A DNA stretch of 64,000 nucleotides from Candidatus Poribacteria bacterium (GTDB taxonomy: Bacteria; Poribacteria; WGA-4E; PCPOR2b). The position numbers were made by a program, and so were the translations under genes. Within the stretch, counting starts at the first letter, position 1. Every line of letters starts with the position of its first letter. The stretch spans positions 1-64,000 of the forward strand of contig JAJEAL010000020.1 in NCBI GenBank assembly GCA_022822785.1. The letters run 5' to 3'. Shown piece by piece: positions 1-64,000 of this stretch. The notes under the pieces were generated by a model. It saw only the letters and a list, made by a program, of their open reading frames with translations, made no database searches and had not been told where the DNA came from.

Positions 1-2
1 TC

Positions 3-260
3 ATGTATCAGATCCGATATAGATCAAGCGCTGCAAGGATACTCCAGCGGATGCCCAATAATATGGCGAAAACTATTGTTCGTAAAATTAACCAACTTGC
101 TGAGAACCCCTACGTGCCCAACAATAATGTAGCACGACTTACAGGTGAGCCGGGATACCGACTCAGAGTAGGAGACTCGCGTGTGCTATATGAAATCCAT
201 GATGACACCCTCATTATCGAAATCGTAAAAATTGGACCGAGAGGCGGTGTGTATAGATGA
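3..260 (+). CDS. relE: RelE/ParE-family toxin
   Basis: 85 residues, the usual size of a RelE-type mRNA interferase, which cleaves mRNA at the ribosome. The N-terminus reads MYQIRYRSSAAR and the C-terminus has the family end V-KIGPRGGVYR; the central GYRLRVGDSRVLYEI is the RelE core strand pattern. The ATG is the third base of the window, so its upstream signals are not visible. Its stop overlaps the start of the XRE antitoxin gene (ATGA), so the order is toxin first, as in HigBA-like pairs. Family confident, subfamily not. Confidence 0.88.
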   Translation: MYQIRYRSSAARILQRMPNNMAKTIVRKINQLAENPYVPNNNVARLTGEPGYRLRVGDSRVLYEIHDDTLIIEIVKIGPRGGVYR

Positions 261-616
261 ACCTTGAAACAATCGAAAGAAACAGTCAGAAATTTGTCCT
301 TGTCCCGATAGAAGAATATAACCAGCTCCTCGCAGATCTGGAGATGTTGAAAGACATTCGCGATTTTCGCGGGGCGAAAGCCGTTGATGAAGAAACCTTC
401 CCCGCCGAAGTGATTAATCGGCTGATCCTTAATGAGGATAACCCAATCAAGGTATATCGCGAGTACCGAGGACTGACACAGAAACAACTTGCGGATAGAG
501 TCGGGATTCAACGCGCATATTTGACGGAGATTGAAACAGGACGGAAGTCCGGTTCCGTCAAAACACTCAAGGCGATTGCTCAAGCACTTGATGTCGATTT
601 GACTTCAATTTTGTGA
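257..616 (+). CDS. XRE-family antitoxin
   Basis: 119 residues in two parts. Residues 10-35 (KFVLVPIEEYNQLL) look like a Phd/YefM-type antitoxin segment. Residues 65-119 are a Cro/C1-type helix-turn-helix (GLTQKQLADRVGIQ, then LTEIETGRKSG). It overlaps the RelE-like toxin gene by 4 nt and is inferred to neutralise it and repress the operon through the HTH. It ends 1 nt before the convergent stop of cas6, so the two units meet tail to tail with no spacer. Confidence 0.87.
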   Translation: MNLETIERNSQKFVLVPIEEYNQLLADLEMLKDIRDFRGAKAVDEETFPAEVINRLILNEDNPIKVYREYRGLTQKQLADRVGIQRAYLTEIETGRKSGSVKTLKAIAQALDVDLTSIL

Positions 617-1492
617 TCAAGTCCCTTGCCGTCGTGTCTGCCCCATCCCCATCGTTGTTTTATAGCCGGTACCACAGTAAAAAGCGAAATCAGCGAGCAG
701 GTTTGCAAGCCTCACCAACTCCACAGGGGATAACTTCGATCCCACCGCTGTCATCGGTGCCACGCCCTCACCATCCCAATCTGCCCCAAATTCATAGGTG
801 CAACCACCCACAAAACCGATCGCTTTATGCCTGCCGAAATCTAACATCTGTGTCTTTATCTCAAGTCGCGTTGCCAAACTGTGGTTCCTAATGAAATCGA
901 GAAGGGAGTGCTTATCAATCTGCATCGGTGAAAAAGCGTTCCACTTGTTAATCCAACTCTGATAAAATCGCACCAAGTCGATATGCGGTTGATTCCGCGT
1001 CTTCTGCCCGCGCGGCGACAACCCCCGAAACGCAGTCGGCGAATAAAAGCGTACCCGTATCCGCGTATCCCTACCCGCATCTTCAACCAGCTCCTCATAG
1101 GTCGTGTTCCCACTCCAATCCTTCGCTTCCGTCCCTGACGCAACCAAACGGCTCAGTTGAAAAATCGCCCCACCGAGACGGATGGACGGCAGACGCTGCG
1201 TCAAGAACGCATTACCAAAGTGCGCGAAAAGGACGTCATCAAGAAACGTAAACCGAAGCCAACATTCCGTGCCAGCGCGGATTCGCAGAAAATTACCATG
1301 TCTCTCACCTTTCCCAATCAACGGCGAAACCGTGAACGGTTTTTGGCTTGATCCCGCATGAACCGCCTCCGCCTTCTCCGGATTGCTCGCCCGCAACAGC
1401 GACAGAAACGCAGCGTGTGCATGATGCCCCATCGTCGGACGAAGCGTAACATCCTCCGGCGGGATAAGATGAATAACTGCACTAATAGGCAT
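617..1492 (-). CDS. cas6: Cas6 pre-crRNA endoribonuclease (type I-D)
   Basis: 291 residues. The C-terminal glycine-rich loop (CGTGYKTTMGMGQ) and preceding GCTYEFGAD strand are typical of Cas6, the RAMP ribonuclease that cuts within CRISPR repeats. His23, His24 and His26 (GHHAHAAFL) are candidates for the catalytic histidine. The ATG follows AGGAGACAAACCTC. It is the last gene of the leftward cas operon, separated from cas3' by 250 bp of repeat elements. In canonical I-D loci cas4-cas1-cas2 follow cas6; here a RelE/XRE pair abuts it on the other strand, so adaptation genes are absent or lie elsewhere. Confidence 0.9.
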   Translation of the reverse strand: MPISAVIHLIPPEDVTLRPTMGHHAHAAFLSLLRASNPEKAEAVHAGSSQKPFTVSPLIGKGERHGNFLRIRAGTECWLRFTFLDDVLFAHFGNAFLTQRLPSIRLGGAIFQLSRLVASGTEAKDWSGNTTYEELVEDAGRDTRIRVRFYSPTAFRGLSPRGQKTRNQPHIDLVRFYQSWINKWNAFSPMQIDKHSLLDFIRNHSLATRLEIKTQMLDFGRHKAIGFVGGCTYEFGADWDGEGVAPMTAVGSKLSPVELVRLANLLADFAFYCGTGYKTTMGMGQTRRQGT

Positions 1493-1520
1493 GAGGTTTG
1501 TCTCCTATGGAGTGTTATTA

Positions 1521-1607
1521 TAGAACTTACGCAGCCAACTGTAGGTGCTTGCCTCCCGATTGATCGGGGCGGCGCATCTTGCCCCGCGCCGAAATGCGTA
1601 AGTCCAA
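1521..1607. repeat. Short inverted-repeat element, ACTTACGCA family
   Basis: 87 bp element with ends TAGAACTTACGCA at 1521-1533 and TGCGTAAGTCCAA at 1595-1607, which are inverted repeats of each other. The interior holds GC-rich palindromes around CCCGATTGATCGGGG. It shares its ends with the larger element at 20906-21223. It directly abuts the CCATAA-family element at 1608, so the cas3'-cas6 gap consists almost wholly of two repeat elements. Confidence 0.65.
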
Positions 1608-1739
1608 TTATGGTGAATTAGAGAAATAAGTAGACATTTACTTGACCTTCGCGAGGTGTCCAAAGTCCCCCTGATAAGGGGGATTTAGGGGGTTGGCTCT
1701 GCACTGGGAATGTCTAAGTAATTTTAAAATCTACCATAA
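1608..1739. repeat. MITE-like element, CCATAA family, copy 1
   Basis: 132 bp. Left end TTATGGTGAATTAG, right end ATCTACCATAA; the outer 28 bp are imperfect inverted repeats. The core contains CCCCCTGATAAGGGGG palindromes. The right end stops 3 nt from the cas3' stop codon. It encodes nothing recognisable and is a candidate non-autonomous mobile element or 3' processing signal. Confidence 0.7.
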
Positions 1740-1742
1740 GAA

Positions 1743-4061
1743 TTACAATTCAGATTGTTCGCGTTCGTCCCATCTTCCTCGTAATTCTGCATGGATTAGA
1801 AACACCTGTGCTCCGAGGATTAACTGATACTCCTGCTGTTGGCCATCACCAAAGGTTACATTCAGTGAATAGGCGACCTGTCGCTTCGTTTCAAGGATGC
1901 TATTGAGGACGTATCGGTTCTCCATCTTTGATAAAAGACAGGTGATGTGCCGATCTGTCAGTGCCTCCTGAATTTCAAGCGGGATGAATCCGTTGGACAG
2001 TTGTAGTCGCAAACCTTTTAACGCGGTGGGAACCCAGCAGTATTGTCGTTCAAAAAATTCCTGATCATCCCCGCCGGCATTATAGCTGAATTGAACACGG
2101 CTGGGTGGAGTTTTCAAACTATCAACTCGGACAAAAAATTCACAATAATTTCCCCAATCTTCTGTGAGTGTGTGATATGTTTTTCTGTCAGGAATCTGTT
2201 GAAAGTTGTAATGTGAAAGGACGTGAAACAGATCGTACTCGGTATGTTGAGCAGTATTCTGGAAAAGATGATTCGGGTCATGAACACCACACTGGATGCC
2301 AACATCCGAACCTCGAAAGTTAAATAGTGAATGAATCGGTTGGTACTTCTGTTTTGCATATTCAACTATTTTTTCGCGGTTAGAACGACGTTTAATGAAA
2401 CCCTTGATTGCAGGATTCAATTGTGCACTTGGCGTATTTCGGAACGTTTCTAGCGTACCGTTGAGCCAGCTCTGATGTTCTAAGTAACTCCATGCAGCTC
2501 TTTCCTGCTGACGTTGGATGAAGGAGTCGTAAGCATTGTTCTCAAACGCGTCAATGACCGTTTCGTAGGTAGTGTGCCACCGAATCTTTTTCATCAATTC
2601 ATCAAATGTGGCATCACTCTCCGGTGCGAAGACCTGCCGAATCGTCTCAAAAATCTCACGGACGCGGTCCTGACGTTCCTCCGATGTCCTTCTGGAATGA
2701 GCATCGAGCGGATAGAACGCTTCAAGGATGGCGTAGGATTGAATATAGTGATAGAATTGGTTATCCTCACCAAGCGAATTTTGAACGAGTGCAGCAAACT
2801 CGCGACGGTCATAACTTTTCCCTGACTGCAATTGTGAATAGAGTTGCCCTTGTACAAATGCGTGTCCTATACTTGAGTGATTGGTGTTGGTTTTGCCGAG
2901 TAACCGGCCTGCCCGACCAATCCGCTGTGTGAATTCCGATGCATAAAGCGCGTCGAAACAGACGAAATCAATGTTTTGACGCGATTTGCCCATCTTTGTG
3001 AAATTGTAGCCGATGTCTACCGTCGGGGTTGCAAGAATAAGCGGAAAAGATGTCGCATCACGACGGACCTCTGTACTGACGGCTCCCGTAATCAATCCGA
3101 TCCGATTCCCAATGCCTCCCCTTTGAAGTCCCTGTTTAATATCGTTGATAGTGCGGAGAGAACTGCTGATGATGGCCCCCTCTTGGCCTGAATCAAGCAA
3201 ATCGCGGACGCGCTCAGGTTGCTCCCTGAAAGTCTCGTACATCTTGCTGCTATGTATTGTCAATTTAAGTTCAGAAAGTGTCTGTATTGTCTCATAATCG
3301 TTGCTCTCTATCGGTTCATTGTCAGGACTGACGAGGGCGTAAGTGAGATCAATCCTTTCAAGATAGGTAAGTACCTTTTCATCGGGTGTGGCCGAAAGCA
3401 GGCAGATTTTCCGACCCCCGTTGAAGTAACCATACTCCTTCGACAGAATGAAAAACATTAGAAAATTGGCGATTTGTTTGGCGTTGTAGTAATGAAATTC
3501 GTCGATGACGATGTAGTTGAATTTGACCAGAAAATCGCGAAAAAGGTTCGCGCTATCCAACTGTGAATAAAGATTATAGAAACAGAGGTAAAAAATATCG
3601 GGGTTTGTGACCAGAATCAGCGGTGCTCGCCGTGCCAATTCAGGGAAATAGTCACGTGGATTTTGAATCAGTTCGTGCAATTTTCTTGCGTTTCTAACGC
3701 GATAACCGGGATCATCGACAACCTCCCATTCACGAAGTTTCTGACCGGTGACCTCAGCGACAACAAAATTCAATTTATCATGTTCATCAACAAACTCTTG
3801 AATGTCAACTGCGTGTTGGTGAATCAGTTCATTTGTCGGGGCGATGAACAGAACATTTTCACCTTCCAGATCGAATAACCGTAGCAGAGAAGCACGCGTT
3901 TTACCCGTACCTGTGTTGTAGGTGTTAATAACGAGATCGTTTGTTTTAAGTGCTTCATAGGTCCGCTGTTGGTGATAGAGCGGTGAATGTTCTAATCCCA
4001 ACGGGTTTGTTGGGCTAACTTTTTCATGCCCTGCGTTCAGCGTAACTGTTATCTCTGGCAT
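1743..4061 (-). CDS. cas3: Cas3' helicase of type I-D CRISPR-Cas
   Basis: 772 residues from the ATG at 4061, which has AGAGG eight bases upstream; an ATG 42 nt further up has no ribosome site. It is a superfamily 2 helicase: Walker A GTGKT (about 51-55), DEFH box (187-190), SAT motif (223-225), and motif VI QRIGRAGR (379-386). No HD nuclease domain is present, as expected in type I-D, where the HD nuclease is on Cas10d. It should unwind the target DNA after Cascade binding. In canonical I-D operons cas3 is first; here it lies between csc1 and cas6, an unusual order. Confidence 0.9.
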   Translation of the reverse strand: MPEITVTLNAGHEKVSPTNPLGLEHSPLYHQQRTYEALKTNDLVINTYNTGTGKTRASLLRLFDLEGENVLFIAPTNELIHQHAVDIQEFVDEHDKLNFVVAEVTGQKLREWEVVDDPGYRVRNARKLHELIQNPRDYFPELARRAPLILVTNPDIFYLCFYNLYSQLDSANLFRDFLVKFNYIVIDEFHYYNAKQIANFLMFFILSKEYGYFNGGRKICLLSATPDEKVLTYLERIDLTYALVSPDNEPIESNDYETIQTLSELKLTIHSSKMYETFREQPERVRDLLDSGQEGAIISSSLRTINDIKQGLQRGGIGNRIGLITGAVSTEVRRDATSFPLILATPTVDIGYNFTKMGKSRQNIDFVCFDALYASEFTQRIGRAGRLLGKTNTNHSSIGHAFVQGQLYSQLQSGKSYDRREFAALVQNSLGEDNQFYHYIQSYAILEAFYPLDAHSRRTSEERQDRVREIFETIRQVFAPESDATFDELMKKIRWHTTYETVIDAFENNAYDSFIQRQQERAAWSYLEHQSWLNGTLETFRNTPSAQLNPAIKGFIKRRSNREKIVEYAKQKYQPIHSLFNFRGSDVGIQCGVHDPNHLFQNTAQHTEYDLFHVLSHYNFQQIPDRKTYHTLTEDWGNYCEFFVRVDSLKTPPSRVQFSYNAGGDDQEFFERQYCWVPTALKGLRLQLSNGFIPLEIQEALTDRHITCLLSKMENRYVLNSILETKRQVAYSLNVTFGDGQQQEYQLILGAQVFLIHAELRGRWDEREQSEL

Positions 4062-4110
4062 AGTGATACCTCTGGGGAATTTAGAGGGAGTGCTTGCAAG
4101 CATTTTGGTT

Positions 4111-4194
4111 CATGTTAAAAGAAAGTGCAAAGCACTAAGAGAAACCGAGTTTTTTCTTGAAAACTCGGTTTCTGTTGCACGATTTCTTAACATG
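4111..4194. repeat. Nested palindromic element between csc1 and cas3'
   Basis: The core is a perfect 14-bp inverted repeat (AGAAACCGAGTTTT at 4140-4153 with its complement at 4160-4173, loop of 6). Around it sit further matching arms: GTGCAA/TTGCAC, and outermost CATGTTAA (4111-4118) with TTAACATG (4187-4194). The whole 84 bp can form one long cruciform or RNA hairpin within the cas operon transcript. Confidence 0.75.
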
Positions 4195-4246
4195 AGTCAC
4201 TATTTTATAGGTACAATGCACACCCTACGAAAAAACTAATATCAGT

Positions 4247-4963
4247 CTAAAAATTGGTATAAAACTGCATACCTGCTGGCAGTCGTGTTTGGAAATCGTC
4301 TGCTAGTTGACAGAAATTGCCCGATAATTGAACATTCCGAATTAAAGGAGTCGGCCGAATGTTGAGTAGATCAAACATCCCGACCCGTATTTCTGACGGT
4401 AGGTCATTTGGGTTGAGATAATTTGGATAGATCGTAGTTTCCCTGTGAACTTCACGATACGGTTGCTTCCGTGCAGAAATCTTCACTTTGCTCATAAATT
4501 TTCCGAGCCGGATGTAACGTGGAATCCGAAATTCCTCTCGACTGGTTACATAGAAAACGCCCCGGTTGCCGACGGACAGGAGTTTGAGCCTGCCGATTTG
4601 TGGAAAGTTCGCCGCCCGCGCCTTCAATCGTGGATTGAAGATACGTTCCCGATTGACCGAAATCGCGTTCTGTTCCATCTGAAACCAGTAAGAATCTGAC
4701 ATGGCGTTAAATTGAACGACCGTAAAACGCGCCCTTTCCGTCAACGTTCCTGGTGTAATGTAAATACCAGCCTCGTTAAGCTCTTCCAAATCCGTAGCAT
4801 AGCTGATTTCACCGCTATTGTAATAGCTTGAGTGACACAACCCAAGTGCATACGCAAGCGCGTAGTTACCGATAACCGGCTCAGTTTGGAAAAAATTATT
4901 AACCTCACGACTGGCGAAAAAGAGGTTTTCCATCAATTCAAAGTTGCAGCAATAGATGTGCAT
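4247..4963 (-). CDS. csc1: Csc1 (Cas5d), type I-D Cascade subunit
   Basis: 238 residues, RAMP-fold Cas5 of type I-D. Supporting features are length, position directly after csc2, and the Cas5-like sections ENLFFASREV near the N-terminus and RYIRLGKFMSKV in the middle. It should cap the crRNA 5' handle in the I-D effector and help recognise the PAM. The ATG follows TGGAGG. A 10-bp palindrome separates it from csc2 and an 84-bp palindromic element from cas3'. Confidence 0.88.
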   Translation of the reverse strand: MHIYCCNFELMENLFFASREVNNFFQTEPVIGNYALAYALGLCHSSYYNSGEISYATDLEELNEAGIYITPGTLTERARFTVVQFNAMSDSYWFQMEQNAISVNRERIFNPRLKARAANFPQIGRLKLLSVGNRGVFYVTSREEFRIPRYIRLGKFMSKVKISARKQPYREVHRETTIYPNYLNPNDLPSEIRVGMFDLLNIRPTPLIRNVQLSGNFCQLADDFQTRLPAGMQFYTNF

Positions 4964-4977
4964 GAGATGCCTCCAGT

Positions 4978-5002
4978 GTTGGGTAGGAGATACCTACCCA
5001 AC
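4978..5002. repeat. Perfect 10-bp inverted repeat between csc2 and csc1
   Basis: GTTGGGTAGG (4978-4987), 5-nt loop, CCTACCCAAC (4993-5002). It sits immediately after the csc2 stop and before the csc1 ribosome site, with no T-tract on the coding strand, so it is more likely an RNA stability or processing hairpin or a repeat relic than a terminator. The GTTGGGTAGG string recurs inside the element at 34340-34448. Confidence 0.75.
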
Positions 5003-5005
5003 TTT

Positions 5006-5995
5006 TCACCCTTGCGGATAGAGCTCAGTAATTGATTCCAATAGCCCCTTCACCGCGGTTGGTGACGTGAATGTCTGCTGAATTTCACCTATTAACTCAA
5101 TCAACTCTGCATTCGTAAGGGATTGTAAACTACCGATGACTTCATTGGTTAGATTATCTACTGCTCTGACGACTTCTGATGTCACTCGGTTTTCATCCAA
5201 CGGGAATTGTCTGCCGTCTGAACCGAGTCGATCATAGACGCGCTGTGTTAATTCCAGATTGCTGAAAATTTCACAGTCACTGAAGATTGCACCGACGATA
5301 GTGTTTCGCATTTTACCAAGCCGTGACGAAATAGCACCGTAGCGACGACTCCTTAACACGTTCGCTAGGACGTAGCGAATTTCGTCAGATGTCAAATCTT
5401 TGAGAGTTTGCATGTCAATAAACAACGTCTCCGGCTTGACATACTCGTCCTCTTGAATACTTGATGACGCCTCCCCAGAAACAGGATCGCGCATTGTGTT
5501 GTTATCGTAGAGAGCATTGAACGTCCGCTTTGCCGTAACCGTTTGGTATGACTGAATACTGAATGCGTCATCCGTAATGACACGAGATTTCTGTGCCCCA
5601 CCTCCGCCAACAGCATAGCCGTAGATCATGCAATCTGCACATATTCCACAGGGCTTATTCCGGTTCAATGCACAAATATTTTCCTTTTCTTCCGGCCTAT
5701 TTCCTCTTGAATCCGCTGCGTAGAATAACAAGTTGTGTTGCCGCAGCAGTTCACGGCCCGTCCGGCGCTCAACAGCGGTCTGTTTCCGCTTGCTGATGGT
5801 GACACGAGAAATCACGTCTCGGTCTTCAAGTCCGGCATGGACGGAATCACGTGCCAACCCTTCACCAGAGCCTTCTGTGCGAAAAATCATCTCTGATTCC
5901 GCTTTCCGTAACACAATCAACGTTAGATAACGGCTTTGCGGAAAATTCTCATATTGTTTAACCATAAAGTCGGTGTAGTTATCCAGGATACTCAT
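5006..5995 (-). CDS. csc2: Csc2 (Cas7d), type I-D Cascade backbone
   Basis: 329 residues. Cas7 of type I-D, the repeated backbone subunit that coats the crRNA spacer. The glycine-rich stretch YAVGGGGAQKSRV and a four-cysteine cluster (Cys108, 116, 119, 122; KPCGICADC) fit the zinc-binding insert of Csc2. Its ATG overlaps the cas10d stop (ATGA), so the two are translationally coupled. Confidence 0.92.
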   Translation of the reverse strand: MSILDNYTDFMVKQYENFPQSRYLTLIVLRKAESEMIFRTEGSGEGLARDSVHAGLEDRDVISRVTISKRKQTAVERRTGRELLRQHNLLFYAADSRGNRPEEKENICALNRNKPCGICADCMIYGYAVGGGGAQKSRVITDDAFSIQSYQTVTAKRTFNALYDNNTMRDPVSGEASSSIQEDEYVKPETLFIDMQTLKDLTSDEIRYVLANVLRSRRYGAISSRLGKMRNTIVGAIFSDCEIFSNLELTQRVYDRLGSDGRQFPLDENRVTSEVVRAVDNLTNEVIGSLQSLTNAELIELIGEIQQTFTSPTAVKGLLESITELYPQG

Positions 5996-8835
5996 GACTG
6001 TTGTTCCTCCTTTTCTCTATCCCGTCTCGGAATCATCTCTGTAATGAAGTAGAGATATCCGGAACGAATTCGTTTCCGGTTTTCAAGTAAATCAAACAGA
6101 TTGCCTTGGTAAACATCTTTGTAAACTGAATCGAACAGCACCTTGACAAATTGCGAAATGTTTTCCAATTTCGTCGCGCCAAAAAAACGTGGGTCAAGGC
6201 GTTCAATTGCACGGGCAACCTCCTTCGACATAATTGCTCGCGCTTCCTCTTCAGTTTCACGCTCTAATTGCCAACGTTCAAGACTATCGAATGCCACATC
6301 AAGGGGTTTCGCGAGCGAATTATCCTTGAGACTATCGCCCTTTAATCGTCCCTCCCATGCAATGCGAGCGAGCTCCTTAATATAAGACATAATCAGGTCT
6401 CCTCCTTTCTGTGCTACAACATCGGCGATGGAGCCGGCCGTGTTGCGGACGGTTGTGAACTGTAACGGTTCATTTCCCGCTTGTTCACGTTTAATCATTC
6501 GGTGGGTTACATAGTAAAGTTCAAGTGCATCGTAATTCAAACTCCGAATCAACCGAACTAAATCATCGGTATCAATACTTCCAATCTTTGATCGGATGCC
6601 GTGCAACTTAAGTAGTTGTTCAAACGCTTGTTGTGTCATATCACTATCAAGGTTGTTGTCCGGCAACCATCCCCGAAATGCAGGCGGAATATGATCAATA
6701 AAAAAGTGGCTAAACTCATCATCAGAAAAGAGCGGAATTGACGAATCGGTTAGCACCGCGCGACAGCCCAAAAAACGTTGATACAGCAGGGCGTTTTCGA
6801 TAGCATATAAAACATCTTCCGTGTGATTCTTGCCGGGGGTATTGACAGGAATAGTCAAAATGTTGCCGAGGGCTTCAGAAAACTTTGGTAACGGGTTCCC
6901 ATTAACCTTTGTCCTACTAACTGGCAAAACCAACTGTGTAGCCTCTCGATAGCGACGCAACGCATCGTCTGTTTTAAGAAATACCGATGGAAAGTCAGGA
7001 TTACTGAACCGCTCCTGCGCTGCACGGAAAGCTCCGATGAACACATCAGTAAAAAACGAAATCGGATATAGGTGAATAAAAAACGTCGCTGTGTTTCCGC
7101 CTACGTTGTAGCAAATCTTGTCGAGCATGTACTGCGTCCGGCAAATGCTACAGACGCGGCGTTTCGGTTCACGTGATGTACCACCTTCAAGTCGATTGGA
7201 GAAATACTGGACCTTGATATTCGCCGGTACGTCCGGCTTCATCCACTCATCTGTTTCAAACTCCGCGCCGCAGGTACTACACTGGACATGATTGCTCCTC
7301 ACATAGCGTTCCAGATTTTTGGCAAAGTACCGCCCCCGGTCAGTAGCAAAACTGAAGTCAACATACTTGTGAACGTAATCCGCTAATATCTCAAATTCAC
7401 TCGCGGGGCGTGCGGTTTCCATAATGGCTGTACCATCATCGACAATCAATTCATAGATTTCGTCAATGTCTCTGCCACTCTTGTAAAGGTCGCGTCCGAT
7501 AATATAACCCCGATCGGATAGGGCGTTGAAACTTGCATATCGCGGACGACAAGCCGTATCCTCGATCTCCAATGGCAACTCAAGCAGATCATAGATGTAA
7601 TTCCATGCATCAGAAATGTTTTGGGAAAAATGCTTGTTCAAGAAGATATAGTATGTCCGCACTAGTTCCCCAATCCGCACAGCGGCCTCGTCGGGGGGCA
7701 GCAAATGAGCATCTTCAGCTAAGATTTCATCAATCAACGCAATCTGTGCCGCGGGGTCGGGATTCTTTTTACTCGGTTTTGTCCCTTGTAACTTTTCACG
7801 AGCGTTTTGGAGTCTTCCCCGACAACGATCATTCATGTCATCCACTTTAGCGGCGTACTTCCGCTCACTGATGATGTTCCGCACCTCATTCCAAATCTGC
7901 TGGAATGATAAACCAAGTGATAAACATTTCTCATCTACCTTGATACCGGCAGGGCTGCCCTGAATAAACTTCCTAAATTCTCCGCTAGTTTTTGATTCGA
8001 TCTGATTAACGACACGATTTCCAAGGGTCGCGATCTCGTTGGTTGTGATTTGGATCTCTCGATTGCGATCTACGAGATACGCTACACCATCAGGATAGTA
8101 AAGCAGTGGTAACAGGTCTTTTTCCGTTTCCATATGCTTCACAATCTCATTGTGAATGAGATTTGTCAAGATGCCACGTTGCTCACTCACCTTGTGGTAG
8201 ACAAACTGGTATTGAACATCAAGGATTCGGTTAAGCTCTCTGAGGAAATCTACCTTTTTTGCGCGTTCCTCAAGCGTTTTTGAGAGGTCAATCACATCCA
8301 TTGCCCGTATAATCGGGACTAGATAATTCAAAAGTCGATCCTTATCGTGTGAATACGGGTCATAATCCAGATCGAGGGTTTCATCGTAGGTGTGATAATG
8401 CCGCGAATGAGCGCGGATAAGAACTTCGATGTCCTTCAGGTAATCTTGCCATTCCGGAAAGAATCGTTCCATCTCAAGGGTCGTCAACACCGCACTGACA
8501 TTTTTCTCGTTTGCCAGATAATTGAATGAACGCTTCTCGTCTTGGAACTCCTGAAGTTTGTTCAAGTCATGAATGCTGAATGCACTGAACAGCAGTTGGA
8601 CCTCAAGATCATCCAAATCCAAGATTGGACGTAACCGCTCAAGAACGAAAATTCCGTTGGTAATATGAAGATAGAGCGATTCACCCGCCTTCGCGCCGTA
8701 TTGAATGATTTCCTGATAACCTCGCAACTTCTTATTGGCAATTTCCTCTACGTAAGTTTGGAAAAGGTTGTCTGCTTCTGAATAAACCCCAAGCAAAAAT
8801 AACAATTCTTCCCCTTCACGTTTCTGTTTTGCCAT
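5992..8835 (-). CDS. cas10d: Cas10d (Csc3), HD-nuclease large subunit of type I-D
   Basis: 947 residues. The N-terminal HD nuclease shows His57, His89-Asp90 (SIHDLNKL), His143/His146 and Asp180 (IRAMDVIDL). A central zinc finger has Cys519-x2-Cys522 and Cys562-x2-Cys565. The palm motif is degenerate (FSDDEF, about 703-708, in place of GGDD), as is usual for Cas10d, so cyclic oligoadenylate synthesis is not expected. In type I-D this protein carries the DNA-cutting HD domain absent from Cas3'. It is first in the operon, with GAGAGGAG before the ATG, and overlaps csc2 by 4 nt. Confidence 0.93.
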   Translation of the reverse strand: MAKQKREGEELLFLLGVYSEADNLFQTYVEEIANKKLRGYQEIIQYGAKAGESLYLHITNGIFVLERLRPILDLDDLEVQLLFSAFSIHDLNKLQEFQDEKRSFNYLANEKNVSAVLTTLEMERFFPEWQDYLKDIEVLIRAHSRHYHTYDETLDLDYDPYSHDKDRLLNYLVPIIRAMDVIDLSKTLEERAKKVDFLRELNRILDVQYQFVYHKVSEQRGILTNLIHNEIVKHMETEKDLLPLLYYPDGVAYLVDRNREIQITTNEIATLGNRVVNQIESKTSGEFRKFIQGSPAGIKVDEKCLSLGLSFQQIWNEVRNIISERKYAAKVDDMNDRCRGRLQNAREKLQGTKPSKKNPDPAAQIALIDEILAEDAHLLPPDEAAVRIGELVRTYYIFLNKHFSQNISDAWNYIYDLLELPLEIEDTACRPRYASFNALSDRGYIIGRDLYKSGRDIDEIYELIVDDGTAIMETARPASEFEILADYVHKYVDFSFATDRGRYFAKNLERYVRSNHVQCSTCGAEFETDEWMKPDVPANIKVQYFSNRLEGGTSREPKRRVCSICRTQYMLDKICYNVGGNTATFFIHLYPISFFTDVFIGAFRAAQERFSNPDFPSVFLKTDDALRRYREATQLVLPVSRTKVNGNPLPKFSEALGNILTIPVNTPGKNHTEDVLYAIENALLYQRFLGCRAVLTDSSIPLFSDDEFSHFFIDHIPPAFRGWLPDNNLDSDMTQQAFEQLLKLHGIRSKIGSIDTDDLVRLIRSLNYDALELYYVTHRMIKREQAGNEPLQFTTVRNTAGSIADVVAQKGGDLIMSYIKELARIAWEGRLKGDSLKDNSLAKPLDVAFDSLERWQLERETEEEARAIMSKEVARAIERLDPRFFGATKLENISQFVKVLFDSVYKDVYQGNLFDLLENRKRIRSGYLYFITEMIPRRDREKEEQQS

Positions 8836-8866
8836 GACAACTCCTCTCTATAATTGATTGTTGACG

Positions 8867-8900
8867 ATTGTAACATACGTCCAGTCGCACAAACCTGTGC
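8867..8900 (-). promoter_or_regulatory. Candidate cas operon promoter with operator-like palindrome
   Basis: On the minus strand an extended -10, TGTTACAAT, lies about 32 nt before the cas10d ATG. The -35 region is poor but is covered by an inverted repeat GCACA-N4-TGTGC (8887-8900). An operator overlapping a weak -35 would suit a repressor or activator such as the WYL protein encoded nearby. The -10 is seen; the regulatory role is inference. Confidence 0.5.
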
Positions 8901-8941
8901 CCGATCGAAAAAAAATTAACCAAGCTTCGTTTTTTATACAT

Positions 8942-8970
8942 TTGACCTCTCTTGGATTCAATGTTATAAT
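8942..8970 (+). promoter_or_regulatory. Strong sigma70-type promoter divergent from cas10d
   Basis: TTGACC at 8942-8947, exactly 17 bp, then a consensus TATAAT at 8965-8970. It points away from the cas operon and drives no protein gene; a structured sequence with a terminator begins about 7 nt after the -10. Confidence 0.72.
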
Positions 8971-8976
8971 GATAAC

Positions 8977-9025
8977 GTGCAGGACCGAACCCATCCTTGG
9001 CGGTGGATGTAGGCCCTGCTTTTTT
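8977..9025 (+). ncRNA. Predicted ~49-nt structured RNA beside the cas operon
   Basis: The expected transcript starts near 8977 and folds into one long interrupted hairpin: GCAGG (8979-8983) with CCTGC (9015-9019), CC with GG inside it, then CATCC (8992-8996) with GGATG (9005-9009) closing an 8-nt loop. T6 follows at 9020-9025, so the hairpin also serves as an intrinsic terminator. Promoter, hairpin and T-tract are seen. Function is unknown: a small regulator of the cas genes, a CreA-like antitoxin RNA, or a decoy promoter-terminator unit are all possible. Confidence 0.55.
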
Positions 9026-9139
9026 ATGGCCATAGTTTTTTAAGAATTGAGTTAAAATACAGATAGTCTTTCATGTGCAAATCTATTGGTCTAAATTAGA
9101 TATACATAATACTAACATAACAATAATAAAAGCGCAAGC

Positions 9140-9178
9140 AAAAAATAAAGGCTCCCGCATCAACTAAGCCGGTGAGCC
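9140..9178 (-). terminator. Intrinsic terminator after the 339-residue gene
   Basis: On the minus strand GGCTC...GAGCC (9150-9178) with inner CC/GG and GC/GC pairs is followed by TTTATTTTTT (9140-9149). It lies about 185 bp beyond the stop at 9363 and would insulate the gene from the divergent cas promoter region. Confidence 0.65.
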
Positions 9179-9243
9179 CCTATTGCCTGCTAACTCAAAC
9201 TTGAGATTCTTCTAGACAAATTGCATCAAACATAATACCAACA

Positions 9244-9268
9244 TCTTTCAATCTCGTCTTTCAATCTC
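9244..9268. repeat. Tandem 12-bp repeat resembling a CRISPR repeat 3' end
   Basis: TCTTTCAATCTC at 9244-9255 and again at 9257-9268, period 13. Read on the minus strand each copy contains GATTGAAAG, similar to the ATTGAAA(C/G) end of many CRISPR repeats. There is no full-length repeat or spacer structure, so this is noted only as a similarity beside cas genes. Confidence 0.45.
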
Positions 9269-9362
9269 ATCACCGAGAGTCTTTCTCTCATAATAACACA
9301 ACCTGTCCCGTTTGGTCAAGAGCAGAACCAACTATCTTGGTCCTGCCCTATAATACGCCATC

Positions 9363-10382
9363 TCACTCCGACTTATCACCCGCCTCCGCAGGCAGCACCT
9401 CAACCTCGGTGGTACGCAGGTCCTGCTCTGGTGCTTTCAATGCAAGCGTCAGCCGCTCTAAAACACCAACCAGTTCCTGAGTCTCACCGCCAATGGCTTT
9501 CTGTTCCGGTGCTTTCAGCGCAAGCGTCAGTCGCTCTAAAACACCAATAAGTTGAGGGGGAGACAAATTCACTGGTATCTGTTGTTCAGCAGCCGCCGAC
9601 AACTTACGCAAACTCTCTACTGTCTTTATTAACATATTTGTCAATAGTTGCATCTCTACCAATGAGTGCCCACCTCTTTCTAGTTCACTGTTAATCCGAT
9701 CTACCTGCTTGGCTAAAAGCGCAGCCTGCTCCTCCTGAGCGGTGAACCGAATATCACGCAACGTCTGTTTATGTGCATCCCGAGCCTCCCGCCATGTTGC
9801 ACCGTATTTCGCCTCAGGCCAACGCACCGAGCCGGGCTTCAGATACGCCAACCGAGGAATCAAAAACGCTCGAAGCTGCGGCTCACCTAGTAAATGCTTT
9901 TGCGCCAACCGCTTTAACGTCTTATCCACCTTTATTAACTCCTTGACTGCATCAGAGGTAGAGAATCCCTGGGCATGACAACGGACTATAAACACTCGAT
10001 GTTCATCTGAGATAAAAGACGAAAGGTGCTGCCGCAACTCATCGCGCATGACCGCTGTAATCTCCCTGTTTTCATCAGATGCTAGCCAACTGAAATCAGG
10101 GATTGCCCCTTCACCCAATGCCTTTGCTACATCCCGGCTGATACGCGCATTAGCTGCCTCCCAAAAAGACGCTTCATCATCTAACAAATCAAAAAATAGG
10201 TTCAAATCCGCTTTTACCTCGTTAATCCATTCCTGTCCCTCTTTTTCAATCTTTGTACTGCTCAAATTAATAGCTTGGATGAAATTTGCTCTTAGCTCTT
10301 CAAGCTGGGCCCTTTTAGAATACTTGGAATAATCCAAATCAGATTCCAGAAGTGGGGGACCGTCGTCTAGTATATCCATCAT
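9363..10382 (-). CDS. Uncharacterised 339-residue protein between WYL regulator and cas10d
   Basis: I do not recognise the family. The protein is hydrophilic, largely helical, with no signal peptide or membrane segment. Residues 15-60 and 205-265 look coiled-coil prone. The C-terminus holds a 26-residue tandem duplication (GVLERLTLALKAPEQ twice), encoded by 40-bp near-identical DNA units at 9430-9469 and 9508-9547; it ends in an acidic tail. The ATG follows GAGAGGTGG. Position between a WYL regulator and a cas operon suggests an accessory or regulatory role, but that is context only. Confidence 0.75.
   Translation of the reverse strand: MMDILDDGPPLLESDLDYSKYSKRAQLEELRANFIQAINLSSTKIEKEGQEWINEVKADLNLFFDLLDDEASFWEAANARISRDVAKALGEGAIPDFSWLASDENREITAVMRDELRQHLSSFISDEHRVFIVRCHAQGFSTSDAVKELIKVDKTLKRLAQKHLLGEPQLRAFLIPRLAYLKPGSVRWPEAKYGATWREARDAHKQTLRDIRFTAQEEQAALLAKQVDRINSELERGGHSLVEMQLLTNMLIKTVESLRKLSAAAEQQIPVNLSPPQLIGVLERLTLALKAPEQKAIGGETQELVGVLERLTLALKAPEQDLRTTEVEVLPAEAGDKSE
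9430..9547. repeat. In-frame tandem duplication inside the 339-residue gene
   Basis: Two 40-bp units (9430-9469 and 9508-9547), differing at a few positions, with a 78-bp period (26 codons). The duplication keeps the frame and repeats one amphipathic helix, so copy number could change by slippage or recombination. Confidence 0.8.
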
Positions 10383-10688
10383 TTTCCACCTCTCATCAAA
10401 AAGAGATTAAATTTCCTAGTAGGCTCCGAGGTGCCTACCTGTTTAAACCGCTCAGAAACCAGTCATAGTGGGAGCACTCAACCCGTTTTTACCCCTATCA
10501 GATTCTCGCATTTCCTCGAAAAACTATGAAAACTATGAAACTCCCTAACAACTCTCAATAAAGTTTACCATTGGTATCGCTGTATTTGCAACATTTTTTT
10601 CACATGTGTTAAAATAAAAATTCCCATCCCGTTATAGATGTAAAAATCCTTCCGTCTCCCTTCCAGTCTTCCACTCCTACCTTCCTCC
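10383..10688. other. Intergenic region upstream of the 339-residue gene
   Basis: 306 bp without a gene. On the minus strand a weak promoter can be proposed (TTGCAA 10586-10591, 18 bp, TAAACT 10562-10567). A short direct repeat AAAACTATG occurs twice around 10520-10540. The stretch next to the WYL gene end is pyrimidine rich. Nothing else is evident. Confidence 0.35.
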
Positions 10689-11657
10689 TTAACTCTTGCG
10701 ATACACCGCTACCATCTTCTCCGCTGTCTCCGCGACCCATTCCCGTAATTCCCTCGGTTCAATCACCTCCGCCTCCTCTCCCCAACCCAACACCCACCAG
10801 CCAACCTCCTGCCAACCCGCCACTGTCGCTTCAAAGCGAAGACCCCTATTAGTGTCGTGTATCTTCTGCGTCGAATGCCACTGCACCTCTCGGATAAGAG
10901 GCGCGATGCGGGAGGCGAACTCAATAACAACGGGCGTCTCCGGTCCAAGCCTGAAATCCCAACTCTTCTCCATGTGCTTCTGCACAGAAAAATCTTCGGG
11001 AATGGTGTACGAAAGGTGGCTGATGAAGAGAGTGTGGATGCGGTTGATACGGAAGGTTAAAATCTGATCCGATCTTTCAGTGTGTCCAATCACATACCAA
11101 GCGTGTTTGCGAAATAGGACTGCGTACGGTGAAAGCCGATGCCGCTCCCGCGTTCCACTGCTAAAAGAATCGTATACCATATTGACCTGGCGTCGTTCCC
11201 GGATGGCTTTGTATAATTGCTCTTTGTGGGGGTGTGCGTCATCGATTTGGGTAATCTGTTGGTGGGGGACTTCAATCTGCGGGGCAATCTGATTTAAGGT
11301 GTCGTTTGTCCGTTTCGGTAGATTGGAGGTAATCTTATGGATGGCGCTGTTGAGGACCGCTATCGCTTGCTCCCCCTCCGCTGCCTGATAAAAACGGGCT
11401 GCTGTAACAAGTGCAAGTGCCTCCTCAAAGTTAAGGTTCAGTGCAGGGAGAAACAGATCAGAGACCATCTCATACCCCTGTTTGCCACGGGGAACAATCT
11501 CGATGCCCATCTCACGCAACAAATCAATATCACGCTGGATGGTTGCTGGATTAACCTCAAAGTGTGCTGCCAACCGAGGGCGTGTCCACCGACGCGGCTC
11601 TTTGTGGATCAGGGAGGCGACTTCGAGGATCCGTGCCATCTGATATTTTCGGTACAT
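10689..11657 (-). CDS. WYL-domain transcriptional regulator
   Basis: 322 residues from the ATG at 11657, chosen because AAAGGAT precedes it. Residues 1-65 are a DeoR/HTH_11-type winged helix (HFEVNPATIQRDIDLL). Residues 135-215 form the WYL domain (SPYAVLFRKHAWYVIGH, then FRINRI), followed by a C-terminal WCX-type section. WYL proteins bind nucleic-acid-like ligands and often control defence genes; in Synechocystis the WYL protein Sll7009 represses the type I-D system. Its position upstream of this I-D operon, on the same strand, makes it the prime candidate regulator of the cas genes. Confidence 0.87.
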   Translation of the reverse strand: MYRKYQMARILEVASLIHKEPRRWTRPRLAAHFEVNPATIQRDIDLLREMGIEIVPRGKQGYEMVSDLFLPALNLNFEEALALVTAARFYQAAEGEQAIAVLNSAIHKITSNLPKRTNDTLNQIAPQIEVPHQQITQIDDAHPHKEQLYKAIRERRQVNMVYDSFSSGTRERHRLSPYAVLFRKHAWYVIGHTERSDQILTFRINRIHTLFISHLSYTIPEDFSVQKHMEKSWDFRLGPETPVVIEFASRIAPLIREVQWHSTQKIHDTNRGLRFEATVAGWQEVGWWVLGWGEEAEVIEPRELREWVAETAEKMVAVYRKS

Positions 11658-11807
11658 GATATCCTTTCGGTGCTTTTTCGGGCGAGGAAATCTCACTCCT
11701 GCGACAACCACCGATATTCTCTGGTATGCCGGACATAGAGAATCAGCGCATTCGGATTCGCGGGCTTTGTGGAAATCTATGGCAAGACAGTTCAACGCAA
11801 GGCGGGT

Positions 11808-12026
11808 TTATAGGTTCTCCCATTCTTCTCTATCAATTCCTGCTTCCCTGAGAATTTGTCTGAGTAGATTCCTCCCTATGTCACCCCTGTGTGGGTTAGG
11901 AATGCGAACCCGTAACTGTCCTTTGAGCATAAATTGATGCTTACTCCCTGAATAGGGACCACTAAATCCAACCTGCCGCAAGTAGCTGATCAACTCTCTA
12001 CGTTTAATTGGACCAAATGTTGGCAC
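11808..12026 (-). CDS. hicA: HicA-family mRNA interferase toxin
   Basis: 72 residues, a double-stranded RNA-binding-fold toxin. The family signature GSKHQFMLKG carries the catalytic His, followed by VRIPNPHRGDIGRNLLRQIL. The start is a GTG at 12026 that overlaps the hicB stop (TAGTG), so translation is coupled. Toxin follows antitoxin in transcription order. Confidence 0.92.
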   Translation of the reverse strand: MPTFGPIKRRELISYLRQVGFSGPYSGSKHQFMLKGQLRVRIPNPHRGDIGRNLLRQILREAGIDREEWENL

Positions 12027-12271
12027 TAGGCGGCATCCTCTTTGACATTCAATTCAATGCCATCAATCTGCGGGATGGAGTGTCCCATCTTCAAGCCGAT
12101 TAAAATCCATTCTTCTAGGACTTCTCGCAATTCCTCTCTACAAACTTCTAACGTATCCGCATTCGCCCAAACTCCCTGCAGGTCGGGAATGCTGCCAAAG
12201 TAGCCCTCCCCATCGGGTAATATCTCATAATGTGCTTTACGCATAGCTGCGTGGATATAATCCGTTAGCAT
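12026..12271 (-). CDS. hicB: HicB-family antitoxin
   Basis: 81 residues. The degenerate RNase H-like core YEILPDGEGYFGSIPDLQGV is typical of HicB. No C-terminal DNA-binding domain is present, so autoregulation would need another route. AAGGTGAG precedes the ATG. It forms a pair with the overlapping hicA. Confidence 0.9.
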   Translation of the reverse strand: MLTDYIHAAMRKAHYEILPDGEGYFGSIPDLQGVWANADTLEVCREELREVLEEWILIGLKMGHSIPQIDGIELNVKEDAA

Positions 12272-12297
12272 AACTCACCTTTCCGTCTCCATTGGTG

Positions 12298-13161
12298 TTA
12301 TTCGTTGCCTTCTTTGGTGGTTTTCTTCGCCTGACTGGCGAGCCGCCCAGCCTGTTTTGCCAAGCGTTTGGCAGCCTCAATCTGTTTCATCAATCCGCGG
12401 TTCGTCCAAGCAACACCCGCCAAATACCGAATCTCCTTGCCATCGATCGCCGGTGCATTCAACGCCTCTGCAGCGAGGTAAACCTGCAAACCACTATCTG
12501 CCGTATGGCGGAGCCCCGTATTGACTCCTCTACCATCGACCTCAACGCTGACAGTCAGATCGCCTCTCACAAAAGCAGGGCGAAAATCTTTGCTGAGACC
12601 GAGGAATACGCCATTCAACACTTTGCTCATACCGATGTCCTCCACAAAACGACGAGTCCCGATACCGATATGTCCGGTGATATGATGGATGCGTGGCAGA
12701 GAAAACTGCTTGCTAACCGCAATAAACGCCGATCTGCGTTCATAACGCTCAATATCGTCTAATCCGCTATCAATACGGTCACCGATATTTTCTATCCCGA
12801 CCGCGATGTTGGGAATAGCCCCAGCTTCGCGAAGCAGAAGCACTTTCAGATTTCCTAGTAAAAAAGTCCGTTGATGGTGCCGAACACCGGTCAAACCAAT
12901 CTCGACCCGATCGAAAAGCCCAAAATCAAGTTGGAGCGCCGCTTCGTCGCGTGGTAATTCGCCTGCGTTGCGGAAGCCAAAGTAGGTGCCAAGGTTAAAT
13001 ATCCCGTGTTCAACAACCTGTCCGGTCGGTATATCTACCAAGCCGCTATCCCGAAAATAGGGAGCAGCCCAAAGGCAGCGCGAACAGAGCATAGTAATGC
13101 AAAATAGAGAAATGAGCAGCCGTTGCAGCGCAATCGGAAAAAGGTTACAAATCAGGTTCAT
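12298..13161 (-). CDS. Predicted exported beta-barrel-like protein
   Basis: 287 residues from the ATG at 13161; a TTG four codons upstream is less likely. The N-terminus is a signal peptide ending near LWAAPYF. The mature part alternates hydrophobic and polar residues in strand-like runs (FNLGTYFGFRNA, GLFDRVEIGLTGVRH, NIAVGIENIGDR), as in outer membrane barrels. The C-terminus is a basic, helical Ala/Lys tail (KRLAKQAGRLASQAKK), odd for a barrel. Function unknown. Confidence 0.65.
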   Translation of the reverse strand: MNLICNLFPIALQRLLISLFCITMLCSRCLWAAPYFRDSGLVDIPTGQVVEHGIFNLGTYFGFRNAGELPRDEAALQLDFGLFDRVEIGLTGVRHHQRTFLLGNLKVLLLREAGAIPNIAVGIENIGDRIDSGLDDIERYERRSAFIAVSKQFSLPRIHHITGHIGIGTRRFVEDIGMSKVLNGVFLGLSKDFRPAFVRGDLTVSVEVDGRGVNTGLRHTADSGLQVYLAAEALNAPAIDGKEIRYLAGVAWTNRGLMKQIEAAKRLAKQAGRLASQAKKTTKEGNE

Positions 13162-13284
13162 CGGTCTATCCAAAGGTTTGAAACTGTTTCAAGGCGGGGA
13201 CCCACAAAGGTCGAAATTAGGCTGCTGCTGCACAGCAATCTCTCTTTGTGAGGAAGGGAGTTAATGCGGAGTGGTTATTCCAAA

Positions 13285-13491
13285 TTATAGTGAACACTAT
13301 AAATATGTAGACGTTCACCAATAGTGCCCCTTATTGAAGTCTCATCAAGTCCCCCTAAACCCCTCTGATAAGAGGGGAAAGACAAGGGAGCAAATCCCCC
13401 TCTTATCTGCTCCCCTTGTCAGGGGAGTTGGGGGATTTAGCGGGGTGGTTGTGCAGTGAAAGTGTCTAAATAATTCTAAAATCTACCATAA
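13285..13491. repeat. MITE-like element, CCATAA family, copy 2 (207 bp)
   Basis: Ends TTATAGTGAAC and ATCTACCATAA. The core has a long palindromic run built from CCCCTCTGATAAGAGGGG and CCCCTTGTCAGGGG. It is the same length as, and nearly identical to, the copy at 40247-40453, which implies recent duplication. It occupies most of the gap between the beta-barrel-like gene and the 141-residue gene. Confidence 0.8.
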
Positions 13492-13565
13492 TATCTTAGC
13501 GATTGAGCCTAAAGAGAAGGGACCGCACATGGAGGTAGCGGTCCCTCCTATGGTGAATTTTGTGG

Positions 13566-13991
13566 TTAATCGAGGCCAAGCTGGTTCATAAATGTAACCA
13601 TCTTAGCTTCCGCCTGCTCGGCGACCTGTGCCAGCGTTTCCGGATCCACTTTTGTCTCCTGAATCCGTTCATCGGTGTTTGTCGCGAGACAGAAACCCAG
13701 ATTGTGCTTGAGATCGTGCATCGCTTGCTCGATATGAGCACTGACAGGGCCAGCGGGGTACATCCACTGCCGTGCTCTGTTCTGTTTCAGGTTGATGTGA
13801 CAGTGGCCCGTTCCGCCTTGCTTTTTTGCCTCGCCAAAGCAGTCAAGACGCAAGATTTCTTGGTCATAGGCGAAGACAGATGCTGCAGGCCCATACCCAG
13901 CGCGGTCATCGCGCCAATAGACTTCTAGTCGGACATTATCTTCTAGCGTATATTCGACCAAATCTCTTCTTCCTTGTTGTTCTGGCGCCAT
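13566..13991 (-). CDS. Conserved-looking hypothetical protein
   Basis: 141 soluble residues that I cannot assign. Visible features are a strand-rich N-terminal half (VRLEVYWRDD, ILRLDCFG), a central GHCHINLKQNRARQW section and a helical C-terminus. AAAGGAATAACG precedes the ATG. It is divergent from pglZ across 366 bp. Confidence 0.65.
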   Translation of the reverse strand: MAPEQQGRRDLVEYTLEDNVRLEVYWRDDRAGYGPAASVFAYDQEILRLDCFGEAKKQGGTGHCHINLKQNRARQWMYPAGPVSAHIEQAMHDLKHNLGFCLATNTDERIQETKVDPETLAQVAEQAEAKMVTFMNQLGLD

Positions 13992-14230
13992 CGTTATTCC
14001 TTTCGATTGTGGATGGTTTGGTTGGTAAAAGCGTCTGCAATTCTAACACCACACCAACGAGATGAGAACATCATCGCCTTGTAGTCGAATCGGTGCGCTT
14101 TTCTCAGATCCATACTCTCAGCATTCTACTATAAAGCGTGCACAAGGTCAAGTCCTATTTTTTTACTTTACTATCCGATTCGCCTAAACTTATCTCACCC
14201 TTTTAGGGCTATTTATTTTTCCTGTCGTAT

Positions 14231-14252
14231 TCACAGGTTGTCTAACCTGTGA
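14231..14252. promoter_or_regulatory. Perfect 9-bp palindrome upstream of pglZ promoter
   Basis: TCACAGGTT-N4-AACCTGTGA at 14231-14252, ending 23 bp before the -35 of the pglZ promoter. It is a candidate operator shared by the two divergent genes. No T-tract follows, so it is not a simple terminator. Confidence 0.5.
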
Positions 14253-14275
14253 TCACCCGTTCCTTTTGAATCATC

Positions 14276-14304
14276 TTGACAGCTCTTAAGCAACCAAGTA
14301 AAAT
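14276..14304 (+). promoter_or_regulatory. Sigma70-type promoter of pglZ
   Basis: Consensus TTGACA at 14276-14281, 17-bp spacer, TAAAAT at 14299-14304. Expected start near 14311, giving a leader of about 47 nt before the ATG at 14358. Confidence 0.75.
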
Positions 14305-14357
14305 ATGCAAAGTGTATCTCAGCTTTTATACAACACCCACCGAGGCGCATCGAAATC

Positions 14358-16796
14358 ATGTCCACCGACAAGTCAGAAGCTTGGATTGATAACTATTTAA
14401 CCAATTCAGTAACTACCCCGGGGCGCTGGCTCTTTATCCACGATACGGCGCATATCTTCCCCAAACTTCACTCCGTAATGCTCTTCGAGCGCAAATACGA
14501 GGTCATCTTTTTCGAGGAAATTCTAGAGATACGGCAACGCTTAGAGCGGCACAAAGATAACCCGGGAGCATTCGATGTATGTATTGTTTCTCGGCAATCA
14601 CATGAGGCGAATCGCGAAATTCTTGACTACATTGTCCGGAGTCAATCCGTTGAGGTCACGCCTCAATCGATTCTCCAATCCGCTCAGCCCGGATACAGCT
14701 GGGCCCATTCAGTCAACCAATTGCGAGGCGACGATTTTTGGACAATTTTTGAGCGACTTCAGGCATACCGCCTGAACTATCCCCGCGCTATAACGCCTGC
14801 TGAAGCGATGAATCTCCTGCTTTCGGCACAGCTAGATATCGATTTGCGAGCCGACCTCCCTGTCCGAGAAGTAGTCCAGATATGGCAACAGATGGAGAAA
14901 GATGCAGAGCTAATCGCTTGGGGCGAGAGATACCCTCAACTGTTTCAGGCGTTGAATCTCAAGGTGCGGGCAGCGCTGCCGATTATGGATAAGCTGGAAG
15001 GAGACGCAGATTTTGTGCACTTTCTCTGGACTTCCTACTCGTTGGCACAGCATAATAAAGATTACGACCTTTTCCTTCCCGAACTCTTCGGGGACACGAT
15101 TTGGAGAAAATACGGTAATACCCCACCCCAGGAGATACGGAACGCATGTCCGCAACTCATCCGGAGCGATCCAGAGCGAGTCATGGACCAAATTAAACAG
15201 ACAGAAATCTGGCTGACCCAAGACCAACAACGCCTTCAACTTTTCCAACGGTGGATAGGGCTTGATACTTCCAATCTTAGTAAAACGGTCGAATATCTAA
15301 AAAAAGAGATTCTCTTTTGTATTCCGATGCGGGAAGCCTTGCGTCTGATTGCCGCACAGCTCTGTCGTTTGCCCGACTCGTTGGATCCGACTGAGATTCA
15401 CAAAATTATTGAAAATATTCAGCGGCAACATCTCTTTCAAACAAATACCGAAAATTACCTGCGAATTAAAGATACATTCCGGGCATTTACCGATTTGGTT
15501 GCGTTGAATCAGCTAATCGCAAACGTAGAACGCAAGAGTTGGTTGGCTGAAGGGCATCGGAGTCAAGAACAGAATCACGACCCTTTGACCCCCCTGACAA
15601 GGGGGGAGGCGAAGGGCGGCCCCCCCTTGTCTTTCCCCCCTTCGCACGGGGGTTGTCCCGATAAAACCGGTGATGTAACGGATTGGGGATATCCGGCGCA
15701 CCTCTCAAAGCTGGAGTTGATGGCAGCTGAATTGGAACAACTAAACTTCCAGTGTGATTTCCTACCCAATCCTGTGATTGATGAACTCCTTGGGCGTGTC
15801 AAGGGATTGATAAATGAATATAACACGAAATTCGCCCAACAGATTGCCACCACCTTCCCGGCGCGCCTAGCCGCAAATAGGGATAAGCCTTCCCTCACAG
15901 TCGATTTTTTGGAGACGCTTTTTTTGCCCCGCTATCAGCAGTACATCGGGGAAAGAGCGCGGGCAGCGTACATTTTTATGTTTGATGGGATGCGGTGGGA
16001 TACATGGGAAGCGCTCAAACCGAAGGTATTGAGCACATTTCAAGGGCGGCTTGCCCTCGACGGTATTTTTCCGTTGCTTTCGATTCTGCCATCCACGACA
16101 GAGCATAATAGATACGCCATTTTTACGGGAGAGTTTCCCAACGGCGATGCAGACAAGGATTGGGGAGATGTGTTGGTACACGCTTTCCAAAACCGTGGCA
16201 TCCACGGGGTGCGGTGGATAAGTGGCACCGAAAAAAATCAGGCGGAGATGCTCGCACTTATTGAGGCGGATGAAATTCCTGTCAAAATTTTCAATTTTAC
16301 GTTCATCGATCAGAAACTGCAGGGGGCAAACCAAAACCTCTCCACAGTTTATGAGGAGATTAAGGGCAGCTTTGAACTGCTGGTACAGCCCTATCTAGAG
16401 CGGATGCCGAGCGACTCACTTATCTTTCTGATGTCAGATCGCGGGTTTATCGAGTCCACAGCCGATCAGAAACTTTCGGAGGACACTGTTCGCATCTCCT
16501 CCAGTGTGACATACTACCAACGCTACCTCAGTTTATCAGGTCCACCGACAGATTTAATGGACTTCGCCTGTTTCAGTGCGGACCAAATCGGCTTACAACC
16601 TGATGAAGATACATCCCACTATGCGTTTGCCACCGGACGTAGCCAAATCCCTCCTTTTACCAGCGAAAATGATTTTGTACCACCTAGGCCATCCCGTTAT
16701 GTGCACGGTGGAGTTTCCATGCAGGAGATGATCACACCGTGTGTGGTCTTTGTACCAACAGCGAAAGGACAGTTACAGATATTCCCACTACAATAG
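14358..16796 (+). CDS. PglZ-domain protein (orphan)
   Basis: 812 residues. The C-terminal half is the alkaline-phosphatase-fold PglZ domain: FMFDGMRWDTWE (metal Asp543), LPSTTEH (nucleophile candidates Thr580/Thr581), SDRGF at 694 where the superfamily normally has SDHG, and the family end HGGVSMQEMITP (His783). PglZ is a core protein of BREX phage defence, but no other brx/pgl gene lies nearby, so this is an orphan. Residues about 408-437 are encoded by an in-frame palindromic repeat. The SDHG to SDRG change may alter metal binding. Confidence 0.8.
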   Translation: MSTDKSEAWIDNYLTNSVTTPGRWLFIHDTAHIFPKLHSVMLFERKYEVIFFEEILEIRQRLERHKDNPGAFDVCIVSRQSHEANREILDYIVRSQSVEVTPQSILQSAQPGYSWAHSVNQLRGDDFWTIFERLQAYRLNYPRAITPAEAMNLLLSAQLDIDLRADLPVREVVQIWQQMEKDAELIAWGERYPQLFQALNLKVRAALPIMDKLEGDADFVHFLWTSYSLAQHNKDYDLFLPELFGDTIWRKYGNTPPQEIRNACPQLIRSDPERVMDQIKQTEIWLTQDQQRLQLFQRWIGLDTSNLSKTVEYLKKEILFCIPMREALRLIAAQLCRLPDSLDPTEIHKIIENIQRQHLFQTNTENYLRIKDTFRAFTDLVALNQLIANVERKSWLAEGHRSQEQNHDPLTPLTRGEAKGGPPLSFPPSHGGCPDKTGDVTDWGYPAHLSKLELMAAELEQLNFQCDFLPNPVIDELLGRVKGLINEYNTKFAQQIATTFPARLAANRDKPSLTVDFLETLFLPRYQQYIGERARAAYIFMFDGMRWDTWEALKPKVLSTFQGRLALDGIFPLLSILPSTTEHNRYAIFTGEFPNGDADKDWGDVLVHAFQNRGIHGVRWISGTEKNQAEMLALIEADEIPVKIFNFTFIDQKLQGANQNLSTVYEEIKGSFELLVQPYLERMPSDSLIFLMSDRGFIESTADQKLSEDTVRISSSVTYYQRYLSLSGPPTDLMDFACFSADQIGLQPDEDTSHYAFATGRSQIPPFTSENDFVPPRPSRYVHGGVSMQEMITPCVVFVPTAKGQLQIFPLQ
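15579..15668. repeat. Palindromic repeat inserted in frame inside pglZ
   Basis: About 90 bp made of CCCCCCTGACAAGGGGGG, GGCGAAGGG and matching CCCTTGTCTTTCCCCCC sections. The same core lies in the intergenic element at 19473-19612. It adds roughly 30 residues rich in Pro and Gly (LTPLTRGEAKGGPPLS) with no frame change or stop, between the helical N-terminal part and the PglZ domain. Confidence 0.8.
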
Positions 16797-16829
16797 ACAC
16801 AATGCGCTTATGGAGGATTAACAAACAAA

Positions 16830-17996
16830 ATGAATATGGACATTTTAAGTATCTGGGCATACGTTTGGGATGTTATTGATGGAGGCGTTGATTCGGTAAT
16901 TTCGACCCTCAAGCACGAAATCGGCTTGGACACGCTCAGTGTTGCGACATGCTATCATAGCGTTGATCATCTGCGCGTTCACCGTCTGGAGAACAACTTT
17001 TATAGCTCGCAGGCGGCAATCTATTTTCAGCCGGATTCAGTGCTGTATAAAAACACCCGAATCCAACCGCCTGTGTCGCCGCTCGCGGAAAACACGAACC
17101 CGCTGCGAAGCATCTCTGACGGTTGTGAACGGCACGGCATGAAACTCTCATCGTGGACGGTGTGCCTCCACAACTCGACGATTGGGCGAAATCAGCCAGA
17201 GGTAGCCCAGCGCGATGTATTTGGCAACCCGTGCTGGCATGCCCTCTGTCCCGCAAATCAGGATGTGCGCGAGTATATGCGGGCACTTGTAACGGACCTG
17301 ACGACAAACTATAATTTCGCTACCGTCGAGTTGGAATCGTGCGATTATCAAGGGGGCCGTCATCACCACGGGCATGAGAAAATTGGTATCCCGCTCGGAG
17401 AGACGGATCGACTCCTGCTTGGGTTATGTTTCTGCGAAAGCTGTCGCAAATCTGCGGATAAAGAGGGGATTGACGTTACTGCCGTTGCAAACGGTGTGCG
17501 ATCGGAGCTCGCAGCGAGCTTTGAGTCCGGAAGCCCTATCCAGATTGGGTTTGACGAATTTTGTGATAAAGTCCCCGAAACCCGTGCGTATATCCAAATG
17601 CGCGAATCTGTCGTCAGTTCACTTATCGCAGAGATTAAATCTGTGTCCAAAGCCTCAATCTCGTCGATGGGCATGGGAGATCGGCGATATTCAGGGCTAA
17701 ACACAGAAGAGGTCCGAGGGATTGCCGACTGGTTCGAGATTTTGTGCTACACACCGTCAAGGGAATCCGTTGAAATGTCTGTAAAAAACGCCGCTGCACT
17801 GATGAACGGAGAGGCAAATCGGGTCTGGGTTGGTCTCTGTGCTTATCCGCCAGCAAGCCCAACCGCTGAAACGCTTGCCGAAAATGTCGAAGCAGTTGCA
17901 GGGCTCGGTGTCCGTGCTATATCTTTCTACAACTACGGGATCATGCCCAAGCGTAACCTACAATGGGTCAAGGCTGCGGTTGAAGGAATTAAGTAG
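16830..17996 (+). CDS. TIM-barrel-like hypothetical protein, possible glycoside hydrolase relative
   Basis: 388 residues, soluble, no signal peptide. Motifs such as HGMKLSSWTVCLHNS, CPANQDVREY, ATVELESCDY and LCFCESCRK recall sugar-active TIM barrels with a cysteine-paired insert. Glu and Asp follow predicted strand ends, but I cannot name the catalytic pair. It starts 34 bp after pglZ on the same strand, so may be cotranscribed with it. Fold plausible, substrate unknown. Confidence 0.6.
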   Translation: MNMDILSIWAYVWDVIDGGVDSVISTLKHEIGLDTLSVATCYHSVDHLRVHRLENNFYSSQAAIYFQPDSVLYKNTRIQPPVSPLAENTNPLRSISDGCERHGMKLSSWTVCLHNSTIGRNQPEVAQRDVFGNPCWHALCPANQDVREYMRALVTDLTTNYNFATVELESCDYQGGRHHHGHEKIGIPLGETDRLLLGLCFCESCRKSADKEGIDVTAVANGVRSELAASFESGSPIQIGFDEFCDKVPETRAYIQMRESVVSSLIAEIKSVSKASISSMGMGDRRYSGLNTEEVRGIADWFEILCYTPSRESVEMSVKNAAALMNGEANRVWVGLCAYPPASPTAETLAENVEAVAGLGVRAISFYNYGIMPKRNLQWVKAAVEGIK

Positions 17997-18036
17997 GCCC
18001 GCTTGTTCAAGGTCATACACACAAAGGAGAAACATA

Positions 18037-18267
18037 ATGACAGTTCATGAAGCTACTATTGCAAAGATTCAACAACTCCCCGAATCTCTCGTCCATGAAG
18101 TTAGTGATTTTGTAGACTTCTTGTTGACAAAACATGATAGCACACGCTGGCAGTTATGGACACACTTTGCTGAAGTTTTAGAAACTGCTGAATCGGACTT
18201 TGTTGACTACTTATCTAACCTAGAAGACTACGAGAACCGTTTGGCACGTGGGGAAATCCAATGGTAA
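18037..18267 (+). CDS. DUF2281-type antitoxin
   Basis: 76 residues from the ATG at 18037, which has AAAGGAG upstream. The family start TVHEATIAKIQQLPES is followed by LVHEVSDFVDFLL. Such proteins are antitoxins for PIN or MazF-type toxins. It overlaps the mazF reading frame by 7 nt. With mazF broken (see next gene) it may now be a relic. Confidence 0.82.
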   Translation: MTVHEATIAKIQQLPESLVHEVSDFVDFLLTKHDSTRWQLWTHFAEVLETAESDFVDYLSNLEDYENRLARGEIQW

Positions 18268-18605
18268 CAATCAGTCGTGGGGATGTGGTCTTATGTGACT
18301 TGAATCCGGTCGTCGGCACAGAACAAGCCGGCGTATGACCTGCGGTCATACTGCAAACAGATCGCGCGAATGCAGTGAGCCCCCATACAATTATCGCGCC
18401 CTTTACCACAAAAATCCGACAGGTACTTTTGCCTTCTCATGTCTTGGTGCCCGTAGGAGTCGGCGGCTTGAGTCGAGATTCTGTAGTTCTTTGTGAGCAG
18501 ATACGAGTGATAGATAAACGTCGAATTGTCAGAGTTCTCGGCCACTTGGATACCCGCTATCTCGCAGAAATAGAGAAAGCTTTGTGTACGGTTTTGGAGT
18601 TGTAG
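18261..18605 (+). pseudogene. mazF: mazF/pemK toxin gene with in-frame nonsense codon
   Basis: The frame reads ISRGDVVLCDLNPVVGTEQAG, one more residue, then TGA at 18336-18338 (codon 26), and continues in frame as PAVILQTDRANAV to the stop at 18605, with normal MazF C-terminal sections (VLCEQIRVIDKRRIV). Intact relatives have Gln-x-Gly-x-Arg-Pro here, so the TGA replaces the conserved Arg and is explained by CGA to TGA. The stop lies in a perfect 8-bp palindrome, GTATGACC-TGC-GGTCATAC (18334-18352). Full length otherwise (115 codons). Either a real inactivation or a sequencing error. Confidence 0.85.
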
Positions 18606-18708
18606 GTCCCATTGGCGGGACAAACACTTTATCTTTAGTTGCTATGCCCTGGGTAAGGAATGGGAAGTGGCTACTATGTTTAGGAATTTTTCAGAAGGAG
18701 ATTGGCGT

Positions 18709-19458
18709 ATGAGATTTGAGGGAAGAGTTGCACTGGTAACCGGTGCCAGCCGTGGGATCGGCAGCGCAACTGCGATTAAACTTGCCGGTGAGGGTGCCGA
18801 TGTTGCGGTGCACTATGTGAGATCGGCGAAACCGGCAGAGGCGGTTTGCGAGGAGATCCGTGCGCTTGGACGAAGCGCGATTGCCTTTCAGGCTGATATC
18901 GCCGATCGACGCGCAGTCAACGAAATGGTCGCGCAGGCTACGGCGGCACTCGGTCCCATCGAGCTGCTTGTGAATAACGCCGGGGATGTCGGCAATATGG
19001 ATTTCGACCAACTTACACCCGAACACTGGGACCGGATTATTGGGATTAACCTGACAGGACCCTTCAACGTCATCTGGGCGGTCAAGGACGGGATGGCGCA
19101 ACAGAAGTTTGGACGGATTGTCAATGTCTCATCAATTGCCGCGTTGGCACCCCGACCTAATCAGTTCGCCTATGCAGCCGCAAAGGCAGGCGTAATCTCT
19201 TTCACAAAATCTGCCTGCGAACCCTTAGCGAAGCACAATGTCCGGGTAAACTCGCTTGCCCCCGGTGCCATTGATACCGACATGATCCACGAGGTCTCGC
19301 CGGAGATGCTTGAACACCTGCGCTCAACCACACCGCTGCAACGTTTGGGGACGCCCGATGAGATGGCGAATGTCATCGCATTTCTGCTCAGCGAAGAGTC
19401 TAGCTATATGACCGGCTCAACAGTCATCGCAAGCGGAGGACGGGTTCTGTTCCCGTAA
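18709..19458 (+). CDS. Short-chain dehydrogenase/reductase (FabG-like)
   Basis: 249 residues from the ATG at 18709, chosen for AAGGAG upstream. Classical SDR: cofactor motif TGASRGIG (9-16), NNAG, catalytic Ser (IVNVSSIAAL), and Tyr-x3-Lys (YAAAKAG). The C-terminal YMTGSTVIASGG resembles 3-oxoacyl-ACP reductases and sugar dehydrogenases. The neighbouring aldolase, enolase-family and Gfo/Idh genes favour a role in sugar or sugar-acid oxidation rather than fatty acid synthesis. Confidence 0.9.
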   Translation: MRFEGRVALVTGASRGIGSATAIKLAGEGADVAVHYVRSAKPAEAVCEEIRALGRSAIAFQADIADRRAVNEMVAQATAALGPIELLVNNAGDVGNMDFDQLTPEHWDRIIGINLTGPFNVIWAVKDGMAQQKFGRIVNVSSIAALAPRPNQFAYAAAKAGVISFTKSACEPLAKHNVRVNSLAPGAIDTDMIHEVSPEMLEHLRSTTPLQRLGTPDEMANVIAFLLSEESSYMTGSTVIASGGRVLFP

Positions 19459-19472
19459 CACATGGATCTACA

Positions 19473-19612
19473 GTCCCCCTAACAAGGGGGGAAGCGAAGG
19501 GGTCCCTTGTCTTTCCCCCCCTTCGCAGGGGGGTTCAAGGGGCGGGTGCCCTCTGGGCGGCGGGGGTGGCTGTGCATTGAGAGTATCTAAGTGATTCTAA
19601 AACCTACCATAA
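19473..19612. repeat. CCATAA-family element, copy 3 (left end missing)
   Basis: Right end ACCTACCATAA abuts the TAA stop of the convergent PhyH gene at 19613. The core has CCCCCTAACAAGGGGGG, GAAGCGAAGGG and CCCCCCCTTCGCAGGGGGG and matches the insert in pglZ. No left TTATGG end is present, so it is truncated or recombined. Confidence 0.65.
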
Positions 19613-20803
19613 TTACCAACTTGCAATAAAGTCATCGACCTCAAAATTGCTCGGCTCCTCCTCAAAAAAGTACCGCATCGGTCCAGACTGGAAACCGGGC
19701 ACGAAAAGATCTTCCGCCGCTTGGAGTTTGGCATCGAGCACCTCAAATCGCTGCCAAAGCAGATCCGCCTCCGCCTTTGAGAATCGGTCAGCGAATTGCG
19801 GTCCCCAGTTGATGCTTATCGAGTGTGGACTAGAAGCACGTCTGCGAACCTCCGGCGGCAGCTTATCTAAGTCGGGACTTTTCAATATATGGATGTGATA
19901 GGCTGCCTTAGAGAGGTATATCGCTAACACCATTTTACCCTTCTCGCCTGCGCCGGGCTGTAGTGCTTCAACCGCCTCACAGTAAGCGTCGGCATCCTTT
20001 TTCAGAATCGCCCGCAGTGCTGCTTCTGTCAAATCCTGCATCCGGTCGCTGTCCCACGTCCAATCCTCGAACATCTGCCGCGCTGCCGGGGAAAGGAACT
20101 GCGTAAAGTTCAAGTCCGGATAATACGGGAAAATCGTGTGCCCCCCGTGGATTGTTCGACGCAGCTTGGTGCTGTAATTGCTGCCCCAATGCAAGATATA
20201 GTTGGAATACACAACACCGTCACCGCCTTTTAGTTCGACAGGAATGCCCCCCGGCAAAGGGAGGCGCGGGTTTTCGAGCAGTTGGCGATTTTCCGCTTCG
20301 GTGTTGAGACGACGGTGGCTGCCAGGAACTACCCACAGTACGTCATCGTCATAGAGCGGAATGTTCCACTGGAGGTACTTCGGCCCGTTCTCCAAGAAGT
20401 CCGCTTGCAAGCTTGCCATCGGAGCCATGTCAATCGGATGGACATCACGGTGCCAGTTGGCCGGACCGTGATCCCGCTGCGGGCTACACATCAGCATCAT
20501 CCCAGCAATCCCTGTCTGTTCGGGAACACTCAACAGTTGACGAGCAACCCCCAAGGTATTGTCGTGCATCCATGTCTCAACGGCGTTGGCGGTCTCTTCG
20601 TCAATAAGATTCTCGAAGTGCCCCAACCGCGGTTGCGCGCCGGTTTCCCACGCACTCGGATTCCCCTCCTGTGCCCATATCTCCTTTTGACGTTCAACCA
20701 GCACTTCAAAACTAGCGCGTACATCGTCCAACTCATCCGGAGGGATAACCTCCCGCAGGATGATGTAACCGTCATCTCGCAACTGTTGTGGATTTACCTT
20801 CAT
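19613..20803 (-). CDS. Phytanoyl-CoA dioxygenase family protein
   Basis: 396 residues from the ATG at 20803, with AGGAG eight bases upstream. Fe(II)/2-oxoglutarate dioxygenase: NWHRDVHP gives the His-x-Asp iron ligands, the distal His lies in IHGGH, and an Arg just before it (KLRRTIHGG) can bind 2-oxoglutarate. VVPGSHRRL is the usual PhyH turn. The family hydroxylates diverse small molecules; the substrate cannot be told. One of three PhyH genes in the window. Confidence 0.88.
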   Translation of the reverse strand: MKVNPQQLRDDGYIILREVIPPDELDDVRASFEVLVERQKEIWAQEGNPSAWETGAQPRLGHFENLIDEETANAVETWMHDNTLGVARQLLSVPEQTGIAGMMLMCSPQRDHGPANWHRDVHPIDMAPMASLQADFLENGPKYLQWNIPLYDDDVLWVVPGSHRRLNTEAENRQLLENPRLPLPGGIPVELKGGDGVVYSNYILHWGSNYSTKLRRTIHGGHTIFPYYPDLNFTQFLSPAARQMFEDWTWDSDRMQDLTEAALRAILKKDADAYCEAVEALQPGAGEKGKMVLAIYLSKAAYHIHILKSPDLDKLPPEVRRRASSPHSISINWGPQFADRFSKAEADLLWQRFEVLDAKLQAAEDLFVPGFQSGPMRYFFEEEPSNFEVDDFIASW

Positions 20804-20905
20804 CGCTTTTCTCCTGTCAAATAGATCTGAAAAGGCAAAGTCGGACGGTACTGTTAAGCCTCGCAAACCCCTGATACGCTCAGAGATCGTTTATCCTCTA
20901 CCACA

Positions 20906-21223
20906 TAGGACTTACGCAATTGGTTCATAAGTCCCCTTGCAACTCCCCCGATAAATCGGGATGCAGGTTGGAAACTCTCGGAACAGAGCACCTGACCAGG
21001 TTTCCCCCCTGACAAGGGGGGCTAGGGGGGTTAGGGAATCTTCTAAAATTCGCTTTGAACCTAACTGCCATTTCGTCGTACCTGAAAGGCGGATTAGGGG
21101 ATCTTCTCCCCCCGATAGAGCGGGATTCAAAGCAACCTGTCTTTCCCCTCTTATCAGAGGGGTTAGGGGATTTAGGGGGTTAAAAGAAATCTCACGCCGG
21201 GTGCTAAATTTGCGTGAGTCCTA
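20906..21223. repeat. MITE-like element, TAGGACTTACGCAA ends
   Basis: 318 bp bounded by TAGGACTTACGCAA (20906-20919) and TTGCGTGAGTCCTA (21210-21223), inverted repeats with 13 of 14 matches. The interior contains several GC-rich palindromes (CCCCCCTGACAAGGGGGG; CCCCTCTTATCAGAGGGG). No coding capacity is recognised. It fills most of the 475-bp gap between the PhyH and dapA-like genes. Confidence 0.75.
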
Positions 21224-21278
21224 AAAAAAAGAACCAGTTAGCCGAGGCGTACTATTCCGTGCACAGGCTCCAATCCCT

Positions 21279-22181
21279 TCAAGAAACGGTGACGGCGGTC
21301 AACCCAAGTTCGGCGATACATTTCCTCAACGTTGTCAGCTGTTCGAGAGTCAGAGGATACCCAGGGAGTCTGGGATGACCGCAATCAATGCCTAGCCGTT
21401 CACTGAGCGTTGCCTTGATGAGAGCGTGAAAACTACCGCCACATGCAAGCACGCTATCTGCAGCATGGCAAGCCTTGTCTTGAGCAGCTTCTGCCCGTTT
21501 CCAATCTCCAGCTTGATAGGCGTTCCAAATTTCCACCCAAAGTTCCGGCGCCATGTTTGGCGGCCCATCCACACAACCCGTAGCGCCAATCGTCAGGGCG
21601 GGCAGCATTAACCGGCTATTTCCAATGAGGCAGAAGAGACCCATTTTGGCAAAAGCGCGGACATTGCCAAAGCTCGCCGCAGAATGCTTCAAGCCAGCCA
21701 ACTGCGGCACCCCATCCTGAATTTTTTGCATCAAAGCCGGGGTAATTTCAACGCCGGTGGCACCCGGTAAATTGTAGACGAACAGGGGTAAATCCGCCGC
21801 CGCTGCCACCACTCGGTAGTGCTCGACTATCTCTGTGTCGTTGCGCCCATAGAAGAAGGGCGGGACACAGCAGATGGCCTCAACGCCAGCCTTGGCGGCG
21901 TGCTCGGCCATCTTGGCAGCCCGTGCGGTTGTTGGCGCACCGACGTGCATAATATTCTTTATTCTGCCGTTGGATTGGTCGGCAGCAATTTCCGCGATAC
22001 GGTTGTTCTCTTCGTCGTCCAACAGAACGCTTTCGCCAGTACCCCCAGCTACCCAGAAACCGTGGACACCCGCTTGGATGTTGAATTCGATGACTTTACG
22101 AAAAGCAACTTCGTTTAGTTTCCCTTCAGGTGTCATCGGCGTAATAATCGCCGGAAATATACCGTGAAATTCGGTTGCCAT
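21279..22181 (-). CDS. Dihydrodipicolinate synthase/NAL-family aldolase
   Basis: 300 residues from the ATG at 22181, with AGGAGG seven bases upstream. Class I pyruvate aldolase: GGTGES near 50 binds the pyruvate carboxyl, VYNLPG carries the Tyr, and GLKHSA carries the Schiff-base Lys. A true lysine-pathway DapA is unlikely given the neighbouring sugar-acid enzymes; a keto-acid sugar lyase or dehydratase role is more plausible. Confidence 0.85.
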   Translation of the reverse strand: MATEFHGIFPAIITPMTPEGKLNEVAFRKVIEFNIQAGVHGFWVAGGTGESVLLDDEENNRIAEIAADQSNGRIKNIMHVGAPTTARAAKMAEHAAKAGVEAICCVPPFFYGRNDTEIVEHYRVVAAAADLPLFVYNLPGATGVEITPALMQKIQDGVPQLAGLKHSAASFGNVRAFAKMGLFCLIGNSRLMLPALTIGATGCVDGPPNMAPELWVEIWNAYQAGDWKRAEAAQDKACHAADSVLACGGSFHALIKATLSERLGIDCGHPRLPGYPLTLEQLTTLRKCIAELGLTAVTVS

Positions 22182-22480
22182 AGTCATTCCTCCTAAATGA
22201 TGATAAGATAGATGGAGTCTTGCCCTAAACGGGCGTACCTCCAATTTTCTCAAAAAGTCTCGCTATATTTTATTGACAGAAATTTTGAATGTTATTCTAT
22301 CTTCGCAGAAATTGGTGGATGGGTCAAGTGAAAAATATGCCTATTTGGGGTGCAAAAGGTGGCTTTTTTAATGTTGATCCGAGTTATCCAATCGGTTACA
22401 CTATCCGGACCCCTTACGTTGAATTGTACCGTTTTTCGTAAAAAGACCTCCATGAAATGTAGACCTGACGGAGAAACACT

Positions 22481-23614
22481 ATGAAAATCACAACTGTAAA
22501 ACTCTACATCCTTGAACATCCAGAGCGCAAGAGCAGCGGACATAAACTAGTGCAGGTTCCGAATTTGCGCCGCATTCAGTATACTCACAAAGGGCTGCCG
22601 AGCGATCGACCGGCACAACAAGCTTTTATTCAGGTGGAAACCGATGCCGGCATCACGGGCAGGTGTACCACCGGAATGTCCCCTGGACAAGCGGCAATCT
22701 TGCGAAATCAGGTGCTAGGGGAGGACCCACTAGATCGGGAAAAACTATATCAGATGCTGCACAAGGGAACGCGCTGGGTTTACCAGCCGCCCGGCTGGTT
22801 TGGCGACTTTGACAACTGCCTCTGGGACATTGCCGGCAAAGCCGCAGAGCTTCCCGTCTACGCCTTAATTGGTCGCGTAAGGGAGCAGTTTCCTGTCTAC
22901 CTGACGGGCGGAGATGGCACGGTGGAAGACTATCTGCGAGCCATTGAGGCAGGACAAGAAATAGGGATTAACGCCTACAAATTCCACTCTTACAAGGGCG
23001 GTAAAGCGGATATTCCAATCTTACGTGAGGTGCGGGACGCTGTCGGGTCCGACTATGCGCTGCTCCACGATCCGGTCTGTTCCTATTCCCTGCGAGAAGC
23101 GATTGAGGTGGGACATGTCATGGAAGAGTTGGACTTTGTCTGGCTGGAGGAGCCGTTCCACGAACAGAAGATGCATCTCTACCAAGAACTGTGCCGAGAA
23201 CTAACGATTCCCGTGATGGCAACAGAGATGCTGATGCACGATATCGGTCTATCGTCGCAATGGCTCATCCACGGGGCGACAGATCGGCTCCGCGTCAATG
23301 CCCGAAACGGTACAACCCAGGTGCTAAAGTTAGCGCACTTCGCCGAGCTCTACGGGACGAACGTGGAACTTAACGGACAAGGCGGGTTATTTGGACTCCT
23401 CCATGCACATTTAGGATGCTGTATTGACAACACCGATTTCTACGAGTCCTTTTCCGCTGCTGCCGATGGTAACCGCCGACAAGGAGAGGAGTGGGGATTG
23501 CTGAATGCGCCGTTAATCGCCGAGGGGCACCTGTCGCCTCCCGATGCGCCGGGGTGGGGGACTGAATGGGATGAAGCGCGCTTCAACTCGTTAGTAACCG
23601 CGGAGTATCAGTGA
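22481..23614 (+). CDS. Enolase-superfamily (mandelate racemase/muconate lactonizing) enzyme
   Basis: 377 residues; GGAGAAACACT precedes the ATG. The C-terminal barrel shows metal ligands in LLHDPVCSY, VWLEEPFHE and MATEML, and a KFHSYKGG section where the second-strand base would lie. Likely a sugar-acid dehydratase or racemase in the same pathway as the adjacent aldolase and oxidoreductases. A TTGACA with a weak -10 lies at 22273-22299. Its 3' end overlaps the convergent Gfo/Idh gene by 7 nt. Confidence 0.87.
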   Translation: MKITTVKLYILEHPERKSSGHKLVQVPNLRRIQYTHKGLPSDRPAQQAFIQVETDAGITGRCTTGMSPGQAAILRNQVLGEDPLDREKLYQMLHKGTRWVYQPPGWFGDFDNCLWDIAGKAAELPVYALIGRVREQFPVYLTGGDGTVEDYLRAIEAGQEIGINAYKFHSYKGGKADIPILREVRDAVGSDYALLHDPVCSYSLREAIEVGHVMEELDFVWLEEPFHEQKMHLYQELCRELTIPVMATEMLMHDIGLSSQWLIHGATDRLRVNARNGTTQVLKLAHFAELYGTNVELNGQGGLFGLLHAHLGCCIDNTDFYESFSAAADGNRRQGEEWGLLNAPLIAEGHLSPPDAPGWGTEWDEARFNSLVTAEYQ

Positions 23615-24798
23615 CGTGGGAAGAAGGTGTCAACCCCAGCTTCAACGTCATCGATCGGGTGTCCGTGTTGCTGTTCGTAACTGTTATGTATACCCCGCTC
23701 GGTTTCAGTGAGATCGGTCAACGGGAAGTTCAAGGTAACTCGACTCTGTTTGGCGGATTCACTCATAGCGATATTCATCTCCTGATCTTGCCGCCCAAGC
23801 TGTGCACCGTACTCCGGCTCCGTGTCGTTGAGAACCGCATTCGCAATGCTCAGCAGCTCATCGGCGACCGCAATCTGACCTTCGGTGAGTGGGTAATGCT
23901 TTAACGGGTTCTCCCATGTAATCAATTGGTCTGGAAGTGCTAATTCAATCTTCTCAATCACCTCGGTTCCAGCCATATCAATTGTCGGGCGTTTCGGTCG
24001 ATAGCCGATGCTTTTTGCACCGTTCTCCAAATCTTCGGCGGGAACGACGTGAATCTCTTCACCGACAATGGTCCCCTTACTGCCATCAATCTGTGAAATT
24101 CCACCCTGTCCGCGTCCCAACGAACGGGCGTGAATAACATTAGAATAGACCATCAGGGCGGTGGCGTTGTTGTCAAACTCTAGAAAGCCGAACGTCCAGT
24201 TGTCGCTTGTGTGGTGGCGTTTCATCCGGTCGATGATTGGAATCACCGGCGTCGATTGCGTGATGCCGAGGATTGACTGCGGCTCTCCATTCGCACGCAG
24301 CCGAAGCATACTCATACCATGATAGCCACCTTCATAGAAGATTCGGTAGATTCGTCCTACCTCGCCTATCACTCCTGAATCAATCACAGCCGACAAAAAA
24401 CGTTCGCGCGGCGCACGGTAGTAGTTCTCTGCCACTTCCAGCTTGACGTTATTTCTCTTCGCCGCTTCTATCATAAGATCTGTCGTCCGCAACGTCACGG
24501 CGATTGGCGTTTCGACAATGATGTTCACACCGGCATCTGCCATAAAACAGGCGATGGCGTGATGAGCGACTCCGGGCACAGTGATGTCCACAACGTCCAA
24601 TTCTTCATGTGCCACCAGATCTCGAACGTTGGTGTAGGGGGTCGCACCGTACTGCTCAGCGTACTGTTGAGCGACCGCTTGGTCTATATCACAGACTGCA
24701 ACGAGGTTGTAGACATCTTTCAATTTGGCAATCACCGGCAGATGCGCGTTGCCACCGCGTCTCCCTGCGCCAATTAGTGCGATATTTAGTTTTGACAT
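23608..24798 (-). CDS. Gfo/Idh/MocA-family oxidoreductase
   Basis: 396 residues. N-terminal Rossmann fold with NIALIGAGRRGGNAH (5-19) and the E-T-P-I-A segment (VETPIAVTL) of the family, where Lys of the usual EKP is replaced by Thr. EVAENYYRAPRER begins the second domain. Likely NAD(P)-dependent oxidation of a sugar or inositol-like substrate. The EKP to ETP change removes a conserved active-site Lys and may alter catalysis. Confidence 0.88.
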   Translation of the reverse strand: MSKLNIALIGAGRRGGNAHLPVIAKLKDVYNLVAVCDIDQAVAQQYAEQYGATPYTNVRDLVAHEELDVVDITVPGVAHHAIACFMADAGVNIIVETPIAVTLRTTDLMIEAAKRNNVKLEVAENYYRAPRERFLSAVIDSGVIGEVGRIYRIFYEGGYHGMSMLRLRANGEPQSILGITQSTPVIPIIDRMKRHHTSDNWTFGFLEFDNNATALMVYSNVIHARSLGRGQGGISQIDGSKGTIVGEEIHVVPAEDLENGAKSIGYRPKRPTIDMAGTEVIEKIELALPDQLITWENPLKHYPLTEGQIAVADELLSIANAVLNDTEPEYGAQLGRQDQEMNIAMSESAKQSRVTLNFPLTDLTETERGIHNSYEQQHGHPIDDVEAGVDTFFPRH

Positions 24799-24872
24799 TT
24801 GTGGTTTCCTTGTTGTTTCTTTATTACCATCGTCAACTGCAACGGCGGATTCAATCTGAGTCAGAATGGTTG

Positions 24873-25241
24873 CTACGTACGAATCCTTATCCGGTGTACT
24901 CCAACCAACAGAAGTTTCCCTACATAATAGGTCATATCAGGATGGGTTGAGAGATGATGTTTCAGCTTCGATAGCATTTGTGGCAAGATCTCTGGGTGGT
25001 TCCGTACCTGAAGTGCAATAATTCCTTTGTAGTCAGCTGGCGGATAAGCGACTATATCGGCAAAATCTCCATTCAGAGAAATAAGAATTGTATTAAGTTC
25101 CTGTGCTTTTGAAATGACAACCGAATCCGGTGATTCTATAGGAATATAATCTTTCACACGGAAAACTTCATACCCCACGTCACTAAGGGCATCAACAACA
25201 GCGTTGGGAACGCATTGATCAGCAAAGAATCTCAATCCCAT
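24873..25241 (-). CDS. DUF5615 PIN-like toxin
   Basis: 122 residues. Starts RFFADQCVPNAVVDAL and carries the acidic residues of the PIN-like fold (Asp8, and ISLNGDFADIV in the middle), so a ribonuclease toxin is expected. The start overlaps the DUF433 stop by one base (TAATG). Length and order match DUF433-DUF5615 toxin-antitoxin pairs. Confidence 0.85.
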   Translation of the reverse strand: MGLRFFADQCVPNAVVDALSDVGYEVFRVKDYIPIESPDSVVISKAQELNTILISLNGDFADIVAYPPADYKGIIALQVRNHPEILPQMLSKLKHHLSTHPDMTYYVGKLLLVGVHRIRIRT

Positions 25242-25465
25242 TAAGCTGCTACCTCAACTTCTGCTAACTCCCGTGCGTAATCGAGACATGCGAGAATTTG
25301 TGCTTTCTGTAGATCTGGAAACTCAGTGATAATCTGGTCTGCGGTCTGATCTGCTGCCAGATACCCAAGGATAAGACTTACTGGAATTCTTGTACCCTTA
25401 ATACGCGGCTTGCCCCGTAATATATCAGGTGTGCTAACGATATAATCTCGCCAATTAGCTTTCAT
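25241..25465 (-). CDS. DUF433-family antitoxin
   Basis: 74 residues from the ATG at 25465, with AAAGGTT upstream; the longer frame above it lacks family similarity. Core: DYIVSTPDILRGKPRIKGTR, then IPVSLILGYLAADQT, a winged-helix antitoxin with DNA-binding potential. Cotranscribed and coupled with the DUF5615 gene. Confidence 0.87.
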   Translation of the reverse strand: MKANWRDYIVSTPDILRGKPRIKGTRIPVSLILGYLAADQTADQIITEFPDLQKAQILACLDYARELAEVEVAA

Positions 25466-25728
25466 ATTTCTTTTAACCTTTCGCTGTTTAGGGGCAAAAA
25501 AACATCTGCTCCCAAATCTATCGACAACGGACACGGCGGTTAATTGTTACCGTTTGTTGGCATTCTTTATGGCATCTCGTGTAACTATACCTATGCCAAC
25601 GAGAAACACTACAAGCACAACGACTGCAAACCATTCCATCACAATTCCTCCAACTCATTAATCTTTCGATATGCAGCGCTATTGCCCTAAACAATTTCGG
25701 TGAGATAGACTCGGTTGGAACTACCTGC

Positions 25729-25971
25729 TCAAGGTCCGTATTCTACCGGACCTTCAACGTGTTCACCCTGCTGGCGCAACAATTTGGTAGCCATCCCGGC
25801 GAGAGAGAAGTCGTCAAATTCATAGGTGAGACACACACTTGATGACCCATGTTGACTTGGATCCTCTCGGAAAGTCAAGTGTCCGCCATACCTAGATATT
25901 TGAACAGTTAATTTCTCTTCCTTTATTGGATCCGGTGGTGCTTTATAATAGACCTCAAACATGACTGACAT
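25729..25971 (-). CDS. Small hypothetical, candidate immunity protein
   Basis: 80 residues; GGAGGGGG precedes the ATG. An alternating strand pattern (FEVYYKAPPD, LTVQISRYGGHLTF, VCLTYEFDD) and an acidic bias (EGPVEYGP end) resemble small immunity proteins. It starts 45 nt after the stop of the toxin-domain gene on the same strand, the usual toxin-immunity order. No family recognised. Confidence 0.6.
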   Translation of the reverse strand: MSVMFEVYYKAPPDPIKEEKLTVQISRYGGHLTFREDPSQHGSSSVCLTYEFDDFSLAGMATKLLRQQGEHVEGPVEYGP

Positions 25972-26016
25972 ATTGTCCCCCTCCTATGCCCCTGTGCAAA
26001 CTTAGGTATAAATCAA

Positions 26017-26313
26017 TTAGAACTCAATGTGCCCCCAACTTCCTCCTCTACCTTTCTTACCACCGGTCCAATCTGCGTACTTAAAGTGAGGCCTTGAGTG
26101 ACCGACGTTGGGTTCAGGTGGATGCAATTGATACCACTTAATGCAGCCAAGAGGTGGTCTCGGGTAAGGCTGCCCAGACTCGGCTGGTGGTAATTCCACG
26201 GCATCAGGCATCGCTTGTTGCAAAAGGTGCCATGCTTCTCCCTCAGAGTCAACGGTGATGTCATACCTACCTGGTGTCGTGATTCCTTTAACGAGTTCAG
26301 TTTGTGTTGGCAT
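26017..26313 (-). CDS. Stand-alone polymorphic-toxin C-terminal-domain-like protein
   Basis: 98 residues from the ATG at 26313; a TTG 27 nt upstream is possible. The sequence (GRYDITVDSEGEAWHLLQQA, then AVELPPAESGQPYPRPP, WYQLHPPEP, ending HFKYADWTGGKKGRGG) is like C-terminal domains usually attached to large Rhs/WapA-type toxins, rich in conserved His, Trp and Gly. Here it stands alone with no delivery domain, followed by a candidate immunity gene. Toxic activity is inference. Confidence 0.6.
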   Translation of the reverse strand: MPTQTELVKGITTPGRYDITVDSEGEAWHLLQQAMPDAVELPPAESGQPYPRPPLGCIKWYQLHPPEPNVGHSRPHFKYADWTGGKKGRGGSWGHIEF

Positions 26314-26458
26314 AGCCAGTTTCTGTTCGTCACTATGCAATTATCTTTAGTCACTACAAGAACCATTCTTATCCATACTATCTAACGACTAGTTCAGATA
26401 TAGCAAGGGTTATCGAAACATTGCCGACAAACCGAGCGAATGTCTAGAGACTCTTCTT

Positions 26459-26890
26459 CTATTCAGGCATGTCAATGACCACATACTGCTGATCAACGGA
26501 CACAGAATAGGTCTCGGCGGTGTACGGTCCCTTTTGCAGCCCTGACGCCACCGTCGCCCCGTCCTCTACTTCCACCGGATACTTTCTCACCCGCTGCCGT
26601 GCTGGATTCCACCACGATTGCCCCGTTTTGATATCAAACTCCCAACCGTGCCAGACACAACGCAAGATTTCGCCTTTGCGGGTGTATCTGTATTCACCCG
26701 GTACATCGGACTCAAGCAGCCCTGTCAAACGCCCCTCGCATAGGGGAGCGCCCTGATGGGGACAGATGTTCCGCACCGCATAAAACTCGCCATCAATATT
26801 AAAAACGCCGAGCGACCGTCCTTCAAGTTCGACGATTTTGCGTTCGCCCGGCGGAATTTCATCTACAGTTGCAACGACATGTTTTGCCAT
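26459..26890 (-). CDS. Rieske [2Fe-2S] protein
   Basis: 143 residues. The cluster motifs are Cys43-Pro-His45 (NICPHQGAPL) and Cys78-x2-His81 (RCVWHGWEFD), the ferredoxin-type Rieske pattern. No membrane anchor. It probably supplies electrons to an oxygenase. It is leftward and lies beside the amidohydrolases, suggesting an oxidative catabolic set. Confidence 0.92.
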   Translation of the reverse strand: MAKHVVATVDEIPPGERKIVELEGRSLGVFNIDGEFYAVRNICPHQGAPLCEGRLTGLLESDVPGEYRYTRKGEILRCVWHGWEFDIKTGQSWWNPARQRVRKYPVEVEDGATVASGLQKGPYTAETYSVSVDQQYVVIDMPE

Positions 26891-26995
26891 AGGATTCTAT
26901 CGTATTGTATGAAATGTAGTATAAAGATCAGGGGTTCAGGTATCATAAAACTTCCATGAACCGAACCCCTGAACAATTAGCTGATATGCAAACTT

Positions 26996-28057
26996 CTACA
27001 ATTTATACAACTCGCGTGCATTATCCGCCATAATCCGGCGCCTTACCTCCGGGGCAATACTCGTTGGAAAAGCGCGATCGGGCGCATCGAAGTCCCAGTG
27101 CGGATAATCAGTAGCGAACATCAATCTCTCCCGGGCGTTGAGCTGTTCTAACAACAGGTCGAAATACTCCCGTTTGGGCGGCTCTTCCACCGGCTGTGAA
27201 CTGAGCCAGAAGTGCTCCTTCATATACTCTGAGGGCAGCTTTTTCAGATCCGGAACCTCCGCTTTCAGCTTTCTCCAACTCTGATCGAGACGCCACATCA
27301 GCGGTGGAAACCAAGCAAAGCCTCCCTCAATCAAGACAAACTTGAGTGTGGGGAAGCGTTCAAAGACACCTTCACAAACGAGGCTTATCACCTGCGTCTG
27401 GAACGCTTGCGGCATACCACCATGGTCCTCGATGTAGTAGGAGGGCGAGCCCGCACCGGTGATCGGACCAGCACCGACACCGCCGAAGTGGATCCCAATC
27501 GGCAGATCATACGCTGTTGCAGCTTCGTACATTTTCCAATACTTCCGCCGACCCAACGGCTCGTCTGTGCGTACAATCAACAGCACCTGCACAAAGTTTG
27601 GGTCTTCACCGCGCCGATGAATCTCCTCCGCTGCCAATTCCCCATCTTCATAAGGAAGGACAATCGAAGCTTTCAGACGCGGTTCAGGCGTAGTCCACTC
27701 TTCGACCTGCCAATCGTTGATCGCTCGCGCGATCGCCGCGACGTACTCCAGATTGAGCCCACTGCCGCCCATGAGCGGATTCAGAATCCCATACTCCATG
27801 TCCCAAGCGTCGAGCAGTTGCTCCTGCATAAAGGCGAGGTCTGCACCCGGCGAAAGCCCAGATGGGGGCCACGCATCGTGCCGCGCCGCATGAGGCATCC
27901 CCCGCGGATAGTTGGATCCAGCATGTCCACGCCCACCAATCAGCGCCTGATGCTTACGCCAGCGTTCAGATAGGTATGGATGCAGCGATTCCGACGATGG
28001 AAGGTTATTGTGAATATCGGTGTCAATGACAGGAACTTTTTCCCGTGTGCCTTTCAT
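26996..28057 (-). CDS. Amidohydrolase-2 family metal hydrolase
   Basis: 353 residues from the ATG at 28057, with AAGGAGG eight bases upstream. ACMSD-like TIM barrel: the N-terminal metal site IDTDIHNNLP, GIHFGG in mid-barrel, LIEGGFAWFPP, and the final FATDYPHWDFD with the catalytic Asp. The DIH start replaces the usual DxH-x-H. Likely a decarboxylase or hydrolase of an aromatic or ring-cleavage product. Tandem paralogue of the next gene. Confidence 0.87.
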   Translation of the reverse strand: MKGTREKVPVIDTDIHNNLPSSESLHPYLSERWRKHQALIGGRGHAGSNYPRGMPHAARHDAWPPSGLSPGADLAFMQEQLLDAWDMEYGILNPLMGGSGLNLEYVAAIARAINDWQVEEWTTPEPRLKASIVLPYEDGELAAEEIHRRGEDPNFVQVLLIVRTDEPLGRRKYWKMYEAATAYDLPIGIHFGGVGAGPITGAGSPSYYIEDHGGMPQAFQTQVISLVCEGVFERFPTLKFVLIEGGFAWFPPLMWRLDQSWRKLKAEVPDLKKLPSEYMKEHFWLSSQPVEEPPKREYFDLLLEQLNARERLMFATDYPHWDFDAPDRAFPTSIAPEVRRRIMADNARELYKL

Positions 28058-28150
28058 CTCTGTGTCCTCCTTTTCGAGCGTGATTGTCTCCATTTTCAGG
28101 ATTAGGTTGATGAATTGGAACCAGCTTTACAAAGTAATCCTGATACATTT

Positions 28151-29233
28151 TTACAGTCGATAGAACTCTCGTGCGTTTTCCGCCAAAATCTTCTTCAGCA
28201 GTGACTCCGGCAACCCAACCGGCAATGCTTCCTCCGGGGAATCAAACTGCCAGTGCGGGTAATCTGTCGAAAACATCAGCATATCGTCCGAATCAAGTTG
28301 GCCAATCATCCGAAGGAATAGCTTCGGATCTGACGGCGCGTCCATCGGCTGAAGCGTGAAACGGAGATGATCGCGCATATATTCCGACGGAAGCCGTTTG
28401 ATCCACGGCGTGTTGTGGCGCAGTCCTCTCCACTCCTTATCAATTCGCCACATAACCGACGGGAGCCACGTAAAACCGCCTTCGATTAAAGCAACCCGCA
28501 GATCTGGAAACCGGTCGAATGCCCCTTCCGTAACGAGGCTGATCACTTGGGCTTGAAAAACCTGTCCCATACCGGCATATTCTTCCAAGTACGTCGAAAA
28601 CCAACCACTCGGACTGGGCGGAATGCCTGCAGCCCCACCGTAATGAATACCAATCACGAGGTTATGGCGGACAGCAGCTTCAAAAATCGGGTCATAGTGT
28701 CGCTTTCCGTAGGGCATCAGGGAGCGCACCGGCAACAGGACCTGCACAAATCCGGGATGGTCGCCCATGCGTTCAATCTCTTGCGCCGCTGTTAGCGGAT
28801 TCTGGCTCGATACGACCAGCGAGGCACGCAAACGCGGTTCTCGGTCAAGCCAGTGCTCGACCTGCCAGGCGTTAGTCGCAGAGGCGAGCGACGCCGCCAG
28901 ATATTCATTATGGACCGTTTGTACCCAGTAGGCACAATTCAGGATGCCGTAATCCGCTTCCCAGAAATCGAGCGTCTGCTCGCGCAGCATCTCCAAATCC
29001 GATCCCGGCGGGCCATCTTCAGGCTTAGTATCCGGAAGGGCGGACGTCGGGGCGCCCCCTGGATAGTCCCCCATCTCAGGCCCCCCAAATCCGGAGGTAC
29101 TGCAATACTCAACCCAAAAGTCCGGCAGGTACGGGTAAAGGGTACCCAACGACGGTACGCGGTTATGGATGTCACAGTCAATCAATGGAAGGTCTGACCG
29201 AACAAAACTCGGTTTTGTATCCCATGTCTCCAT
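28151..29233 (-). CDS. Amidohydrolase-2 family metal hydrolase (paralogue)
   Basis: 360 residues; AGGAGAG precedes the ATG. Same architecture as its neighbour: LIDCDIHNRVPS, VIGIHYGG, LIEGGFTWLPS, FSTDYPHWQFD. The two genes are leftward, 93 bp apart, and clearly descend from a duplication. Probably act on related substrates; the Rieske gene 3' of them may belong to the same pathway. Confidence 0.87.
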   Translation of the reverse strand: METWDTKPSFVRSDLPLIDCDIHNRVPSLGTLYPYLPDFWVEYCSTSGFGGPEMGDYPGGAPTSALPDTKPEDGPPGSDLEMLREQTLDFWEADYGILNCAYWVQTVHNEYLAASLASATNAWQVEHWLDREPRLRASLVVSSQNPLTAAQEIERMGDHPGFVQVLLPVRSLMPYGKRHYDPIFEAAVRHNLVIGIHYGGAAGIPPSPSGWFSTYLEEYAGMGQVFQAQVISLVTEGAFDRFPDLRVALIEGGFTWLPSVMWRIDKEWRGLRHNTPWIKRLPSEYMRDHLRFTLQPMDAPSDPKLFLRMIGQLDSDDMLMFSTDYPHWQFDSPEEALPVGLPESLLKKILAENAREFYRL

Positions 29234-29390
29234 GGCTCTCTCCTAATACAATTGTAGGGTCTTTTATAGGATACACGCCTACCACCTTTTTGTCAATAGG
29301 AAGTTTCGCTGCATTGGAGGCTTGCGTTAATTTCCAACGGAAGCGGCCAACCTAACAACTGCCCTGCACAAACACAGCCGGGTATAGCAA

Positions 29391-29419
29391 TTGACAACCT
29401 TTAATCTCCTGTGTTATCA
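29391..29419 (+). promoter_or_regulatory. Sigma70-type promoter of the uracil-DNA glycosylase gene
   Basis: TTGACA at 29391-29396, 17 bp, TTATCA at 29414-29419. The start codon at 29452 lies about 25 nt after the expected transcription start. Confidence 0.65.
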
Positions 29420-29451
29420 TTCGTCCTACGTCTGTTTGAGGAGGGATAGGA

Positions 29452-30084
29452 ATGAGCGAAGTTGTTAAAAAAATGGAAGCACTCAGAACACAAGCCGCTG
29501 TCTGTACTGACTGTGGCTTGGCGGAAACCCGGCTGAATGTCGTTTTCGGTAATGGCGATCCTACCTCTAAACTAGTTGTTGTCGCTGAAGGTCCATCAGC
29601 GACAGATGAACACACGCTAATCCCATTTTCAGGACCGTCGGGAGTCCTACTCGATGAAGTGCTTCATGCAAACGAGTTAGACCGTGACGAAATCTGGATA
29701 ACAAACGTCATCAGATGCCGCGCCGCTGTCAGAGACGGACGCCTAATAAAAAACCGCCCACCGAGAGCCGGGGAGATTAAGGCGTGCTCGAAATGGCTTG
29801 ATGGAGAACTCACATTGATTAGCCCCTCGGTTATTCTATGTATGGGAAGTCCTGCCGCCAATACGCTCATCCACAAAGGCTTTCGCATGACCGAAGAGCG
29901 AGGTCAATGGTTCACAGACACACTTTACGCCCCATTCGTCTTAGCAACCTACAATCCGGCATTCGTATTGAGACAGGACGGCGAAGCGTATACACGTGCC
30001 CGGCAAGATCTGATTGACGATATCGCGGAAGCGAAACAAAAACTGTCGGAAGCCCCTGATTCCCCCAAGTTGACGCTATTCTAG
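29452..30084 (+). CDS. 4Fe-4S uracil-DNA glycosylase family protein
   Basis: 210 residues; GAGGAGGGATAGGA precedes the ATG. Cluster ligands are Cys18-x2-Cys21 near the N-terminus with Cys89 and probably Cys112. Active-site motif 1 reads VAEGPSATDEH (family 4 usually GEAPG) and the second motif TYNPAFVLR (usually HPS/HPA), so both catalytic motifs are slightly unusual. Excises uracil from DNA if active. A single gene with its own promoter. Confidence 0.85.
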   Translation: MSEVVKKMEALRTQAAVCTDCGLAETRLNVVFGNGDPTSKLVVVAEGPSATDEHTLIPFSGPSGVLLDEVLHANELDRDEIWITNVIRCRAAVRDGRLIKNRPPRAGEIKACSKWLDGELTLISPSVILCMGSPAANTLIHKGFRMTEERGQWFTDTLYAPFVLATYNPAFVLRQDGEAYTRARQDLIDDIAEAKQKLSEAPDSPKLTLF

Positions 30085-30117
30085 ATTCGACTAATATTCA
30101 ACAATCCCGTTTACTCC

Positions 30118-31053
30118 TTAGATCAGTGGGTTTAGGGTTAAACCAATATCCCGCAAGATACTCTTTTTTACCTTGCAGATCATCGTATACGCTGGGTCAT
30201 ATACGTTGCCCATATCGTACTCCACACATTGACCGAGCAAGATGTGGGGGGCATTCCCTTCCAAGCCGAGTTCATTCAACCAACGGACCATCTCCGTCGT
30301 CGCGTGCTGCACACACTGATCCAAAGGACGTGCATTTCCTGCCGTTAGGATATAATCGTCGTTTTCCGCTCGGGGCCAACCAATCTCTTTGCCTTTGATG
30401 ACATTGACCGTAAACTGCACATCAAACGAAATCTCAATCCCAGTGCCGACAATCTCGCCATCGCCTTGTACAGCGTGCCCATCCCCGATGTGAAACAGCG
30501 CACCATCCACAAAAACGGGAAGGTAAACAGTAACGCCTTCACAAAAACCACGGTAGTCCATATTCCCACCATGTGTTGAGGAGGTCGCTGTGGAGATTGC
30601 CTGTCTACGCGGCGGGGCAACCCCAAAACACCCCGTCATCGGCTCTAAGGGCAGCGTCAGCCGACCGAGGCTCGTTTCCGGTGAAACAAGGGTCGCCGTC
30701 CAGTTATCCAGATCAATCTCCCAGTTCCCCTGACCGCTCTCCGGCAGATTGGAAGCGACATAGCTTGCGTCGAGGACGTGCGGGGCAATTACCGTTGACG
30801 TTCTGCCCATCTTGCGGTTAGGAACCAGTCGATCAAAGTAGACGGCGAGTGTGTCTCCCGGTTCCGCATCGTTGATATGAAAAGGTCCCGTCTGTGGGTT
30901 CCCGCCTTCAGTGACCGCTTCCCCGGCGGCATCAACGCCACCGGCATCAACGGTTGTCGTCACAACGGTATCACCACTGTCGATATGGAGCACCGGTTCG
31001 TGTGTCCCAATCGCGGTGTAATAAACAGTTGGTTCAAAATGATGTGTTGCCAT
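30118..31053 (-). CDS. Acetamidase/formamidase family protein
   Basis: 311 residues, the family's usual length. Conserved sections include HIDSGDTVVTTTVDAGG, TGPFHINDAEPGDTL, GCFGVAPP, HGGNMDYRG and LFHIGDGHAVQGDGEI, which hold the metal-binding residues. Hydrolyses short amides to ammonia and an acid. Leftward, convergent with the glycosylase gene. Confidence 0.93.
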   Translation of the reverse strand: MATHHFEPTVYYTAIGTHEPVLHIDSGDTVVTTTVDAGGVDAAGEAVTEGGNPQTGPFHINDAEPGDTLAVYFDRLVPNRKMGRTSTVIAPHVLDASYVASNLPESGQGNWEIDLDNWTATLVSPETSLGRLTLPLEPMTGCFGVAPPRRQAISTATSSTHGGNMDYRGFCEGVTVYLPVFVDGALFHIGDGHAVQGDGEIVGTGIEISFDVQFTVNVIKGKEIGWPRAENDDYILTAGNARPLDQCVQHATTEMVRWLNELGLEGNAPHILLGQCVEYDMGNVYDPAYTMICKVKKSILRDIGLTLNPLI

Positions 31054-31161
31054 AAATCCCTCCTCTGTTATCCGTATGTTAGCCAGTTATCGAAAAGTGG
31101 GTTATCCTAGTTCTCGGCGTTTTGAAAAGAGCAAAGCTGCTGCAAAGAAGTAGCAAAAGTG

Positions 31162-32688
31162 TCACTTTTGGAGCTGTTTTGCCTTATAGAGATCTGCTTG
31201 GGCGCGTGCACGATCGCCTGTTGCACGGTAAACCTCACCACGATTTTTATAGGCATTAGCATAGTCCGGCTTCAACTCTATCGCTCGAGTTAAGTCCGCG
31301 ATAGCACGACTATAGGAGTTGTTACGATAGTAAGCTGTTCCACGATTGTAATAGGCATTGGTAAAATCTGACTTTAGTTCTATCGCTTTGGTATAATCTG
31401 CAATGGCGCGATCGTAATCACCCTTGTCGCTGTACACGTTACCACGATTTTTATAGGCATTGATATAATCCGGCTTCAACTCTATCGCTTTGGTGTATTC
31501 AGCGATGGCACGATCGGAATCGCCTGCTTTTCGGAAAGCAATGCCTCGGTTGTAAGGTACTTTTGCATCATCAAGTGCCGATTGTATGGATTGGGCCGAC
31601 GCTGCGCTAGTATGATTTGAGAGCTTTGAAGACAGTAAGGATGCCGCGAAGAAACAGCAAAGTGCCCGTCCCATTTCTGTCCTTTCATCAATGTTTTCAT
31701 GAGCGCTTAGGTTGCCTTGTGTCCTTATAACATGAGCGAGTAAATTATCTGCTGTATCGAAGCTGTGATATTGATTGATAGCTTGGTTCAAGTCCAAGTT
31801 CCCAAATCCCGTGTTTCTGAGCGGATCCACAACTGGAAGCAAAAGTTCTTCAAGCCATTTGCGTAGACCAACAGGCAGATTTCTATCAATATCAACAGTT
31901 TCAAAGTTTGCCCCAAACACCGGAGGGTCCCCTGTCGCTTTTACTGCAATACCTCTGATTCCCGGATGAGTGTTGATATCTCGCAGCTGAGCAATCTGCC
32001 TTCTTAACCGGTCATTCTCGCAATCGTTGTTACGGTTTTCATCTTTGAGCAACTGACTCTGTTCCTCAAGTTGATCAATCTGTCTCCTTAGTTCACTGTT
32101 TTCTTTATTTTTCCTATCGTTTTCAGCTTGAAGCAATTGAATTTGACTTTTCAGCTCTTCATTTTCCTTGATCAATCTAATTTCGTCGTCTTTAGCCGAA
32201 GTCACCTCCGGTAAAATTTTTTGAAGAACAAGGTTCGCAATCTCTTCCTGTGCAATTGTTGATGTTTGTTGCGAATTACCCTCTACCAGTTGTGACTCCT
32301 CAATCGGTGCTCGGGCGAGATTGATCACGCGATCTGTTCGGCCTTCACTTTTCCAAATCGCGTTGATAATCCCTTCCAAAATGGCGCGATAGGTCTGCTC
32401 ACCGCTCGGTTCCGGGGAATGGAGGGTAACATCGTTCTCCAAACAATATTTTTGCAGCCCTTTAAGTCGGCTCATCGCGCCGTTGCTATACTCCGTTCTC
32501 ATCTCTTCAAAGAATAATTTACGAAATTCTTCCCAACTAATCTCTTGCGATTGCCAACGGGTAAGCAGCCCCTTCGATGGGGCTAATTCCGGAATATGCA
32601 GCATAGATGGAATTTCTTCATGACAGATGGCGTATTTTTTCTCTGTTGGACTATCTTCAGCGTTTTCGATGGAATTCAGATATAACAT
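31162..32688 (-). CDS. Multidomain protein: DUF488-like, coiled coil, HEPN-like region, TPRs
   Basis: 508 residues. Residues 20-115 resemble DUF488 (PSKGLLTRWQSQEISWEEF, then LQKYCLENDVTL). Residues 160-240 are a heptad coiled coil (ENEELKSQIQLLQAEN). Residues 255-355 contain HVIRTQGNLSAHE (Arg322, His330), like DUF4145/HEPN-type regions. Residues 375-508 are TPRs (DRAIAEYTKAIELKPDY repeated). Such stacking of sensor, coiled coil and TPR modules suggests signalling or defence. It is cytosolic. The domain calls other than TPR and coiled coil are tentative. Confidence 0.7.
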   Translation of the reverse strand: MLYLNSIENAEDSPTEKKYAICHEEIPSMLHIPELAPSKGLLTRWQSQEISWEEFRKLFFEEMRTEYSNGAMSRLKGLQKYCLENDVTLHSPEPSGEQTYRAILEGIINAIWKSEGRTDRVINLARAPIEESQLVEGNSQQTSTIAQEEIANLVLQKILPEVTSAKDDEIRLIKENEELKSQIQLLQAENDRKNKENSELRRQIDQLEEQSQLLKDENRNNDCENDRLRRQIAQLRDINTHPGIRGIAVKATGDPPVFGANFETVDIDRNLPVGLRKWLEELLLPVVDPLRNTGFGNLDLNQAINQYHSFDTADNLLAHVIRTQGNLSAHENIDERTEMGRALCCFFAASLLSSKLSNHTSAASAQSIQSALDDAKVPYNRGIAFRKAGDSDRAIAEYTKAIELKPDYINAYKNRGNVYSDKGDYDRAIADYTKAIELKSDFTNAYYNRGTAYYRNNSYSRAIADLTRAIELKPDYANAYKNRGEVYRATGDRARAQADLYKAKQLQK

Positions 32689-32738
32689 GATACGTCCTTA
32701 TTTCTGCTGTTTGGAAAATAAACCTAATTCCTCCTCTG

Positions 32739-33530
32739 CTATCCATACTTTAACCAATTATCAAAAAGCGGTTTGATTCGCGGGTTGAGGCTTTCGAGGA
32801 ATGCCGAATCGTTCAGCCATTCCTGACTCGTAGGGCCATCCGGATTGCGCGGTTCCCCTTCGGGCGGTGAGACCACAAGCGCATAATGCAGGGTTTGGCG
32901 GATTGTCCCCGACCGGTTATACCCCTTGTGAAGTAGACTCGAATTGTAGAAAACAATATCACCCGCCTTCAGTTGCACGGGCATCTGATCGGGCATATCA
33001 GCTTTAGGCGAATTTTGTATGATATGTCGCTCGGCATCAGTAATCTCCCGTCGGTGGCTGCCGGGAACGATGAAAAGGGTTTCATCGTCGTACAACGCGC
33101 CGTTCAGTTGGACGCTACTCCGAAGTCGGGATAGCAGTCGTTCGCGTGGCACCTCGCCATCTGGTGCCGAATCCCGGTGCCAGTTGATGTGATACGACTT
33201 GTGTTCTGGACTGACCAACAGGGTGCACAGATGATAGCGCAACCGCGTCCCAATCAAACTTTCGATGACCTCCAAAATCTGGGGATGTCCAAGTGATTCG
33301 ACGAGGACTGCTTCTCTAATGCTTGGGTGAAAGATGTTGTTCACACCCCAGATATCATCACGTTCACCATCAACATAGCGCAGATATTCGTGCACCTTTT
33401 CGACACGACATTTGTGTAGGATAGAATCTACGGCGGCGCGATAGGTTGCGATATCTGTTTCGGATAATGCGCCTCGCCGAATAACGTAGCCGTCTTGAAG
33501 AAATAATTCTACTTCAGAATGATTAAGCAT
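32739..33530 (-). CDS. Phytanoyl-CoA dioxygenase family protein
   Basis: 263 residues. Iron ligands in INWHRDSAPD (His-x-Asp), VPGSHRREI turn, and the distal His in SLLHKGYNRSG with Arg for 2-oxoglutarate. Paired with the next PhyH gene, 20 nt apart, same strand, so probably one operon. The substrate is unknown. Confidence 0.9.
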   Translation of the reverse strand: MLNHSEVELFLQDGYVIRRGALSETDIATYRAAVDSILHKCRVEKVHEYLRYVDGERDDIWGVNNIFHPSIREAVLVESLGHPQILEVIESLIGTRLRYHLCTLLVSPEHKSYHINWHRDSAPDGEVPRERLLSRLRSSVQLNGALYDDETLFIVPGSHRREITDAERHIIQNSPKADMPDQMPVQLKAGDIVFYNSSLLHKGYNRSGTIRQTLHYALVVSPPEGEPRNPDGPTSQEWLNDSAFLESLNPRIKPLFDNWLKYG

Positions 33531-33550
33531 CTTTTCCTCTTGTGAGTATA

Positions 33551-34291
33551 TTAATTGCCCTGAACAATGTGCCGGTCCTCATAACCACCGCGTGGGAACC
33601 GCTCTAGAGACAAATCGCCGGGGATGTAATGCCATGCAGTGCTGTAGCGGGAACGGTTGCTGCGATTTTCATAAGTCCCGTGAAGCAGATTCGCTGAGAA
33701 AAAGACCACTGTGCCACCCGGCACCTCTAAATCGACAGCTATCGATTCGTCTACGTCCGTCCAACTCCCGTGTGCCCCCGGCCTTCGATGATGTTCTACA
33801 ATTGATTGGGATAGGTGACTTTTCGGAACTACTCTCAGGCATCCGTTCTCACGGTCTGCGTCTTGAAGATAAATGCCACAGCTGACAATTCGATCTGTGT
33901 TTGTGCCGAAGTAGAAGTTGTCCTGATGCCAGTGTACCGAGGTGCCGCCATTCGGCAGTTTGGGAAAGAACTTGGTGCCGAATACATCAATATCCGGTCC
34001 GACAAGCGATTGGACTCGGTCGAGGATGTCCGTCTCTTGGGCGAGATCCAGAACCTTCGGCTCAACAACGCACACCCCCTGAATTTTGTGCAAAAACCCC
34101 GGAATCGGTTCATGATCTTCGTTAAACTCAAAGCTCCAGTGCGGGCTACCAATTGAAAGAGTACGGCTGCGCTCAACTAGTTCATCAAAGAGATCCTGAT
34201 AGGCTTTGAGCTTTTCGCCCTGGATTAAATTTTCAAAAACCAGATATCCCTCTTCATTAAACTGCTGTACCTGTTTGTCTGTTAATCGCAT
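33551..34291 (-). CDS. Phytanoyl-CoA dioxygenase family protein
   Basis: 246 residues. Starts TDKQVQQFNEEGYLVFENLI, typical PhyH. Iron site VHWHQDNFYFG (His-x-Asp), VVPKSHLSQS turn, distal His in NLLHGTYENRSNRSR. First of a two-gene PhyH operon; only distantly similar to its partner, so old paralogues. Confidence 0.9.
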   Translation of the reverse strand: MRLTDKQVQQFNEEGYLVFENLIQGEKLKAYQDLFDELVERSRTLSIGSPHWSFEFNEDHEPIPGFLHKIQGVCVVEPKVLDLAQETDILDRVQSLVGPDIDVFGTKFFPKLPNGGTSVHWHQDNFYFGTNTDRIVSCGIYLQDADRENGCLRVVPKSHLSQSIVEHHRRPGAHGSWTDVDESIAVDLEVPGGTVVFFSANLLHGTYENRSNRSRYSTAWHYIPGDLSLERFPRGGYEDRHIVQGN

Positions 34292-34339
34292 GGATAGATT
34301 CTCCTATTCTTTTATAGGATGAAGATTTTTATCCTCTAC

Positions 34340-34448
34340 TATGGTGAATTAGAAAAATAAATAGACACCTTCGCTCCCCGTGTTGGGTAGGCGCTGTTTT
34401 CAACTGCGCCGATTGGCAGTGTTCAAGTAATTCTAAAATCTACCATAA
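34340..34448. repeat. CCATAA-family element, copy 4, overlapping a gene end
   Basis: 109 bp with ends TATGGTGAATTAG and ATCTACCATAA. The core is a different palindrome (GGCGC...GCGCC) from copies 2 and 5. The right end overlaps the last 16 bp of the GH88 gene: its final residues Tyr-Gly-Arg-Phe and stop TAG come from the element. Confidence 0.7.
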
Positions 34449-35821
34449 TTTCCCCAAAAAGTCAGATACGGTTGATTCTCCAATTCCCGTAGCAGAAGCA
34501 GCCCAAGCTCTCGTGCATGGTAATCTCCCCACATCGACGATTCGCCACACGGAGTAGCCCTACCTTCAGGGATATAATCCCAACCGTTTGGACGATGATA
34601 GATTGAATGCAGGAGTAAGCCCTGATGTTCGTCGGATTCCGACAGATACGGTTCGGAAAAAAGCGTATCTGCTGCAGTCAATCCCGCCTGATAGTAACGC
34701 TTTCCTGCTTCCGCCTCACCCTGTTTTTTAAGATAATTTCCTAACCGAATCAGCCCTTGTGCGGTGATAGCGGCTGCCGAGCTATCGACAGGTTCAATGT
34801 CGTTAAACGGGTCTGCGGGCCTTTCGAGATAGTCGCCTAGCTGAAACAGCCCCGGTGCCCCAGTATCCCAATACGGGATACCATCTACAGCTGTGTTCTC
34901 AATATAGAAATCAGAGGTCGCTTTGACCGCTTTCAATATGTGAGCGGTTGCTCCCGCCCGCCCGCCATAAGGACTGAGGTCATCGTCCGCTAGTGTCTCG
35001 AAGAACTCAAGTTGCTCGGCATAACCGGTGATAATCCAGGCTAACCCTCGTGTCCATGTTGTAAACGGTGAGTATCCCTGCTGCGAGCTCGCGCAACGGT
35101 AGTTTCCATCGTTCATGTTAAAGATCGATTCATGCGCGACGCGCCCACGGATATCAAACGCATCGCGCCCTTCGCCGTAGTAGACGTTATAGGTGGCGGT
35201 CGTCTCGGAGTGATGCAACAATCGTTCCAGTAAAGAGATTGGCTGATCGTTCTCGCCCATTAGCACATGCCCTAAACTATACCCTAACGCTAACGCACGC
35301 AACGAGCGGATGGTGTCCGCAAAGAGCGAGTGGGGGCCATTAAAGGAGGGGATGTAGCCTTTCCCGTCTGTTGTCTTGGACCAACGACTCGCCTGCACCG
35401 CTGCTGAGACTTTCAGCGCAAGTTCATAGAAGTGGAGCTCCCAATCGTTTGAGGGAATGCGCCGTTCAAGAATCAGACGCCGTAAATTGCCATAGGTCGA
35501 AACATTGTTGAATCCGTGGTCATGCACACCGATATGCGTCAGGTGGGGCGCCATCTTTTCGACTGTATTCTTCCGCCCAATTTCGAGGAACTGCTCGTCA
35601 TCCGTGGCGTCGAATTGCAATAGTGCAGAACCGAATTGAAATCCCTGCGTCCACTCGGTCCAGCCGCGTGTAGTATACCGACCGGCAGCCGTGAACACCG
35701 GCGTCCCTTTTTCGGGCTGCCAGGTGTCTTCGATCGCTAAAATCTTCTTGCCCGACAGCTCAAACAGTCGATTGAGTTTCGGTTTAAGTTGTTCGACGGT
35801 AAGTGAATCGTTAATCTGCAT
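34433..35821 (-). CDS. Glycoside hydrolase family 88-like (unsaturated glucuronyl hydrolase)
   Basis: 462 residues forming an (alpha/alpha)6 barrel. GH88 features are WTEWTQGFQFGSAL, THIGVHDHGF (candidate catalytic Asp), and SPFTTWTRGLAWIITGY. It removes unsaturated uronic acid from the ends of lyase products of polysaccharides such as sponge or algal glycans. No signal peptide, so intracellular. The stop codon is supplied by a repeat element. Confidence 0.87.
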   Translation of the reverse strand: MQINDSLTVEQLKPKLNRLFELSGKKILAIEDTWQPEKGTPVFTAAGRYTTRGWTEWTQGFQFGSALLQFDATDDEQFLEIGRKNTVEKMAPHLTHIGVHDHGFNNVSTYGNLRRLILERRIPSNDWELHFYELALKVSAAVQASRWSKTTDGKGYIPSFNGPHSLFADTIRSLRALALGYSLGHVLMGENDQPISLLERLLHHSETTATYNVYYGEGRDAFDIRGRVAHESIFNMNDGNYRCASSQQGYSPFTTWTRGLAWIITGYAEQLEFFETLADDDLSPYGGRAGATAHILKAVKATSDFYIENTAVDGIPYWDTGAPGLFQLGDYLERPADPFNDIEPVDSSAAAITAQGLIRLGNYLKKQGEAEAGKRYYQAGLTAADTLFSEPYLSESDEHQGLLLHSIYHRPNGWDYIPEGRATPCGESSMWGDYHARELGLLLLRELENQPYLTFWGNYGRF

Positions 35822-35867
35822 AGCGGTTTTGTTTCCTCTAAGCGCACGTGGAGGTTTGATGGAAAGC

Positions 35868-36638
35868 CTATCCCGTTTTCACGCGCCCTGACACCAAATC
35901 GGTGTTACCCCGCTGACGGAGGACTTCATATAGCAGGATGCCTGCCGCTACCGAAACATTGAGGGAGGGGACGTGACCGAACATCGGAAGGTGGATCAGT
36001 AAATCACACTTCTCCTTAACGAGACGGCGGAGACCCTCCGCCTCATTACCGAGAACCAGACAAATCTGGCCCGTCAAATCTGCCTGCGTATAAGACAGTG
36101 GTGCCCCCTGGTCCGCACCAATTACCCAGATGCCAGCCGCCTTCAGGATCTCAATCGTTCGGGCAAGGTTAGTTACTTGAGCGATCGGCACATACTCAGA
36201 GCTGCCCGCCGACGCCTTATGTGCAGCGGTGGTGATACCAGCGGCTCTATCTTTTGGTAGGATTAACCCATCGACGTTGACAGCATCCGCTGTCCGGATG
36301 ATTGCACCGAGATTCCGGGGGTCTTGAACCTGATCGAGCATAACTAGGAGCGGTGAACGGTTCGAGCTTTGTACCTTTGTGATGAGGCTTGGAAGATCAA
36401 TGTAGCTGGCAGGACTGACAAGGGCGATTACGCCTTGGTGAGGGACATCGGGCTCCATCGAATCTAGTTCCCGACGTGGTGTAAAATCACAGCGAAACCC
36501 GTTTTTCTCAGCGATAGCCCGAATTTGTCGGAGGCGTGGGTGCTTGTTGCCTTGTGCGATCAGAATCCGTTCGATTTCACGGTTGCCACGACGTAGGAGT
36601 TCCAGCACTGAATTTCGACCCACAATTTTATCTTCCAT
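35868..36638 (-). CDS. rlmB: 23S rRNA (guanosine-2'-O)-methyltransferase RlmB-like
   Basis: 256 residues of the SpoU/TrmH family. N-terminal substrate-binding domain (IVGRNSVLELLRRG) then the knotted SAM domain: LVMLDQVQDPRNLGAIIRTAD, LVLGNEAEGL, and IPMFG-like HLPMFGHVPSLNVSVAAGI. Methylates G2251-equivalent in 23S rRNA or another RNA 2'-OH. Leftward between ilvD and GH88. Confidence 0.92.
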   Translation of the reverse strand: MEDKIVGRNSVLELLRRGNREIERILIAQGNKHPRLRQIRAIAEKNGFRCDFTPRRELDSMEPDVPHQGVIALVSPASYIDLPSLITKVQSSNRSPLLVMLDQVQDPRNLGAIIRTADAVNVDGLILPKDRAAGITTAAHKASAGSSEYVPIAQVTNLARTIEILKAAGIWVIGADQGAPLSYTQADLTGQICLVLGNEAEGLRRLVKEKCDLLIHLPMFGHVPSLNVSVAAGILLYEVLRQRGNTDLVSGRVKTG

Positions 36639-36719
36639 AGTACCGGTCCTCCCACGTTTGAATGGATATCAATTTCCGGCAAGCATATGACGTTAGCAGG
36701 AAGGCTAAAACGGATTGGG

Positions 36720-38399
36720 CTATCCAGTGACAGCGCCTTCCGACGCTGAGGATACCAGACGTGCATATTTCGCCATCACACCACGGGTATAACGCGGCGC
36801 CGGAGGCGTCCACTCCTCTAGGCGTGCTTGCATTTCTGCCTCCGAAAGCTCAACGTCGATCCGAAGCTTCTCCGCGTCAATCACGACAGTATCGCCGTCA
36901 CGGAGTATCGCAATCGGGCCACCGTGTGCCGCTTCCGGCGCAATATGACCAATCATAAAGCCGTGTGTCGCACCCGAAAATCTGCCATCAGTCAAGAGCG
37001 CGACATCTTCACCTAACCCAGCACCGACGATTGCGGCAGTGACACCGAGCATTTCGCGCATTCCAGGACCCCCAGCGGGCCCCTCGTAGCGGATAACCAC
37101 TACATCCCCCGGCTGAATAGTCCCATCCTTAATCGCAGCGAAGGTATCTTCTTCACGCTCAAAGACGCGAGCGGGCCCTTTATGCAGTGTTCTATCATGT
37201 CCGGCTAGCTTAATCACACAGCCATCAGGGGCGAGATTCCCTTTGAGAATCGCGAACCCACCGGTCGGCTTAATCGGCTGCGACACGGGGAGAACCACCT
37301 CCTGACCTGATGTTTCAACCGCGTTAGCCGCTGCCTCGCCGATAGTCTGGCCCGTTACGGTGAGTTCGTCGGTGTGGAGACGGCCAGCCTCCATGAGCCG
37401 TTTGGCAACAAGTTGAATGCCGCCCGCCTGATGCAAATCAGCAGCGACGAAACGACCGCCAGGTCTGAGATCTACAAAGATTGGCGTCTTCGATCGAATC
37501 TCTTCAAAGTCGTCGATTGTCAATGGAATATTGGCCTCGTGTGCAATTGCGAGCAGGTGAAGCACACCATTTGTCGAGCCACCGGTTGTCGCCACCGAGG
37601 ATATTGCGTTTTCGAGCGAACGACGGGTGATAATCTGGCTGGGACGACGGTCAGCGGCTAACAGGTCCATCACCAATTGGCCCGCTTGGAATGCAACATC
37701 ATCTTTGTTATTATCTACTGCCGGGACGCTACCACTCCCCATCGGTGCCATCCCAAGAATCTCGACAGCGGTTGCCATGGTGTTGGCGGTATATTGGCCC
37801 CCACAGGCACCCGGACCAGGGCACCCTTTGCTGATAAGGTCGTCAAGTTCTTCGACAGTAATTTTACCCGCAGCGTGGACCCCCACCGCCTCGAATACCT
37901 CCATGATTGTTACATCTTCCCCTTGAAATTGACCGGGCATAATTGACCCACCGTAGAGCGTCAATGAAGGTATGTCTAAACGGGCAAGGGCCATTACCGT
38001 GCCGGGAACAGTTTTGTCGCATCCACAGAGCGTGACGACTGCATCGAACATGTTGCCCCGACAAACTAGCTCAATGGAATCCGCTATCACTTCTCGACTG
38101 ATGAGCGATGCCTTCATCCCCTCGGTGCCCATTGTAATGCCATCTGAAATACTGACTGTATTAAATTCAAGGGGAGTGCCACCAGCCGCTCGAATGCCTG
38201 CCTTCACTTTTGCAGCAAGCCGACGGAGGTGATAATTGCAGGGGCCAATCTCGATCCAGGTGTTGGCAATCCCCACAAGCGGCTTATCCAAATCTTCAGG
38301 TTGTAGACCATCGTCGCCGAACATCAGCATGGCGCGGGCCGCTGCTCGATCCGGACCATCAGTAATCACGTAGCTTTGACGTTTGAGTGCGTTTCTCAT
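36720..38399 (-). CDS. ilvD: Dihydroxy-acid dehydratase
   Basis: 559 residues from the ATG at 38399, matching the family length; in-frame TTG and ATG starts 18-33 nt upstream are possible. Fe-S ligands in [12 protein letters not shown] and [24 protein letters not shown] near the C-terminus is characteristic. Catalyses the dehydration step of valine, leucine and isoleucine biosynthesis. Confidence 0.96.
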
Positions 38400-38635
38400 G
38401 CTTCCTGCTTCTCCCATTCCTTTAACGGACAACCATTGTTAGCCCGTGTTTAGTCTCCGGTCCCAACCAGATCCGTACTAGCGAAAATCAAATCAAAATT
38501 CAATAGATAAAAAGGTAAATGGCCGGGGGATTTTAAGGTTTTGTTTTATCCTTCAATCCATTTCCGCTTGGAGGAGAACAATCCCCGATGGTTTGGATAC
38601 AGCAATGCTCCGGTGGGGGACCAAATAATAAAAGT

Positions 38636-38649
38636 GCACAAAACTGTGC
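38636..38649. promoter_or_regulatory. GCACA-N4-TGTGC palindrome after accB
   Basis: GCACAAAACTGTGC at 38636-38649, about 25 bp past the accB stop, preceded on the minus strand by a T8 run. The same half-sites with 4-nt spacing cover the -35 of the cas promoter (8887-8900). It may be a weak terminator hairpin; a shared regulator site is speculative. Confidence 0.35.
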
Positions 38650-38674
38650 TTGATAAAGATAAAAAAAATTGCTT

Positions 38675-39142
38675 CTAAATCCGCTTCACGCGAAACAGGG
38701 GTTGATCAAACTCAACGGTCGTTGTATCTTCAACGAGGATTTCAAGAATCTTGCAGGCGAAATCCGGCTTGACTTCGTTGAAAATTTTCATCGCTTCAAT
38801 CAAGCACAAAGTATCATCTTCAGAAACAACGCTGCCGACTTCCACATAAGACGCAGCCTCCGGCGATTGTGACGCGTAAAATAGTCCTACCATCGGGGAC
38901 CGTATCAGTTCCCCCACCTCTGATGACAGTTGCGATGCAGAGGACTCAATCTGTTCTGTGCTAGGTGAGGGCGACGTCGCGCTTGGCTGCGAAAACGCGA
39001 CAGGCGCGGGCTCGCTGCCTCGCCTGACCTTCAAGGTAATCCCCTCCTCGCGCAGAAGAACTTCCGTCAAATCTCGTTCCTCCATGATGTCGCTAATCTG
39101 TTGCAGGAGTTCTGTCGCGGATAGTGATTTCTCTTTCGACAT
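38675..39142 (-). CDS. accB: Biotin carboxyl carrier protein of acetyl-CoA carboxylase
   Basis: 155 residues. N-terminal helical section, a Pro/Ser-rich linker (about 45-75), then the biotinyl domain with EAMKIFNEV; Lys119 is the biotinylation site. Carries carboxybiotin between biotin carboxylase and carboxyltransferase for fatty acid synthesis. It follows efp with 3 nt between, and aroQ-efp-accB is a common bacterial cluster. Confidence 0.95.
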   Translation of the reverse strand: MSKEKSLSATELLQQISDIMEERDLTEVLLREEGITLKVRRGSEPAPVAFSQPSATSPSPSTEQIESSASQLSSEVGELIRSPMVGLFYASQSPEAASYVEVGSVVSEDDTLCLIEAMKIFNEVKPDFACKILEILVEDTTTVEFDQPLFRVKRI

Positions 39143-39145
39143 TGA

Positions 39146-39703
39146 TTAAACCCTCTCTACATATCTTCCTGTACGGGTATCAACCTTGATTGTCGTACCA
39201 TTTTCGACAAATAGGGGCACTTGGACTACCCCACCTGTTTCTAGCGTTGCTGGCTTTGACCCGCCACTGGCGGTATCGCCGCGTAAGCCCGGATCTGTGT
39301 CAACAATTTTAAGCTCCACAAATGTCGGTAATTCGATTGTCACTGGAAGGTCTTGGTCAACTTTGACCCGAATGGTTTCTCCTTCCTTGAGAAACTTGAG
39401 TCCATCGCTTACAAGACTTTCGGATAGCTGATGCTGCTCAAAGGTTTCGTTGTCCATGAAGTACAATAGCGTGCCATCACTATACATATATTGCATATCC
39501 CGCTCTTCAAGACGGACGGTGTCGATTGTATCTTTTGAGCGGAAAGTTCGATCGATAACTGCTCCATCGGTGACCCGCTTGAGTTTAGTACGAGCAAAGG
39601 CACCCCCCTTGCCGGGCTTGACGTGTTGACAATCAGTAACGGTGTACATGACATCGTCAAGTCGGATAACTAAACCGTTTCGTAAATCATTGAGTGCTGC
39701 CAT
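39146..39703 (-). CDS. efp: Elongation factor P
   Basis: 185 residues with the three beta domains. The loop HVKPGKGGAFAR carries Lys32, the usual modification site that reaches the ribosomal peptidyl-transferase centre to relieve polyproline stalling. C-terminus VDTRTGRYVERV is typical. Cotranscribed with accB, aroQ upstream. Confidence 0.96.
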   Translation of the reverse strand: MAALNDLRNGLVIRLDDVMYTVTDCQHVKPGKGGAFARTKLKRVTDGAVIDRTFRSKDTIDTVRLEERDMQYMYSDGTLLYFMDNETFEQHQLSESLVSDGLKFLKEGETIRVKVDQDLPVTIELPTFVELKIVDTDPGLRGDTASGGSKPATLETGGVVQVPLFVENGTTIKVDTRTGRYVERV

Positions 39704-39755
39704 AGGTTCTCCTTTTCTGTTTTTAATTTTATTAATCCTAGTTCGGTTCTCTTTT

Positions 39756-40196
39756 TTAAGTTGATTGTTCCAAAATCTGAATCATTGCGTCCAACGCCAA
39801 GTCGTAACCGTGCGCCCCAAATCCACAAATCACGCCGACAGCGATAGGAGAAATGTAAGAATGCTGGCGAAAAGACTCGCGGGTATGTACGTTGGAGAGG
39901 TGGATCTCAATTACTGGAAGGTTCACTGCGGATAAGGCATCCCGGATGGCAACACTCGTATGCGTGTAAGCCGCAGGGTTGATGATGACACCATCCCCCC
40001 AATCGATATTGTCCCCAATGAACGAAACAATGGCGCCTTCCGAATTATTTTGAAAGACCTTGAGATTAACGTTCCGTTCCGATGCACTTTCGCATAGGTG
40101 TGAATTAATATCAGCCAACGTCTGACTACCATAGATTTCAGGCTGTCGTCGTCCCAACAGCTGGAGGTTCGGTCCGTGAATCAGTAAGATGTTCAT
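39756..40196 (-). CDS. aroQ: 3-dehydroquinate dehydratase, type II
   Basis: 146 residues. HGPNLQLLGRRQPEIYG carries Tyr22 and Asn of the active site; NPAAYTHTSVAIRDAL and EIHLSNVHTRE hold the remaining substrate contacts and His. Third step of the shikimate pathway; aroK and aroA lie nearby on the same strand. Confidence 0.96.
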   Translation of the reverse strand: MNILLIHGPNLQLLGRRQPEIYGSQTLADINSHLCESASERNVNLKVFQNNSEGAIVSFIGDNIDWGDGVIINPAAYTHTSVAIRDALSAVNLPVIEIHLSNVHTRESFRQHSYISPIAVGVICGFGAHGYDLALDAMIQILEQST

Positions 40197-40246
40197 ATCA
40201 TCAATTTTTTGGGCTACATCTTTTTTCCGTCTTTAATAGAGCGGGA

Positions 40247-40453
40247 TTATAGTGAACAATATAAATATGTAGACGTTCACCAATAGTGCCCCTTATCGAA
40301 GTCTCATCAAGTCCCCCTGAACCCCTCTGATAAGAGGGGAAAGACAAGGGAGAAGATCCCCCTCTTATCTTCTCCCCTTGTCAGGGGAGTTGGGGGATTT
40401 AGGGGGGTGGTTGTGTATCGAAAGTGTATAAGTAATTATAGAATTCACCATAA
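40247..40453. repeat. MITE-like element, CCATAA family, copy 5 (207 bp)
   Basis: Ends TTATAGTGAAC and TTCACCATAA. Same length as and nearly identical to copy 2 (13285-13491), including the CCCCTCTGATAAGAGGGG palindrome. Right end 16 bp from the aroK stop. It separates aroQ and aroK. Confidence 0.8.
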
Positions 40454-40469
40454 TCTTGACAACAACGTC

Positions 40470-40988
40470 TCATTCCGAATAGTGAGACTGTTGGAATATC
40501 TCTACAATTTTATCAGCGACCGCTTCAATTGACAAACCTGTGGTTGGGATAGCGTGATCCGCGCAATCATAAAAAGGGCGACGGTCTACAAGCATCTGTT
40601 CAATCTTGCACAATGGGTTAGGGCCCTGTAGCAATGGCCGATGGGTGTCACTCCCAACGCGCTGCCAAATCTCCTCTGGGGTCGCCGTCAGACAGAAGAC
40701 AACGCCGTTCCCCTTGAGCAGCTCCAAATTTGATTCGCGCAGAACAACCCCGCCGCCTGTTGAGATTACGTGATTCTCCAAATGCGCCGCCTTACAAACA
40801 GCTGCGCTCTCTAAATCCCTAAAGTATGCTTCGCCATACCGAGAAAAGATATGGGGGATATCCATTCCACTGTCCTCGCCGATGATATCGTCCGTATCAA
40901 TCAACGGCATCTCTAGACGTTCGGCAAGTTGCTGCGCTACTGAGGTTTTGCCGGTTCCCATGAAGCCGACTAAGACGATATTTCGCAC
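40470..40988 (-). CDS. aroK: Shikimate kinase
   Basis: 172 residues. Walker A GFMGTGKTS, shikimate-binding DTDDIIGEDSG, and ISTGGGVVLRE; lid region RPLLQGPNPL. Phosphorylates shikimate with ATP. Leftward, between aroA and aroQ. Confidence 0.95.
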   Translation of the reverse strand: MRNIVLVGFMGTGKTSVAQQLAERLEMPLIDTDDIIGEDSGMDIPHIFSRYGEAYFRDLESAAVCKAAHLENHVISTGGGVVLRESNLELLKGNGVVFCLTATPEEIWQRVGSDTHRPLLQGPNPLCKIEQMLVDRRPFYDCADHAIPTTGLSIEAVADKIVEIFQQSHYSE

Positions 40989-41105
40989 GGATTCCCCCTA
41001 CCTCATAGAGGTATTAAGTATACACATATTGTAATCAATTGTAAAGCAATTCTTTACTCGGTATGGAGAGCGATTCGGTTTTAGCGGAGACATCTATGGT
41101 GTAGG

Positions 41106-42101
41106 TCACATTGACTGAAAGAAATCCGCTAAGTCCTTGCCATGTGTCCTTGCGTTGACCTGTTTATCCAGCTTGATAATCTTTCCGTCTTTGTCGATAA
41201 CGACCGTTATACGACTGCTTACGCCATCCGATTTGTCCGTCGCTCCGTAGAGTAAACTAATGTGACGCCCGGTGTCCACAAGCAGCGGAAAATTAAGATT
41301 GTTCTGTTCAGCAAATTTTTTGTGAGATGCTGCATCTTGTACGCTAATTCCAAAGACCTGTGCATCTTTCTCGGCAAATACACTCGACTCATCCCGGAGC
41401 GAGCAGACTTCCGCCGTTCAGCCGCCGGTGAAATTTCTAGGATAAAACGCGAGTACAACGTTCTGTTTCCCTGTGAAGCTGCTGAGTTGATGCGTTTTGC
41501 CATCCTGATCGGAAGCGATGAAGTCTGGCGCAGGCTGACCAACCTCAATTGGACCCGGCAGACCTGCCTTGATTAGCTTGACGAGGTCTGCGCCGTGTGT
41601 TTGTACGTTCACATTTCGGTCTATTGCACGAATATAGCCGGCTTTATCGATAACGAAGGTCGCCCGATTAGAAGCTTGAAACCTTTCCATAATACCGCTG
41701 TAGATTTTGCTAACTGCGAAGTCGGTATCAGCAAGCAGAGGGAACCCAAACTGCTCTGCCTCTTGGAACTTCTTATGGGAGGCTTCATCATCGACGCTTA
41801 TCCCTAAAACAACCGTATCTGTCTCCTCAATTTGGCTCAGCTCATCCCGGAGCGAGCGGAGTTCTGCCGTTCAGCCGCCGGTGAAGTCTTTCGGGTAAAA
41901 TGCCAAAACGACGTGCTTTTTCCCCAAATAATCACGTAAGCTATGGACGACCCCATCTCCATCGTTCAACGTAAAATCTGGTGCCACCATGCCAACTTTC
42001 AGGTCTTTGAATGTTTCCATCTGATTCTCCTCCGCACTTATTGCGCTGGTAATTATGAATGTTGCAATAGTCGTGATACAGAATATTGAAATGCGTGACA
42101 T
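41106..42101 (-). CDS. Exported two-domain peroxiredoxin with two in-frame UGA (predicted selenocysteine) codons
   Basis: 331 residues when both UGA codons are read through, from the ATG at 42101 with AGGAGGG six bases upstream. Residues 1-23 are a signal peptide. Two AhpC/BCP-type peroxiredoxin domains follow (about 30-178 and 182-331). Each has the active-site context FYP(K/R)(D/N)FTGG-UGA-TAE, where relatives have the peroxidatic Cys: UGA at 41871-41873 (position 77) and 41418-41420 (position 228). Each UGA is followed by a hairpin with loop CGGGAU 22-27 nt downstream, fitting a bacterial SECIS. Domain 2 keeps a nearby Cys (EVCSLRDE); domain 1 has Arg there. Likely a periplasmic peroxide reductase. 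Confidence 0.85.
41381..41405 (-). promoter_or_regulatory. Candidate SECIS hairpin after second UGA
   Basis: On the minus strand CTCG pairs with CGAG and CTC with GAG around a bulged T; the apical loop is CGGGAT (41396-41391), 22-27 nt after the UGA. Spacing fits known bacterial SECIS elements, which lie directly downstream of the Sec codon within the coding region. Confidence 0.6.
41836..41861 (-). promoter_or_regulatory. Candidate SECIS hairpin after first UGA
   Basis: On the minus strand CTC-c-GCTC pairs with GAGC-t-GAG, or GCTC closes directly on GAGC with loop CGGGAT (41849-41844), 22-27 nt after the UGA. Same loop and spacing as the hairpin of the second domain; part of the match reflects the conserved SLRDE coding. 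Confidence 0.6.
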
Positions 42102-42217
42102 TGTATACCCTCCTGTAAAGCGAATCGAGAGATCTGCCAACTAACGGATTGAGTACATACATTCGTTGTTGTGTTTTGTACGTGAGCCAACTCTCCACAT
42201 ATCTGTGTCTTAAATCG

Positions 42218-43246
42218 TTAGTCCGTTGTCCATGTGAACACCACTTTGCCACTCCGTGAGTCGTCAGCGACCTGATAGGCTGCTGCACCCTCCGCGATAG
42301 TAAACTGATGCGTCACAATCGGCGCAAACGAGAGCTGCTGCCAATCCAGAAAATTAATCAAATCATAGGACTGCTGAAGCGGTAAGACAAAAGAGCCCAT
42401 CAGTGTTAATTCCCGATTGATAATCTCTGTCGGATTAATCACGGGCTCGTTGTTGCCGATACCGACAAAAGCCGCTTTGCCACCGCGTCGGAGACATTTC
42501 ACCGCGTTTGTTCGCCCGGCCGGACTGCCCGATGCTTCAAACGCAAGGTCGCAGCCATTACCCCCAGTGATTTCACGAAGCACATCGAGTACCTCTTCCT
42601 TTTGTGCATTAATTGCGGTGTCCGCACCAATCTGTTTTGCTAACTCGATCCGCTCATCAATCACATCAACCCCTATCACGGAGCCGCCCATCGCTTTTGC
42701 GAGCAGGACACCACTCAAGCCGACGGGACCCAGCCCAAAAACTGCAAGCGTCGTATTTCCCGACACGTCAAGCTTCTGCATGGCGGAATAGGCAGTTCCA
42801 CCGGCACAGGCGATAAAGGCGCCATCCGTAAAACTGACCGATTCTGGCATAACCACGCAGTTCCGTTCATCCGCGAGGACAAAATCGGCGTGTGAACCGT
42901 CAATAGGACCGCCATACCCCCTACTCTCAGGGCACCATTGAAAATAGCCCGCTGCACACTGGTTGCAATGACCACAACTGCGATAGTGGTTGATGCAGAC
43001 ACGATCGCCAACTTTGATGTGATTGACACCTTCGCCAACTGCCTCGACAACGCCACTCGGTTCATGGCCGGGAATCCGATCTTCACGTCCTTTGAACAGG
43101 TCCGGACCGCGTCGGTAGATGTGCAAATCGCTCCCGCAGATACCGGTGGCCTTCATACGGACGAGAGCTTCCCCGAAACCCGGCTCCGGATCGGGAAAAT
43201 CCTTTACAATCGCTCTTCGATCTCCTAAAAAAATGACGCCTTTCAT
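42218..43246 (-). CDS. Zinc-dependent medium-chain alcohol dehydrogenase
   Basis: 342 residues. Catalytic zinc site GICGSDLH and GHEPSGVV; structural zinc cysteines in CRSCGHCNQCAAGYFQWC; NAD-binding VFGLGPVGLSG. Resembles threonine/sorbitol dehydrogenases acting on polyols or sugar acids. Leftward, 35 bp after aroA. Confidence 0.9.
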   Translation of the reverse strand: MKGVIFLGDRRAIVKDFPDPEPGFGEALVRMKATGICGSDLHIYRRGPDLFKGREDRIPGHEPSGVVEAVGEGVNHIKVGDRVCINHYRSCGHCNQCAAGYFQWCPESRGYGGPIDGSHADFVLADERNCVVMPESVSFTDGAFIACAGGTAYSAMQKLDVSGNTTLAVFGLGPVGLSGVLLAKAMGGSVIGVDVIDERIELAKQIGADTAINAQKEEVLDVLREITGGNGCDLAFEASGSPAGRTNAVKCLRRGGKAAFVGIGNNEPVINPTEIINRELTLMGSFVLPLQQSYDLINFLDWQQLSFAPIVTHQFTIAEGAAAYQVADDSRSGKVVFTWTTD

Positions 43247-43281
43247 TTATCGCTCGCTTTCTGCGTTTACGCTGCCGTCTC

Positions 43282-44550
43282 CTACTTCAACCGTGCCAAC
43301 ACGTCGAAAAAAGTGGGGAAAGTTTTACTCACGCACCCCGGATCTGTTATCCGAACTCCCGGCACTTTCAATCCAATCAGCGAAAAACTCATAGCGACCC
43401 GGTGGTCTTTATATGTTTCAATCTCCGCAGGCGTAATCGTTGACGGTAAGATCTTGACGCCATCTTGACGCTCAACGACCGGGACACCCAGCTTGCGGAG
43501 CTCTGTGACCATAGCGTGGATACGATCTGTTTCTTGATGGCGTGTATGTTCGATATTCCGAATGGTCACCGGACCCTCCGCGAAGGGGGCGATTGCAGCA
43601 AGCGTCAACGATGTGTCGGAGATTGCTTTCATATCCAAATCAATGCCCTTGAGTCGATCTGGTCCGATAACTTCGATACCGTTACTGCAGCGTTCCACTT
43701 GGCAGCCCATCCGTTCTAGCACATTGACAAACTGTACATCACCTTGAGCGGAGTCGGTGCTCAGATTGGCTACTCGGACACGTCCACCAGTAACCGCAGC
43801 GGCAGCGAAGAAGTAGGAAGCGTTGGAAGCATCCGGCTCAATAGGGTAGTTGCGGGGACGATAACGCTGCCCTCCCTCAATGTGAAAGGATTTATAATTA
43901 TCGTGAGTTGCCTCTACACCGAAGGCGTTCATCACTGAGATGGTGATATCAATATAGGGAGTTTTCATCTCTCCTACTACCTCAATCGTTATCCCTTTTT
44001 CCGCATAAGGGGCAGCGAGCATCAGCGAAGTCAGGAACTGACTGCTTTTGCTCGCGTCGAGATGGGTTTTTCCTCCCTTGAGTCCGTTTGCCCGAACGAT
44101 TAACGGTAGAAAATTGTTGTTGAATTTGGAACGGACATCAACGCCAAGGTGCTTGAGCGCGTCAAGTAGGTCCGAAATGGGCCGGCTCCGACGCATCGGT
44201 GGATCGCCGTCAATGATGAATTCGCCGTTGCCAAGTGAAACGTAGCTGACGAGCGAGCGAGCTGCCGTGCCCGCATTGCCGATGTAAAGCTCAGCGTGGT
44301 TGACCGGAATCTTTCCGCCGTTTCCAATCACTTCAAAGATACAGCCCGGTTCATCCGCCTCAACCCCAACGCCTAGCCTTCGCAACGCTTCGCACATATA
44401 GTGGGTGTCATCGCTGAAAAGGGCACCCGTCAGTTGCGAGCGGCCTGCAGCGAGTGCCGCAACAAGCAGCGCCCGATTCGTGTAGCTCTTTGAACCGGGT
44501 ACTATGACGGTGGCATTAATTGCTTGCTGGATAGGTTGGATTTCGATCAT
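43282..44550 (-). CDS. aroA: 3-phosphoshikimate 1-carboxyvinyltransferase (EPSP synthase)
   Basis: 422 residues. Signature sections VPGSKSYTNRALLVAAL, LYIGNAGTAARSL, DASKSSQFLTSLMLAAP, and ETYKDHRVAMSFSL. Joins shikimate 3-phosphate and phosphoenolpyruvate. With aroQ and aroK it gives three shikimate genes on the same strand within 5 kb. Confidence 0.96.
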   Translation of the reverse strand: MIEIQPIQQAINATVIVPGSKSYTNRALLVAALAAGRSQLTGALFSDDTHYMCEALRRLGVGVEADEPGCIFEVIGNGGKIPVNHAELYIGNAGTAARSLVSYVSLGNGEFIIDGDPPMRRSRPISDLLDALKHLGVDVRSKFNNNFLPLIVRANGLKGGKTHLDASKSSQFLTSLMLAAPYAEKGITIEVVGEMKTPYIDITISVMNAFGVEATHDNYKSFHIEGGQRYRPRNYPIEPDASNASYFFAAAAVTGGRVRVANLSTDSAQGDVQFVNVLERMGCQVERCSNGIEVIGPDRLKGIDLDMKAISDTSLTLAAIAPFAEGPVTIRNIEHTRHQETDRIHAMVTELRKLGVPVVERQDGVKILPSTITPAEIETYKDHRVAMSFSLIGLKVPGVRITDPGCVSKTFPTFFDVLARLK

Positions 44551-44657
44551 TGAGGGATTTTCTCTATTTGTCGGCTTAGATCAACCCGTAGGTCGAGATT
44601 CATATCTCGACAAAACGCCTGTCGATTTTGGAAAATCGACCCACAATAGGGCTTGGG

Positions 44658-45554
44658 TTAAATTAGACCATGTTCATTCAGCAGATCCCTTAGCTCGCTT
44701 CGCGCTGTATCGTCCACCGGCAGGAGGGGACTTGTCGTGTAATGACCGCAGACGCCGAGCAGCTCCATGCACGCTTTCAGACAACTGATTGCTGCGCCGT
44801 AGCCGTAGAGTTTGCTCAGTTCAAGGATCTGTTTCTGTAGGCGATGGACCTCGTCAATCTGCCGAGCCTTTGCCGCCTCATACAACTGAACAGAGGTTTT
44901 CGGATCGACGTTGGAGATTGAGATGACGGCACCCGCTGCCCCGAAGGTGATTGCCGCGCCTGCTAGCGTATAAGATCCGAGCATGATCGAGAAGTTCTCA
45001 TTGTCTTCGAGGTAGGCGAGCATTTTGAGAAAGTTCGTCCAATCTCCTGAGCTATCCTTTATGCCGACGATGTTTTCCACGCTCTCCGCTAAATCGCGGA
45101 CAACTTCCGGCGGGATTGCGGTCTTCACCATCACCGGGATATTGTAGATAACCACCGGCAGATCCGTGCTTTGAGCGATGGTCTTGTAGAAATCGACGAT
45201 GTCAGCGTTGCTGATTGATGGGTAGTAGTAAGGTGGGGTCGCCGCAACGGCGTCAATCTTAAATTCCTGTGCGATTTCAATATTGTGGACGACCCGCTGG
45301 GTGCTTGAATCCATTACACCGCAGATGATCGGGACACGCCCACCGACCGTGTTGGCAGCGATTTCGATGGCGCGTTGCCGTTCTGCGTTTGTCAACGTTG
45401 TGAACTCACCTGAAGTGCCGAGTAGGTAGATGCCGTGCACACCGTTATCGATTAAACGGTTCAGATGCTTCACAAACCCCAATTCATCAATCCGTTCCTT
45501 TTCGTCCAAAGGTGTTATCGTCGGTGTCAGAATGCCTTCAAATCGTTCCGTCAT
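44658..45554 (-). CDS. Dihydrodipicolinate synthase-family aldolase
   Basis: 298 residues from the ATG at 45554, with AGAGGAAA upstream. GTSGEFTTL (pyruvate carboxyl loop), VIYNIPVM (Tyr) and GIKDSSGDW (Schiff-base Lys) are the family core. It could be the housekeeping dapA or a keto-acid sugar aldolase; with a second paralogue 16 bp upstream in the same operon, the latter seems likelier. Confidence 0.87.
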   Translation of the reverse strand: MTERFEGILTPTITPLDEKERIDELGFVKHLNRLIDNGVHGIYLLGTSGEFTTLTNAERQRAIEIAANTVGGRVPIICGVMDSSTQRVVHNIEIAQEFKIDAVAATPPYYYPSISNADIVDFYKTIAQSTDLPVVIYNIPVMVKTAIPPEVVRDLAESVENIVGIKDSSGDWTNFLKMLAYLEDNENFSIMLGSYTLAGAAITFGAAGAVISISNVDPKTSVQLYEAAKARQIDEVHRLQKQILELSKLYGYGAAISCLKACMELLGVCGHYTTSPLLPVDDTARSELRDLLNEHGLI

Positions 45555-45570
45555 GGCGATGTTTCCTCTA

Positions 45571-46509
45571 TCAATGGTATTTCTTAAGCGATTGAATCGC
45601 TTCTTGTACCTGTGCTGAGATGTCTGATGGAACACGCGGGTTAAATGGACCTCCTGTACCGCCTACAATATCACTGAACCCGCTGAGGTTCATCGCTTCT
45701 ATCACAGCGGAATAGTTATAGAGTCGTTCATTCATAAAACGAATCTCTTCAAGGGCGAAAATGTCCGCTTCGACTTGCCGGGAGGTTTCGTAGTCACCGC
45801 AGCGTTGGGCGTTGTTGATTTCGTCGGAAGCGCGTGCACATAGGACCGCAATCCCTGACGTATGTCCCCTCGTGCCCAGCTCCGCCGGACGTGTACACCG
45901 ATCGCCGATGCCCCAAACCACGAGACCGCTGTCCCCGACACCATCAATGATTGACTCTACATCTTCTACGCCTGTGCCAATCTTTACCCCGATAAAGTGT
46001 GGTGAATCGTTGACTAAGCGGACCATCGCATCAAGCTCTTTCTTCTGGCGGAAATAGTACAGGAATCGCGCACCACAGGATTCACCATATTTTTCACCAA
46101 ATTCCATGTACTGTTGATATATGCCTTCGGGATTTGAGATTCCCGTTAAAGGCATTATCAGATATACGTCGGGCGGGCGCTGTAAATTCGACTGCGCTTC
46201 GATAAGTTGCCCCGCGTCCCCGATTGGGTTCGGCACAATACCTGACATCAGCACACCATCACCCGCCATCGCGCGACCCGTGACATCCATCACACGGGTC
46301 TGATCTTCCAAACTGACATGATGGATAAGGCTCGTGCCGGCGATTGCGATTACCCGCTTCCGATCGCCTTTGAGATAGTTGTTCTGCATCAGATAGTTGA
46401 TATTTTTTGCGTGCCCCGCGTAATCAATTTCGCCATCTTCGAAAGGGATGATTGGAATGGCTGTGACAGAATCTAAAGCATCTAAAAGGGTTGGCGTATC
46501 AATGGACAT
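45571..46509 (-). CDS. Dihydrodipicolinate synthase-family protein (divergent)
   Basis: 312 residues, divergent from its neighbour: IAIAGTSLIHHV replaces the GTTGE loop and FIGVKIGTGVED carries the probable Schiff-base Lys, while the usual YNxP Tyr site reads FLYYFRQK. Likely altered substrate or reaction (a dehydratase or lyase). First gene of a two-gene leftward unit. Confidence 0.78.
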   Translation of the reverse strand: MSIDTPTLLDALDSVTAIPIIPFEDGEIDYAGHAKNINYLMQNNYLKGDRKRVIAIAGTSLIHHVSLEDQTRVMDVTGRAMAGDGVLMSGIVPNPIGDAGQLIEAQSNLQRPPDVYLIMPLTGISNPEGIYQQYMEFGEKYGESCGARFLYYFRQKKELDAMVRLVNDSPHFIGVKIGTGVEDVESIIDGVGDSGLVVWGIGDRCTRPAELGTRGHTSGIAVLCARASDEINNAQRCGDYETSRQVEADIFALEEIRFMNERLYNYSAVIEAMNLSGFSDIVGGTGGPFNPRVPSDISAQVQEAIQSLKKYH

Positions 46510-46639
46510 AGATGTTCTCCCGTTAATCTAAATCGGCGTGTTACTCTCTTTCTTGGCTGACCAACAATTGGATTCACAGACTAAGTTTAGCAGAATTTTG
46601 GCACGATGTCAATGACAGTTTCAACCCCCAACATTTTCC

Positions 46640-46668
46640 TTGCAAAAATAGACGGATTATGCTATACT
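46640..46668 (+). promoter_or_regulatory. Sigma70-type promoter of the pyrimidine operon
   Basis: TTGCAA at 46640-46645, 17-bp spacer, TATACT at 46663-46668. Expected start near 46675 gives a leader of about 175 nt that contains the PyrR element and terminator. Confidence 0.7.
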
Positions 46669-46709
46669 TACACAATAACTTCAATGGCAGTGGCGCACAT
46701 GAAAATTTT

Positions 46710-46744
46710 CCCTTTTAATCTGATCCCGTGAGGTTAGGAAAGGG
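46710..46744 (+). promoter_or_regulatory. PyrR-binding anti-antiterminator
   Basis: Lower stem CCCTTT (46710-46715) with AAAGGG (46739-46744); upper stem AATCT with AGGTT; the loop region TCCCGTGAGGTT (46724-46735) fits the PyrR-binding consensus UCCnGnGAGG-U. With UMP-bound PyrR the stem would be held and the downstream terminator allowed to form. pyrR is the second gene of this operon. Confidence 0.8.
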
Positions 46745-46798
46745 TATCCTCCATGTTTACGGCTATCCCCATCTCTCAAAAATTACTAGGTTGTAAGT

Positions 46799-46830
46799 GC
46801 CTCCCTCTTTCTATAGGTGAGGCTTTTTTT
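46799..46830 (+). terminator. Attenuator terminator of the pyrimidine operon
   Basis: GCCTC at 46799-46803 pairs with GAGGC across a 15-nt loop and is followed by T7, about 20 nt before the first start codon. Upstream sequence after the PyrR element can compete for the left arm. Together they form a classic pyr attenuator. Confidence 0.75.
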
Positions 46831-46849
46831 ATGCCCGGATTTGGTGACT

Positions 46850-47428
46850 ATGAATGCACAAGCTGTGTTAGATTTCATTGAAGAGATTGGCGTTCTCAAA
46901 AATCTGCCACGCACCGGATGGCGTTTTCGCGGTATCAAAGATGCTGAGAGTATCGCCGATCACTGCTATCGAGTCTCACTTTTGTCCATGATTCTAGCGG
47001 ACGTGTTGACAGAACAGGATGTTCCGATCGACGTAGAAAAAGTGATGCGTATCGCACTGTTGCATGAGGTCGCTGAAGCACGAATTGGGGACTTGCCGTT
47101 TCCAGCATTGGAGTATATTCCCGAAGCGGTGAAGGAAGCGGGGGAACATGCTGCCCTTGAATCGATGTTTAAAGGTTTTGGTGTGCTTCAACAAAAGTAT
47201 ATTCAGCTGTGGGAAGAGTTCGAGAAAGCTACCTCTATTGAGGCGAAGTTGGTGCGCGCTGCGGATAAACTTGAATTGATGATTCAAGTCTTGGAATATG
47301 AAAAACTTGGCTATAAATCCCTAGATAAATTTTGGACAAATCCTTGGAATTATCGGCGATTTGACGATTCGCCCTTGATACAGGAGATTATGAATCTTCT
47401 ATATCAACGTCGGAAAGATTTAGCTTGA
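46850..47428 (+). CDS. HD-domain phosphohydrolase (YfbR/HDDC2-like)
   Basis: 192 residues from the ATG at 46850; an ATG 33 nt upstream lies within the terminator. HD-type metal site: ESIADHCYRVSLL, then LLHEVAEARIGD, where the family usually has HD rather than HE, and AADKLELMIQ supplies the final Asp. Relatives are 5'-nucleotidases of deoxynucleotides, which fits a pyrimidine operon. The Asp to Glu change may alter metal preference. Confidence 0.8.
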   Translation: MNAQAVLDFIEEIGVLKNLPRTGWRFRGIKDAESIADHCYRVSLLSMILADVLTEQDVPIDVEKVMRIALLHEVAEARIGDLPFPALEYIPEAVKEAGEHAALESMFKGFGVLQQKYIQLWEEFEKATSIEAKLVRAADKLELMIQVLEYEKLGYKSLDKFWTNPWNYRRFDDSPLIQEIMNLLYQRRKDLA

Positions 47429-47452
47429 GGATTGTTGATGCGAGGTGGGGTT

Positions 47453-48007
47453 ATGCAAATGCGTGAAAAAACACAAGTCATGACAGCGGAAGACATTCGG
47501 CGAGCCGTGGTCCGAATATCACATGAGATTTTGGAGCGGAATCATCAAGGGATTGCCAATCTCGCGATTATTGGTGTTAGGAGTCGTGGGGATCACTTGG
47601 CACGTCGAATCGCTGAAAATCTAGAACAAACCGAGGGGATTCAGGTTCCAGTCGGTGTTGTTGATGTGCGGTTATACCGAGATGACGTGAATCTGTATGA
47701 TGAGACAATCAAGGTAAATCGGACTGAGATTGCTTTCGATCTGACAGGTAAGCGCGTTATTTTGGTCGATGAAGTCCTTTACACCGGACGCACTGTCCGC
47801 GCTGCCATGGACGCGGTCATGGATTTTGGACGGCCCGCAGCAATTCAGTTGGCTGTTCTCATTGACCGGGGTCACCGTGAGCTCCCAATTGCAGCGGATT
47901 ATATCGGCAAGAATATCCCCACTGCGCGCAAGGAGATTGTACGGGTTCAGTTGGTTGAGGAGGATGAGGTCGATCGGGCGATGATTTACGAGGAGGATGA
48001 CTCATGA
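47453..48007 (+). CDS. pyrR: PyrR regulator / uracil phosphoribosyltransferase
   Basis: 184 residues from the ATG at 47453 (GAGGTGGGG upstream); alternative ATGs at 47432, 47438 and 47459. The PRPP loop VILVDEVLYTGRTVRAA and VRSRGDHLARRI are typical. Binds the leader RNA in response to UMP and may salvage uracil. Its stop overlaps the pyrC start (ATGA). Confidence 0.94.
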   Translation: MQMREKTQVMTAEDIRRAVVRISHEILERNHQGIANLAIIGVRSRGDHLARRIAENLEQTEGIQVPVGVVDVRLYRDDVNLYDETIKVNRTEIAFDLTGKRVILVDEVLYTGRTVRAAMDAVMDFGRPAAIQLAVLIDRGHRELPIAADYIGKNIPTARKEIVRVQLVEEDEVDRAMIYEEDDS

Positions 48008-49272
48008 GGCAGATGCTCATCCGGAACGGCCGCATTATTGACCCTGCCAACCAGATCGATACCACGGGCGATCTCCTGATTCGCGATGGAAAAATCGATC
48101 GAATCGACGACCATATCGAAACTGAAGCTTCTCAAACTGTTGATGCAGCGGGGTTGATTGTTACGCCGGGCTTGATTGATATGCACGTTCATCTCCGCGA
48201 ACCGGGATTTGAGCACAAAGAGACAATCGCATCAGGCACCTGTGCGGCGGCTGCCGGAGGATTTACTTCCGTTGCGTGCATGGCGAATACCAATCCCGTG
48301 GCGGATTCGCCATCGGTCATCGAACTGATATGGTCGCAAGCGCGGAAAGAGGGGGCGACCAATGTATATCCAATCGGCAGCATCACAGAAAATCTTGATG
48401 GCGAAGCGCTAACGGATATACCGGCGTTACTGGCAGCCGGTGCTGTTGGACTCTCAGACGATGGTAAAACCGTCATGGACGCAGGACTCATGCGCGATGC
48501 TTTGGCGTTGAGTGCGAAACATACTTTTCCCGTTATGGTTCACTGCCAAGAGCACAACCTCGACGTGGGAGCGGTTATGAATCTAGGCGAAACATCGCGG
48601 CGACTGAACCTACCCGGAAGCCCCAATGCCGCGGAAGACATTATTGTCGCCCGTGACATTATGCTCGCGGAACTGACCGGCGGGCACCTCCATGTCCTTC
48701 ACGTTAGCACGGCGGGAGCCGTTGACCTTGTCCGTTGGGGGAAGCGCAGGGGCGTCAATGTAACCGCTGAAGCGATGCCGCATCACTTTGCGCTCACAGA
48801 TACAGCAGTCGAAACGCACGGCACAGATGCCAAGATGCATCCCCCTTTGCGAACGCAGGCTGACGTCGATGCCGTTATTGAAGGGCTTAAAGACGGGACG
48901 CTTGATGCCATTGCAACAGATCATGCACCACATGCCCCTTTTGAAAAGGCGCAAGGGATGCTCGAAGCACCGCCGGGCATCATCGGATCAGAGACCTGCG
49001 TGCCGCTTGTGTTTGACCGGCTTATCCACACCGGTCAGCTTACGTTATCAGACGCCATAGCGAAAATGACCTACGTTCCCGCAAAGGTTCTACACATTGA
49101 TCGAGGCACGCTCTCAATCGGTGCCGTTGCTGATGTGACGCTGATAGATCCGGAAAAGGTTGCGACGGTGGATGTGACCCAGTCCCCGTCCAAAAGCCGC
49201 AATACCCCCTTCGACGGTTGGAAATTGAAAGGCTGGCCCCTGATGACCATCCGTGACGGTGTTGTTACGTGA
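48004..49272 (+). CDS. pyrC: Dihydroorotase (class I)
   Basis: 422 residues. Zinc site DMHVHLREPG, HVLHVSTAGAVDL, and ATDHAPHAPFEK, with an Asp metal ligand. Closes carbamoyl aspartate to dihydroorotate in de novo UMP synthesis. In Gram-positives and Deinococcus pyrB usually lies between pyrR and pyrC; it is missing here. Confidence 0.95.
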   Translation: MRQMLIRNGRIIDPANQIDTTGDLLIRDGKIDRIDDHIETEASQTVDAAGLIVTPGLIDMHVHLREPGFEHKETIASGTCAAAAGGFTSVACMANTNPVADSPSVIELIWSQARKEGATNVYPIGSITENLDGEALTDIPALLAAGAVGLSDDGKTVMDAGLMRDALALSAKHTFPVMVHCQEHNLDVGAVMNLGETSRRLNLPGSPNAAEDIIVARDIMLAELTGGHLHVLHVSTAGAVDLVRWGKRRGVNVTAEAMPHHFALTDTAVETHGTDAKMHPPLRTQADVDAVIEGLKDGTLDAIATDHAPHAPFEKAQGMLEAPPGIIGSETCVPLVFDRLIHTGQLTLSDAIAKMTYVPAKVLHIDRGTLSIGAVADVTLIDPEKVATVDVTQSPSKSRNTPFDGWKLKGWPLMTIRDGVVT

Positions 49273-49393
49273 AATGTGGGAGTGGCATCCTTGCCACGAC
49301 ATGAAATCTAAAACGCGGCGGAGAAAATGAGAAGGGATCTTTATACCGTCTTCCATCCTTCCCGCCTTCCAATCGCCCCGGCAAAGGGAGAGA

Positions 49394-49408
49394 TTTTGCG
49401 TAAGTCCT
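49394..49408. repeat. Solitary end of the ACTTACGCA element family
   Basis: TTTTGCGTAAGTCCT before the GNAT gene matches the right end of the elements at 1521-1607 and 20906-21223. No partner end is seen nearby, so it is probably a relic. Confidence 0.4.
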
Positions 49409-49433
49409 GTTAATGTTCTAAACGGGGAAGAAT

Positions 49434-49994
49434 ATGCCTAAAGACAACCGCTTCAGCGATTTACCTGCGATAGAGACCGAAAGATTACTTTTAAGAACAT
49501 TGGAGATGACGGATGCAGAAGATATATTTGAATGGGTTTCAGACCCACAGGTGACAGCATTTCTCTTTTGGCGGGCGCACCAATCGATAGAAGATAGCAG
49601 AGACTTTATTTCATGGGTAACAACCGATGATTTTGCGTGTTGGGGGGTCGTCTTGAGGGAGAACGGTAAGGTCATTGGAAACTGTTTCTTGCACAACGTC
49701 AACTTTGATCACAAACGGGCGGAAATCGCTTTCAATATTGCTCGAAAGTATTGGGGCAGGGGATACGCGACCGAGACCGCTCAGGCAATCATCAAATTCG
49801 GTTTCAGGTATTGGCAGCTCAATCGAATTGAAGGCACATGCATGGTTGAGAACCGTGCCTCCGCTCGCGTGATGGAGAAAGTGGGGATGGCACTGGAAGG
49901 GGTCTTGCGAAAGTATGTCTATGTCAAAGGGCAGTTTCACGATATGAAGCTGTACTCAATTCTCAAGCCCGAATCGCAACGGACAAAGAGGTAG
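49434..49994 (+). CDS. GNAT-family N-acetyltransferase (RimJ/RimL type)
   Basis: 186 residues. Core pattern ETERLLLRTLEMTDAED, then FNIARKYWGRGYATETAQAI with the acetyl-CoA pyrophosphate loop, and ENRASARVMEKVGM. Acetylates an N-terminus or small amine. It precedes the methyltransferase by 3 nt and with it forms an insertion between pyrC and carA. Confidence 0.9.
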   Translation: MPKDNRFSDLPAIETERLLLRTLEMTDAEDIFEWVSDPQVTAFLFWRAHQSIEDSRDFISWVTTDDFACWGVVLRENGKVIGNCFLHNVNFDHKRAEIAFNIARKYWGRGYATETAQAIIKFGFRYWQLNRIEGTCMVENRASARVMEKVGMALEGVLRKYVYVKGQFHDMKLYSILKPESQRTKR

Positions 49995-49997
49995 TCG

Positions 49998-51635
49998 ATG
50001 GATACGAATCAACTCTACTACGGTGACAATCTGGACATTTTGCGAAACCATATCCCCGACGAGAGTGTCGATCTCATTTACATCGATCCGCCGTTCAACT
50101 CGAACCAAGCGTACAACGTGATTTTCAGCGAGACGGACGGTTCATCGTCGCAGGCGCAGATCCAAGCCTTTGAGGATACATGGCGTTGGGGTGAAACTAC
50201 CGAGGGGGCATATCGTGAGCTGGTCGGGACTGCGCCACATCTTCTAGTGGAGACAATCAAGAGTTTTCGTGGCTTCCTTACAGAGACAAACCTGATGGCA
50301 TACCTCGTGATGATGGCGTTACGATTGGTGGAACTCCACCGCGCCCTGAAACCTACAGGAAGCTTTTATCTGCATTGCGATCCGACGGCATCGCATTATT
50401 TGAAGATTATCTTGGATCAGATTTTTGGCGTTAAGAATTTCAGGAATGAGATTGTGTGGGAAAGAACCAATGCACATAATATGAAAGCAAGATACTACTC
50501 CAAAATCCATGACTTACTTTTATTTTATACTAAAGGGGATAGTTATACCTGGAATAGACAATACACCGGATATTCAGATACACAGTTATCCCGCTATAAA
50601 ACAGATGAAAATGGGCGTTTGTACACAGGGCGAGACTTAACAATGTCAACCGTAATGGAGAGCCGCAACTTTGAATGGAGAGGGGCACAACCTCCTGCTC
50701 ATCGAAGTTGGGGGGCATCATTAGAGCAGTTGGATGAATGGTATGCGGAAGGACGTATACTACTGAAAAAAGATGGAACCCCGCGACTCGACGGGTTAAA
50801 AGTGTACCTTGACGAACTTCCGGGCAAACAGGTGCCTTCAATTTGGAATGATATTCCACGAATTGGCAACACCAGCAAGGAACGCCTTGGTTACCCCACG
50901 CAAAAACCACTTGCATTACTAGAACGCATCATCAAGACATCATCTAATGAAGGCGATGTGGTGCTTGATGCCTTTGCTGGTTGTGGTACAACAATTGATG
51001 CAGCTGCAACATTAAATCGTCGATGGATTGGAATTGATATTACCCACCTTGCCATCACCCTATTGAAATACCGCCTCGCTGACGCCTTCGGTGACGATGT
51101 AAAATACGAAATTATCGGTGAGCCAAAGGACGCAGCAAGCGCGAAGGCTTTAGCGGTTCAGGATCGGTATCAATTCCAGTGGTGGGCGTTGAGTCTGATT
51201 CGGGCGAGACCGTATCAGGGCAAAAAGAAGGGGGCGGACGAGGGGCTGGATGGGTTGATCTATTATCAGGACGTTGATCCGGACAATCCGAAAAAGATGC
51301 TTGCCCGGAAGATTGTTGTTCAGGTCAAAAGTGGGAAGGTCTCTGTCAAAGACATACGGGAACTGAAATCGGTTGTCGAAGCTCAAGACGCTGTGATCGG
51401 CGTTTTTATCACACTGAACCCGCCGACCCAACCGATGGTTAAGGAGGCGGCGACGGCCGGGCGTTTTCAATGGCTTCACGTCAACCACACAACATATCCA
51501 AAGATCCAAATTCGGACGATTGATGAACTACTTTCAGGAAACGGTATCGAATATCCGCAGACACCTGTTGATGTCACGTTCCGCAGGGCGGAACGGGCAG
51601 CCCCCCAAAACCATCAACTTGAGATAGAATCATGA
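49998..51635 (+). CDS. Beta-class DNA methyltransferase fused to a nuclease-like domain
   Basis: 545 residues. Motif IV DPPF (30-33) precedes motif I VLDAFAGCGTTIDAA, the beta-class order for N6-adenine or N4-cytosine methylation. Residues 150-280 are the variable target-recognition part, AT-richer than the flanks. Residues 405-510 resemble an Mrr/PD-(D/E)xK nuclease: KGADEGLDGLIYY, then VVQVKSG near 438-445 and a helix with VVEAQDAVIGVFI. This may be a single-chain restriction-modification enzyme. No separate restriction subunit lies nearby. Confidence 0.85.
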   Translation: MDTNQLYYGDNLDILRNHIPDESVDLIYIDPPFNSNQAYNVIFSETDGSSSQAQIQAFEDTWRWGETTEGAYRELVGTAPHLLVETIKSFRGFLTETNLMAYLVMMALRLVELHRALKPTGSFYLHCDPTASHYLKIILDQIFGVKNFRNEIVWERTNAHNMKARYYSKIHDLLLFYTKGDSYTWNRQYTGYSDTQLSRYKTDENGRLYTGRDLTMSTVMESRNFEWRGAQPPAHRSWGASLEQLDEWYAEGRILLKKDGTPRLDGLKVYLDELPGKQVPSIWNDIPRIGNTSKERLGYPTQKPLALLERIIKTSSNEGDVVLDAFAGCGTTIDAAATLNRRWIGIDITHLAITLLKYRLADAFGDDVKYEIIGEPKDAASAKALAVQDRYQFQWWALSLIRARPYQGKKKGADEGLDGLIYYQDVDPDNPKKMLARKIVVQVKSGKVSVKDIRELKSVVEAQDAVIGVFITLNPPTQPMVKEAATAGRFQWLHVNHTTYPKIQIRTIDELLSGNGIEYPQTPVDVTFRRAERAAPQNHQLEIES

Positions 51636-51676
51636 TAGCCTTTGCTGCTATCCATTAGAGAAACCGTGTTTTGTTA

Positions 51677-51745
51677 GGGCAACCACGAGGGTTGCCCCTA
51701 CAAGGAATCCAACGAATGTAGGGGCAGGTCTTGTGCCTGTCCTAC
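51677..51745. repeat. Two dispersed-type palindromes
   Basis: GGGCAACC-N5-GGTTGCCC (51677-51697) and GTAGGGGCAGG...CCTGTCCTAC (51718-51745). These GTAGGGGCA-type palindromes sit between the methyltransferase and retropepsin-like genes and resemble multicopy intergenic repeats of GC-rich bacteria. Confidence 0.6.
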
Positions 51746-51790
51746 GATAGACAGCAACACCGTTTATTCCCTGAAGGGGTGACGAAACAC

Positions 51791-52417
51791 ATGAAAAAAC
51801 GGCAAGCACAACAATGGCTCCAAGAAATCTATAAGCATCCAAAACGGTATGAAGGCAAGGTCGTTATCATTTTGAACGACACCCAGATCGTCGGTGTAGC
51901 GGAAGACTTTGCAGCGGCACAGCGCGAACGAGAACGGCTCGCTGCTTCCTCTTATAACGGAAAAATGACGCTTTTTCTTGTTCCGCGGCACGTCAACCAG
52001 GTACGGATTCGTACGCTACGTTTCCGAAGTCTCAGAGAAGATCTGTGGGAACCTGTATATCTTGTGAATTTGCAAACGAATCACGGGGAGATTCAGAACT
52101 GTGAAATGTTGATTGACTCTGGAGCGGACATCAGCCTGATTCCGTTCCATACGGGTAGGTCGCTTGGCTTATCTCGTAGCGACGAAGAAATATTATCATT
52201 TGCAAGAGGCGTAGGCGGGTCCGTTAGCTATTTGCTGCGGAGAATTGTTCTGGTGATTGATGGACATCCTGTCAACGCGGTGGTTGCTTGGTGTCAAGAC
52301 GAGGACATTGAAGACCTGATTGTGGGTAGACAAGATGTGTTTGATGCTTTTCATATCGAGTTTAGGCAGAGTGAGAGAAGAATAATTTTCAAACCAGTTG
52401 AGGATAAGGACGGCTAA
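51791..52417 (+). CDS. Retropepsin-like aspartic protease-fold protein
   Basis: 208 residues from the ATG at 51791; an upstream start lies within a repeat. The motif MLIDSGADISLIPF (catalytic Asp-Ser-Gly near 109) followed by a hydrophobic RRIVLVIDGHPVNAVVAW strand pair and DLIVGRQDVFDAF matches bacterial retropepsin-like domains, which act as dimers. The N-terminal 70 residues (AQQWLQEIYKHPKRYEGKVV) are a separate module. Ends 4 nt before carA. Host role unknown. Confidence 0.78.
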   Translation: MKKRQAQQWLQEIYKHPKRYEGKVVIILNDTQIVGVAEDFAAAQRERERLAASSYNGKMTLFLVPRHVNQVRIRTLRFRSLREDLWEPVYLVNLQTNHGEIQNCEMLIDSGADISLIPFHTGRSLGLSRSDEEILSFARGVGGSVSYLLRRIVLVIDGHPVNAVVAWCQDEDIEDLIVGRQDVFDAFHIEFRQSERRIIFKPVEDKDG

Positions 52418-52421
52418 TCCA

Positions 52422-53600
52422 ATGAAAGCAATTCTCGCATTAGCAGATGGAACAATCTTTGAAGGTGAAAGCTTCGGCGTGACCGGGGAGACTTCCGGTG
52501 AGGTGGTCTTCAATACCAGTATGACCGGCTACCAAGAAATCCTCACCGACCCCTCCTACAAAGGGCAAATCGTCACGATGACCTATCCGCTAATCGGAAA
52601 TTACGGCTGCAACGAAATCGATGTCGAATCGATTCGGCCACAGGTGGAAGGATTCGTTGTTCGTGAATATAGTGCGTACGAAAGCAACTGGCGTTCACAG
52701 TCGAACCTTGGGAGCTACCTCGAAGAAAATGGAATTATCGGCATCCACGGTATTGACACACGCGCACTAACTAGACGACTCAGAGTAGATGGTGTCATGG
52801 ACGGCATACTCTCGACGGAAGACCTTGACCCCCAAAGCGTGGTTGCCAAAGCGCAGGCGTGGCACGGACTGGTCGGGATAGATATGGTTCAGTACGTAAC
52901 ATGCCCCAATCCTTACCTATGGGAGACACGCAACCCTGAAGCAAATACACTGCCTGACTTGACCTCTGCTGCCAATGATAAAAATTCCCAACTCACTATT
53001 GATTTTGATACCGCAGGGAGTGAAACGCTAACAACTCCCCAATTTCGTGTCATTGCGATGGATTTCGGGGTCAAGTATAACATCTTACGCCAACTTACCC
53101 AGCACGGTTGTCAGGTTCAAGTGGTGCCAGCACACACTTCCGCAGAAGATATTCTCGCCGCGAATCCAGATGGTATCTTCTTATCCAACGGTCCGGGCGA
53201 TCCGGAGCCGATTGAATACGGTATCAAGACAGTTCGGCAGTTGATAGGACGGAAGCCGACCTTCGGTATCTGTTTAGGACATCAACTGTTGGGACTTGCA
53301 CTCGGCGGAAAGACCTTCAAACTCAAATTCGGTCATCGCGGCGCAAATCAGCCTGTTAAACGATTTGACACCGATCAGGTCGAAATCACGTCACAAAATC
53401 ATGGCTTCTGCGTGGACATTGACTCACTGCCAAACACTGTGAAGGTGACACATATCAATCTGAACGATCAGACCCTTGAAGGGATGGAACACACCGAATA
53501 TCCAATCTTCTCTGTACAGTACCATCCGGAAGCCTCTCCCGGTCCCCATGACGCAAGTTATCTTTTTAAAAAGTTTACAGATCTAATGCGTAAAACGTAA
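52422..53600 (+). CDS. carA: Carbamoyl-phosphate synthase small subunit
   Basis: 392 residues from the ATG at 52422, 4 nt after the previous stop. Starts AILALADGTIFEGESFG; class I glutaminase motif FGICLGHQLLGLALGG with the nucleophilic Cys, and VQYHPEASPGPHD with His and Glu. Supplies ammonia to CarB for pyrimidine and arginine synthesis. Confidence 0.96.
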   Translation: MKAILALADGTIFEGESFGVTGETSGEVVFNTSMTGYQEILTDPSYKGQIVTMTYPLIGNYGCNEIDVESIRPQVEGFVVREYSAYESNWRSQSNLGSYLEENGIIGIHGIDTRALTRRLRVDGVMDGILSTEDLDPQSVVAKAQAWHGLVGIDMVQYVTCPNPYLWETRNPEANTLPDLTSAANDKNSQLTIDFDTAGSETLTTPQFRVIAMDFGVKYNILRQLTQHGCQVQVVPAHTSAEDILAANPDGIFLSNGPGDPEPIEYGIKTVRQLIGRKPTFGICLGHQLLGLALGGKTFKLKFGHRGANQPVKRFDTDQVEITSQNHGFCVDIDSLPNTVKVTHINLNDQTLEGMEHTEYPIFSVQYHPEASPGPHDASYLFKKFTDLMRKT

Positions 53601-53764
53601 AAAAAACAACACAAGGCCGCAATGAGTAAAGGGAAAACAGCGTGTCAAATGCGACGAAAAAACCAGGGTTGTGCGGAAAATCCGGTTGCTTAACATGCGT
53701 CAAGAAATCTGTGTGCCTTTGTGTTAAATTTTGTCTCGATAACAACACGATAAGGTGATTTACC

Positions 53765-56700
53765 ATGCCAAAGCGAACTGACATCAAAAAGATTTTAATC
53801 ATCGGCTCCGGTCCAATTATTATCGGTCAAGCCTGCGAGTTTGACTATTCGGGTACGCAGGCGTGTAAATCTTTGAAGGAGGAGGGGTATGAAGTTGTCC
53901 TTATCAACAGCAATCCAGCCACAATTATGACGGACGCAGAGCTGGCTGACCGAACCTATGTCGAGCCGATTGGTGCCGATATCGCCGAAAAAATTATCGC
54001 TCAAGAACGCCCCCAAGCCTTACTCCCCACTCTCGGTGGACAGACCGGATTAAATGTCTCGGTTAAACTGGCTGAATCAGGAGTGCTAGATAAGTACGGG
54101 GTTGAGTTAATCGGTGCAAAACTCCCCGCTATCCAAAAAGCCGAAGACCGCGATCTGTTCAAAAAGGCAATGATACGGATTGGTTTGGCTGTGCCAAAAA
54201 GTGGAATCGCCCATTCGTTTGATGACGCTATCGGTATCGTTGAGGACATCGGTTATCCAGCGATTATCCGGCCCGCATTCACGCTCGGCGGCACCGGCGG
54301 CGGCATTGCTTACAATATCGAAGAATTTCGGGAAATCGTTGAACACGGATTGGCATTGAGCCCAGTCAACGAGGTGTTAATCGAAGAATCGGTTATCGGT
54401 TGGAAAGAATTTGAGCTTGAGGTTATGCGAGATGGAACGGATAACGTTGTAATTATATGTTCCATTGAAAATTTCGATCCAATGGGAGTCCACACCGGCG
54501 ATAGTATTACTGTTGCGCCCGCCCAGACCTTGACGGACAAAGAATATCAGCAGATGCGGGATGCAGCGATTAAAATTATCCGTGAAATCGGCGTAGATAC
54601 CGGCGGCTCGAATATCCAGTTTGCAGTCGATCCCGACACAGGCAAGCAGGTCGTTATTGAAATGAACCCACGAGTTTCGCGGAGCTCCGCACTCGCCTCC
54701 AAAGCTACAGGGTTCCCGATAGCGAAGATCGCCGCCAAGCTAGCGGTCGGATACACACTTGATGAGCTCCCTAACGATATTACGCGCAAAACCCCCGCGT
54801 CGTTTGAACCGACCATCGACTACGTTGTGACTAAGATTCCGCGCTGGGCATTTGAGAAATTTACCGGCACCGATGAAACGCTGACGACGATGATGAAGTC
54901 CGTCGGTGAGGCGATGTCAATCGGACGGACGTTCAAGGAATCCTTACAGAAAGGGCTCCGATCCTTAGAAAACGGTTGGACGGGACTCACCAGCCGCCCC
55001 ATCCCACAATTACCGGTCTCGGAGCTGCCACAGAAGTTGACCATCCCCAATATGGAGCGTATCCTTTATATTAAACAGGCTTTCCAAAGCGGGATGAGTA
55101 TCGATCAGGTTCACGGATATACACACATCGATCCATTTTTCTTGTATAATATAAAGGAGCTTCTCGATCTTGAGGAGGACATCCGAAAAACTGGAAGCGA
55201 GAACCAACTGAACTCTCTGGATATGTCACAACTTCCCGATTCATCCGTTACCCTGCTCCGCAAAGCGAAGCAGTACGGGTTCTCGGATCCGCAGATAGGG
55301 GAACTGTGGAACGCCTCTGAAGAAAATATCCGAGAACTGCGGAAGGCGCACGGGATTGAAGCCACGTTTAAGACGGTGGATACATGTGCTGCTGAATTTG
55401 AAGCGGAGACACCTTACTACTACTCGTCCTACGATATGGAAGATGAAGTCCGACCTAGCCAGAAGAAGAAGATACTGATTTTGGGCAGCGGTCCCAATCG
55501 GATCGGTCAAGGAATAGAATTTGACTACTGTTGTGTCCACGCCGCACTTGCGCTTAAAGAGGATAACTATGAAACTATTATGGTCAATAGCAACCCGGAG
55601 ACCGTAAGCACGGATTACGACACCTCGGATCGACTCTACTTTGAACCACTCACCCACGAAAATGTGTTGAACATTGTCGATCGGGAAAAGCCGGAGGGCG
55701 TTATTGTGCAGCTGGGTGGGCAGACCCCCCTGAATCTAGCGCTTGGACTCCAGAAGGCGGGGGCGCCGATTATCGGAACAAGCCCGGAAGATATTGCGCG
55801 GTCAGAGGATCGGAAGCAGTTTACAGAATTGCTTGATGGGCTCGGCTTGATGCAACCCCCAAATGGCACCGCAACCTCAGTCAAAGAAGCCAAGCCAATC
55901 GCAGCAGCGCTCGGATACCCGGTGATGGTGCGTCCTTCTTACGTCTTGGGCGGACGAGCGATGCAGATTGTCTATGACCAAGATGCGCTAGAAGCATACA
56001 TGGATTCGGCGGTCGCCGCTTCTCCCGAACATCCCGTCTTAATCGATAAGTATTTGGAGGATGCCATCGAAGTTGACGTCGATGCGATTTCGGACGGAAA
56101 GCTTACCGTCATCGGTGGTATCATGGAACATATCGAAGAGGCAGGAATCCACTCCGGAGATAGCGATTGTGTGTTGCCGCCTTACACCCTTGTTGAAGAG
56201 CAGATTGAGATGCTCAAGGAGCATACGGATGCCCTCGCGAAGGCACTCAATGTGCGTGGGTTGATGAATATACAGTATGCAATAAAAAATGATGAGATTT
56301 ATGTGTTGGAGGTCAACCCACGGGCGTCCCGAACTGTGCCGTTTGTTAGCAAGACCATTGGCGTACCGTTGGCAAAACTCGCCGCTTGCATCATGACCGG
56401 ACGTACGCTTGAAGAACTTGGATTTACCCAGGAGGTTGAGCCGGACTATTTTTCGGTAAAGGCACCGGTGTTTCCGTTCAACCGTTTTCCAGGAGCAAAT
56501 TCTCAACTCGGCCCTGAGATGAAATCGACAGGCGAGGTGATGGGGATTGATACTGACCTAAGTATCGCCTTTGCTAAAGCACAGCAGGCGGTGGGGTACG
56601 GCTTACCCCTCAGCGGTCATGCGTTCATCAGCGTAAAAAATAAGGATAAACGTGCGATTATCTTCATCGCCAAAAAGTTAGTCGATCTCGGATTTCAACT

Positions 56701-57043
56701 TATCGCTACCCACGGCACGGCGAAAGTACTTCGTCGTAACGGGATGGAAGTTACGCTAGTGCATAGTATCGGCAGAGGACGACCGACCATCCACGATTAT
56801 GTCAAAAATAACGCTGTCGATCTGATCATCAATACACCTACCGGATATGCACACCGTCCAAATGAGGAATTAATTCGGCAGATGGCCATTGATTATGGCA
56901 TTACCCTATTTTCTACGATTGCGGGGGCATCCGCGGCAATCAACGGGATTGAGGCACTCCACCATGGAGAGATTACCGTGACCCCGTTACAGGATTATTA
57001 CCTGAAACCTGGAGAGCGAAACCTGAAAAATAAAAGAAACTAA
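53765..57043 (+). CDS. carB: Carbamoyl-phosphate synthase large subunit
   Basis: 1092 residues with two ATP-grasp halves: [20 protein letters not shown] in the first and [20 protein letters not shown] in the second, each with EVNPR/EMNPR ends. An oligomerisation region (about 400-550) and a C-terminal MGS-like allosteric domain ([14 protein letters not shown]) follow. Separated from carA by 164 bp, but the same strand and likely the same operon. Confidence 0.97.
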
Positions 57044-57053
57044 GGAGATAAAA

Positions 57054-57842
57054 ATGGCAACGAATCAGGTTGAAAGAAACACACGTCTAGTGCGTGCACT
57101 TGATGAGATTTTGGATAGTTTAGCGTTTGATATCGCCCGACCGATAAAGGTCTTGAAGTTAGAGGAAGGCAAAGAGGTTGTTGTTGTACAATCAAATGCG
57201 TTCACTATTTCACGTATCTACACGTCAGGACGACCCGATGGTAAGAGACCCCATGGGCGGGAATCCTACTATGAGTACTTCGCCGAACAACTTCAGGATT
57301 ATAAACAGCAGCACGGTACTGACGAAGGGTTCGGTTTAACGCCAGAAGATTGGCGCGTTTTATTCCGAGAATCCTACGATAGATATACCCGTTACCTACT
57401 GTTCGCGGGGATTAAACGGTGGGCCGATGTCAAGCGAGACACCGACGCGAATCTTGCTGTTACAAATATGGGGAAAAAGTATGCTCCCGCTGATATTGCG
57501 TGGGAAAGCTACCAATACAAAGGCTACATACTTATGATGAACAGCATGGCTAACGCTGAACTGTGTCTCATGCAAGATGACCCCGAAGGGGCATTGGACC
57601 AGGTCAATTTAGGGATTCAACGCATTGGCAAATTCTGCGGTGAGTGTTTGCGCGAAAACTATGGCGATGCGGAAAACGTCACCCGTGAACGGTATTTGAG
57701 TAACCTCATTGAGTTTCGAGCAGATCTGGAGTCGGTGGAAGAGGGGCTAGATGGGGAACGAGAGAACGATGAAGATGAGGACGATGATGTGGATTTCCTA
57801 CAGGAATTGGAAGCACTTCTAGATGAGGGAAATACAAATTGA
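57054..57842 (+). CDS. Hypothetical protein
   Basis: 262 residues, 10 bp after carB with AAGGAG before the ATG. No family recognised. It appears helical and cytosolic, with a section ILMMNSMANAELCLMQDDPEG like a TPR-type helix pair and a strongly acidic C-terminus (GERENDEDEDDDVDFL). Probably the last gene of the pyrimidine unit. Confidence 0.7.
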   Translation: MATNQVERNTRLVRALDEILDSLAFDIARPIKVLKLEEGKEVVVVQSNAFTISRIYTSGRPDGKRPHGRESYYEYFAEQLQDYKQQHGTDEGFGLTPEDWRVLFRESYDRYTRYLLFAGIKRWADVKRDTDANLAVTNMGKKYAPADIAWESYQYKGYILMMNSMANAELCLMQDDPEGALDQVNLGIQRIGKFCGECLRENYGDAENVTRERYLSNLIEFRADLESVEEGLDGERENDEDEDDDVDFLQELEALLDEGNTN

Positions 57843-57979
57843 GTGGTTGCTTATATCAATCGGATCGCTTCTTTAGAACACAGATTCGCTGTATTAAAGA
57901 AAACCGCAGAGAGCAAAGAAAAACAAATTCAAATCTGCTTGTCTCCGTTGATTGTAACGTGAATTAATTTCCTCCCCTG

Positions 57980-58972
57980 TTAAGGCACCTCAACCCCTTC
58001 AAAAACCTGCTGGATAATCTGTTCGGAAGAAATCTCTTCCGCCTCCGCCTCGTAACTGACAATAACACGGTGTCTGAGGACATCCAGGCCTATCGCATAA
58101 ACATCTTCCGGGGTGACGTACCCGCGATGACGAAGGAAAGCGTGCGCTTTGGCTGCCAGCGCAAGAAAAATCGTTGCCCGCGGCGATGCGCCATATTCAA
58201 TCAGATCGGTGAGTGAATCTAACTGATATTTCGATGGCTCTCGCGTGGCACAAACGAGATCTACAATATAATTTTCAATCTTCTCGTCCATGTAGATCTC
58301 ACGGACTGTTGTACGGAGTTGGAGAATCTCTTGGGGCGATATAACCTGGTTAATCGGTTGCGGTTCATCCCGTGTGATTTGCCGCAAGATGGACAGCTCT
58401 TCAGTCCGCGAGGGATACGTTACCTGCAATTTGAGCATAAAGCGGTCTACCTGCGCTTCCGGCAAGGGGTAAGTGCCTTCCTGCTCGATTGGATTTTGGG
58501 TTGCTAGCACAAGAAAGGGTGGGGCGAGGGGGTGGGTTTCATCGCCAATCGTTATCTGACGCTCTTGCATCGCTTCGAGGAGCGCGCTTTGGACCTTGGC
58601 AGGGGCACGGTTAATCTCGTCGGCGAGAATAAGATTAGCGAAAATGGGACCCTTCTTGACATAAAAATCGCCGGAGCGTTGATTATAAATCTGAGTCCCG
58701 ATGAGATCCGCAGGCAGGAGATCCGGGGTAAACTGTAGGCGTTTGAAAGAGAGAGCAATCGTATTAGAAAGCGCTTGAACGGCGGTTGTCTTAGCGAGCC
58801 CCGGAACGCCTTCTAGTAGGATGTGACCGTCGCAGAGCAAGCCGATAATCATCCGCTCGATCATATACTTCTGTCCGATAATGACCTTCCGTACCTCTTC
58901 AAGGATACCTTCAACGAAGGTGCTCGCCTCCTGAATCCTGTCGTTCAACGTCGTTAGCTCAGATTCTCTCAT
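57980..58972 (-). CDS. MoxR-family AAA+ ATPase
   Basis: 330 residues. Walker A GVPGLAKTT, Walker B LADEINRAPAK, sensor LATQNPIEQEGTYPLPEAQ, and the MoxR ending RHRVIVSYEAE. Chaperone-like ATPase that matures partner proteins, usually with a VWA or DUF58 protein; here its partner may be the DUF4129-like membrane gene upstream. Confidence 0.94.
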   Translation of the reverse strand: MRESELTTLNDRIQEASTFVEGILEEVRKVIIGQKYMIERMIIGLLCDGHILLEGVPGLAKTTAVQALSNTIALSFKRLQFTPDLLPADLIGTQIYNQRSGDFYVKKGPIFANLILADEINRAPAKVQSALLEAMQERQITIGDETHPLAPPFLVLATQNPIEQEGTYPLPEAQVDRFMLKLQVTYPSRTEELSILRQITRDEPQPINQVISPQEILQLRTTVREIYMDEKIENYIVDLVCATREPSKYQLDSLTDLIEYGASPRATIFLALAAKAHAFLRHRGYVTPEDVYAIGLDVLRHRVIVSYEAEAEEISSEQIIQQVFEGVEVP

Positions 58973-59000
58973 AGCCCGATTTCAGCGTGGATTCACGATT

Positions 59001-59033
59001 GTGTAAGTCCCAATCAGATTGGAGGACACAATC
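59001..59033. repeat. Interrupted inverted repeat upstream of moxR
   Basis: GATTGTGT near 59001 is complementary to ACACAATC near 59032; between them GTAAGTCCCAATC resembles an end of the ACTTACGCA element family. Possible element relic. Confidence 0.35.
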
Positions 59034-59074
59034 GGAACTGACTCCTCGATGTGGACGAACACCGAGGTTCGGCC

Positions 59075-59845
59075 TTAATCCCTCCTCCCGTAATGCTTAT
59101 AAATCTCGTTGTCTTCATCCGGTGCTGCTTCTGTCTCAAGGTCATCTGTTTCAACCGGGGCCGCTGCCATTTGACTTTCAAGGAACTCCTGCGTTGTCCG
59201 GTAGATGTGATTCTGCTCTGAACGGGAGGCGCGATGCCGAGAGAAGTGAGCCATATCGCATAATCGGAGAATCTCGCCAACGTGATCTGTAACGCTATCT
59301 GTCAAACCGTTGGGCAGCGCGGATAGGATTTGGCCGGTGGGGGCATCGAGGCTCTTGATTTGGTACTTTTCGCCCACATACTGTTTGATGATTATTGCAA
59401 TTGCCTCGTAGTATTCCGGTATCCGATTCGATTCACGCAGGGATTGGACCTGTGCTAAATCAGTAAGGGCAATGGACTCAAGAGTAGATGCATCGTGTTC
59501 TGATTGCTCTGTCAGTGGGGCAGACCGGTTAGGACGAGCAGCGGCGCGAGGGGAGGACGGAGATGGTGACGGTGAGGTATATGTCGGTGGTGGCGATATA
59601 TTCCAGTTTTTAGGCGTCCGGCGCCGTAGGACGGGGTTAGAGAATGAAGGCTTTTTTCGGCGATAGATGGCGACACCAATCCCAATGATTAGCAGCGTTG
59701 GAACCACAACCGCAAAAATCGCCCCCAAGATGCCTAAATCCCCATCGGTGCTGTTCAGATCATTGCCCGCTGCAAAGAGAGAACGAGTACCTAGACTAAA
59801 TAGGACACAAATTAAAATAGAAGCTGAATTGATTATTCGTCGCAC
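59075..59845 (-). CDS. DUF4129-like single-span membrane protein
   Basis: 256 residues. Signal peptide (ILICVLFSLGTRSLFAA), short periplasmic part, one transmembrane segment (about 39-62, LGAIFAVVVPTLLIIGIGVA), a basic then Pro/Ser-rich linker, and a cytosolic domain (140-230) matching the DUF4129-type tail, EYYEAIAIIIKQYVGEKYQI. Such proteins occur beside moxR. Its start overlaps the end of the upstream regulator gene by 13 nt. Confidence 0.7.
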   Translation of the reverse strand: MRRIINSASILICVLFSLGTRSLFAAGNDLNSTDGDLGILGAIFAVVVPTLLIIGIGVAIYRRKKPSFSNPVLRRRTPKNWNISPPPTYTSPSPSPSSPRAAARPNRSAPLTEQSEHDASTLESIALTDLAQVQSLRESNRIPEYYEAIAIIIKQYVGEKYQIKSLDAPTGQILSALPNGLTDSVTDHVGEILRLCDMAHFSRHRASRSEQNHIYRTTQEFLESQMAAAPVETDDLETEAAPDEDNEIYKHYGRRD

Positions 59846-61260
59846 AAACTATATTCCTTAATTTTCCTGAAAATGGTCCGTTTGGAGATGCCTAAAATCT
59901 TTGCCGCTTTCGCTCTATTATTACCCGCATACTGAAGGGTCGATTGGATAACTTCCTTCTCAATTTCTGCCATTGACATGCCCACGTCAACCTGCAATCC
60001 CGATGAAGGTAGCTCCGCTACGCTTATATCGGCAGCGGTGGGCGCGGAGAGGATAAGGGAGGAACTGACACCGGCAGATTTGAGAATATGTTCCGGAATA
60101 TCATCGAGATCGAGAGTCGGTTGATTCGACATGATAACCATGCCCTCAATACAGTTCCTCAACTCTCGTACATTGCCGAGCCAATCGTGCTTCATCAACG
60201 TTCGCATTGCCCGAGAGGTCATGCCCTTGGTCATCATCCGATTTTCACGACAAAATTCTTCGGTAAACGCTCTCACTAAAAGCGGAATATCCTCGCTTCG
60301 CTCACGAAGGGGGGGCAGTAAGATGCGGATCACGTTCAAACGATCGTAGAGATCCGGCAGAAACTGTTCCTGCTCTACCGCCTTCTCAAGGTTGCGGTTG
60401 GTAGCACAAATCACACGAACATCCACCGGTATCGATTCATTCCCACCAACACGTTCAAACTCCCTTTCTGCAAGTACTCGCAAGAGCCGTGATTGGTTTG
60501 ATAGACTTAATTGACCCACTTCATCAAGAAATAACGTTCCCCCGTGAGCCGCTTCAAACCGACCTTTCCGTGTCTGATACGCCCCTGTAAACGCGCCCCG
60601 TTCATGACCAAAAAGTTCCGATTCCGCGAGACCTTCGTTTAAGGTCGCACAATTGAATATAACAAGGGGACCCCTTCTTAAGCTGCGGTGGTGTATAGAG
60701 CGGGCGACTAGCTCTTTCCCAGTACCCCGTTCCCCACGGATCATGACAGTCGCTCGTGTTGGGGCAACCTGTGCAATCAGATCGCGAATCTCTTGAATCT
60801 TCGGTGAATGTCCCGTTAATTGGAGGAGCCCGACCCGCTCATCAATTTGAGACTGTAGCTGCCGATTTTCTAAGGTAAGTCGTTGGTTCTCAAGTATTTT
60901 GTGGAGAAGCGCTTTCAGTTGAGCAGGGTTAAGGGGTTTAGCTAAAAAATAGCTGGCCCCCATGTGAGTCATCGCTTTGATACCTACATCGGTCTCTAGA
61001 ACATTTGGAACTGTGATGAAAACTACGCCGACATCGGGGTTCCGATCGTAGGCCGCTTCCAGGAGTTTGAGGCCCTCAACGCGTGCCCCTATGAGCGGTG
61101 CAATCAACACATCAATATCCAAGCGTTCAATGCGATCTAACGCTTCGTACATCGTGCGGGTCGCAAGCACACGCAACCCTTCGCGCTCAAGTGTAAGGCA
61201 AATCGTCTCGCGCTGCCGCTGGTCCGGATCAACAACGAGGATAGTAGTTTGGTCGTTCAT
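59833..61260 (-). CDS. NtrC-type sigma54 activator with pseudo-receiver domain
   Basis: 475 residues. Receiver domain 1-120 keeps the acidic pair (VVDPDQ, Asp11/Asp13) and Lys (LAKPL) but has Ala54 where the phosphoacceptor Asp belongs (DVLIAPLIG). The AAA+ part has GERGTGKE, the sigma54 contact loop ERGAFTGAYQ and LFLDEVGQL; the C-terminal Fis-type HTH is NNRAKAAKILGISKRTIFRK. It should activate sigma54 promoters independently of phosphorylation. Upstream of the membrane gene and moxR in one unit. Confidence 0.92.
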   Translation of the reverse strand: MNDQTTILVVDPDQRQRETICLTLEREGLRVLATRTMYEALDRIERLDIDVLIAPLIGARVEGLKLLEAAYDRNPDVGVVFITVPNVLETDVGIKAMTHMGASYFLAKPLNPAQLKALLHKILENQRLTLENRQLQSQIDERVGLLQLTGHSPKIQEIRDLIAQVAPTRATVMIRGERGTGKELVARSIHHRSLRRGPLVIFNCATLNEGLAESELFGHERGAFTGAYQTRKGRFEAAHGGTLFLDEVGQLSLSNQSRLLRVLAEREFERVGGNESIPVDVRVICATNRNLEKAVEQEQFLPDLYDRLNVIRILLPPLRERSEDIPLLVRAFTEEFCRENRMMTKGMTSRAMRTLMKHDWLGNVRELRNCIEGMVIMSNQPTLDLDDIPEHILKSAGVSSSLILSAPTAADISVAELPSSGLQVDVGMSMAEIEKEVIQSTLQYAGNNRAKAAKILGISKRTIFRKIKEYSLCDE

Positions 61261-61264
61261 TGCG

Positions 61265-61708
61265 CTAGCCTAGTTTCTGTCTGACGATTTGACTGACAAC
61301 CGAATTGTCTGCTTTACCTCTCAACTGGGGAACCAGTTTGCCCATGACTTTTCCCATGTCGCGCATCGATGTCGCTCCTAAGTCCTCAATAGCCTCCACA
61401 ACAACGGCCTCGATTTCTGACTGCGAAAGTTGGGCGGGGAGAAATGCTTCTAATATATTAATCTGTTCCATTTCGGCTTCAACGAGGTCATCACGATTAG
61501 ATTGGCGTAACTGTTCCAGGGCGTCCTTCCGTTTCTTAATCTGGCTGGCGATCACCTCTAAAACACCGTCATCATCCAGCTCAACCTGACTGTTAATCTC
61601 CTTATCCCGGACGGCGCCGCGCACCATGCGAATTGCAGACAAACGGTTCTTGTCTTTTGCCCTCATTGCCTGCTTCATCTCTTCGTTCAACTGCTCTTTA
61701 AGTGCCAT
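61265..61708 (-). CDS. yqeY: GatB/YqeY-domain protein
   Basis: 147 residues. The helical start LKEQLNEEMKQAMRAKDKNR, ending in the YqeY tail GKVMGKLVPQLRGKADNS, is typical. Related to the tail of the amidotransferase subunit GatB; role in tRNA-dependent amidation or unknown. Four bp upstream of the regulator gene, hence cotranscribed. Confidence 0.93.
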   Translation of the reverse strand: MALKEQLNEEMKQAMRAKDKNRLSAIRMVRGAVRDKEINSQVELDDDGVLEVIASQIKKRKDALEQLRQSNRDDLVEAEMEQINILEAFLPAQLSQSEIEAVVVEAIEDLGATSMRDMGKVMGKLVPQLRGKADNSVVSQIVRQKLG

Positions 61709-61813
61709 AGAAAAATCCTCTGTCTCTCTACATAATCTATTGTAAGCAGGATAAAATGATACCTGATCTCTTGACCATCGTCAAGCCGAAAAGTGCCGTT
61801 TGTAGGAGCATTT

Positions 61814-61885
61814 AGCCCCAGCGGGGCGACATGTTTATAGCCGGGCGCTGTGTTCCTGCTGCCAAGCCCCAGCGGGGCGACATGT
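61814..61885. repeat. 21-bp direct repeat with palindromic core
   Basis: AGCCCCAGCGGGGCGACATG plus T at 61814-61834 and again at 61865-61885. The GCCCCAGCGGGGC core is palindromic. The 285-bp gap after yqeY holds little else. Confidence 0.75.
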
Positions 61886-61993
61886 ACTGAATAGCTTCAT
61901 AAGTTACTAGCACGAATGGCTACAATCAAATACCAATCGTAGTATTGAGAACGATGGTTAGGACATAAAGTTACCATCAAAACCGTTTAGCCC

Positions 61994-62680
61994 TTACAGC
62001 CATGATGTCAATTTGCTATATGTTTGGGGGGCGCGGAGACTCTCCTCGGCGAGGTGCATTCCAAGCAGGTGATCCCGCAATAGCAGTAATCCTGAGGGGG
62101 TATCCACATCATACCATGGCGGCAGCAACCCCAAACGCGCATTAATCTTCTGAATCTTCCTAAGTGTTTGTCGGAACACAACGTCGGTGCTCCATGCGAT
62201 CCCTTCAAAAATGGTGGGAATCGACAGCGATGCCCCCTGCTTTGAAAAGCCAATCAGATAGTAGCCACCATCCACACTCGGACCGATAACAACATCGCGC
62301 CGTCCTAGCAGCTCAAGCGCGTGTTCGACATACTGAGTCGGTAGGGTCGGGCTGTCTGATCCCACCAATAGGAACTTTGTATAGTCCTGAGCGCATGCCC
62401 ACTGTGCAGCAGCAATTAGACGGTCCCCAAGTGTCACGCCTTGTTGGGGAATATAAATCGGATCTTTACCAAGTAATGTTTGCAAAGCACTCAAGGCTTT
62501 GGGCGGGGTGTAGGCAATCACGCAGCGAACCGACGAAATTGTGGACAAGGCGCTACACCAATCGACGACGAACGCCTGATACAGCGAGGAAGCCTGCTCC
62601 GGCGACAGATACGGTATAAGACGGGTCTTAACTTGGCCGGGAACAGGACTTTTGACAAAGACTATAACACAAGCGTCCAT
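61994..62680 (-). CDS. DUF2064/TIGR04282-family glycosyltransferase
   Basis: 228 residues from the ATG at 62680, with AGAGGG upstream. GT-A-like start CVIVFVKSPVPGQVKTRLIP, then VGSDSPTLPTQY (metal-binding Asp-Ser-Asp-like) and VDGGYYLIGF. Family members are nucleotidyl or glycosyl transferases of uncertain substrate. Overlaps the upstream DUF2007 gene by 19 nt. Confidence 0.88.
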   Translation of the reverse strand: MDACVIVFVKSPVPGQVKTRLIPYLSPEQASSLYQAFVVDWCSALSTISSVRCVIAYTPPKALSALQTLLGKDPIYIPQQGVTLGDRLIAAAQWACAQDYTKFLLVGSDSPTLPTQYVEHALELLGRRDVVIGPSVDGGYYLIGFSKQGASLSIPTIFEGIAWSTDVVFRQTLRKIQKINARLGLLPPWYDVDTPSGLLLLRDHLLGMHLAEESLRAPQTYSKLTSWL

Positions 62681-63675
62681 ATTTTGCCCTCTGGCTCTGC
62701 ATTGTGAGGAGCATCTGCTTGACGGAGCAGGGAAGCGGACTGTAAATCCGATGATTCGGGGAGCGGACTCGACTGGGATTGTCTCCAAGCGACGGCAATG
62801 GCAACACAAGCGATGACAATCGCTAGAAAAGCGAGTAGGTTTCCTGTGAGCCTGCCATCGCTGCGATCAATCTGATATTTTGCAATGCATCCGGTGATAA
62901 TAGCAACCAAAGCGAGAATCACACTAGCGTACCACGGCAGATTGACAATCACGCCGAGGAGGGAAACCAACGACACCCACAAACCGAATTTGGCAAGATC
63001 GCTAGTTTGGGTGTCCACAGCACTAGCGTTTTCAGAATCGGTTTGTTGCTGGTTTTGCGGACGGGAGGGCGGCACGTCACGGTAAGTTGATTCAACTAAA
63101 TGGATAAATTCTGCGAACAGCTTATCTTGTCTAAGCCACTGAGAAAGGTTCGGATACTCGTGCCTCATCAGAATTGAGAACTCTTGGCGTTGGGCACTGA
63201 AATCGGTAAACTCTTCCCAGCGATCTTCCTCAACCATATAATACGGCGTTTCCCCGACTTGTAGCTCATAGCCCCGTCCGATATGATGCACGATTCTCCC
63301 GATACCCGCGCGTTCCGCAATTACAACTGTCTTTCCATCTGTCGGTGCCTCTTGTGAAGGGGCACGTTCCGAAGTCTCTGCAGCACGTTCTAAATGCACA
63401 CTACTTTCACCATCTACATGCTGATCTTCATACTCCTCATTTGTTAAGGCTAGGCCTGTTCGACTTACAATTTCTAAGGCATCAACTAGGTCCTCAGAGT
63501 CAACATAGAGGATAATCTGACGTCTCCTATCAGCGTCGCGTGTGTATTCGGGACGACAACGAATCTGCTCATTACCCAGCATTGTCTGAATCAGATTCGA
63601 TTCCCACTCATCCGCCGTGCGATAGATTTCAGCCCAATTCTCGGTACTAAAAAGTAGGTCGTTATTTTGAGCCAC
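62662..63675 (-). CDS. DUF2007 and multi-span membrane protein
   Basis: 337 residues. Residues 15-80 look like DUF2007 (ADEWESNLIQTMLGNEQIRC). Residues 110-200 form a soluble domain (HHIGRGYELQVGETPYYMV). Residues 225-305 contain three membrane segments as in DUF4190 (LVSLLGVIVNLPW; VILALVAIITGCIAKY; LLAFLAIVIACVAIAV). Possibly a membrane signalling protein. Function not known. Confidence 0.72.
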   Translation of the reverse strand: MAQNNDLLFSTENWAEIYRTADEWESNLIQTMLGNEQIRCRPEYTRDADRRRQIILYVDSEDLVDALEIVSRTGLALTNEEYEDQHVDGESSVHLERAAETSERAPSQEAPTDGKTVVIAERAGIGRIVHHIGRGYELQVGETPYYMVEEDRWEEFTDFSAQRQEFSILMRHEYPNLSQWLRQDKLFAEFIHLVESTYRDVPPSRPQNQQQTDSENASAVDTQTSDLAKFGLWVSLVSLLGVIVNLPWYASVILALVAIITGCIAKYQIDRSDGRLTGNLLAFLAIVIACVAIAVAWRQSQSSPLPESSDLQSASLLRQADAPHNAEPEGKIWTLVL

Positions 63676-63731
63676 GATTTTCCTCTATGGTGTTGCCGCG
63701 CTGTGTCCGCCGGAACCTGTTTCATCGTAGA

Positions 63732-64000
63732 CTACAGCTCCGGGCTATAAAGGATCGCTTCATCAATTCGCGAGTAATTAACGAGCTCGCTCGGATCAAA
63801 CAGAATATTCAATTCTCGTTCCGCGTTCTCGGGGGAATCCGACGCATGGACAACGTTGTGAGTGATATCAATCGAAAAATCCCCGCGAATGCTGCCGGGT
63901 TGGGATTCTGCCGGCCGTGTTGCCCCGTTGACGAGACGCACTAACTCGATAGCATTTTGACCCGCAAGGGCTATTGCCACAATCGGCGTCGATGTCATAA
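63732..64000 (-). CDS. ndk: Nucleoside diphosphate kinase, C-terminal part
   Basis: The window ends inside the gene: about 89 residues of an expected 140 are visible, with the stop at 63732. PGSIRGDFSIDITHNVVHAS carries the phospho-His, followed by DSPENAERELNILF. The Met at 63998 is internal. NTP homeostasis enzyme. Confidence 0.88.
   Translation of the reverse strand, partial: MTSTPIVAIALAGQNAIELVRLVNGATRPAESQPGSIRGDFSIDITHNVVHASDSPENAERELNILFDPSELVNYSRIDEAILYSPEL

What the first reader, a model, noticed from the sequence alone, without database searches (positions are those of the whole stretch)
8942..9025. Orphan promoter and ~49-nt terminated RNA divergent from cas10d
A near-consensus promoter (TTGACC, 17 bp, TATAAT) fires away from the cas operon into a structured sequence that ends in T6 after about 49 nt. 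No protein gene follows. Small RNAs within cas loci (CreA-type antitoxins, tracr-like or autoregulatory guides) are known in other subtypes. A compact promoter-hairpin-terminator unit next to a I-D locus could be such an RNA.
Basis: partly seen in the sequence, partly recalled or inferred. Interest (0 to 1): 0.62.

Follow-up and report, generated by a model that had tools for sequence, protein, structure and literature searches.

The report
Orphan DUF3800-type RNA beside CRISPR I-D
Beside a bacterial CRISPR immune operon sits a real, conserved 49-nucleotide RNA gene that elsewhere travels with a suspected nuclease (DUF3800), and next to it, on the other strand, is a degenerate CRISPR guide that in relatives appears to hold that nuclease gene silent, which suggests a CRISPR-guarded toxin module of which this genome keeps only the RNA parts.

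Summary
A promoter (TTGACC-17-TATAAT, 8942-8970 +) drives a 49-nt hairpin RNA ending in T6 (8977-9025). It is a conserved RNA gene: 17 clear single copies in 85 Poribacteria genomes and two in the KSB1 phylum. Between the window and its nearest relative the RNA is 96% identical, flanks 36-37%.

It is not a CRISPR-type guide: no similarity to the repeat, and it also occurs beside I-B, I-D-like, type I restriction and TIR genes. It is the partner RNA of one DUF3800 (RNase-H-fold) clade. All five intact clade genes found, in two phyla, have it tail-to-tail 19-45 nt downstream; the second KSB1-phylum copy was found by protein search alone. At four or five other loci only a DUF3800 fragment is left. 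Distant DUF3800 genes carry sequence-unrelated hairpins with the same GA/GUA internal loop.

On the minus strand (9319-9103) lies a degenerate mini-CRISPR whose spacer matches a nearby promoter 14 of 15 beside the I-D PAM GTT. In relatives the same guide targets DUF3800 promoters. The window lost DUF3800 but kept guide, target and RNA.

Likely role (inferred): RNA neutraliser of a CRISPR-repressed DUF3800 toxin.

The parts
8942..8970 (+). sRNA promoter: TTGACC, 17 bp, TG-extended TATAAT
   Evidence: conserved at nearly all copies, hexamers more conserved than spacer
8977..9025 (+). 49-nt structured sRNA (DUF3800-clade hairpin RNA) with T6 terminator tail
8979..9019 (+). Hairpin: lower stem columns 3-10/36-43, asymmetric GAA / GUA internal loop, inner stem, hexaloop
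8887..8900 (.). Imperfect palindrome GCACAAACCTGTGC in front of the cas10d extended -10 (8867-8872); putative operator, perhaps of the WYL regulator
   Evidence: conserved in G003, G009, G001, G044, G022, G030; binding not tested
5992..8835 (-). cas10d (Csc3), first gene of the I-D operon, divergent from the sRNA
   Evidence: TIGR03174 E 5.6e-44
9290..9319 (-). Promoter of the creA-like gene: TTGACC-18-TATTAT
9258..9283 (-). psiR1, degenerate CRISPR repeat, followed by a 13-bp duplication (9245-9257) that repeats the handle GAGATTGAAAG
   Evidence: aligned to the own array repeat; 1/2000 shuffles as good; sub-threshold Rfam CRISPR-DR47 hit at 9258-9293
9215..9244 (-). psiS spacer analogue: ATGTTGGTATTATGTTTGATGCAATTTGTC
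9194..9214 (-). psiR2: TAGAAGAATCTCAAGTTTGAG, 20/21 to the own CRISPR repeat
   Evidence: 0/2000 shuffles as good; own array at G000:C13:45142-45387
9140..9180 (-). Terminator hairpin of the creA-like gene
9103..9121 (-). Target of the creA-like RNA: PAM GTT (9121-9119) plus protospacer ATGTTAGTATTATGTA, over a promoter TTGCGC-17-TAGTAT (9137-9109)
   Evidence: 14/15 scored positions, pos. 6 skipped; 0/20000 shuffles reach it
10689..11795 (-). WYL-domain regulator, clade A
   Evidence: PF13280/PF25583; same clade beside several other copies

Best explanation
The element is a constitutively expressed, structured 49-nt RNA belonging to a family of hairpin RNAs paired with DUF3800 (RNase-H-fold) genes, lying tail-to-tail with them. 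Shown: the RNA gene is real and under selection; it accompanies one DUF3800 clade without exception in two phyla; the DUF3800 gene often decays while the RNA stays. Shown by sequence: in Poribacteria a crRNA-like RNA (creA: degenerate repeat, spacer, repeat) next to these modules carries a seed match plus I-D PAM against the DUF3800 promoter, or against the promoter of a small ORF in G003 and G043; the window keeps creA and its target on the minus strand. Inferred: Cascade guided by CreA represses the DUF3800 gene, the protein is a toxin-like nuclease, and the hairpin RNA binds the protein and keeps it in check, so that loss of Cascade (anti-CRISPR) or of host transcription would free it. The window holds the module without its DUF3800 gene: an orphan neutraliser RNA plus a guide with nothing left to silence.
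For: CM search: 18 of 85 Poribacteria genomes have a hit, one per genome, 17 of them strong; KSB1 copies in G098 and G171. DUF3800 clade c13: intact genes in G055, G028, G063, G098, G171 all have the RNA convergent just downstream; G171 was found by protein search only, then the RNA by CM (E 1.4e-8) with its own TTGACA-17-TATATT promoter. DUF3800 fragments adjoin the RNA in G060, G035, G067, G045, plus a very short one in G072. The other DUF3800 clade (DESGQ) has a different tandem RNA in 11 of 14 cases and never this one. Distant DUF3800s (22-30% identity) have convergent hairpins with the same GA/GUA loop; two reach 0/100 shuffles, one of them unseen beforehand. RNA without protein is common, protein without RNA was not seen in this clade, as expected of antitoxin and toxin. 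creA plus PAM plus seed target in 8 loci by strict scan, more at DUF3800 promoters.
Against: No DUF3800 of this clade was found in the window's genome or in most other carriers, yet the RNA is under strong selection there, so it may have another job. No DUF3800 protein has been shown toxic in anything read here. No transcript data. Base-pair covariation is no better than shuffles because the RNA hardly varies. G018 and G064 copies have no visible defence partner. L177 and eight plasmid DUF3800 genes lack the motif. The creA in the window carries a 13-bp duplication and may be decaying.
Confidence: 0.5

Rival explanations
1. The RNA regulates the adjacent defence operon itself (by pairing with its mRNA, or as ligand or partner of the WYL regulator); DUF3800 is an optional passenger.
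For: Promoter back-to-back with the first gene of a defence operon at nearly all resolved loci (I-D x7, I-D-like x2, I-B, type I RM, TIR); WYL genes next to many copies; RNA kept where DUF3800 is absent.
Against: WYL clade-A loci without the RNA exist (G004, G030, G053, G023); the KSB1 copy has the DUF3800 but no relative of the WYL or cas genes in the stretch read; downstream genes are unrelated, so no common mRNA target.
Confidence: 0.25
2. The RNA is a cofactor or guide that activates DUF3800 (a ribonucleoprotein effector) rather than neutralising it.
For: Conserved protein-binding-type internal loop in diverged RNAs; DUF3800 predicted RNase H fold with known ncRNA association (PMC10910872).
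Against: An effector RNA should be lost with its protein, but RNA outlives protein here; no variable guide segment.
Confidence: 0.15
3. CreA-type, CreR-type, tracr-like or Racr-like RNA of the I-D system.
For: Location in the cas leader; such an RNA does exist nearby on the other strand.
Against: No repeat similarity on either strand (1829/2000 and 520/2000 shuffles as good); present in genomes without cas10d and beside RM systems.
Confidence: 0.03
4. A decaying leftover without function in this genome.
For: Degraded copies exist in G001 and G042; DUF3800 is gone from the window locus.
Against: 47/49 identity to G003 against 36-37% in flanks, intact promoter and tail.
Confidence: 0.07

Closest known systems
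DUF3800-associated RNA motifs (Weinberg et al. 2017; Rfam RF02969 DUF3800-I, RF02968 DUF3800-IX)
   Same: Small structured intergenic RNA tied to DUF3800 genes.
   Different: No Rfam DUF3800 model scores it; here convergent with the gene, with its own promoter, and inside CRISPR-repressed modules.
CreTA / CrePA (CRISPR-repressed toxin modules; PMC8501985, PMC12737573)
   Same: The minus-strand RNA has psiR-psiS-psiR, PAM, and psiS pairing at positions 1-5 and 7-11, as described for CreA.
   Different: Subtype I-D with GTN PAM; in relatives the repressed gene is DUF3800 or a new small ORF instead of an RNA toxin or a KilA-N protein; toxin gene absent in the window.
CreR (crRNA-like autorepressor of cas operons)
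   Same: crRNA-like RNA near the cas promoter.
   Different: The window target lies at a separate promoter 270 nt upstream of cas10d; in relatives it is the promoter of DUF3800 or the small ORF.
Type III toxin-antitoxin systems (ToxIN; from general knowledge)
   Same: Would work like one: an RNA holding a nuclease-fold protein in check.
   Different: Single non-repeated RNA on the opposite strand with its own promoter; protein family unrelated.

Membership tests
DUF3800-associated RNA | Gene neighbour of DUF3800 | tested here: met
   Five of five intact clade genes, two phyla; not met at the window locus itself, where DUF3800 is absent.
DUF3800-associated RNA | Matches a described Rfam DUF3800 model | tested here: not met
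   No hit at gathering or lax E-value, so it is a new class, not a member of a listed family.
DUF3800-associated RNA | Conserved secondary structure | tested here: inconclusive
   Two-stem hairpin with GA/GUA loop recurs in diverged RNAs, but covariation within the alignment is not above shuffles.
CreA/CreR, for the 8977-9025 RNA | CRISPR-repeat-like segments | tested here: not met
CreA, for the minus-strand RNA 9283-9140 | One or two degenerate repeats flanking a spacer analogue | tested here: met
   psiR1 and psiR2 against own repeat
CreA, for the minus-strand RNA | psiS nt 1-5 and 7-11 match a nearby promoter next to the subtype PAM | tested here: met
   GTT PAM, only position 6 differs within the first 15; I-D PAM GTN from PMC10212523. 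It holds for the handle copy after the 13-bp duplication.
CreA, for the minus-strand RNA | Target drives a toxin gene | tested here: inconclusive
   DUF3800 or small ORF in relatives; none left in the window; toxicity unknown.
CreA, for the minus-strand RNA | Cascade-dependent repression | not testable with these tools
   needs an experiment
tracrRNA / Racr | Anti-repeat or repeat mimic | tested here: not met
Type III toxin-antitoxin | Tandem-repeat RNA antitoxin encoded upstream of the toxin on the same strand | tested here: not met
   Single unit, convergent; the functional analogy stays open.

The most novel reading that the evidence does not exclude
A double-locked CRISPR-guarded effector: I-D Cascade with a crRNA-like RNA shuts off transcription of a DUF3800 nuclease-fold protein, and a separate constitutive hairpin RNA neutralises any protein made. 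Anti-CRISPRs open the first lock, transcription shut-off opens the second. The RNA lock persists, under selection, after the protein is lost, and the module is swapped between CRISPR, restriction and TIR loci.
Probability: 0.33. Interest if true: 0.86.

Novelty: new variant of a known kind. Interest (0 to 1): 0.72.

Why it matters
DUF3800 genes and their RNAs have been known since 2017 without a function, and they turn up as accessory genes of class 2 CRISPR systems. Finding DUF3800 promoters under what look like CRISPR guides, each beside a clade-specific RNA, gives the first concrete and testable hypothesis that I know of (CRISPR-repressed toxin plus RNA neutraliser), and would extend CreTA/CrePA-like control to subtype I-D in an uncultured sponge-associated phylum.

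Tried and rejected
Multi-copy repeat or mobile element: single copy in own genome. Phage or plasmid origin: no match in IMG/VR by pattern, in phages or in plasmids. Known RNA family: no Rfam hit. Functional RNA on the minus strand instead: the fold is stronger there (z -4.8) but the promoter and T-run are conserved only for the plus strand, so rejected. Terminator of the WYL or cas transcript: no U-tract on that strand. Covariation proof: failed, too little variation. Remnant of DUF3800 or of the small ORF in the window: none; a 16-aa minus-strand ORF (9075-9025) is not conserved in G001. ORF 9363-10382: no family and no homologue in the loci. AlphaFold of the DUF3800 clade: mean pLDDT 47, unusable; no solved relative. 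The strict guide-target scan also gave two chance hits without repeat context (L054, L105). GA/GUA hairpin search at eight actinobacterial and Bacillus plasmid DUF3800 genes: none. Not computed: pairing of the RNA loop with Shine-Dalgarno sites of neighbouring genes.

Full report
What was checked. The promoter, the hairpin and the T6 tail are at the stated coordinates. Alone they are unremarkable: promoter-like sites are common in this AT-rich stretch and the fold is only z -1.7. The case rests on comparison.

Conservation. The genome is a Candidatus Poribacteria MAG (record titles). The element is single-copy. A blastn search of relatives found it in 15 of 59 genomes, two of these degraded or partial. 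A covariance model found 18 of 85 Poribacteria genomes with one copy each, 17 strong and one weak (G006, 32 bits). A pattern search over 84,980 species found only Poribacteria and one KSB1 genome. The -35 and -10 hexamers are conserved at 73% and 77% mean pairwise identity, the spacer between them at 49%. Window and G003 differ at 2 of 49 RNA positions while the flanks are 36-37% identical. In KSB1 genomes the T-run is replaced by a separate terminator hairpin, so the conserved hairpin is not there merely to terminate.

Neighbourhood. The sRNA promoter stands back-to-back with the first gene of a defence operon: canonical I-D in seven genomes, an I-D-like variant in two, I-B in one, type I restriction in three, a TIR gene in KSB1. 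In one Poribacteria genus several genomes share one chromosomal site where the defence system has been swapped while the sRNA stayed; the window and G001 share another, with I-D in one and a different type I system in the other. So the RNA is not a component of I-D.

The partner. On the sRNA's 3' side lies a DUF3800 gene of one clade, tail-to-tail, in G055, G028 and G063, truncated in G060, as remnants in G035, G067 and G045, and as a very short trace in G072. KSB1 G098 has the same pair with 46% protein identity. A protein search then found the next relative, G171 at 60% identity to the KSB1 protein, and the model found the RNA at the predicted place. A second DUF3800 clade has a quite different tandem ~105-nt RNA just downstream in 11 of 14 cases. 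More distant DUF3800 genes in G005, G082 and G126 have convergent hairpins of unrelated sequence but the same plan: lower stem, GA/GUA internal loop, inner stem. This loop resembles a bulged-G (loop E) motif, which is my reading, not a computed result. DUF3800 was already known to associate with ncRNAs (PMC10910872, which cites Weinberg 2017) and Rfam lists DUF3800-I and -IX, but none of those models matches.

The guide. In the window the minus strand at 9319-9140 carries a promoter, a degenerate repeat, a spacer analogue, a second degenerate repeat 20/21 identical to the genome's own CRISPR repeat, and a terminator. The spacer analogue matches a site 126 nt downstream at 14 of 15 scored positions (position 6 skipped), immediately after GTT; 0 of 20,000 shuffles reach this. 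CreA RNAs use exactly nucleotides 1-5 and 7-11 plus the PAM (PMC8501985), and GTN is the I-D PAM (PMC10212523). Guide and target change together between loci (window, G003, G043). In G063 (two loci), G037, G030, G028, G066, G023, G036, G058 and G068 the matching site, of varying quality, is at a DUF3800 promoter; in G003 and G043 it is at the promoter of a small ORF of unknown function, the two proteins being 52% identical. G063 contig 29 and G028 show the full order WYL, creA, DUF3800, then the convergent sRNA; G063 goes on to an I-D-like operon, while the G028 contig ends there. The window has the same order without DUF3800. A 13-bp duplication beside the handle suggests the guide is drifting; the seed match holds only for the handle copy nearest the spacer.

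Mechanism. Shown: a real RNA gene, a strict clade-level link to DUF3800, and guide-target matches with PAM. Inferred: repression by Cascade, toxicity of DUF3800, neutralisation by the RNA. The pattern of loss (RNA without protein often, protein without RNA never in this clade) is that of an antitoxin outliving a toxin; the strong constraint in genomes that no longer have the protein fits a protective RNA but equally a second role at the defence operon.

Verdict. Observation confirmed; interpretation partly supported. A new class of a known kind (DUF3800-linked RNA) inside what looks like a new variant of CRISPR-repressed modules. Specialists would find the DUF3800-creA link surprising and directly testable.

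Noticed in passing
window 9103-9319 minus strand; L092 361-560, L051 6650-6870, L125 5500-5650, L127 8290-8430, L128 6160-6330, L095 370-540: crRNA-like creA genes with GTN-PAM seed targets, in relatives at DUF3800 or small-ORF promoters, in Poribacteria mostly at I-D loci.
   Followed up: yes
L128 6974-7200, L127 7430-7660, L132 8251-8570 and others: A tandem (1-3 copies) ~105-nt multi-branched RNA (GCAGAAAACCACC...GTTTTCGGCTG...CTTCTGC) downstream of the other DUF3800 clade and upstream of cas10d; no Rfam hit.
   Followed up: partly
L051 6868-7107 and L092 361-62 (minus): Small ORF (about 80-100 aa; MNDLNPSQEIQ.../MKNLDPSLEIQ..., 52% identical) under a creA-targeted promoter; a possible new CreP-like protein.
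   Followed up: partly
window 8887-8900: Palindrome GCACAGGTTTGTGC conserved in front of I-D, I-D-like and other type I cas operons that share the WYL clade-A regulator; likely its operator.
   Followed up: partly
window 13284-13492 and 40246-40454: 209-nt direct repeat at 92% identity, with related fragments elsewhere ending in ATCTACCATAA; looks like a dispersed non-coding repeat.
   Followed up: no
L048 (G001) against window 8871-24000: Same chromosomal site with I-D in the window and a different type I cas set in G001, WYL and flanks conserved: cassette exchange at a defence site, with sRNA and creA decayed in G001.
   Followed up: partly

Follow-up and report, generated by a model that had tools for sequence, protein, structure and literature searches.

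The window, by which we mean the whole 64-kb stretch of DNA that was analyzed, carries on its reverse strand a gene that spans 42101–41106 and, when TGA is read as selenocysteine (Sec, U), translates into 331 amino acids closed by a TGA stop at 41108–41106 (Table 1). A previous sequence-only reading of this DNA had described one unbroken leftward frame with just two in-frame UGAs, 151 codons apart, and that is what the TGA = U translation gives, the only internal TGAs being codons 77 and 228. Both lie in the same residue context, F-T-G-G-U-T-A-E, within AhpC/TSA domains, confirming that each UGA occupies the peroxidatic position of its repeat. Under the standard code the gene is split into three frames in place of one, so the expectation that standard annotation would break it into several ORFs was correct. 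A signal peptide had also been proposed, and a crude rule (not SignalP) found a signal-peptide-like N-terminus in 57/60 orthologues and a lipobox-like one in 2/60, in keeping with the proposal. The tandem peroxiredoxin is thus a predicted exported protein.

Table 1. Positions of the tandem peroxiredoxin gene and its parts in the window, and of four further UGA-containing frames in the same genome.
Feature	Position	Strand	Details
Tandem peroxiredoxin gene	41106..42101	(-)	ATG at 42101, two internal UGA, terminal TGA 41108-41106
Shine-Dalgarno AGGAGG	42109..42114	(-)	7 nt 5′ of ATG, read from sequence; good match
Predicted signal peptide, residues 1-23	42033..42101	(-)	Hydrophobic stretch and A-x-A-like site; low-confidence segment in structure model
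Domain 1, PrxQ/AhpE-like, residues 34-182	41556..42002	(-)	T74, U77, R146; resolving position 82 is Arg
Sec-UGA 1 (U77)	41871..41873	(-)	UGA in 60/61 alignable orthologues, Ser in one paralogue
Predicted bSECIS 1	41835..41857	(-)	8-bp stem, one bulged U, loop CGGGAU at 41849-41844
Domain 2, PrxQ/AhpE-like, residues 184-331	41109..41552	(-)	T225, U228, C233, R297
Sec-UGA 2 (U228)	41418..41420	(-)	UGA in 63/63 orthologues
C233, predicted resolving Cys (U228-x4-C)	41403..41405	(-)	Cys in 63/63 orthologues
Predicted bSECIS 2	41382..41404	(-)	8-bp stem, one bulged nucleotide, loop CGGGAU at 41396-41391
Prx/Trx-like frames L020, L021, L022, L024	Own genome C138, C120, C110, C63:69870-70205		Last just outside the window

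The description of the product as a tandem-domain peroxiredoxin stood up to profile searches. Pfam PF00578 (AhpC-TSA) matched two stretches of the tandem protein (E 4.3e-73), and the best NCBIfam model above its cut-off was the PrxQ/BCP thiol peroxidase NF006960 (175 bits, cut-off 140), while the PrxU model NF040737 scored 133.3 bits, under its curated cut-off of 270. In the window's species both domains have the peroxiredoxin active site, P-x3-T/S-x2-C(U) plus a distant Arg, and this Arg is kept across orthologues (R146 in 61/62, R297 in 63/63). The two domains are 50% identical to each other at the protein level. An AlphaFold2 model of the tandem protein (pLDDT 87.6, pTM 0.85) has two PrxQ/AhpE-like domains, for which the nearest solved structures found by Foldseek were single-domain Bcp1 (PDB 3drn) and AhpE, at a probability of 1.00; no solved structure among the Foldseek matches listed spans the whole tandem length.

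The window belongs to a 5.6-Mb Poribacterial metagenome-assembled genome whose close public relatives are all titled Poribacteria. Two predicted Sec residues call for a Sec machinery, and selA, selB, tRNA-Sec (selC) and selD were all found in this genome. The tRNA-Sec scored 74.6 bits, above the Rfam cut-off, and was given the anticodon TCA by ARAGORN; selB (366.6 bits) ends just before it and selA (589.6 bits) lies directly upstream of selB, making the order selA-selB-tRNA-Sec. SelD (367.5 bits) is encoded elsewhere in the genome and has a Sec UGA of its own, in CGUAAK. Seven genomes with the tandem gene, whole or in part, gave no tRNA-Sec match, six of which have selA and/or selB at least partly; in the seventh (G029, 81% complete) neither selA nor selB was matched either. 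Three genomes from outside the order with neither tRNA-Sec nor selA/selB (G003, G004 and G010) are without the tandem gene.

We sought the two-TGA frame in 85 genomes of the phylum and merged the results with those of a public genome scan. The frame was present in 63 of the 85, at identities down to 59%, and four further matches from this search carry one TGA. Of the 63 distinct proteins in the merged set, 60 are full-length and contain both UGAs; neither the phylum search nor the public scan turned up a Cys form at either UGA site among the distinct tandem proteins. Cys-PrxQ homologues carry Cys where the tandem proteins carry UGA, and other families of the phylum have single-domain homologues, some with UGA and some with Cys. 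One genome has a second, diverging copy of the tandem gene (L112:3366-4391) with Ser at the first Sec site and a much changed domain 1; the UGA and Cys of its domain 2 are intact. Across the orthologues, median dN/dS is 0.072 before the first UGA, 0.071 between the two and 0.075 after the second.

These data bear on three other ways of reading the internal UGAs. The gene could be a pseudogene or contain sequencing errors, with the UGAs as random stops in a decaying frame; the standard code does cut it into pieces. UGA, however, stands at the same two codons of 60 distinct proteins, which come from many assemblies, single-contig genomes included, and with dN/dS at about 0.07 on all three segments, downstream of both UGAs as much as before them, we consider this explanation refuted, its probability being close to nil. 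Random decay had been thought unlikely from the outset, and a decayed frame in related strains was looked for as evidence against a working gene; the relatives keep the frame intact. A lineage-wide reassignment or readthrough of UGA as a standard amino acid (Trp, Gly or Cys) would also leave the frame open, whichever such code applied, and mis-insertion of Cys at both UGA sites is compatible with the sequence. Yet TGA is an ordinary stop here, ending 15 of the 47 long ORFs in the window as well as the tandem gene itself, and the genome has tRNA-Sec, selA, selB and a Sec-type selD, making reassignment very improbable. On the sequence comparisons made here, decay and code reassignment are both excluded in practice.

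Finally, the UGAs could act as regulatory stops that yield mostly short products of 76 or 227 amino acids and are read through with Sec only if selenium is abundant. Decoding of UGA as Sec generally competes with termination, which lends this idea some plausibility, but the segments on either side of each UGA are under equally strong purifying selection, so that it is the full-length protein that matters, and we regard regulatory stops as unlikely.

Near-identical hairpins with the loop CGGGAU had been reported downstream of both UGAs, and their positions were verified, the loop occupying 22–27 nt past each UGA (a spacing of 21 nt). The 33-nt UGA-plus-hairpin pattern occurs at these two places in the 64 kb and nowhere else, and 0 times in 100 shuffles. 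DNA identity between the two repeats is 88% over codons 75–88 as opposed to 53% elsewhere, and positions with the same amino acid use the same codon in 10/11 cases in the hairpin region as opposed to 26/63 elsewhere, suggesting that the likeness of the hairpins is not just a product of repeat homology. Gene conversion between the repeats as a general process was considered and rejected, given a hairpin similarity of 0.70 between species and 0.71 within. Relative synonymous entropy over the 60 proteins averages 0.70 for the gene, and its lowest 9-codon windows are the two hairpins, codons 233–241 (0.14) and 81–89 (0.27).

At site 2, all 8 stem pairs form in 58/60 species and 7/8 in the other two, with a loop of CGGGAU or CGUGAU. 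The 8-bp form of the site-1 stem has all 8 pairs in the 10 species of f1 and f2, the two nearest families. In most of the remaining species the stem is shifted and has 7 bp, and its 11-nt loop begins equally far from the UGA and with the same letters; the lowest pair of this stem (17-41) is G-C instead of C-G in six sequences. The published bSECIS rule asks for a loop of 3–9 nt, a G in the first two loop positions and a distance of 16–37 nt from the UGA (PMC13188914). Both hairpins of the window pass it (MFE −13.4 and −17.4), and to that extent the placement claimed for them as bacterial SECIS elements holds; it does not extend to the largest family, whose site-1 hairpin falls outside the loop-size rule. 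Because of this 11-nt loop, strict application of the rule in a simple MFE test passes site 1 in only 5/60 species, as opposed to 55/60 for site 2. Single-sequence hairpin energies are unremarkable against shuffles (z −0.1 to −1.5), and Rfam models gave no relevant match in either the window or the gene. Support for the predicted SECIS elements comes from comparison between species and not from the fold energy of single sequences.

Every sequence-level test therefore supports an intact tandem-domain peroxiredoxin, predicted to be exported and to contain two Sec. Taken together, the frame, the machinery, the conserved UGAs and hairpins, the identity of the domains and the Thr/Cys asymmetry described below lead us to put at about 0.9 the probability that the gene is functional and encodes an exported tandem peroxiredoxin of the PrxQ type, in which both domains receive Sec co-translationally at their peroxidatic positions. 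SelB and Sec-tRNA-Sec would decode each UGA, guided by the hairpin that follows it, with a loop beginning 21 nt downstream. Once exported, the protein would use Sec77 and Sec228 to reduce peroxides to water or alcohol, both Sec being oxidised to selenenic acids. Cys233 would then resolve Sec228 within domain 2, and the resulting selenenylsulfide could be reduced by an exported thiol reductant. Since domain 1 has no resolving Cys here, Sec77 would be resolved from outside its domain, by Cys233 or Sec228 of domain 2 or by an outside thiol. Sec insertion, export, peroxidase activity and the electron path are each predicted on this account.

The two halves are not alike, which refines the earlier reading of two peroxidatic Sec sites: Sec is predicted at both, but only domain 2 has an invariant resolving Cys and only domain 1 an invariant catalytic Thr. 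Thr74 and Sec77 of domain 1 are invariant in the 60 full-length proteins, as are Sec228 and Cys233 of domain 2. The resolving Cys of PrxQ, five residues after the peroxidatic residue, is present in domain 2 (63/63) and absent from domain 1 here (Arg82); position 82 is Cys in 21/60 proteins and the other 39 have no Cys there. In the window's species C233 is the sole Cys of the mature protein, beside the two Sec. Position 225 is Thr in 13/60 (the window's species and 12 others) and Gly in 47/60. The catalytic Thr is reported to tolerate Ser but no residue that lacks a hydroxyl, this group being regarded as essential for peroxide attack (PMC8533274). Domain 1 would therefore be the surer peroxidase, and domain 2 in most species would serve better as a Sec-Cys resolving unit. 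This suggests specialisation into a peroxidase half and a resolving half, in which domain 2 of most relatives, having lost the catalytic Thr, possibly has no peroxidase role. Both domains of the window's species, by contrast, look competent.

Taken further, the asymmetry could mean an obligatory relay, in which domain 1 is the sole peroxidase and domain 2 (Sec228/Cys233) does not itself attack peroxide but resolves and re-reduces Sec77. The 47 second domains with Gly225, a residue that the Ser-only tolerance of the catalytic Thr would not allow in a peroxidase (PMC8533274), nonetheless keep Sec228 and Cys233, and domain 1 always has Thr74 and Sec77 while lacking Cys82 in 39/60. On the other side, Thr225 is kept in the window's species and 12 others, where both domains look competent, and 21/60 have a possible resolving Cys in domain 1. 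We hold the obligatory form only tentatively. A self-resolving selenoperoxidase relay, with Sec77 attacking peroxide and Sec228/Cys233 resolving it and taking electrons from an exported thiol pathway, is likewise possible, though we would not call it probable. If true, one chain would combine a peroxidase with its own selenium-based reductase partner, following an ancient tandem duplication.

In a maximum-likelihood tree all first domains group together (100/98), as do all second domains (99/95), and the two groups join (99/89), which points to one tandem duplication before the order diversified. In one genus (L119 / G016:C35:152011-152490) the tandem gene has been reduced to a single domain with one UGA, the start of which aligns with domain 1 and the rest with domain 2; the two repeats apparently recombined close to the UGA-hairpin segment that they share. 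The gene neighbourhood offered no redox partner in either the window or the largest family. Neighbours in the window are aro genes; in the largest family a PAP2-like membrane gene lies nearby, as do genes that look like ruvC/ruvA. The weakly PAP2-like membrane protein closely follows the gene on the same strand at L073:5003-5638 and 44 loci of this largest Poribacterial family.

Other predicted selenoproteins were met along the way. Four more Prx/Trx-like frames of the same genome have one active-site UGA each (Table 1), in the motifs GEWUPTC, QTYUPYC, GTWUPNS and GAYUPKD, suggesting a sizeable predicted selenoproteome. Adjoining selD is a cobalamin-independent methionine-synthase-like frame with one in-frame UGA (L033:2835-3923 (-), own genome C25:57473-58561), which matches PF01717 and scores 238 bits with NF005085, below the cut-off. 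Its UGA lies in the context GFHLURGNQGSRW, at what we take to be the expected zinc-ligand Cys of the methionine synthase family. The UGA is kept in 7/7 Poribacterial genomes with a close match (6 relatives, 77–87% identity). Methionine synthase is absent from a 2026 selenoprotein inventory (PMC13188914), making this protein a candidate member of a new family of selenoproteins; metal binding through Sec would be notable, if true. In Planctomycetota, a single-domain Sec-peroxiredoxin (L139) is fused in frame to an M28 peptidase by Pfam, and L141 and L142 resemble this fusion by sequence.

Peroxiredoxins with Sec have been described before and are common in the sea (PMC1088965, PMC2398784). The known Prx selenoproteins (TxxU; PrxU, Eubacterium acidaminophilum type) share with the tandem protein an AhpC/TSA fold and Sec in P-x3-T-x2-U, but are listed with one Sec (PMC13188914), whereas the tandem protein unites two domains, each with its own predicted Sec, in a single chain predicted to be exported. 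The tandem protein, unlike PrxU, scores half the PrxU cut-off. The U-x4-C of domain 2 matches the C-x4-C spacing of PrxQ/BCP (NF006960, PRK09437; Bcp1, PDB 3drn), a single-domain protein with Cys whereas the tandem protein has two domains with Sec. Single-domain Sec-PrxQ from other Poribacterial families, Planctomycetota, Myxococcota and Blastocatellia (L121, L133, L136, L139-L142, L147-L149, L152, L153) have Sec at the same position and, unlike tandem domain 2, no Cys five residues on. Two Sec per bacterial chain, as here, are also found in the double selenoproteins MbdU, methyltransferase/UXPK-star, TsoB and the HUGP/GUXX-star fusion, although their domains are other than peroxiredoxin (PMC13188914, Table 1 therein).

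An exported two-domain fusion with two Sec had been called unusual, and the 2026 inventory of 119 selenoprotein families agrees, listing Prx with one Sec and no tandem two-Sec peroxiredoxin (PMC13188914). Our peptide-seeded scan of public genomes found no tandem forms outside Poribacteria, and no paper on Poribacteria and selenoproteins was found in the open-licence literature, so an earlier mention elsewhere is possible. A new two-Sec, two-domain architecture within the known Sec peroxiredoxins is well supported. It shows how standard annotation fragments such Sec genes, and provides a natural experiment on the exchange of catalytic Thr, resolving Cys and Sec between the two copies of an active site. 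The architecture is conserved throughout an order of bacteria that are uncultured and often live with sponges. Most bins from sponge symbionts are reported to have SelA and SelB together (PMC5649159), and the tandem gene gives a concrete reason for retaining them.
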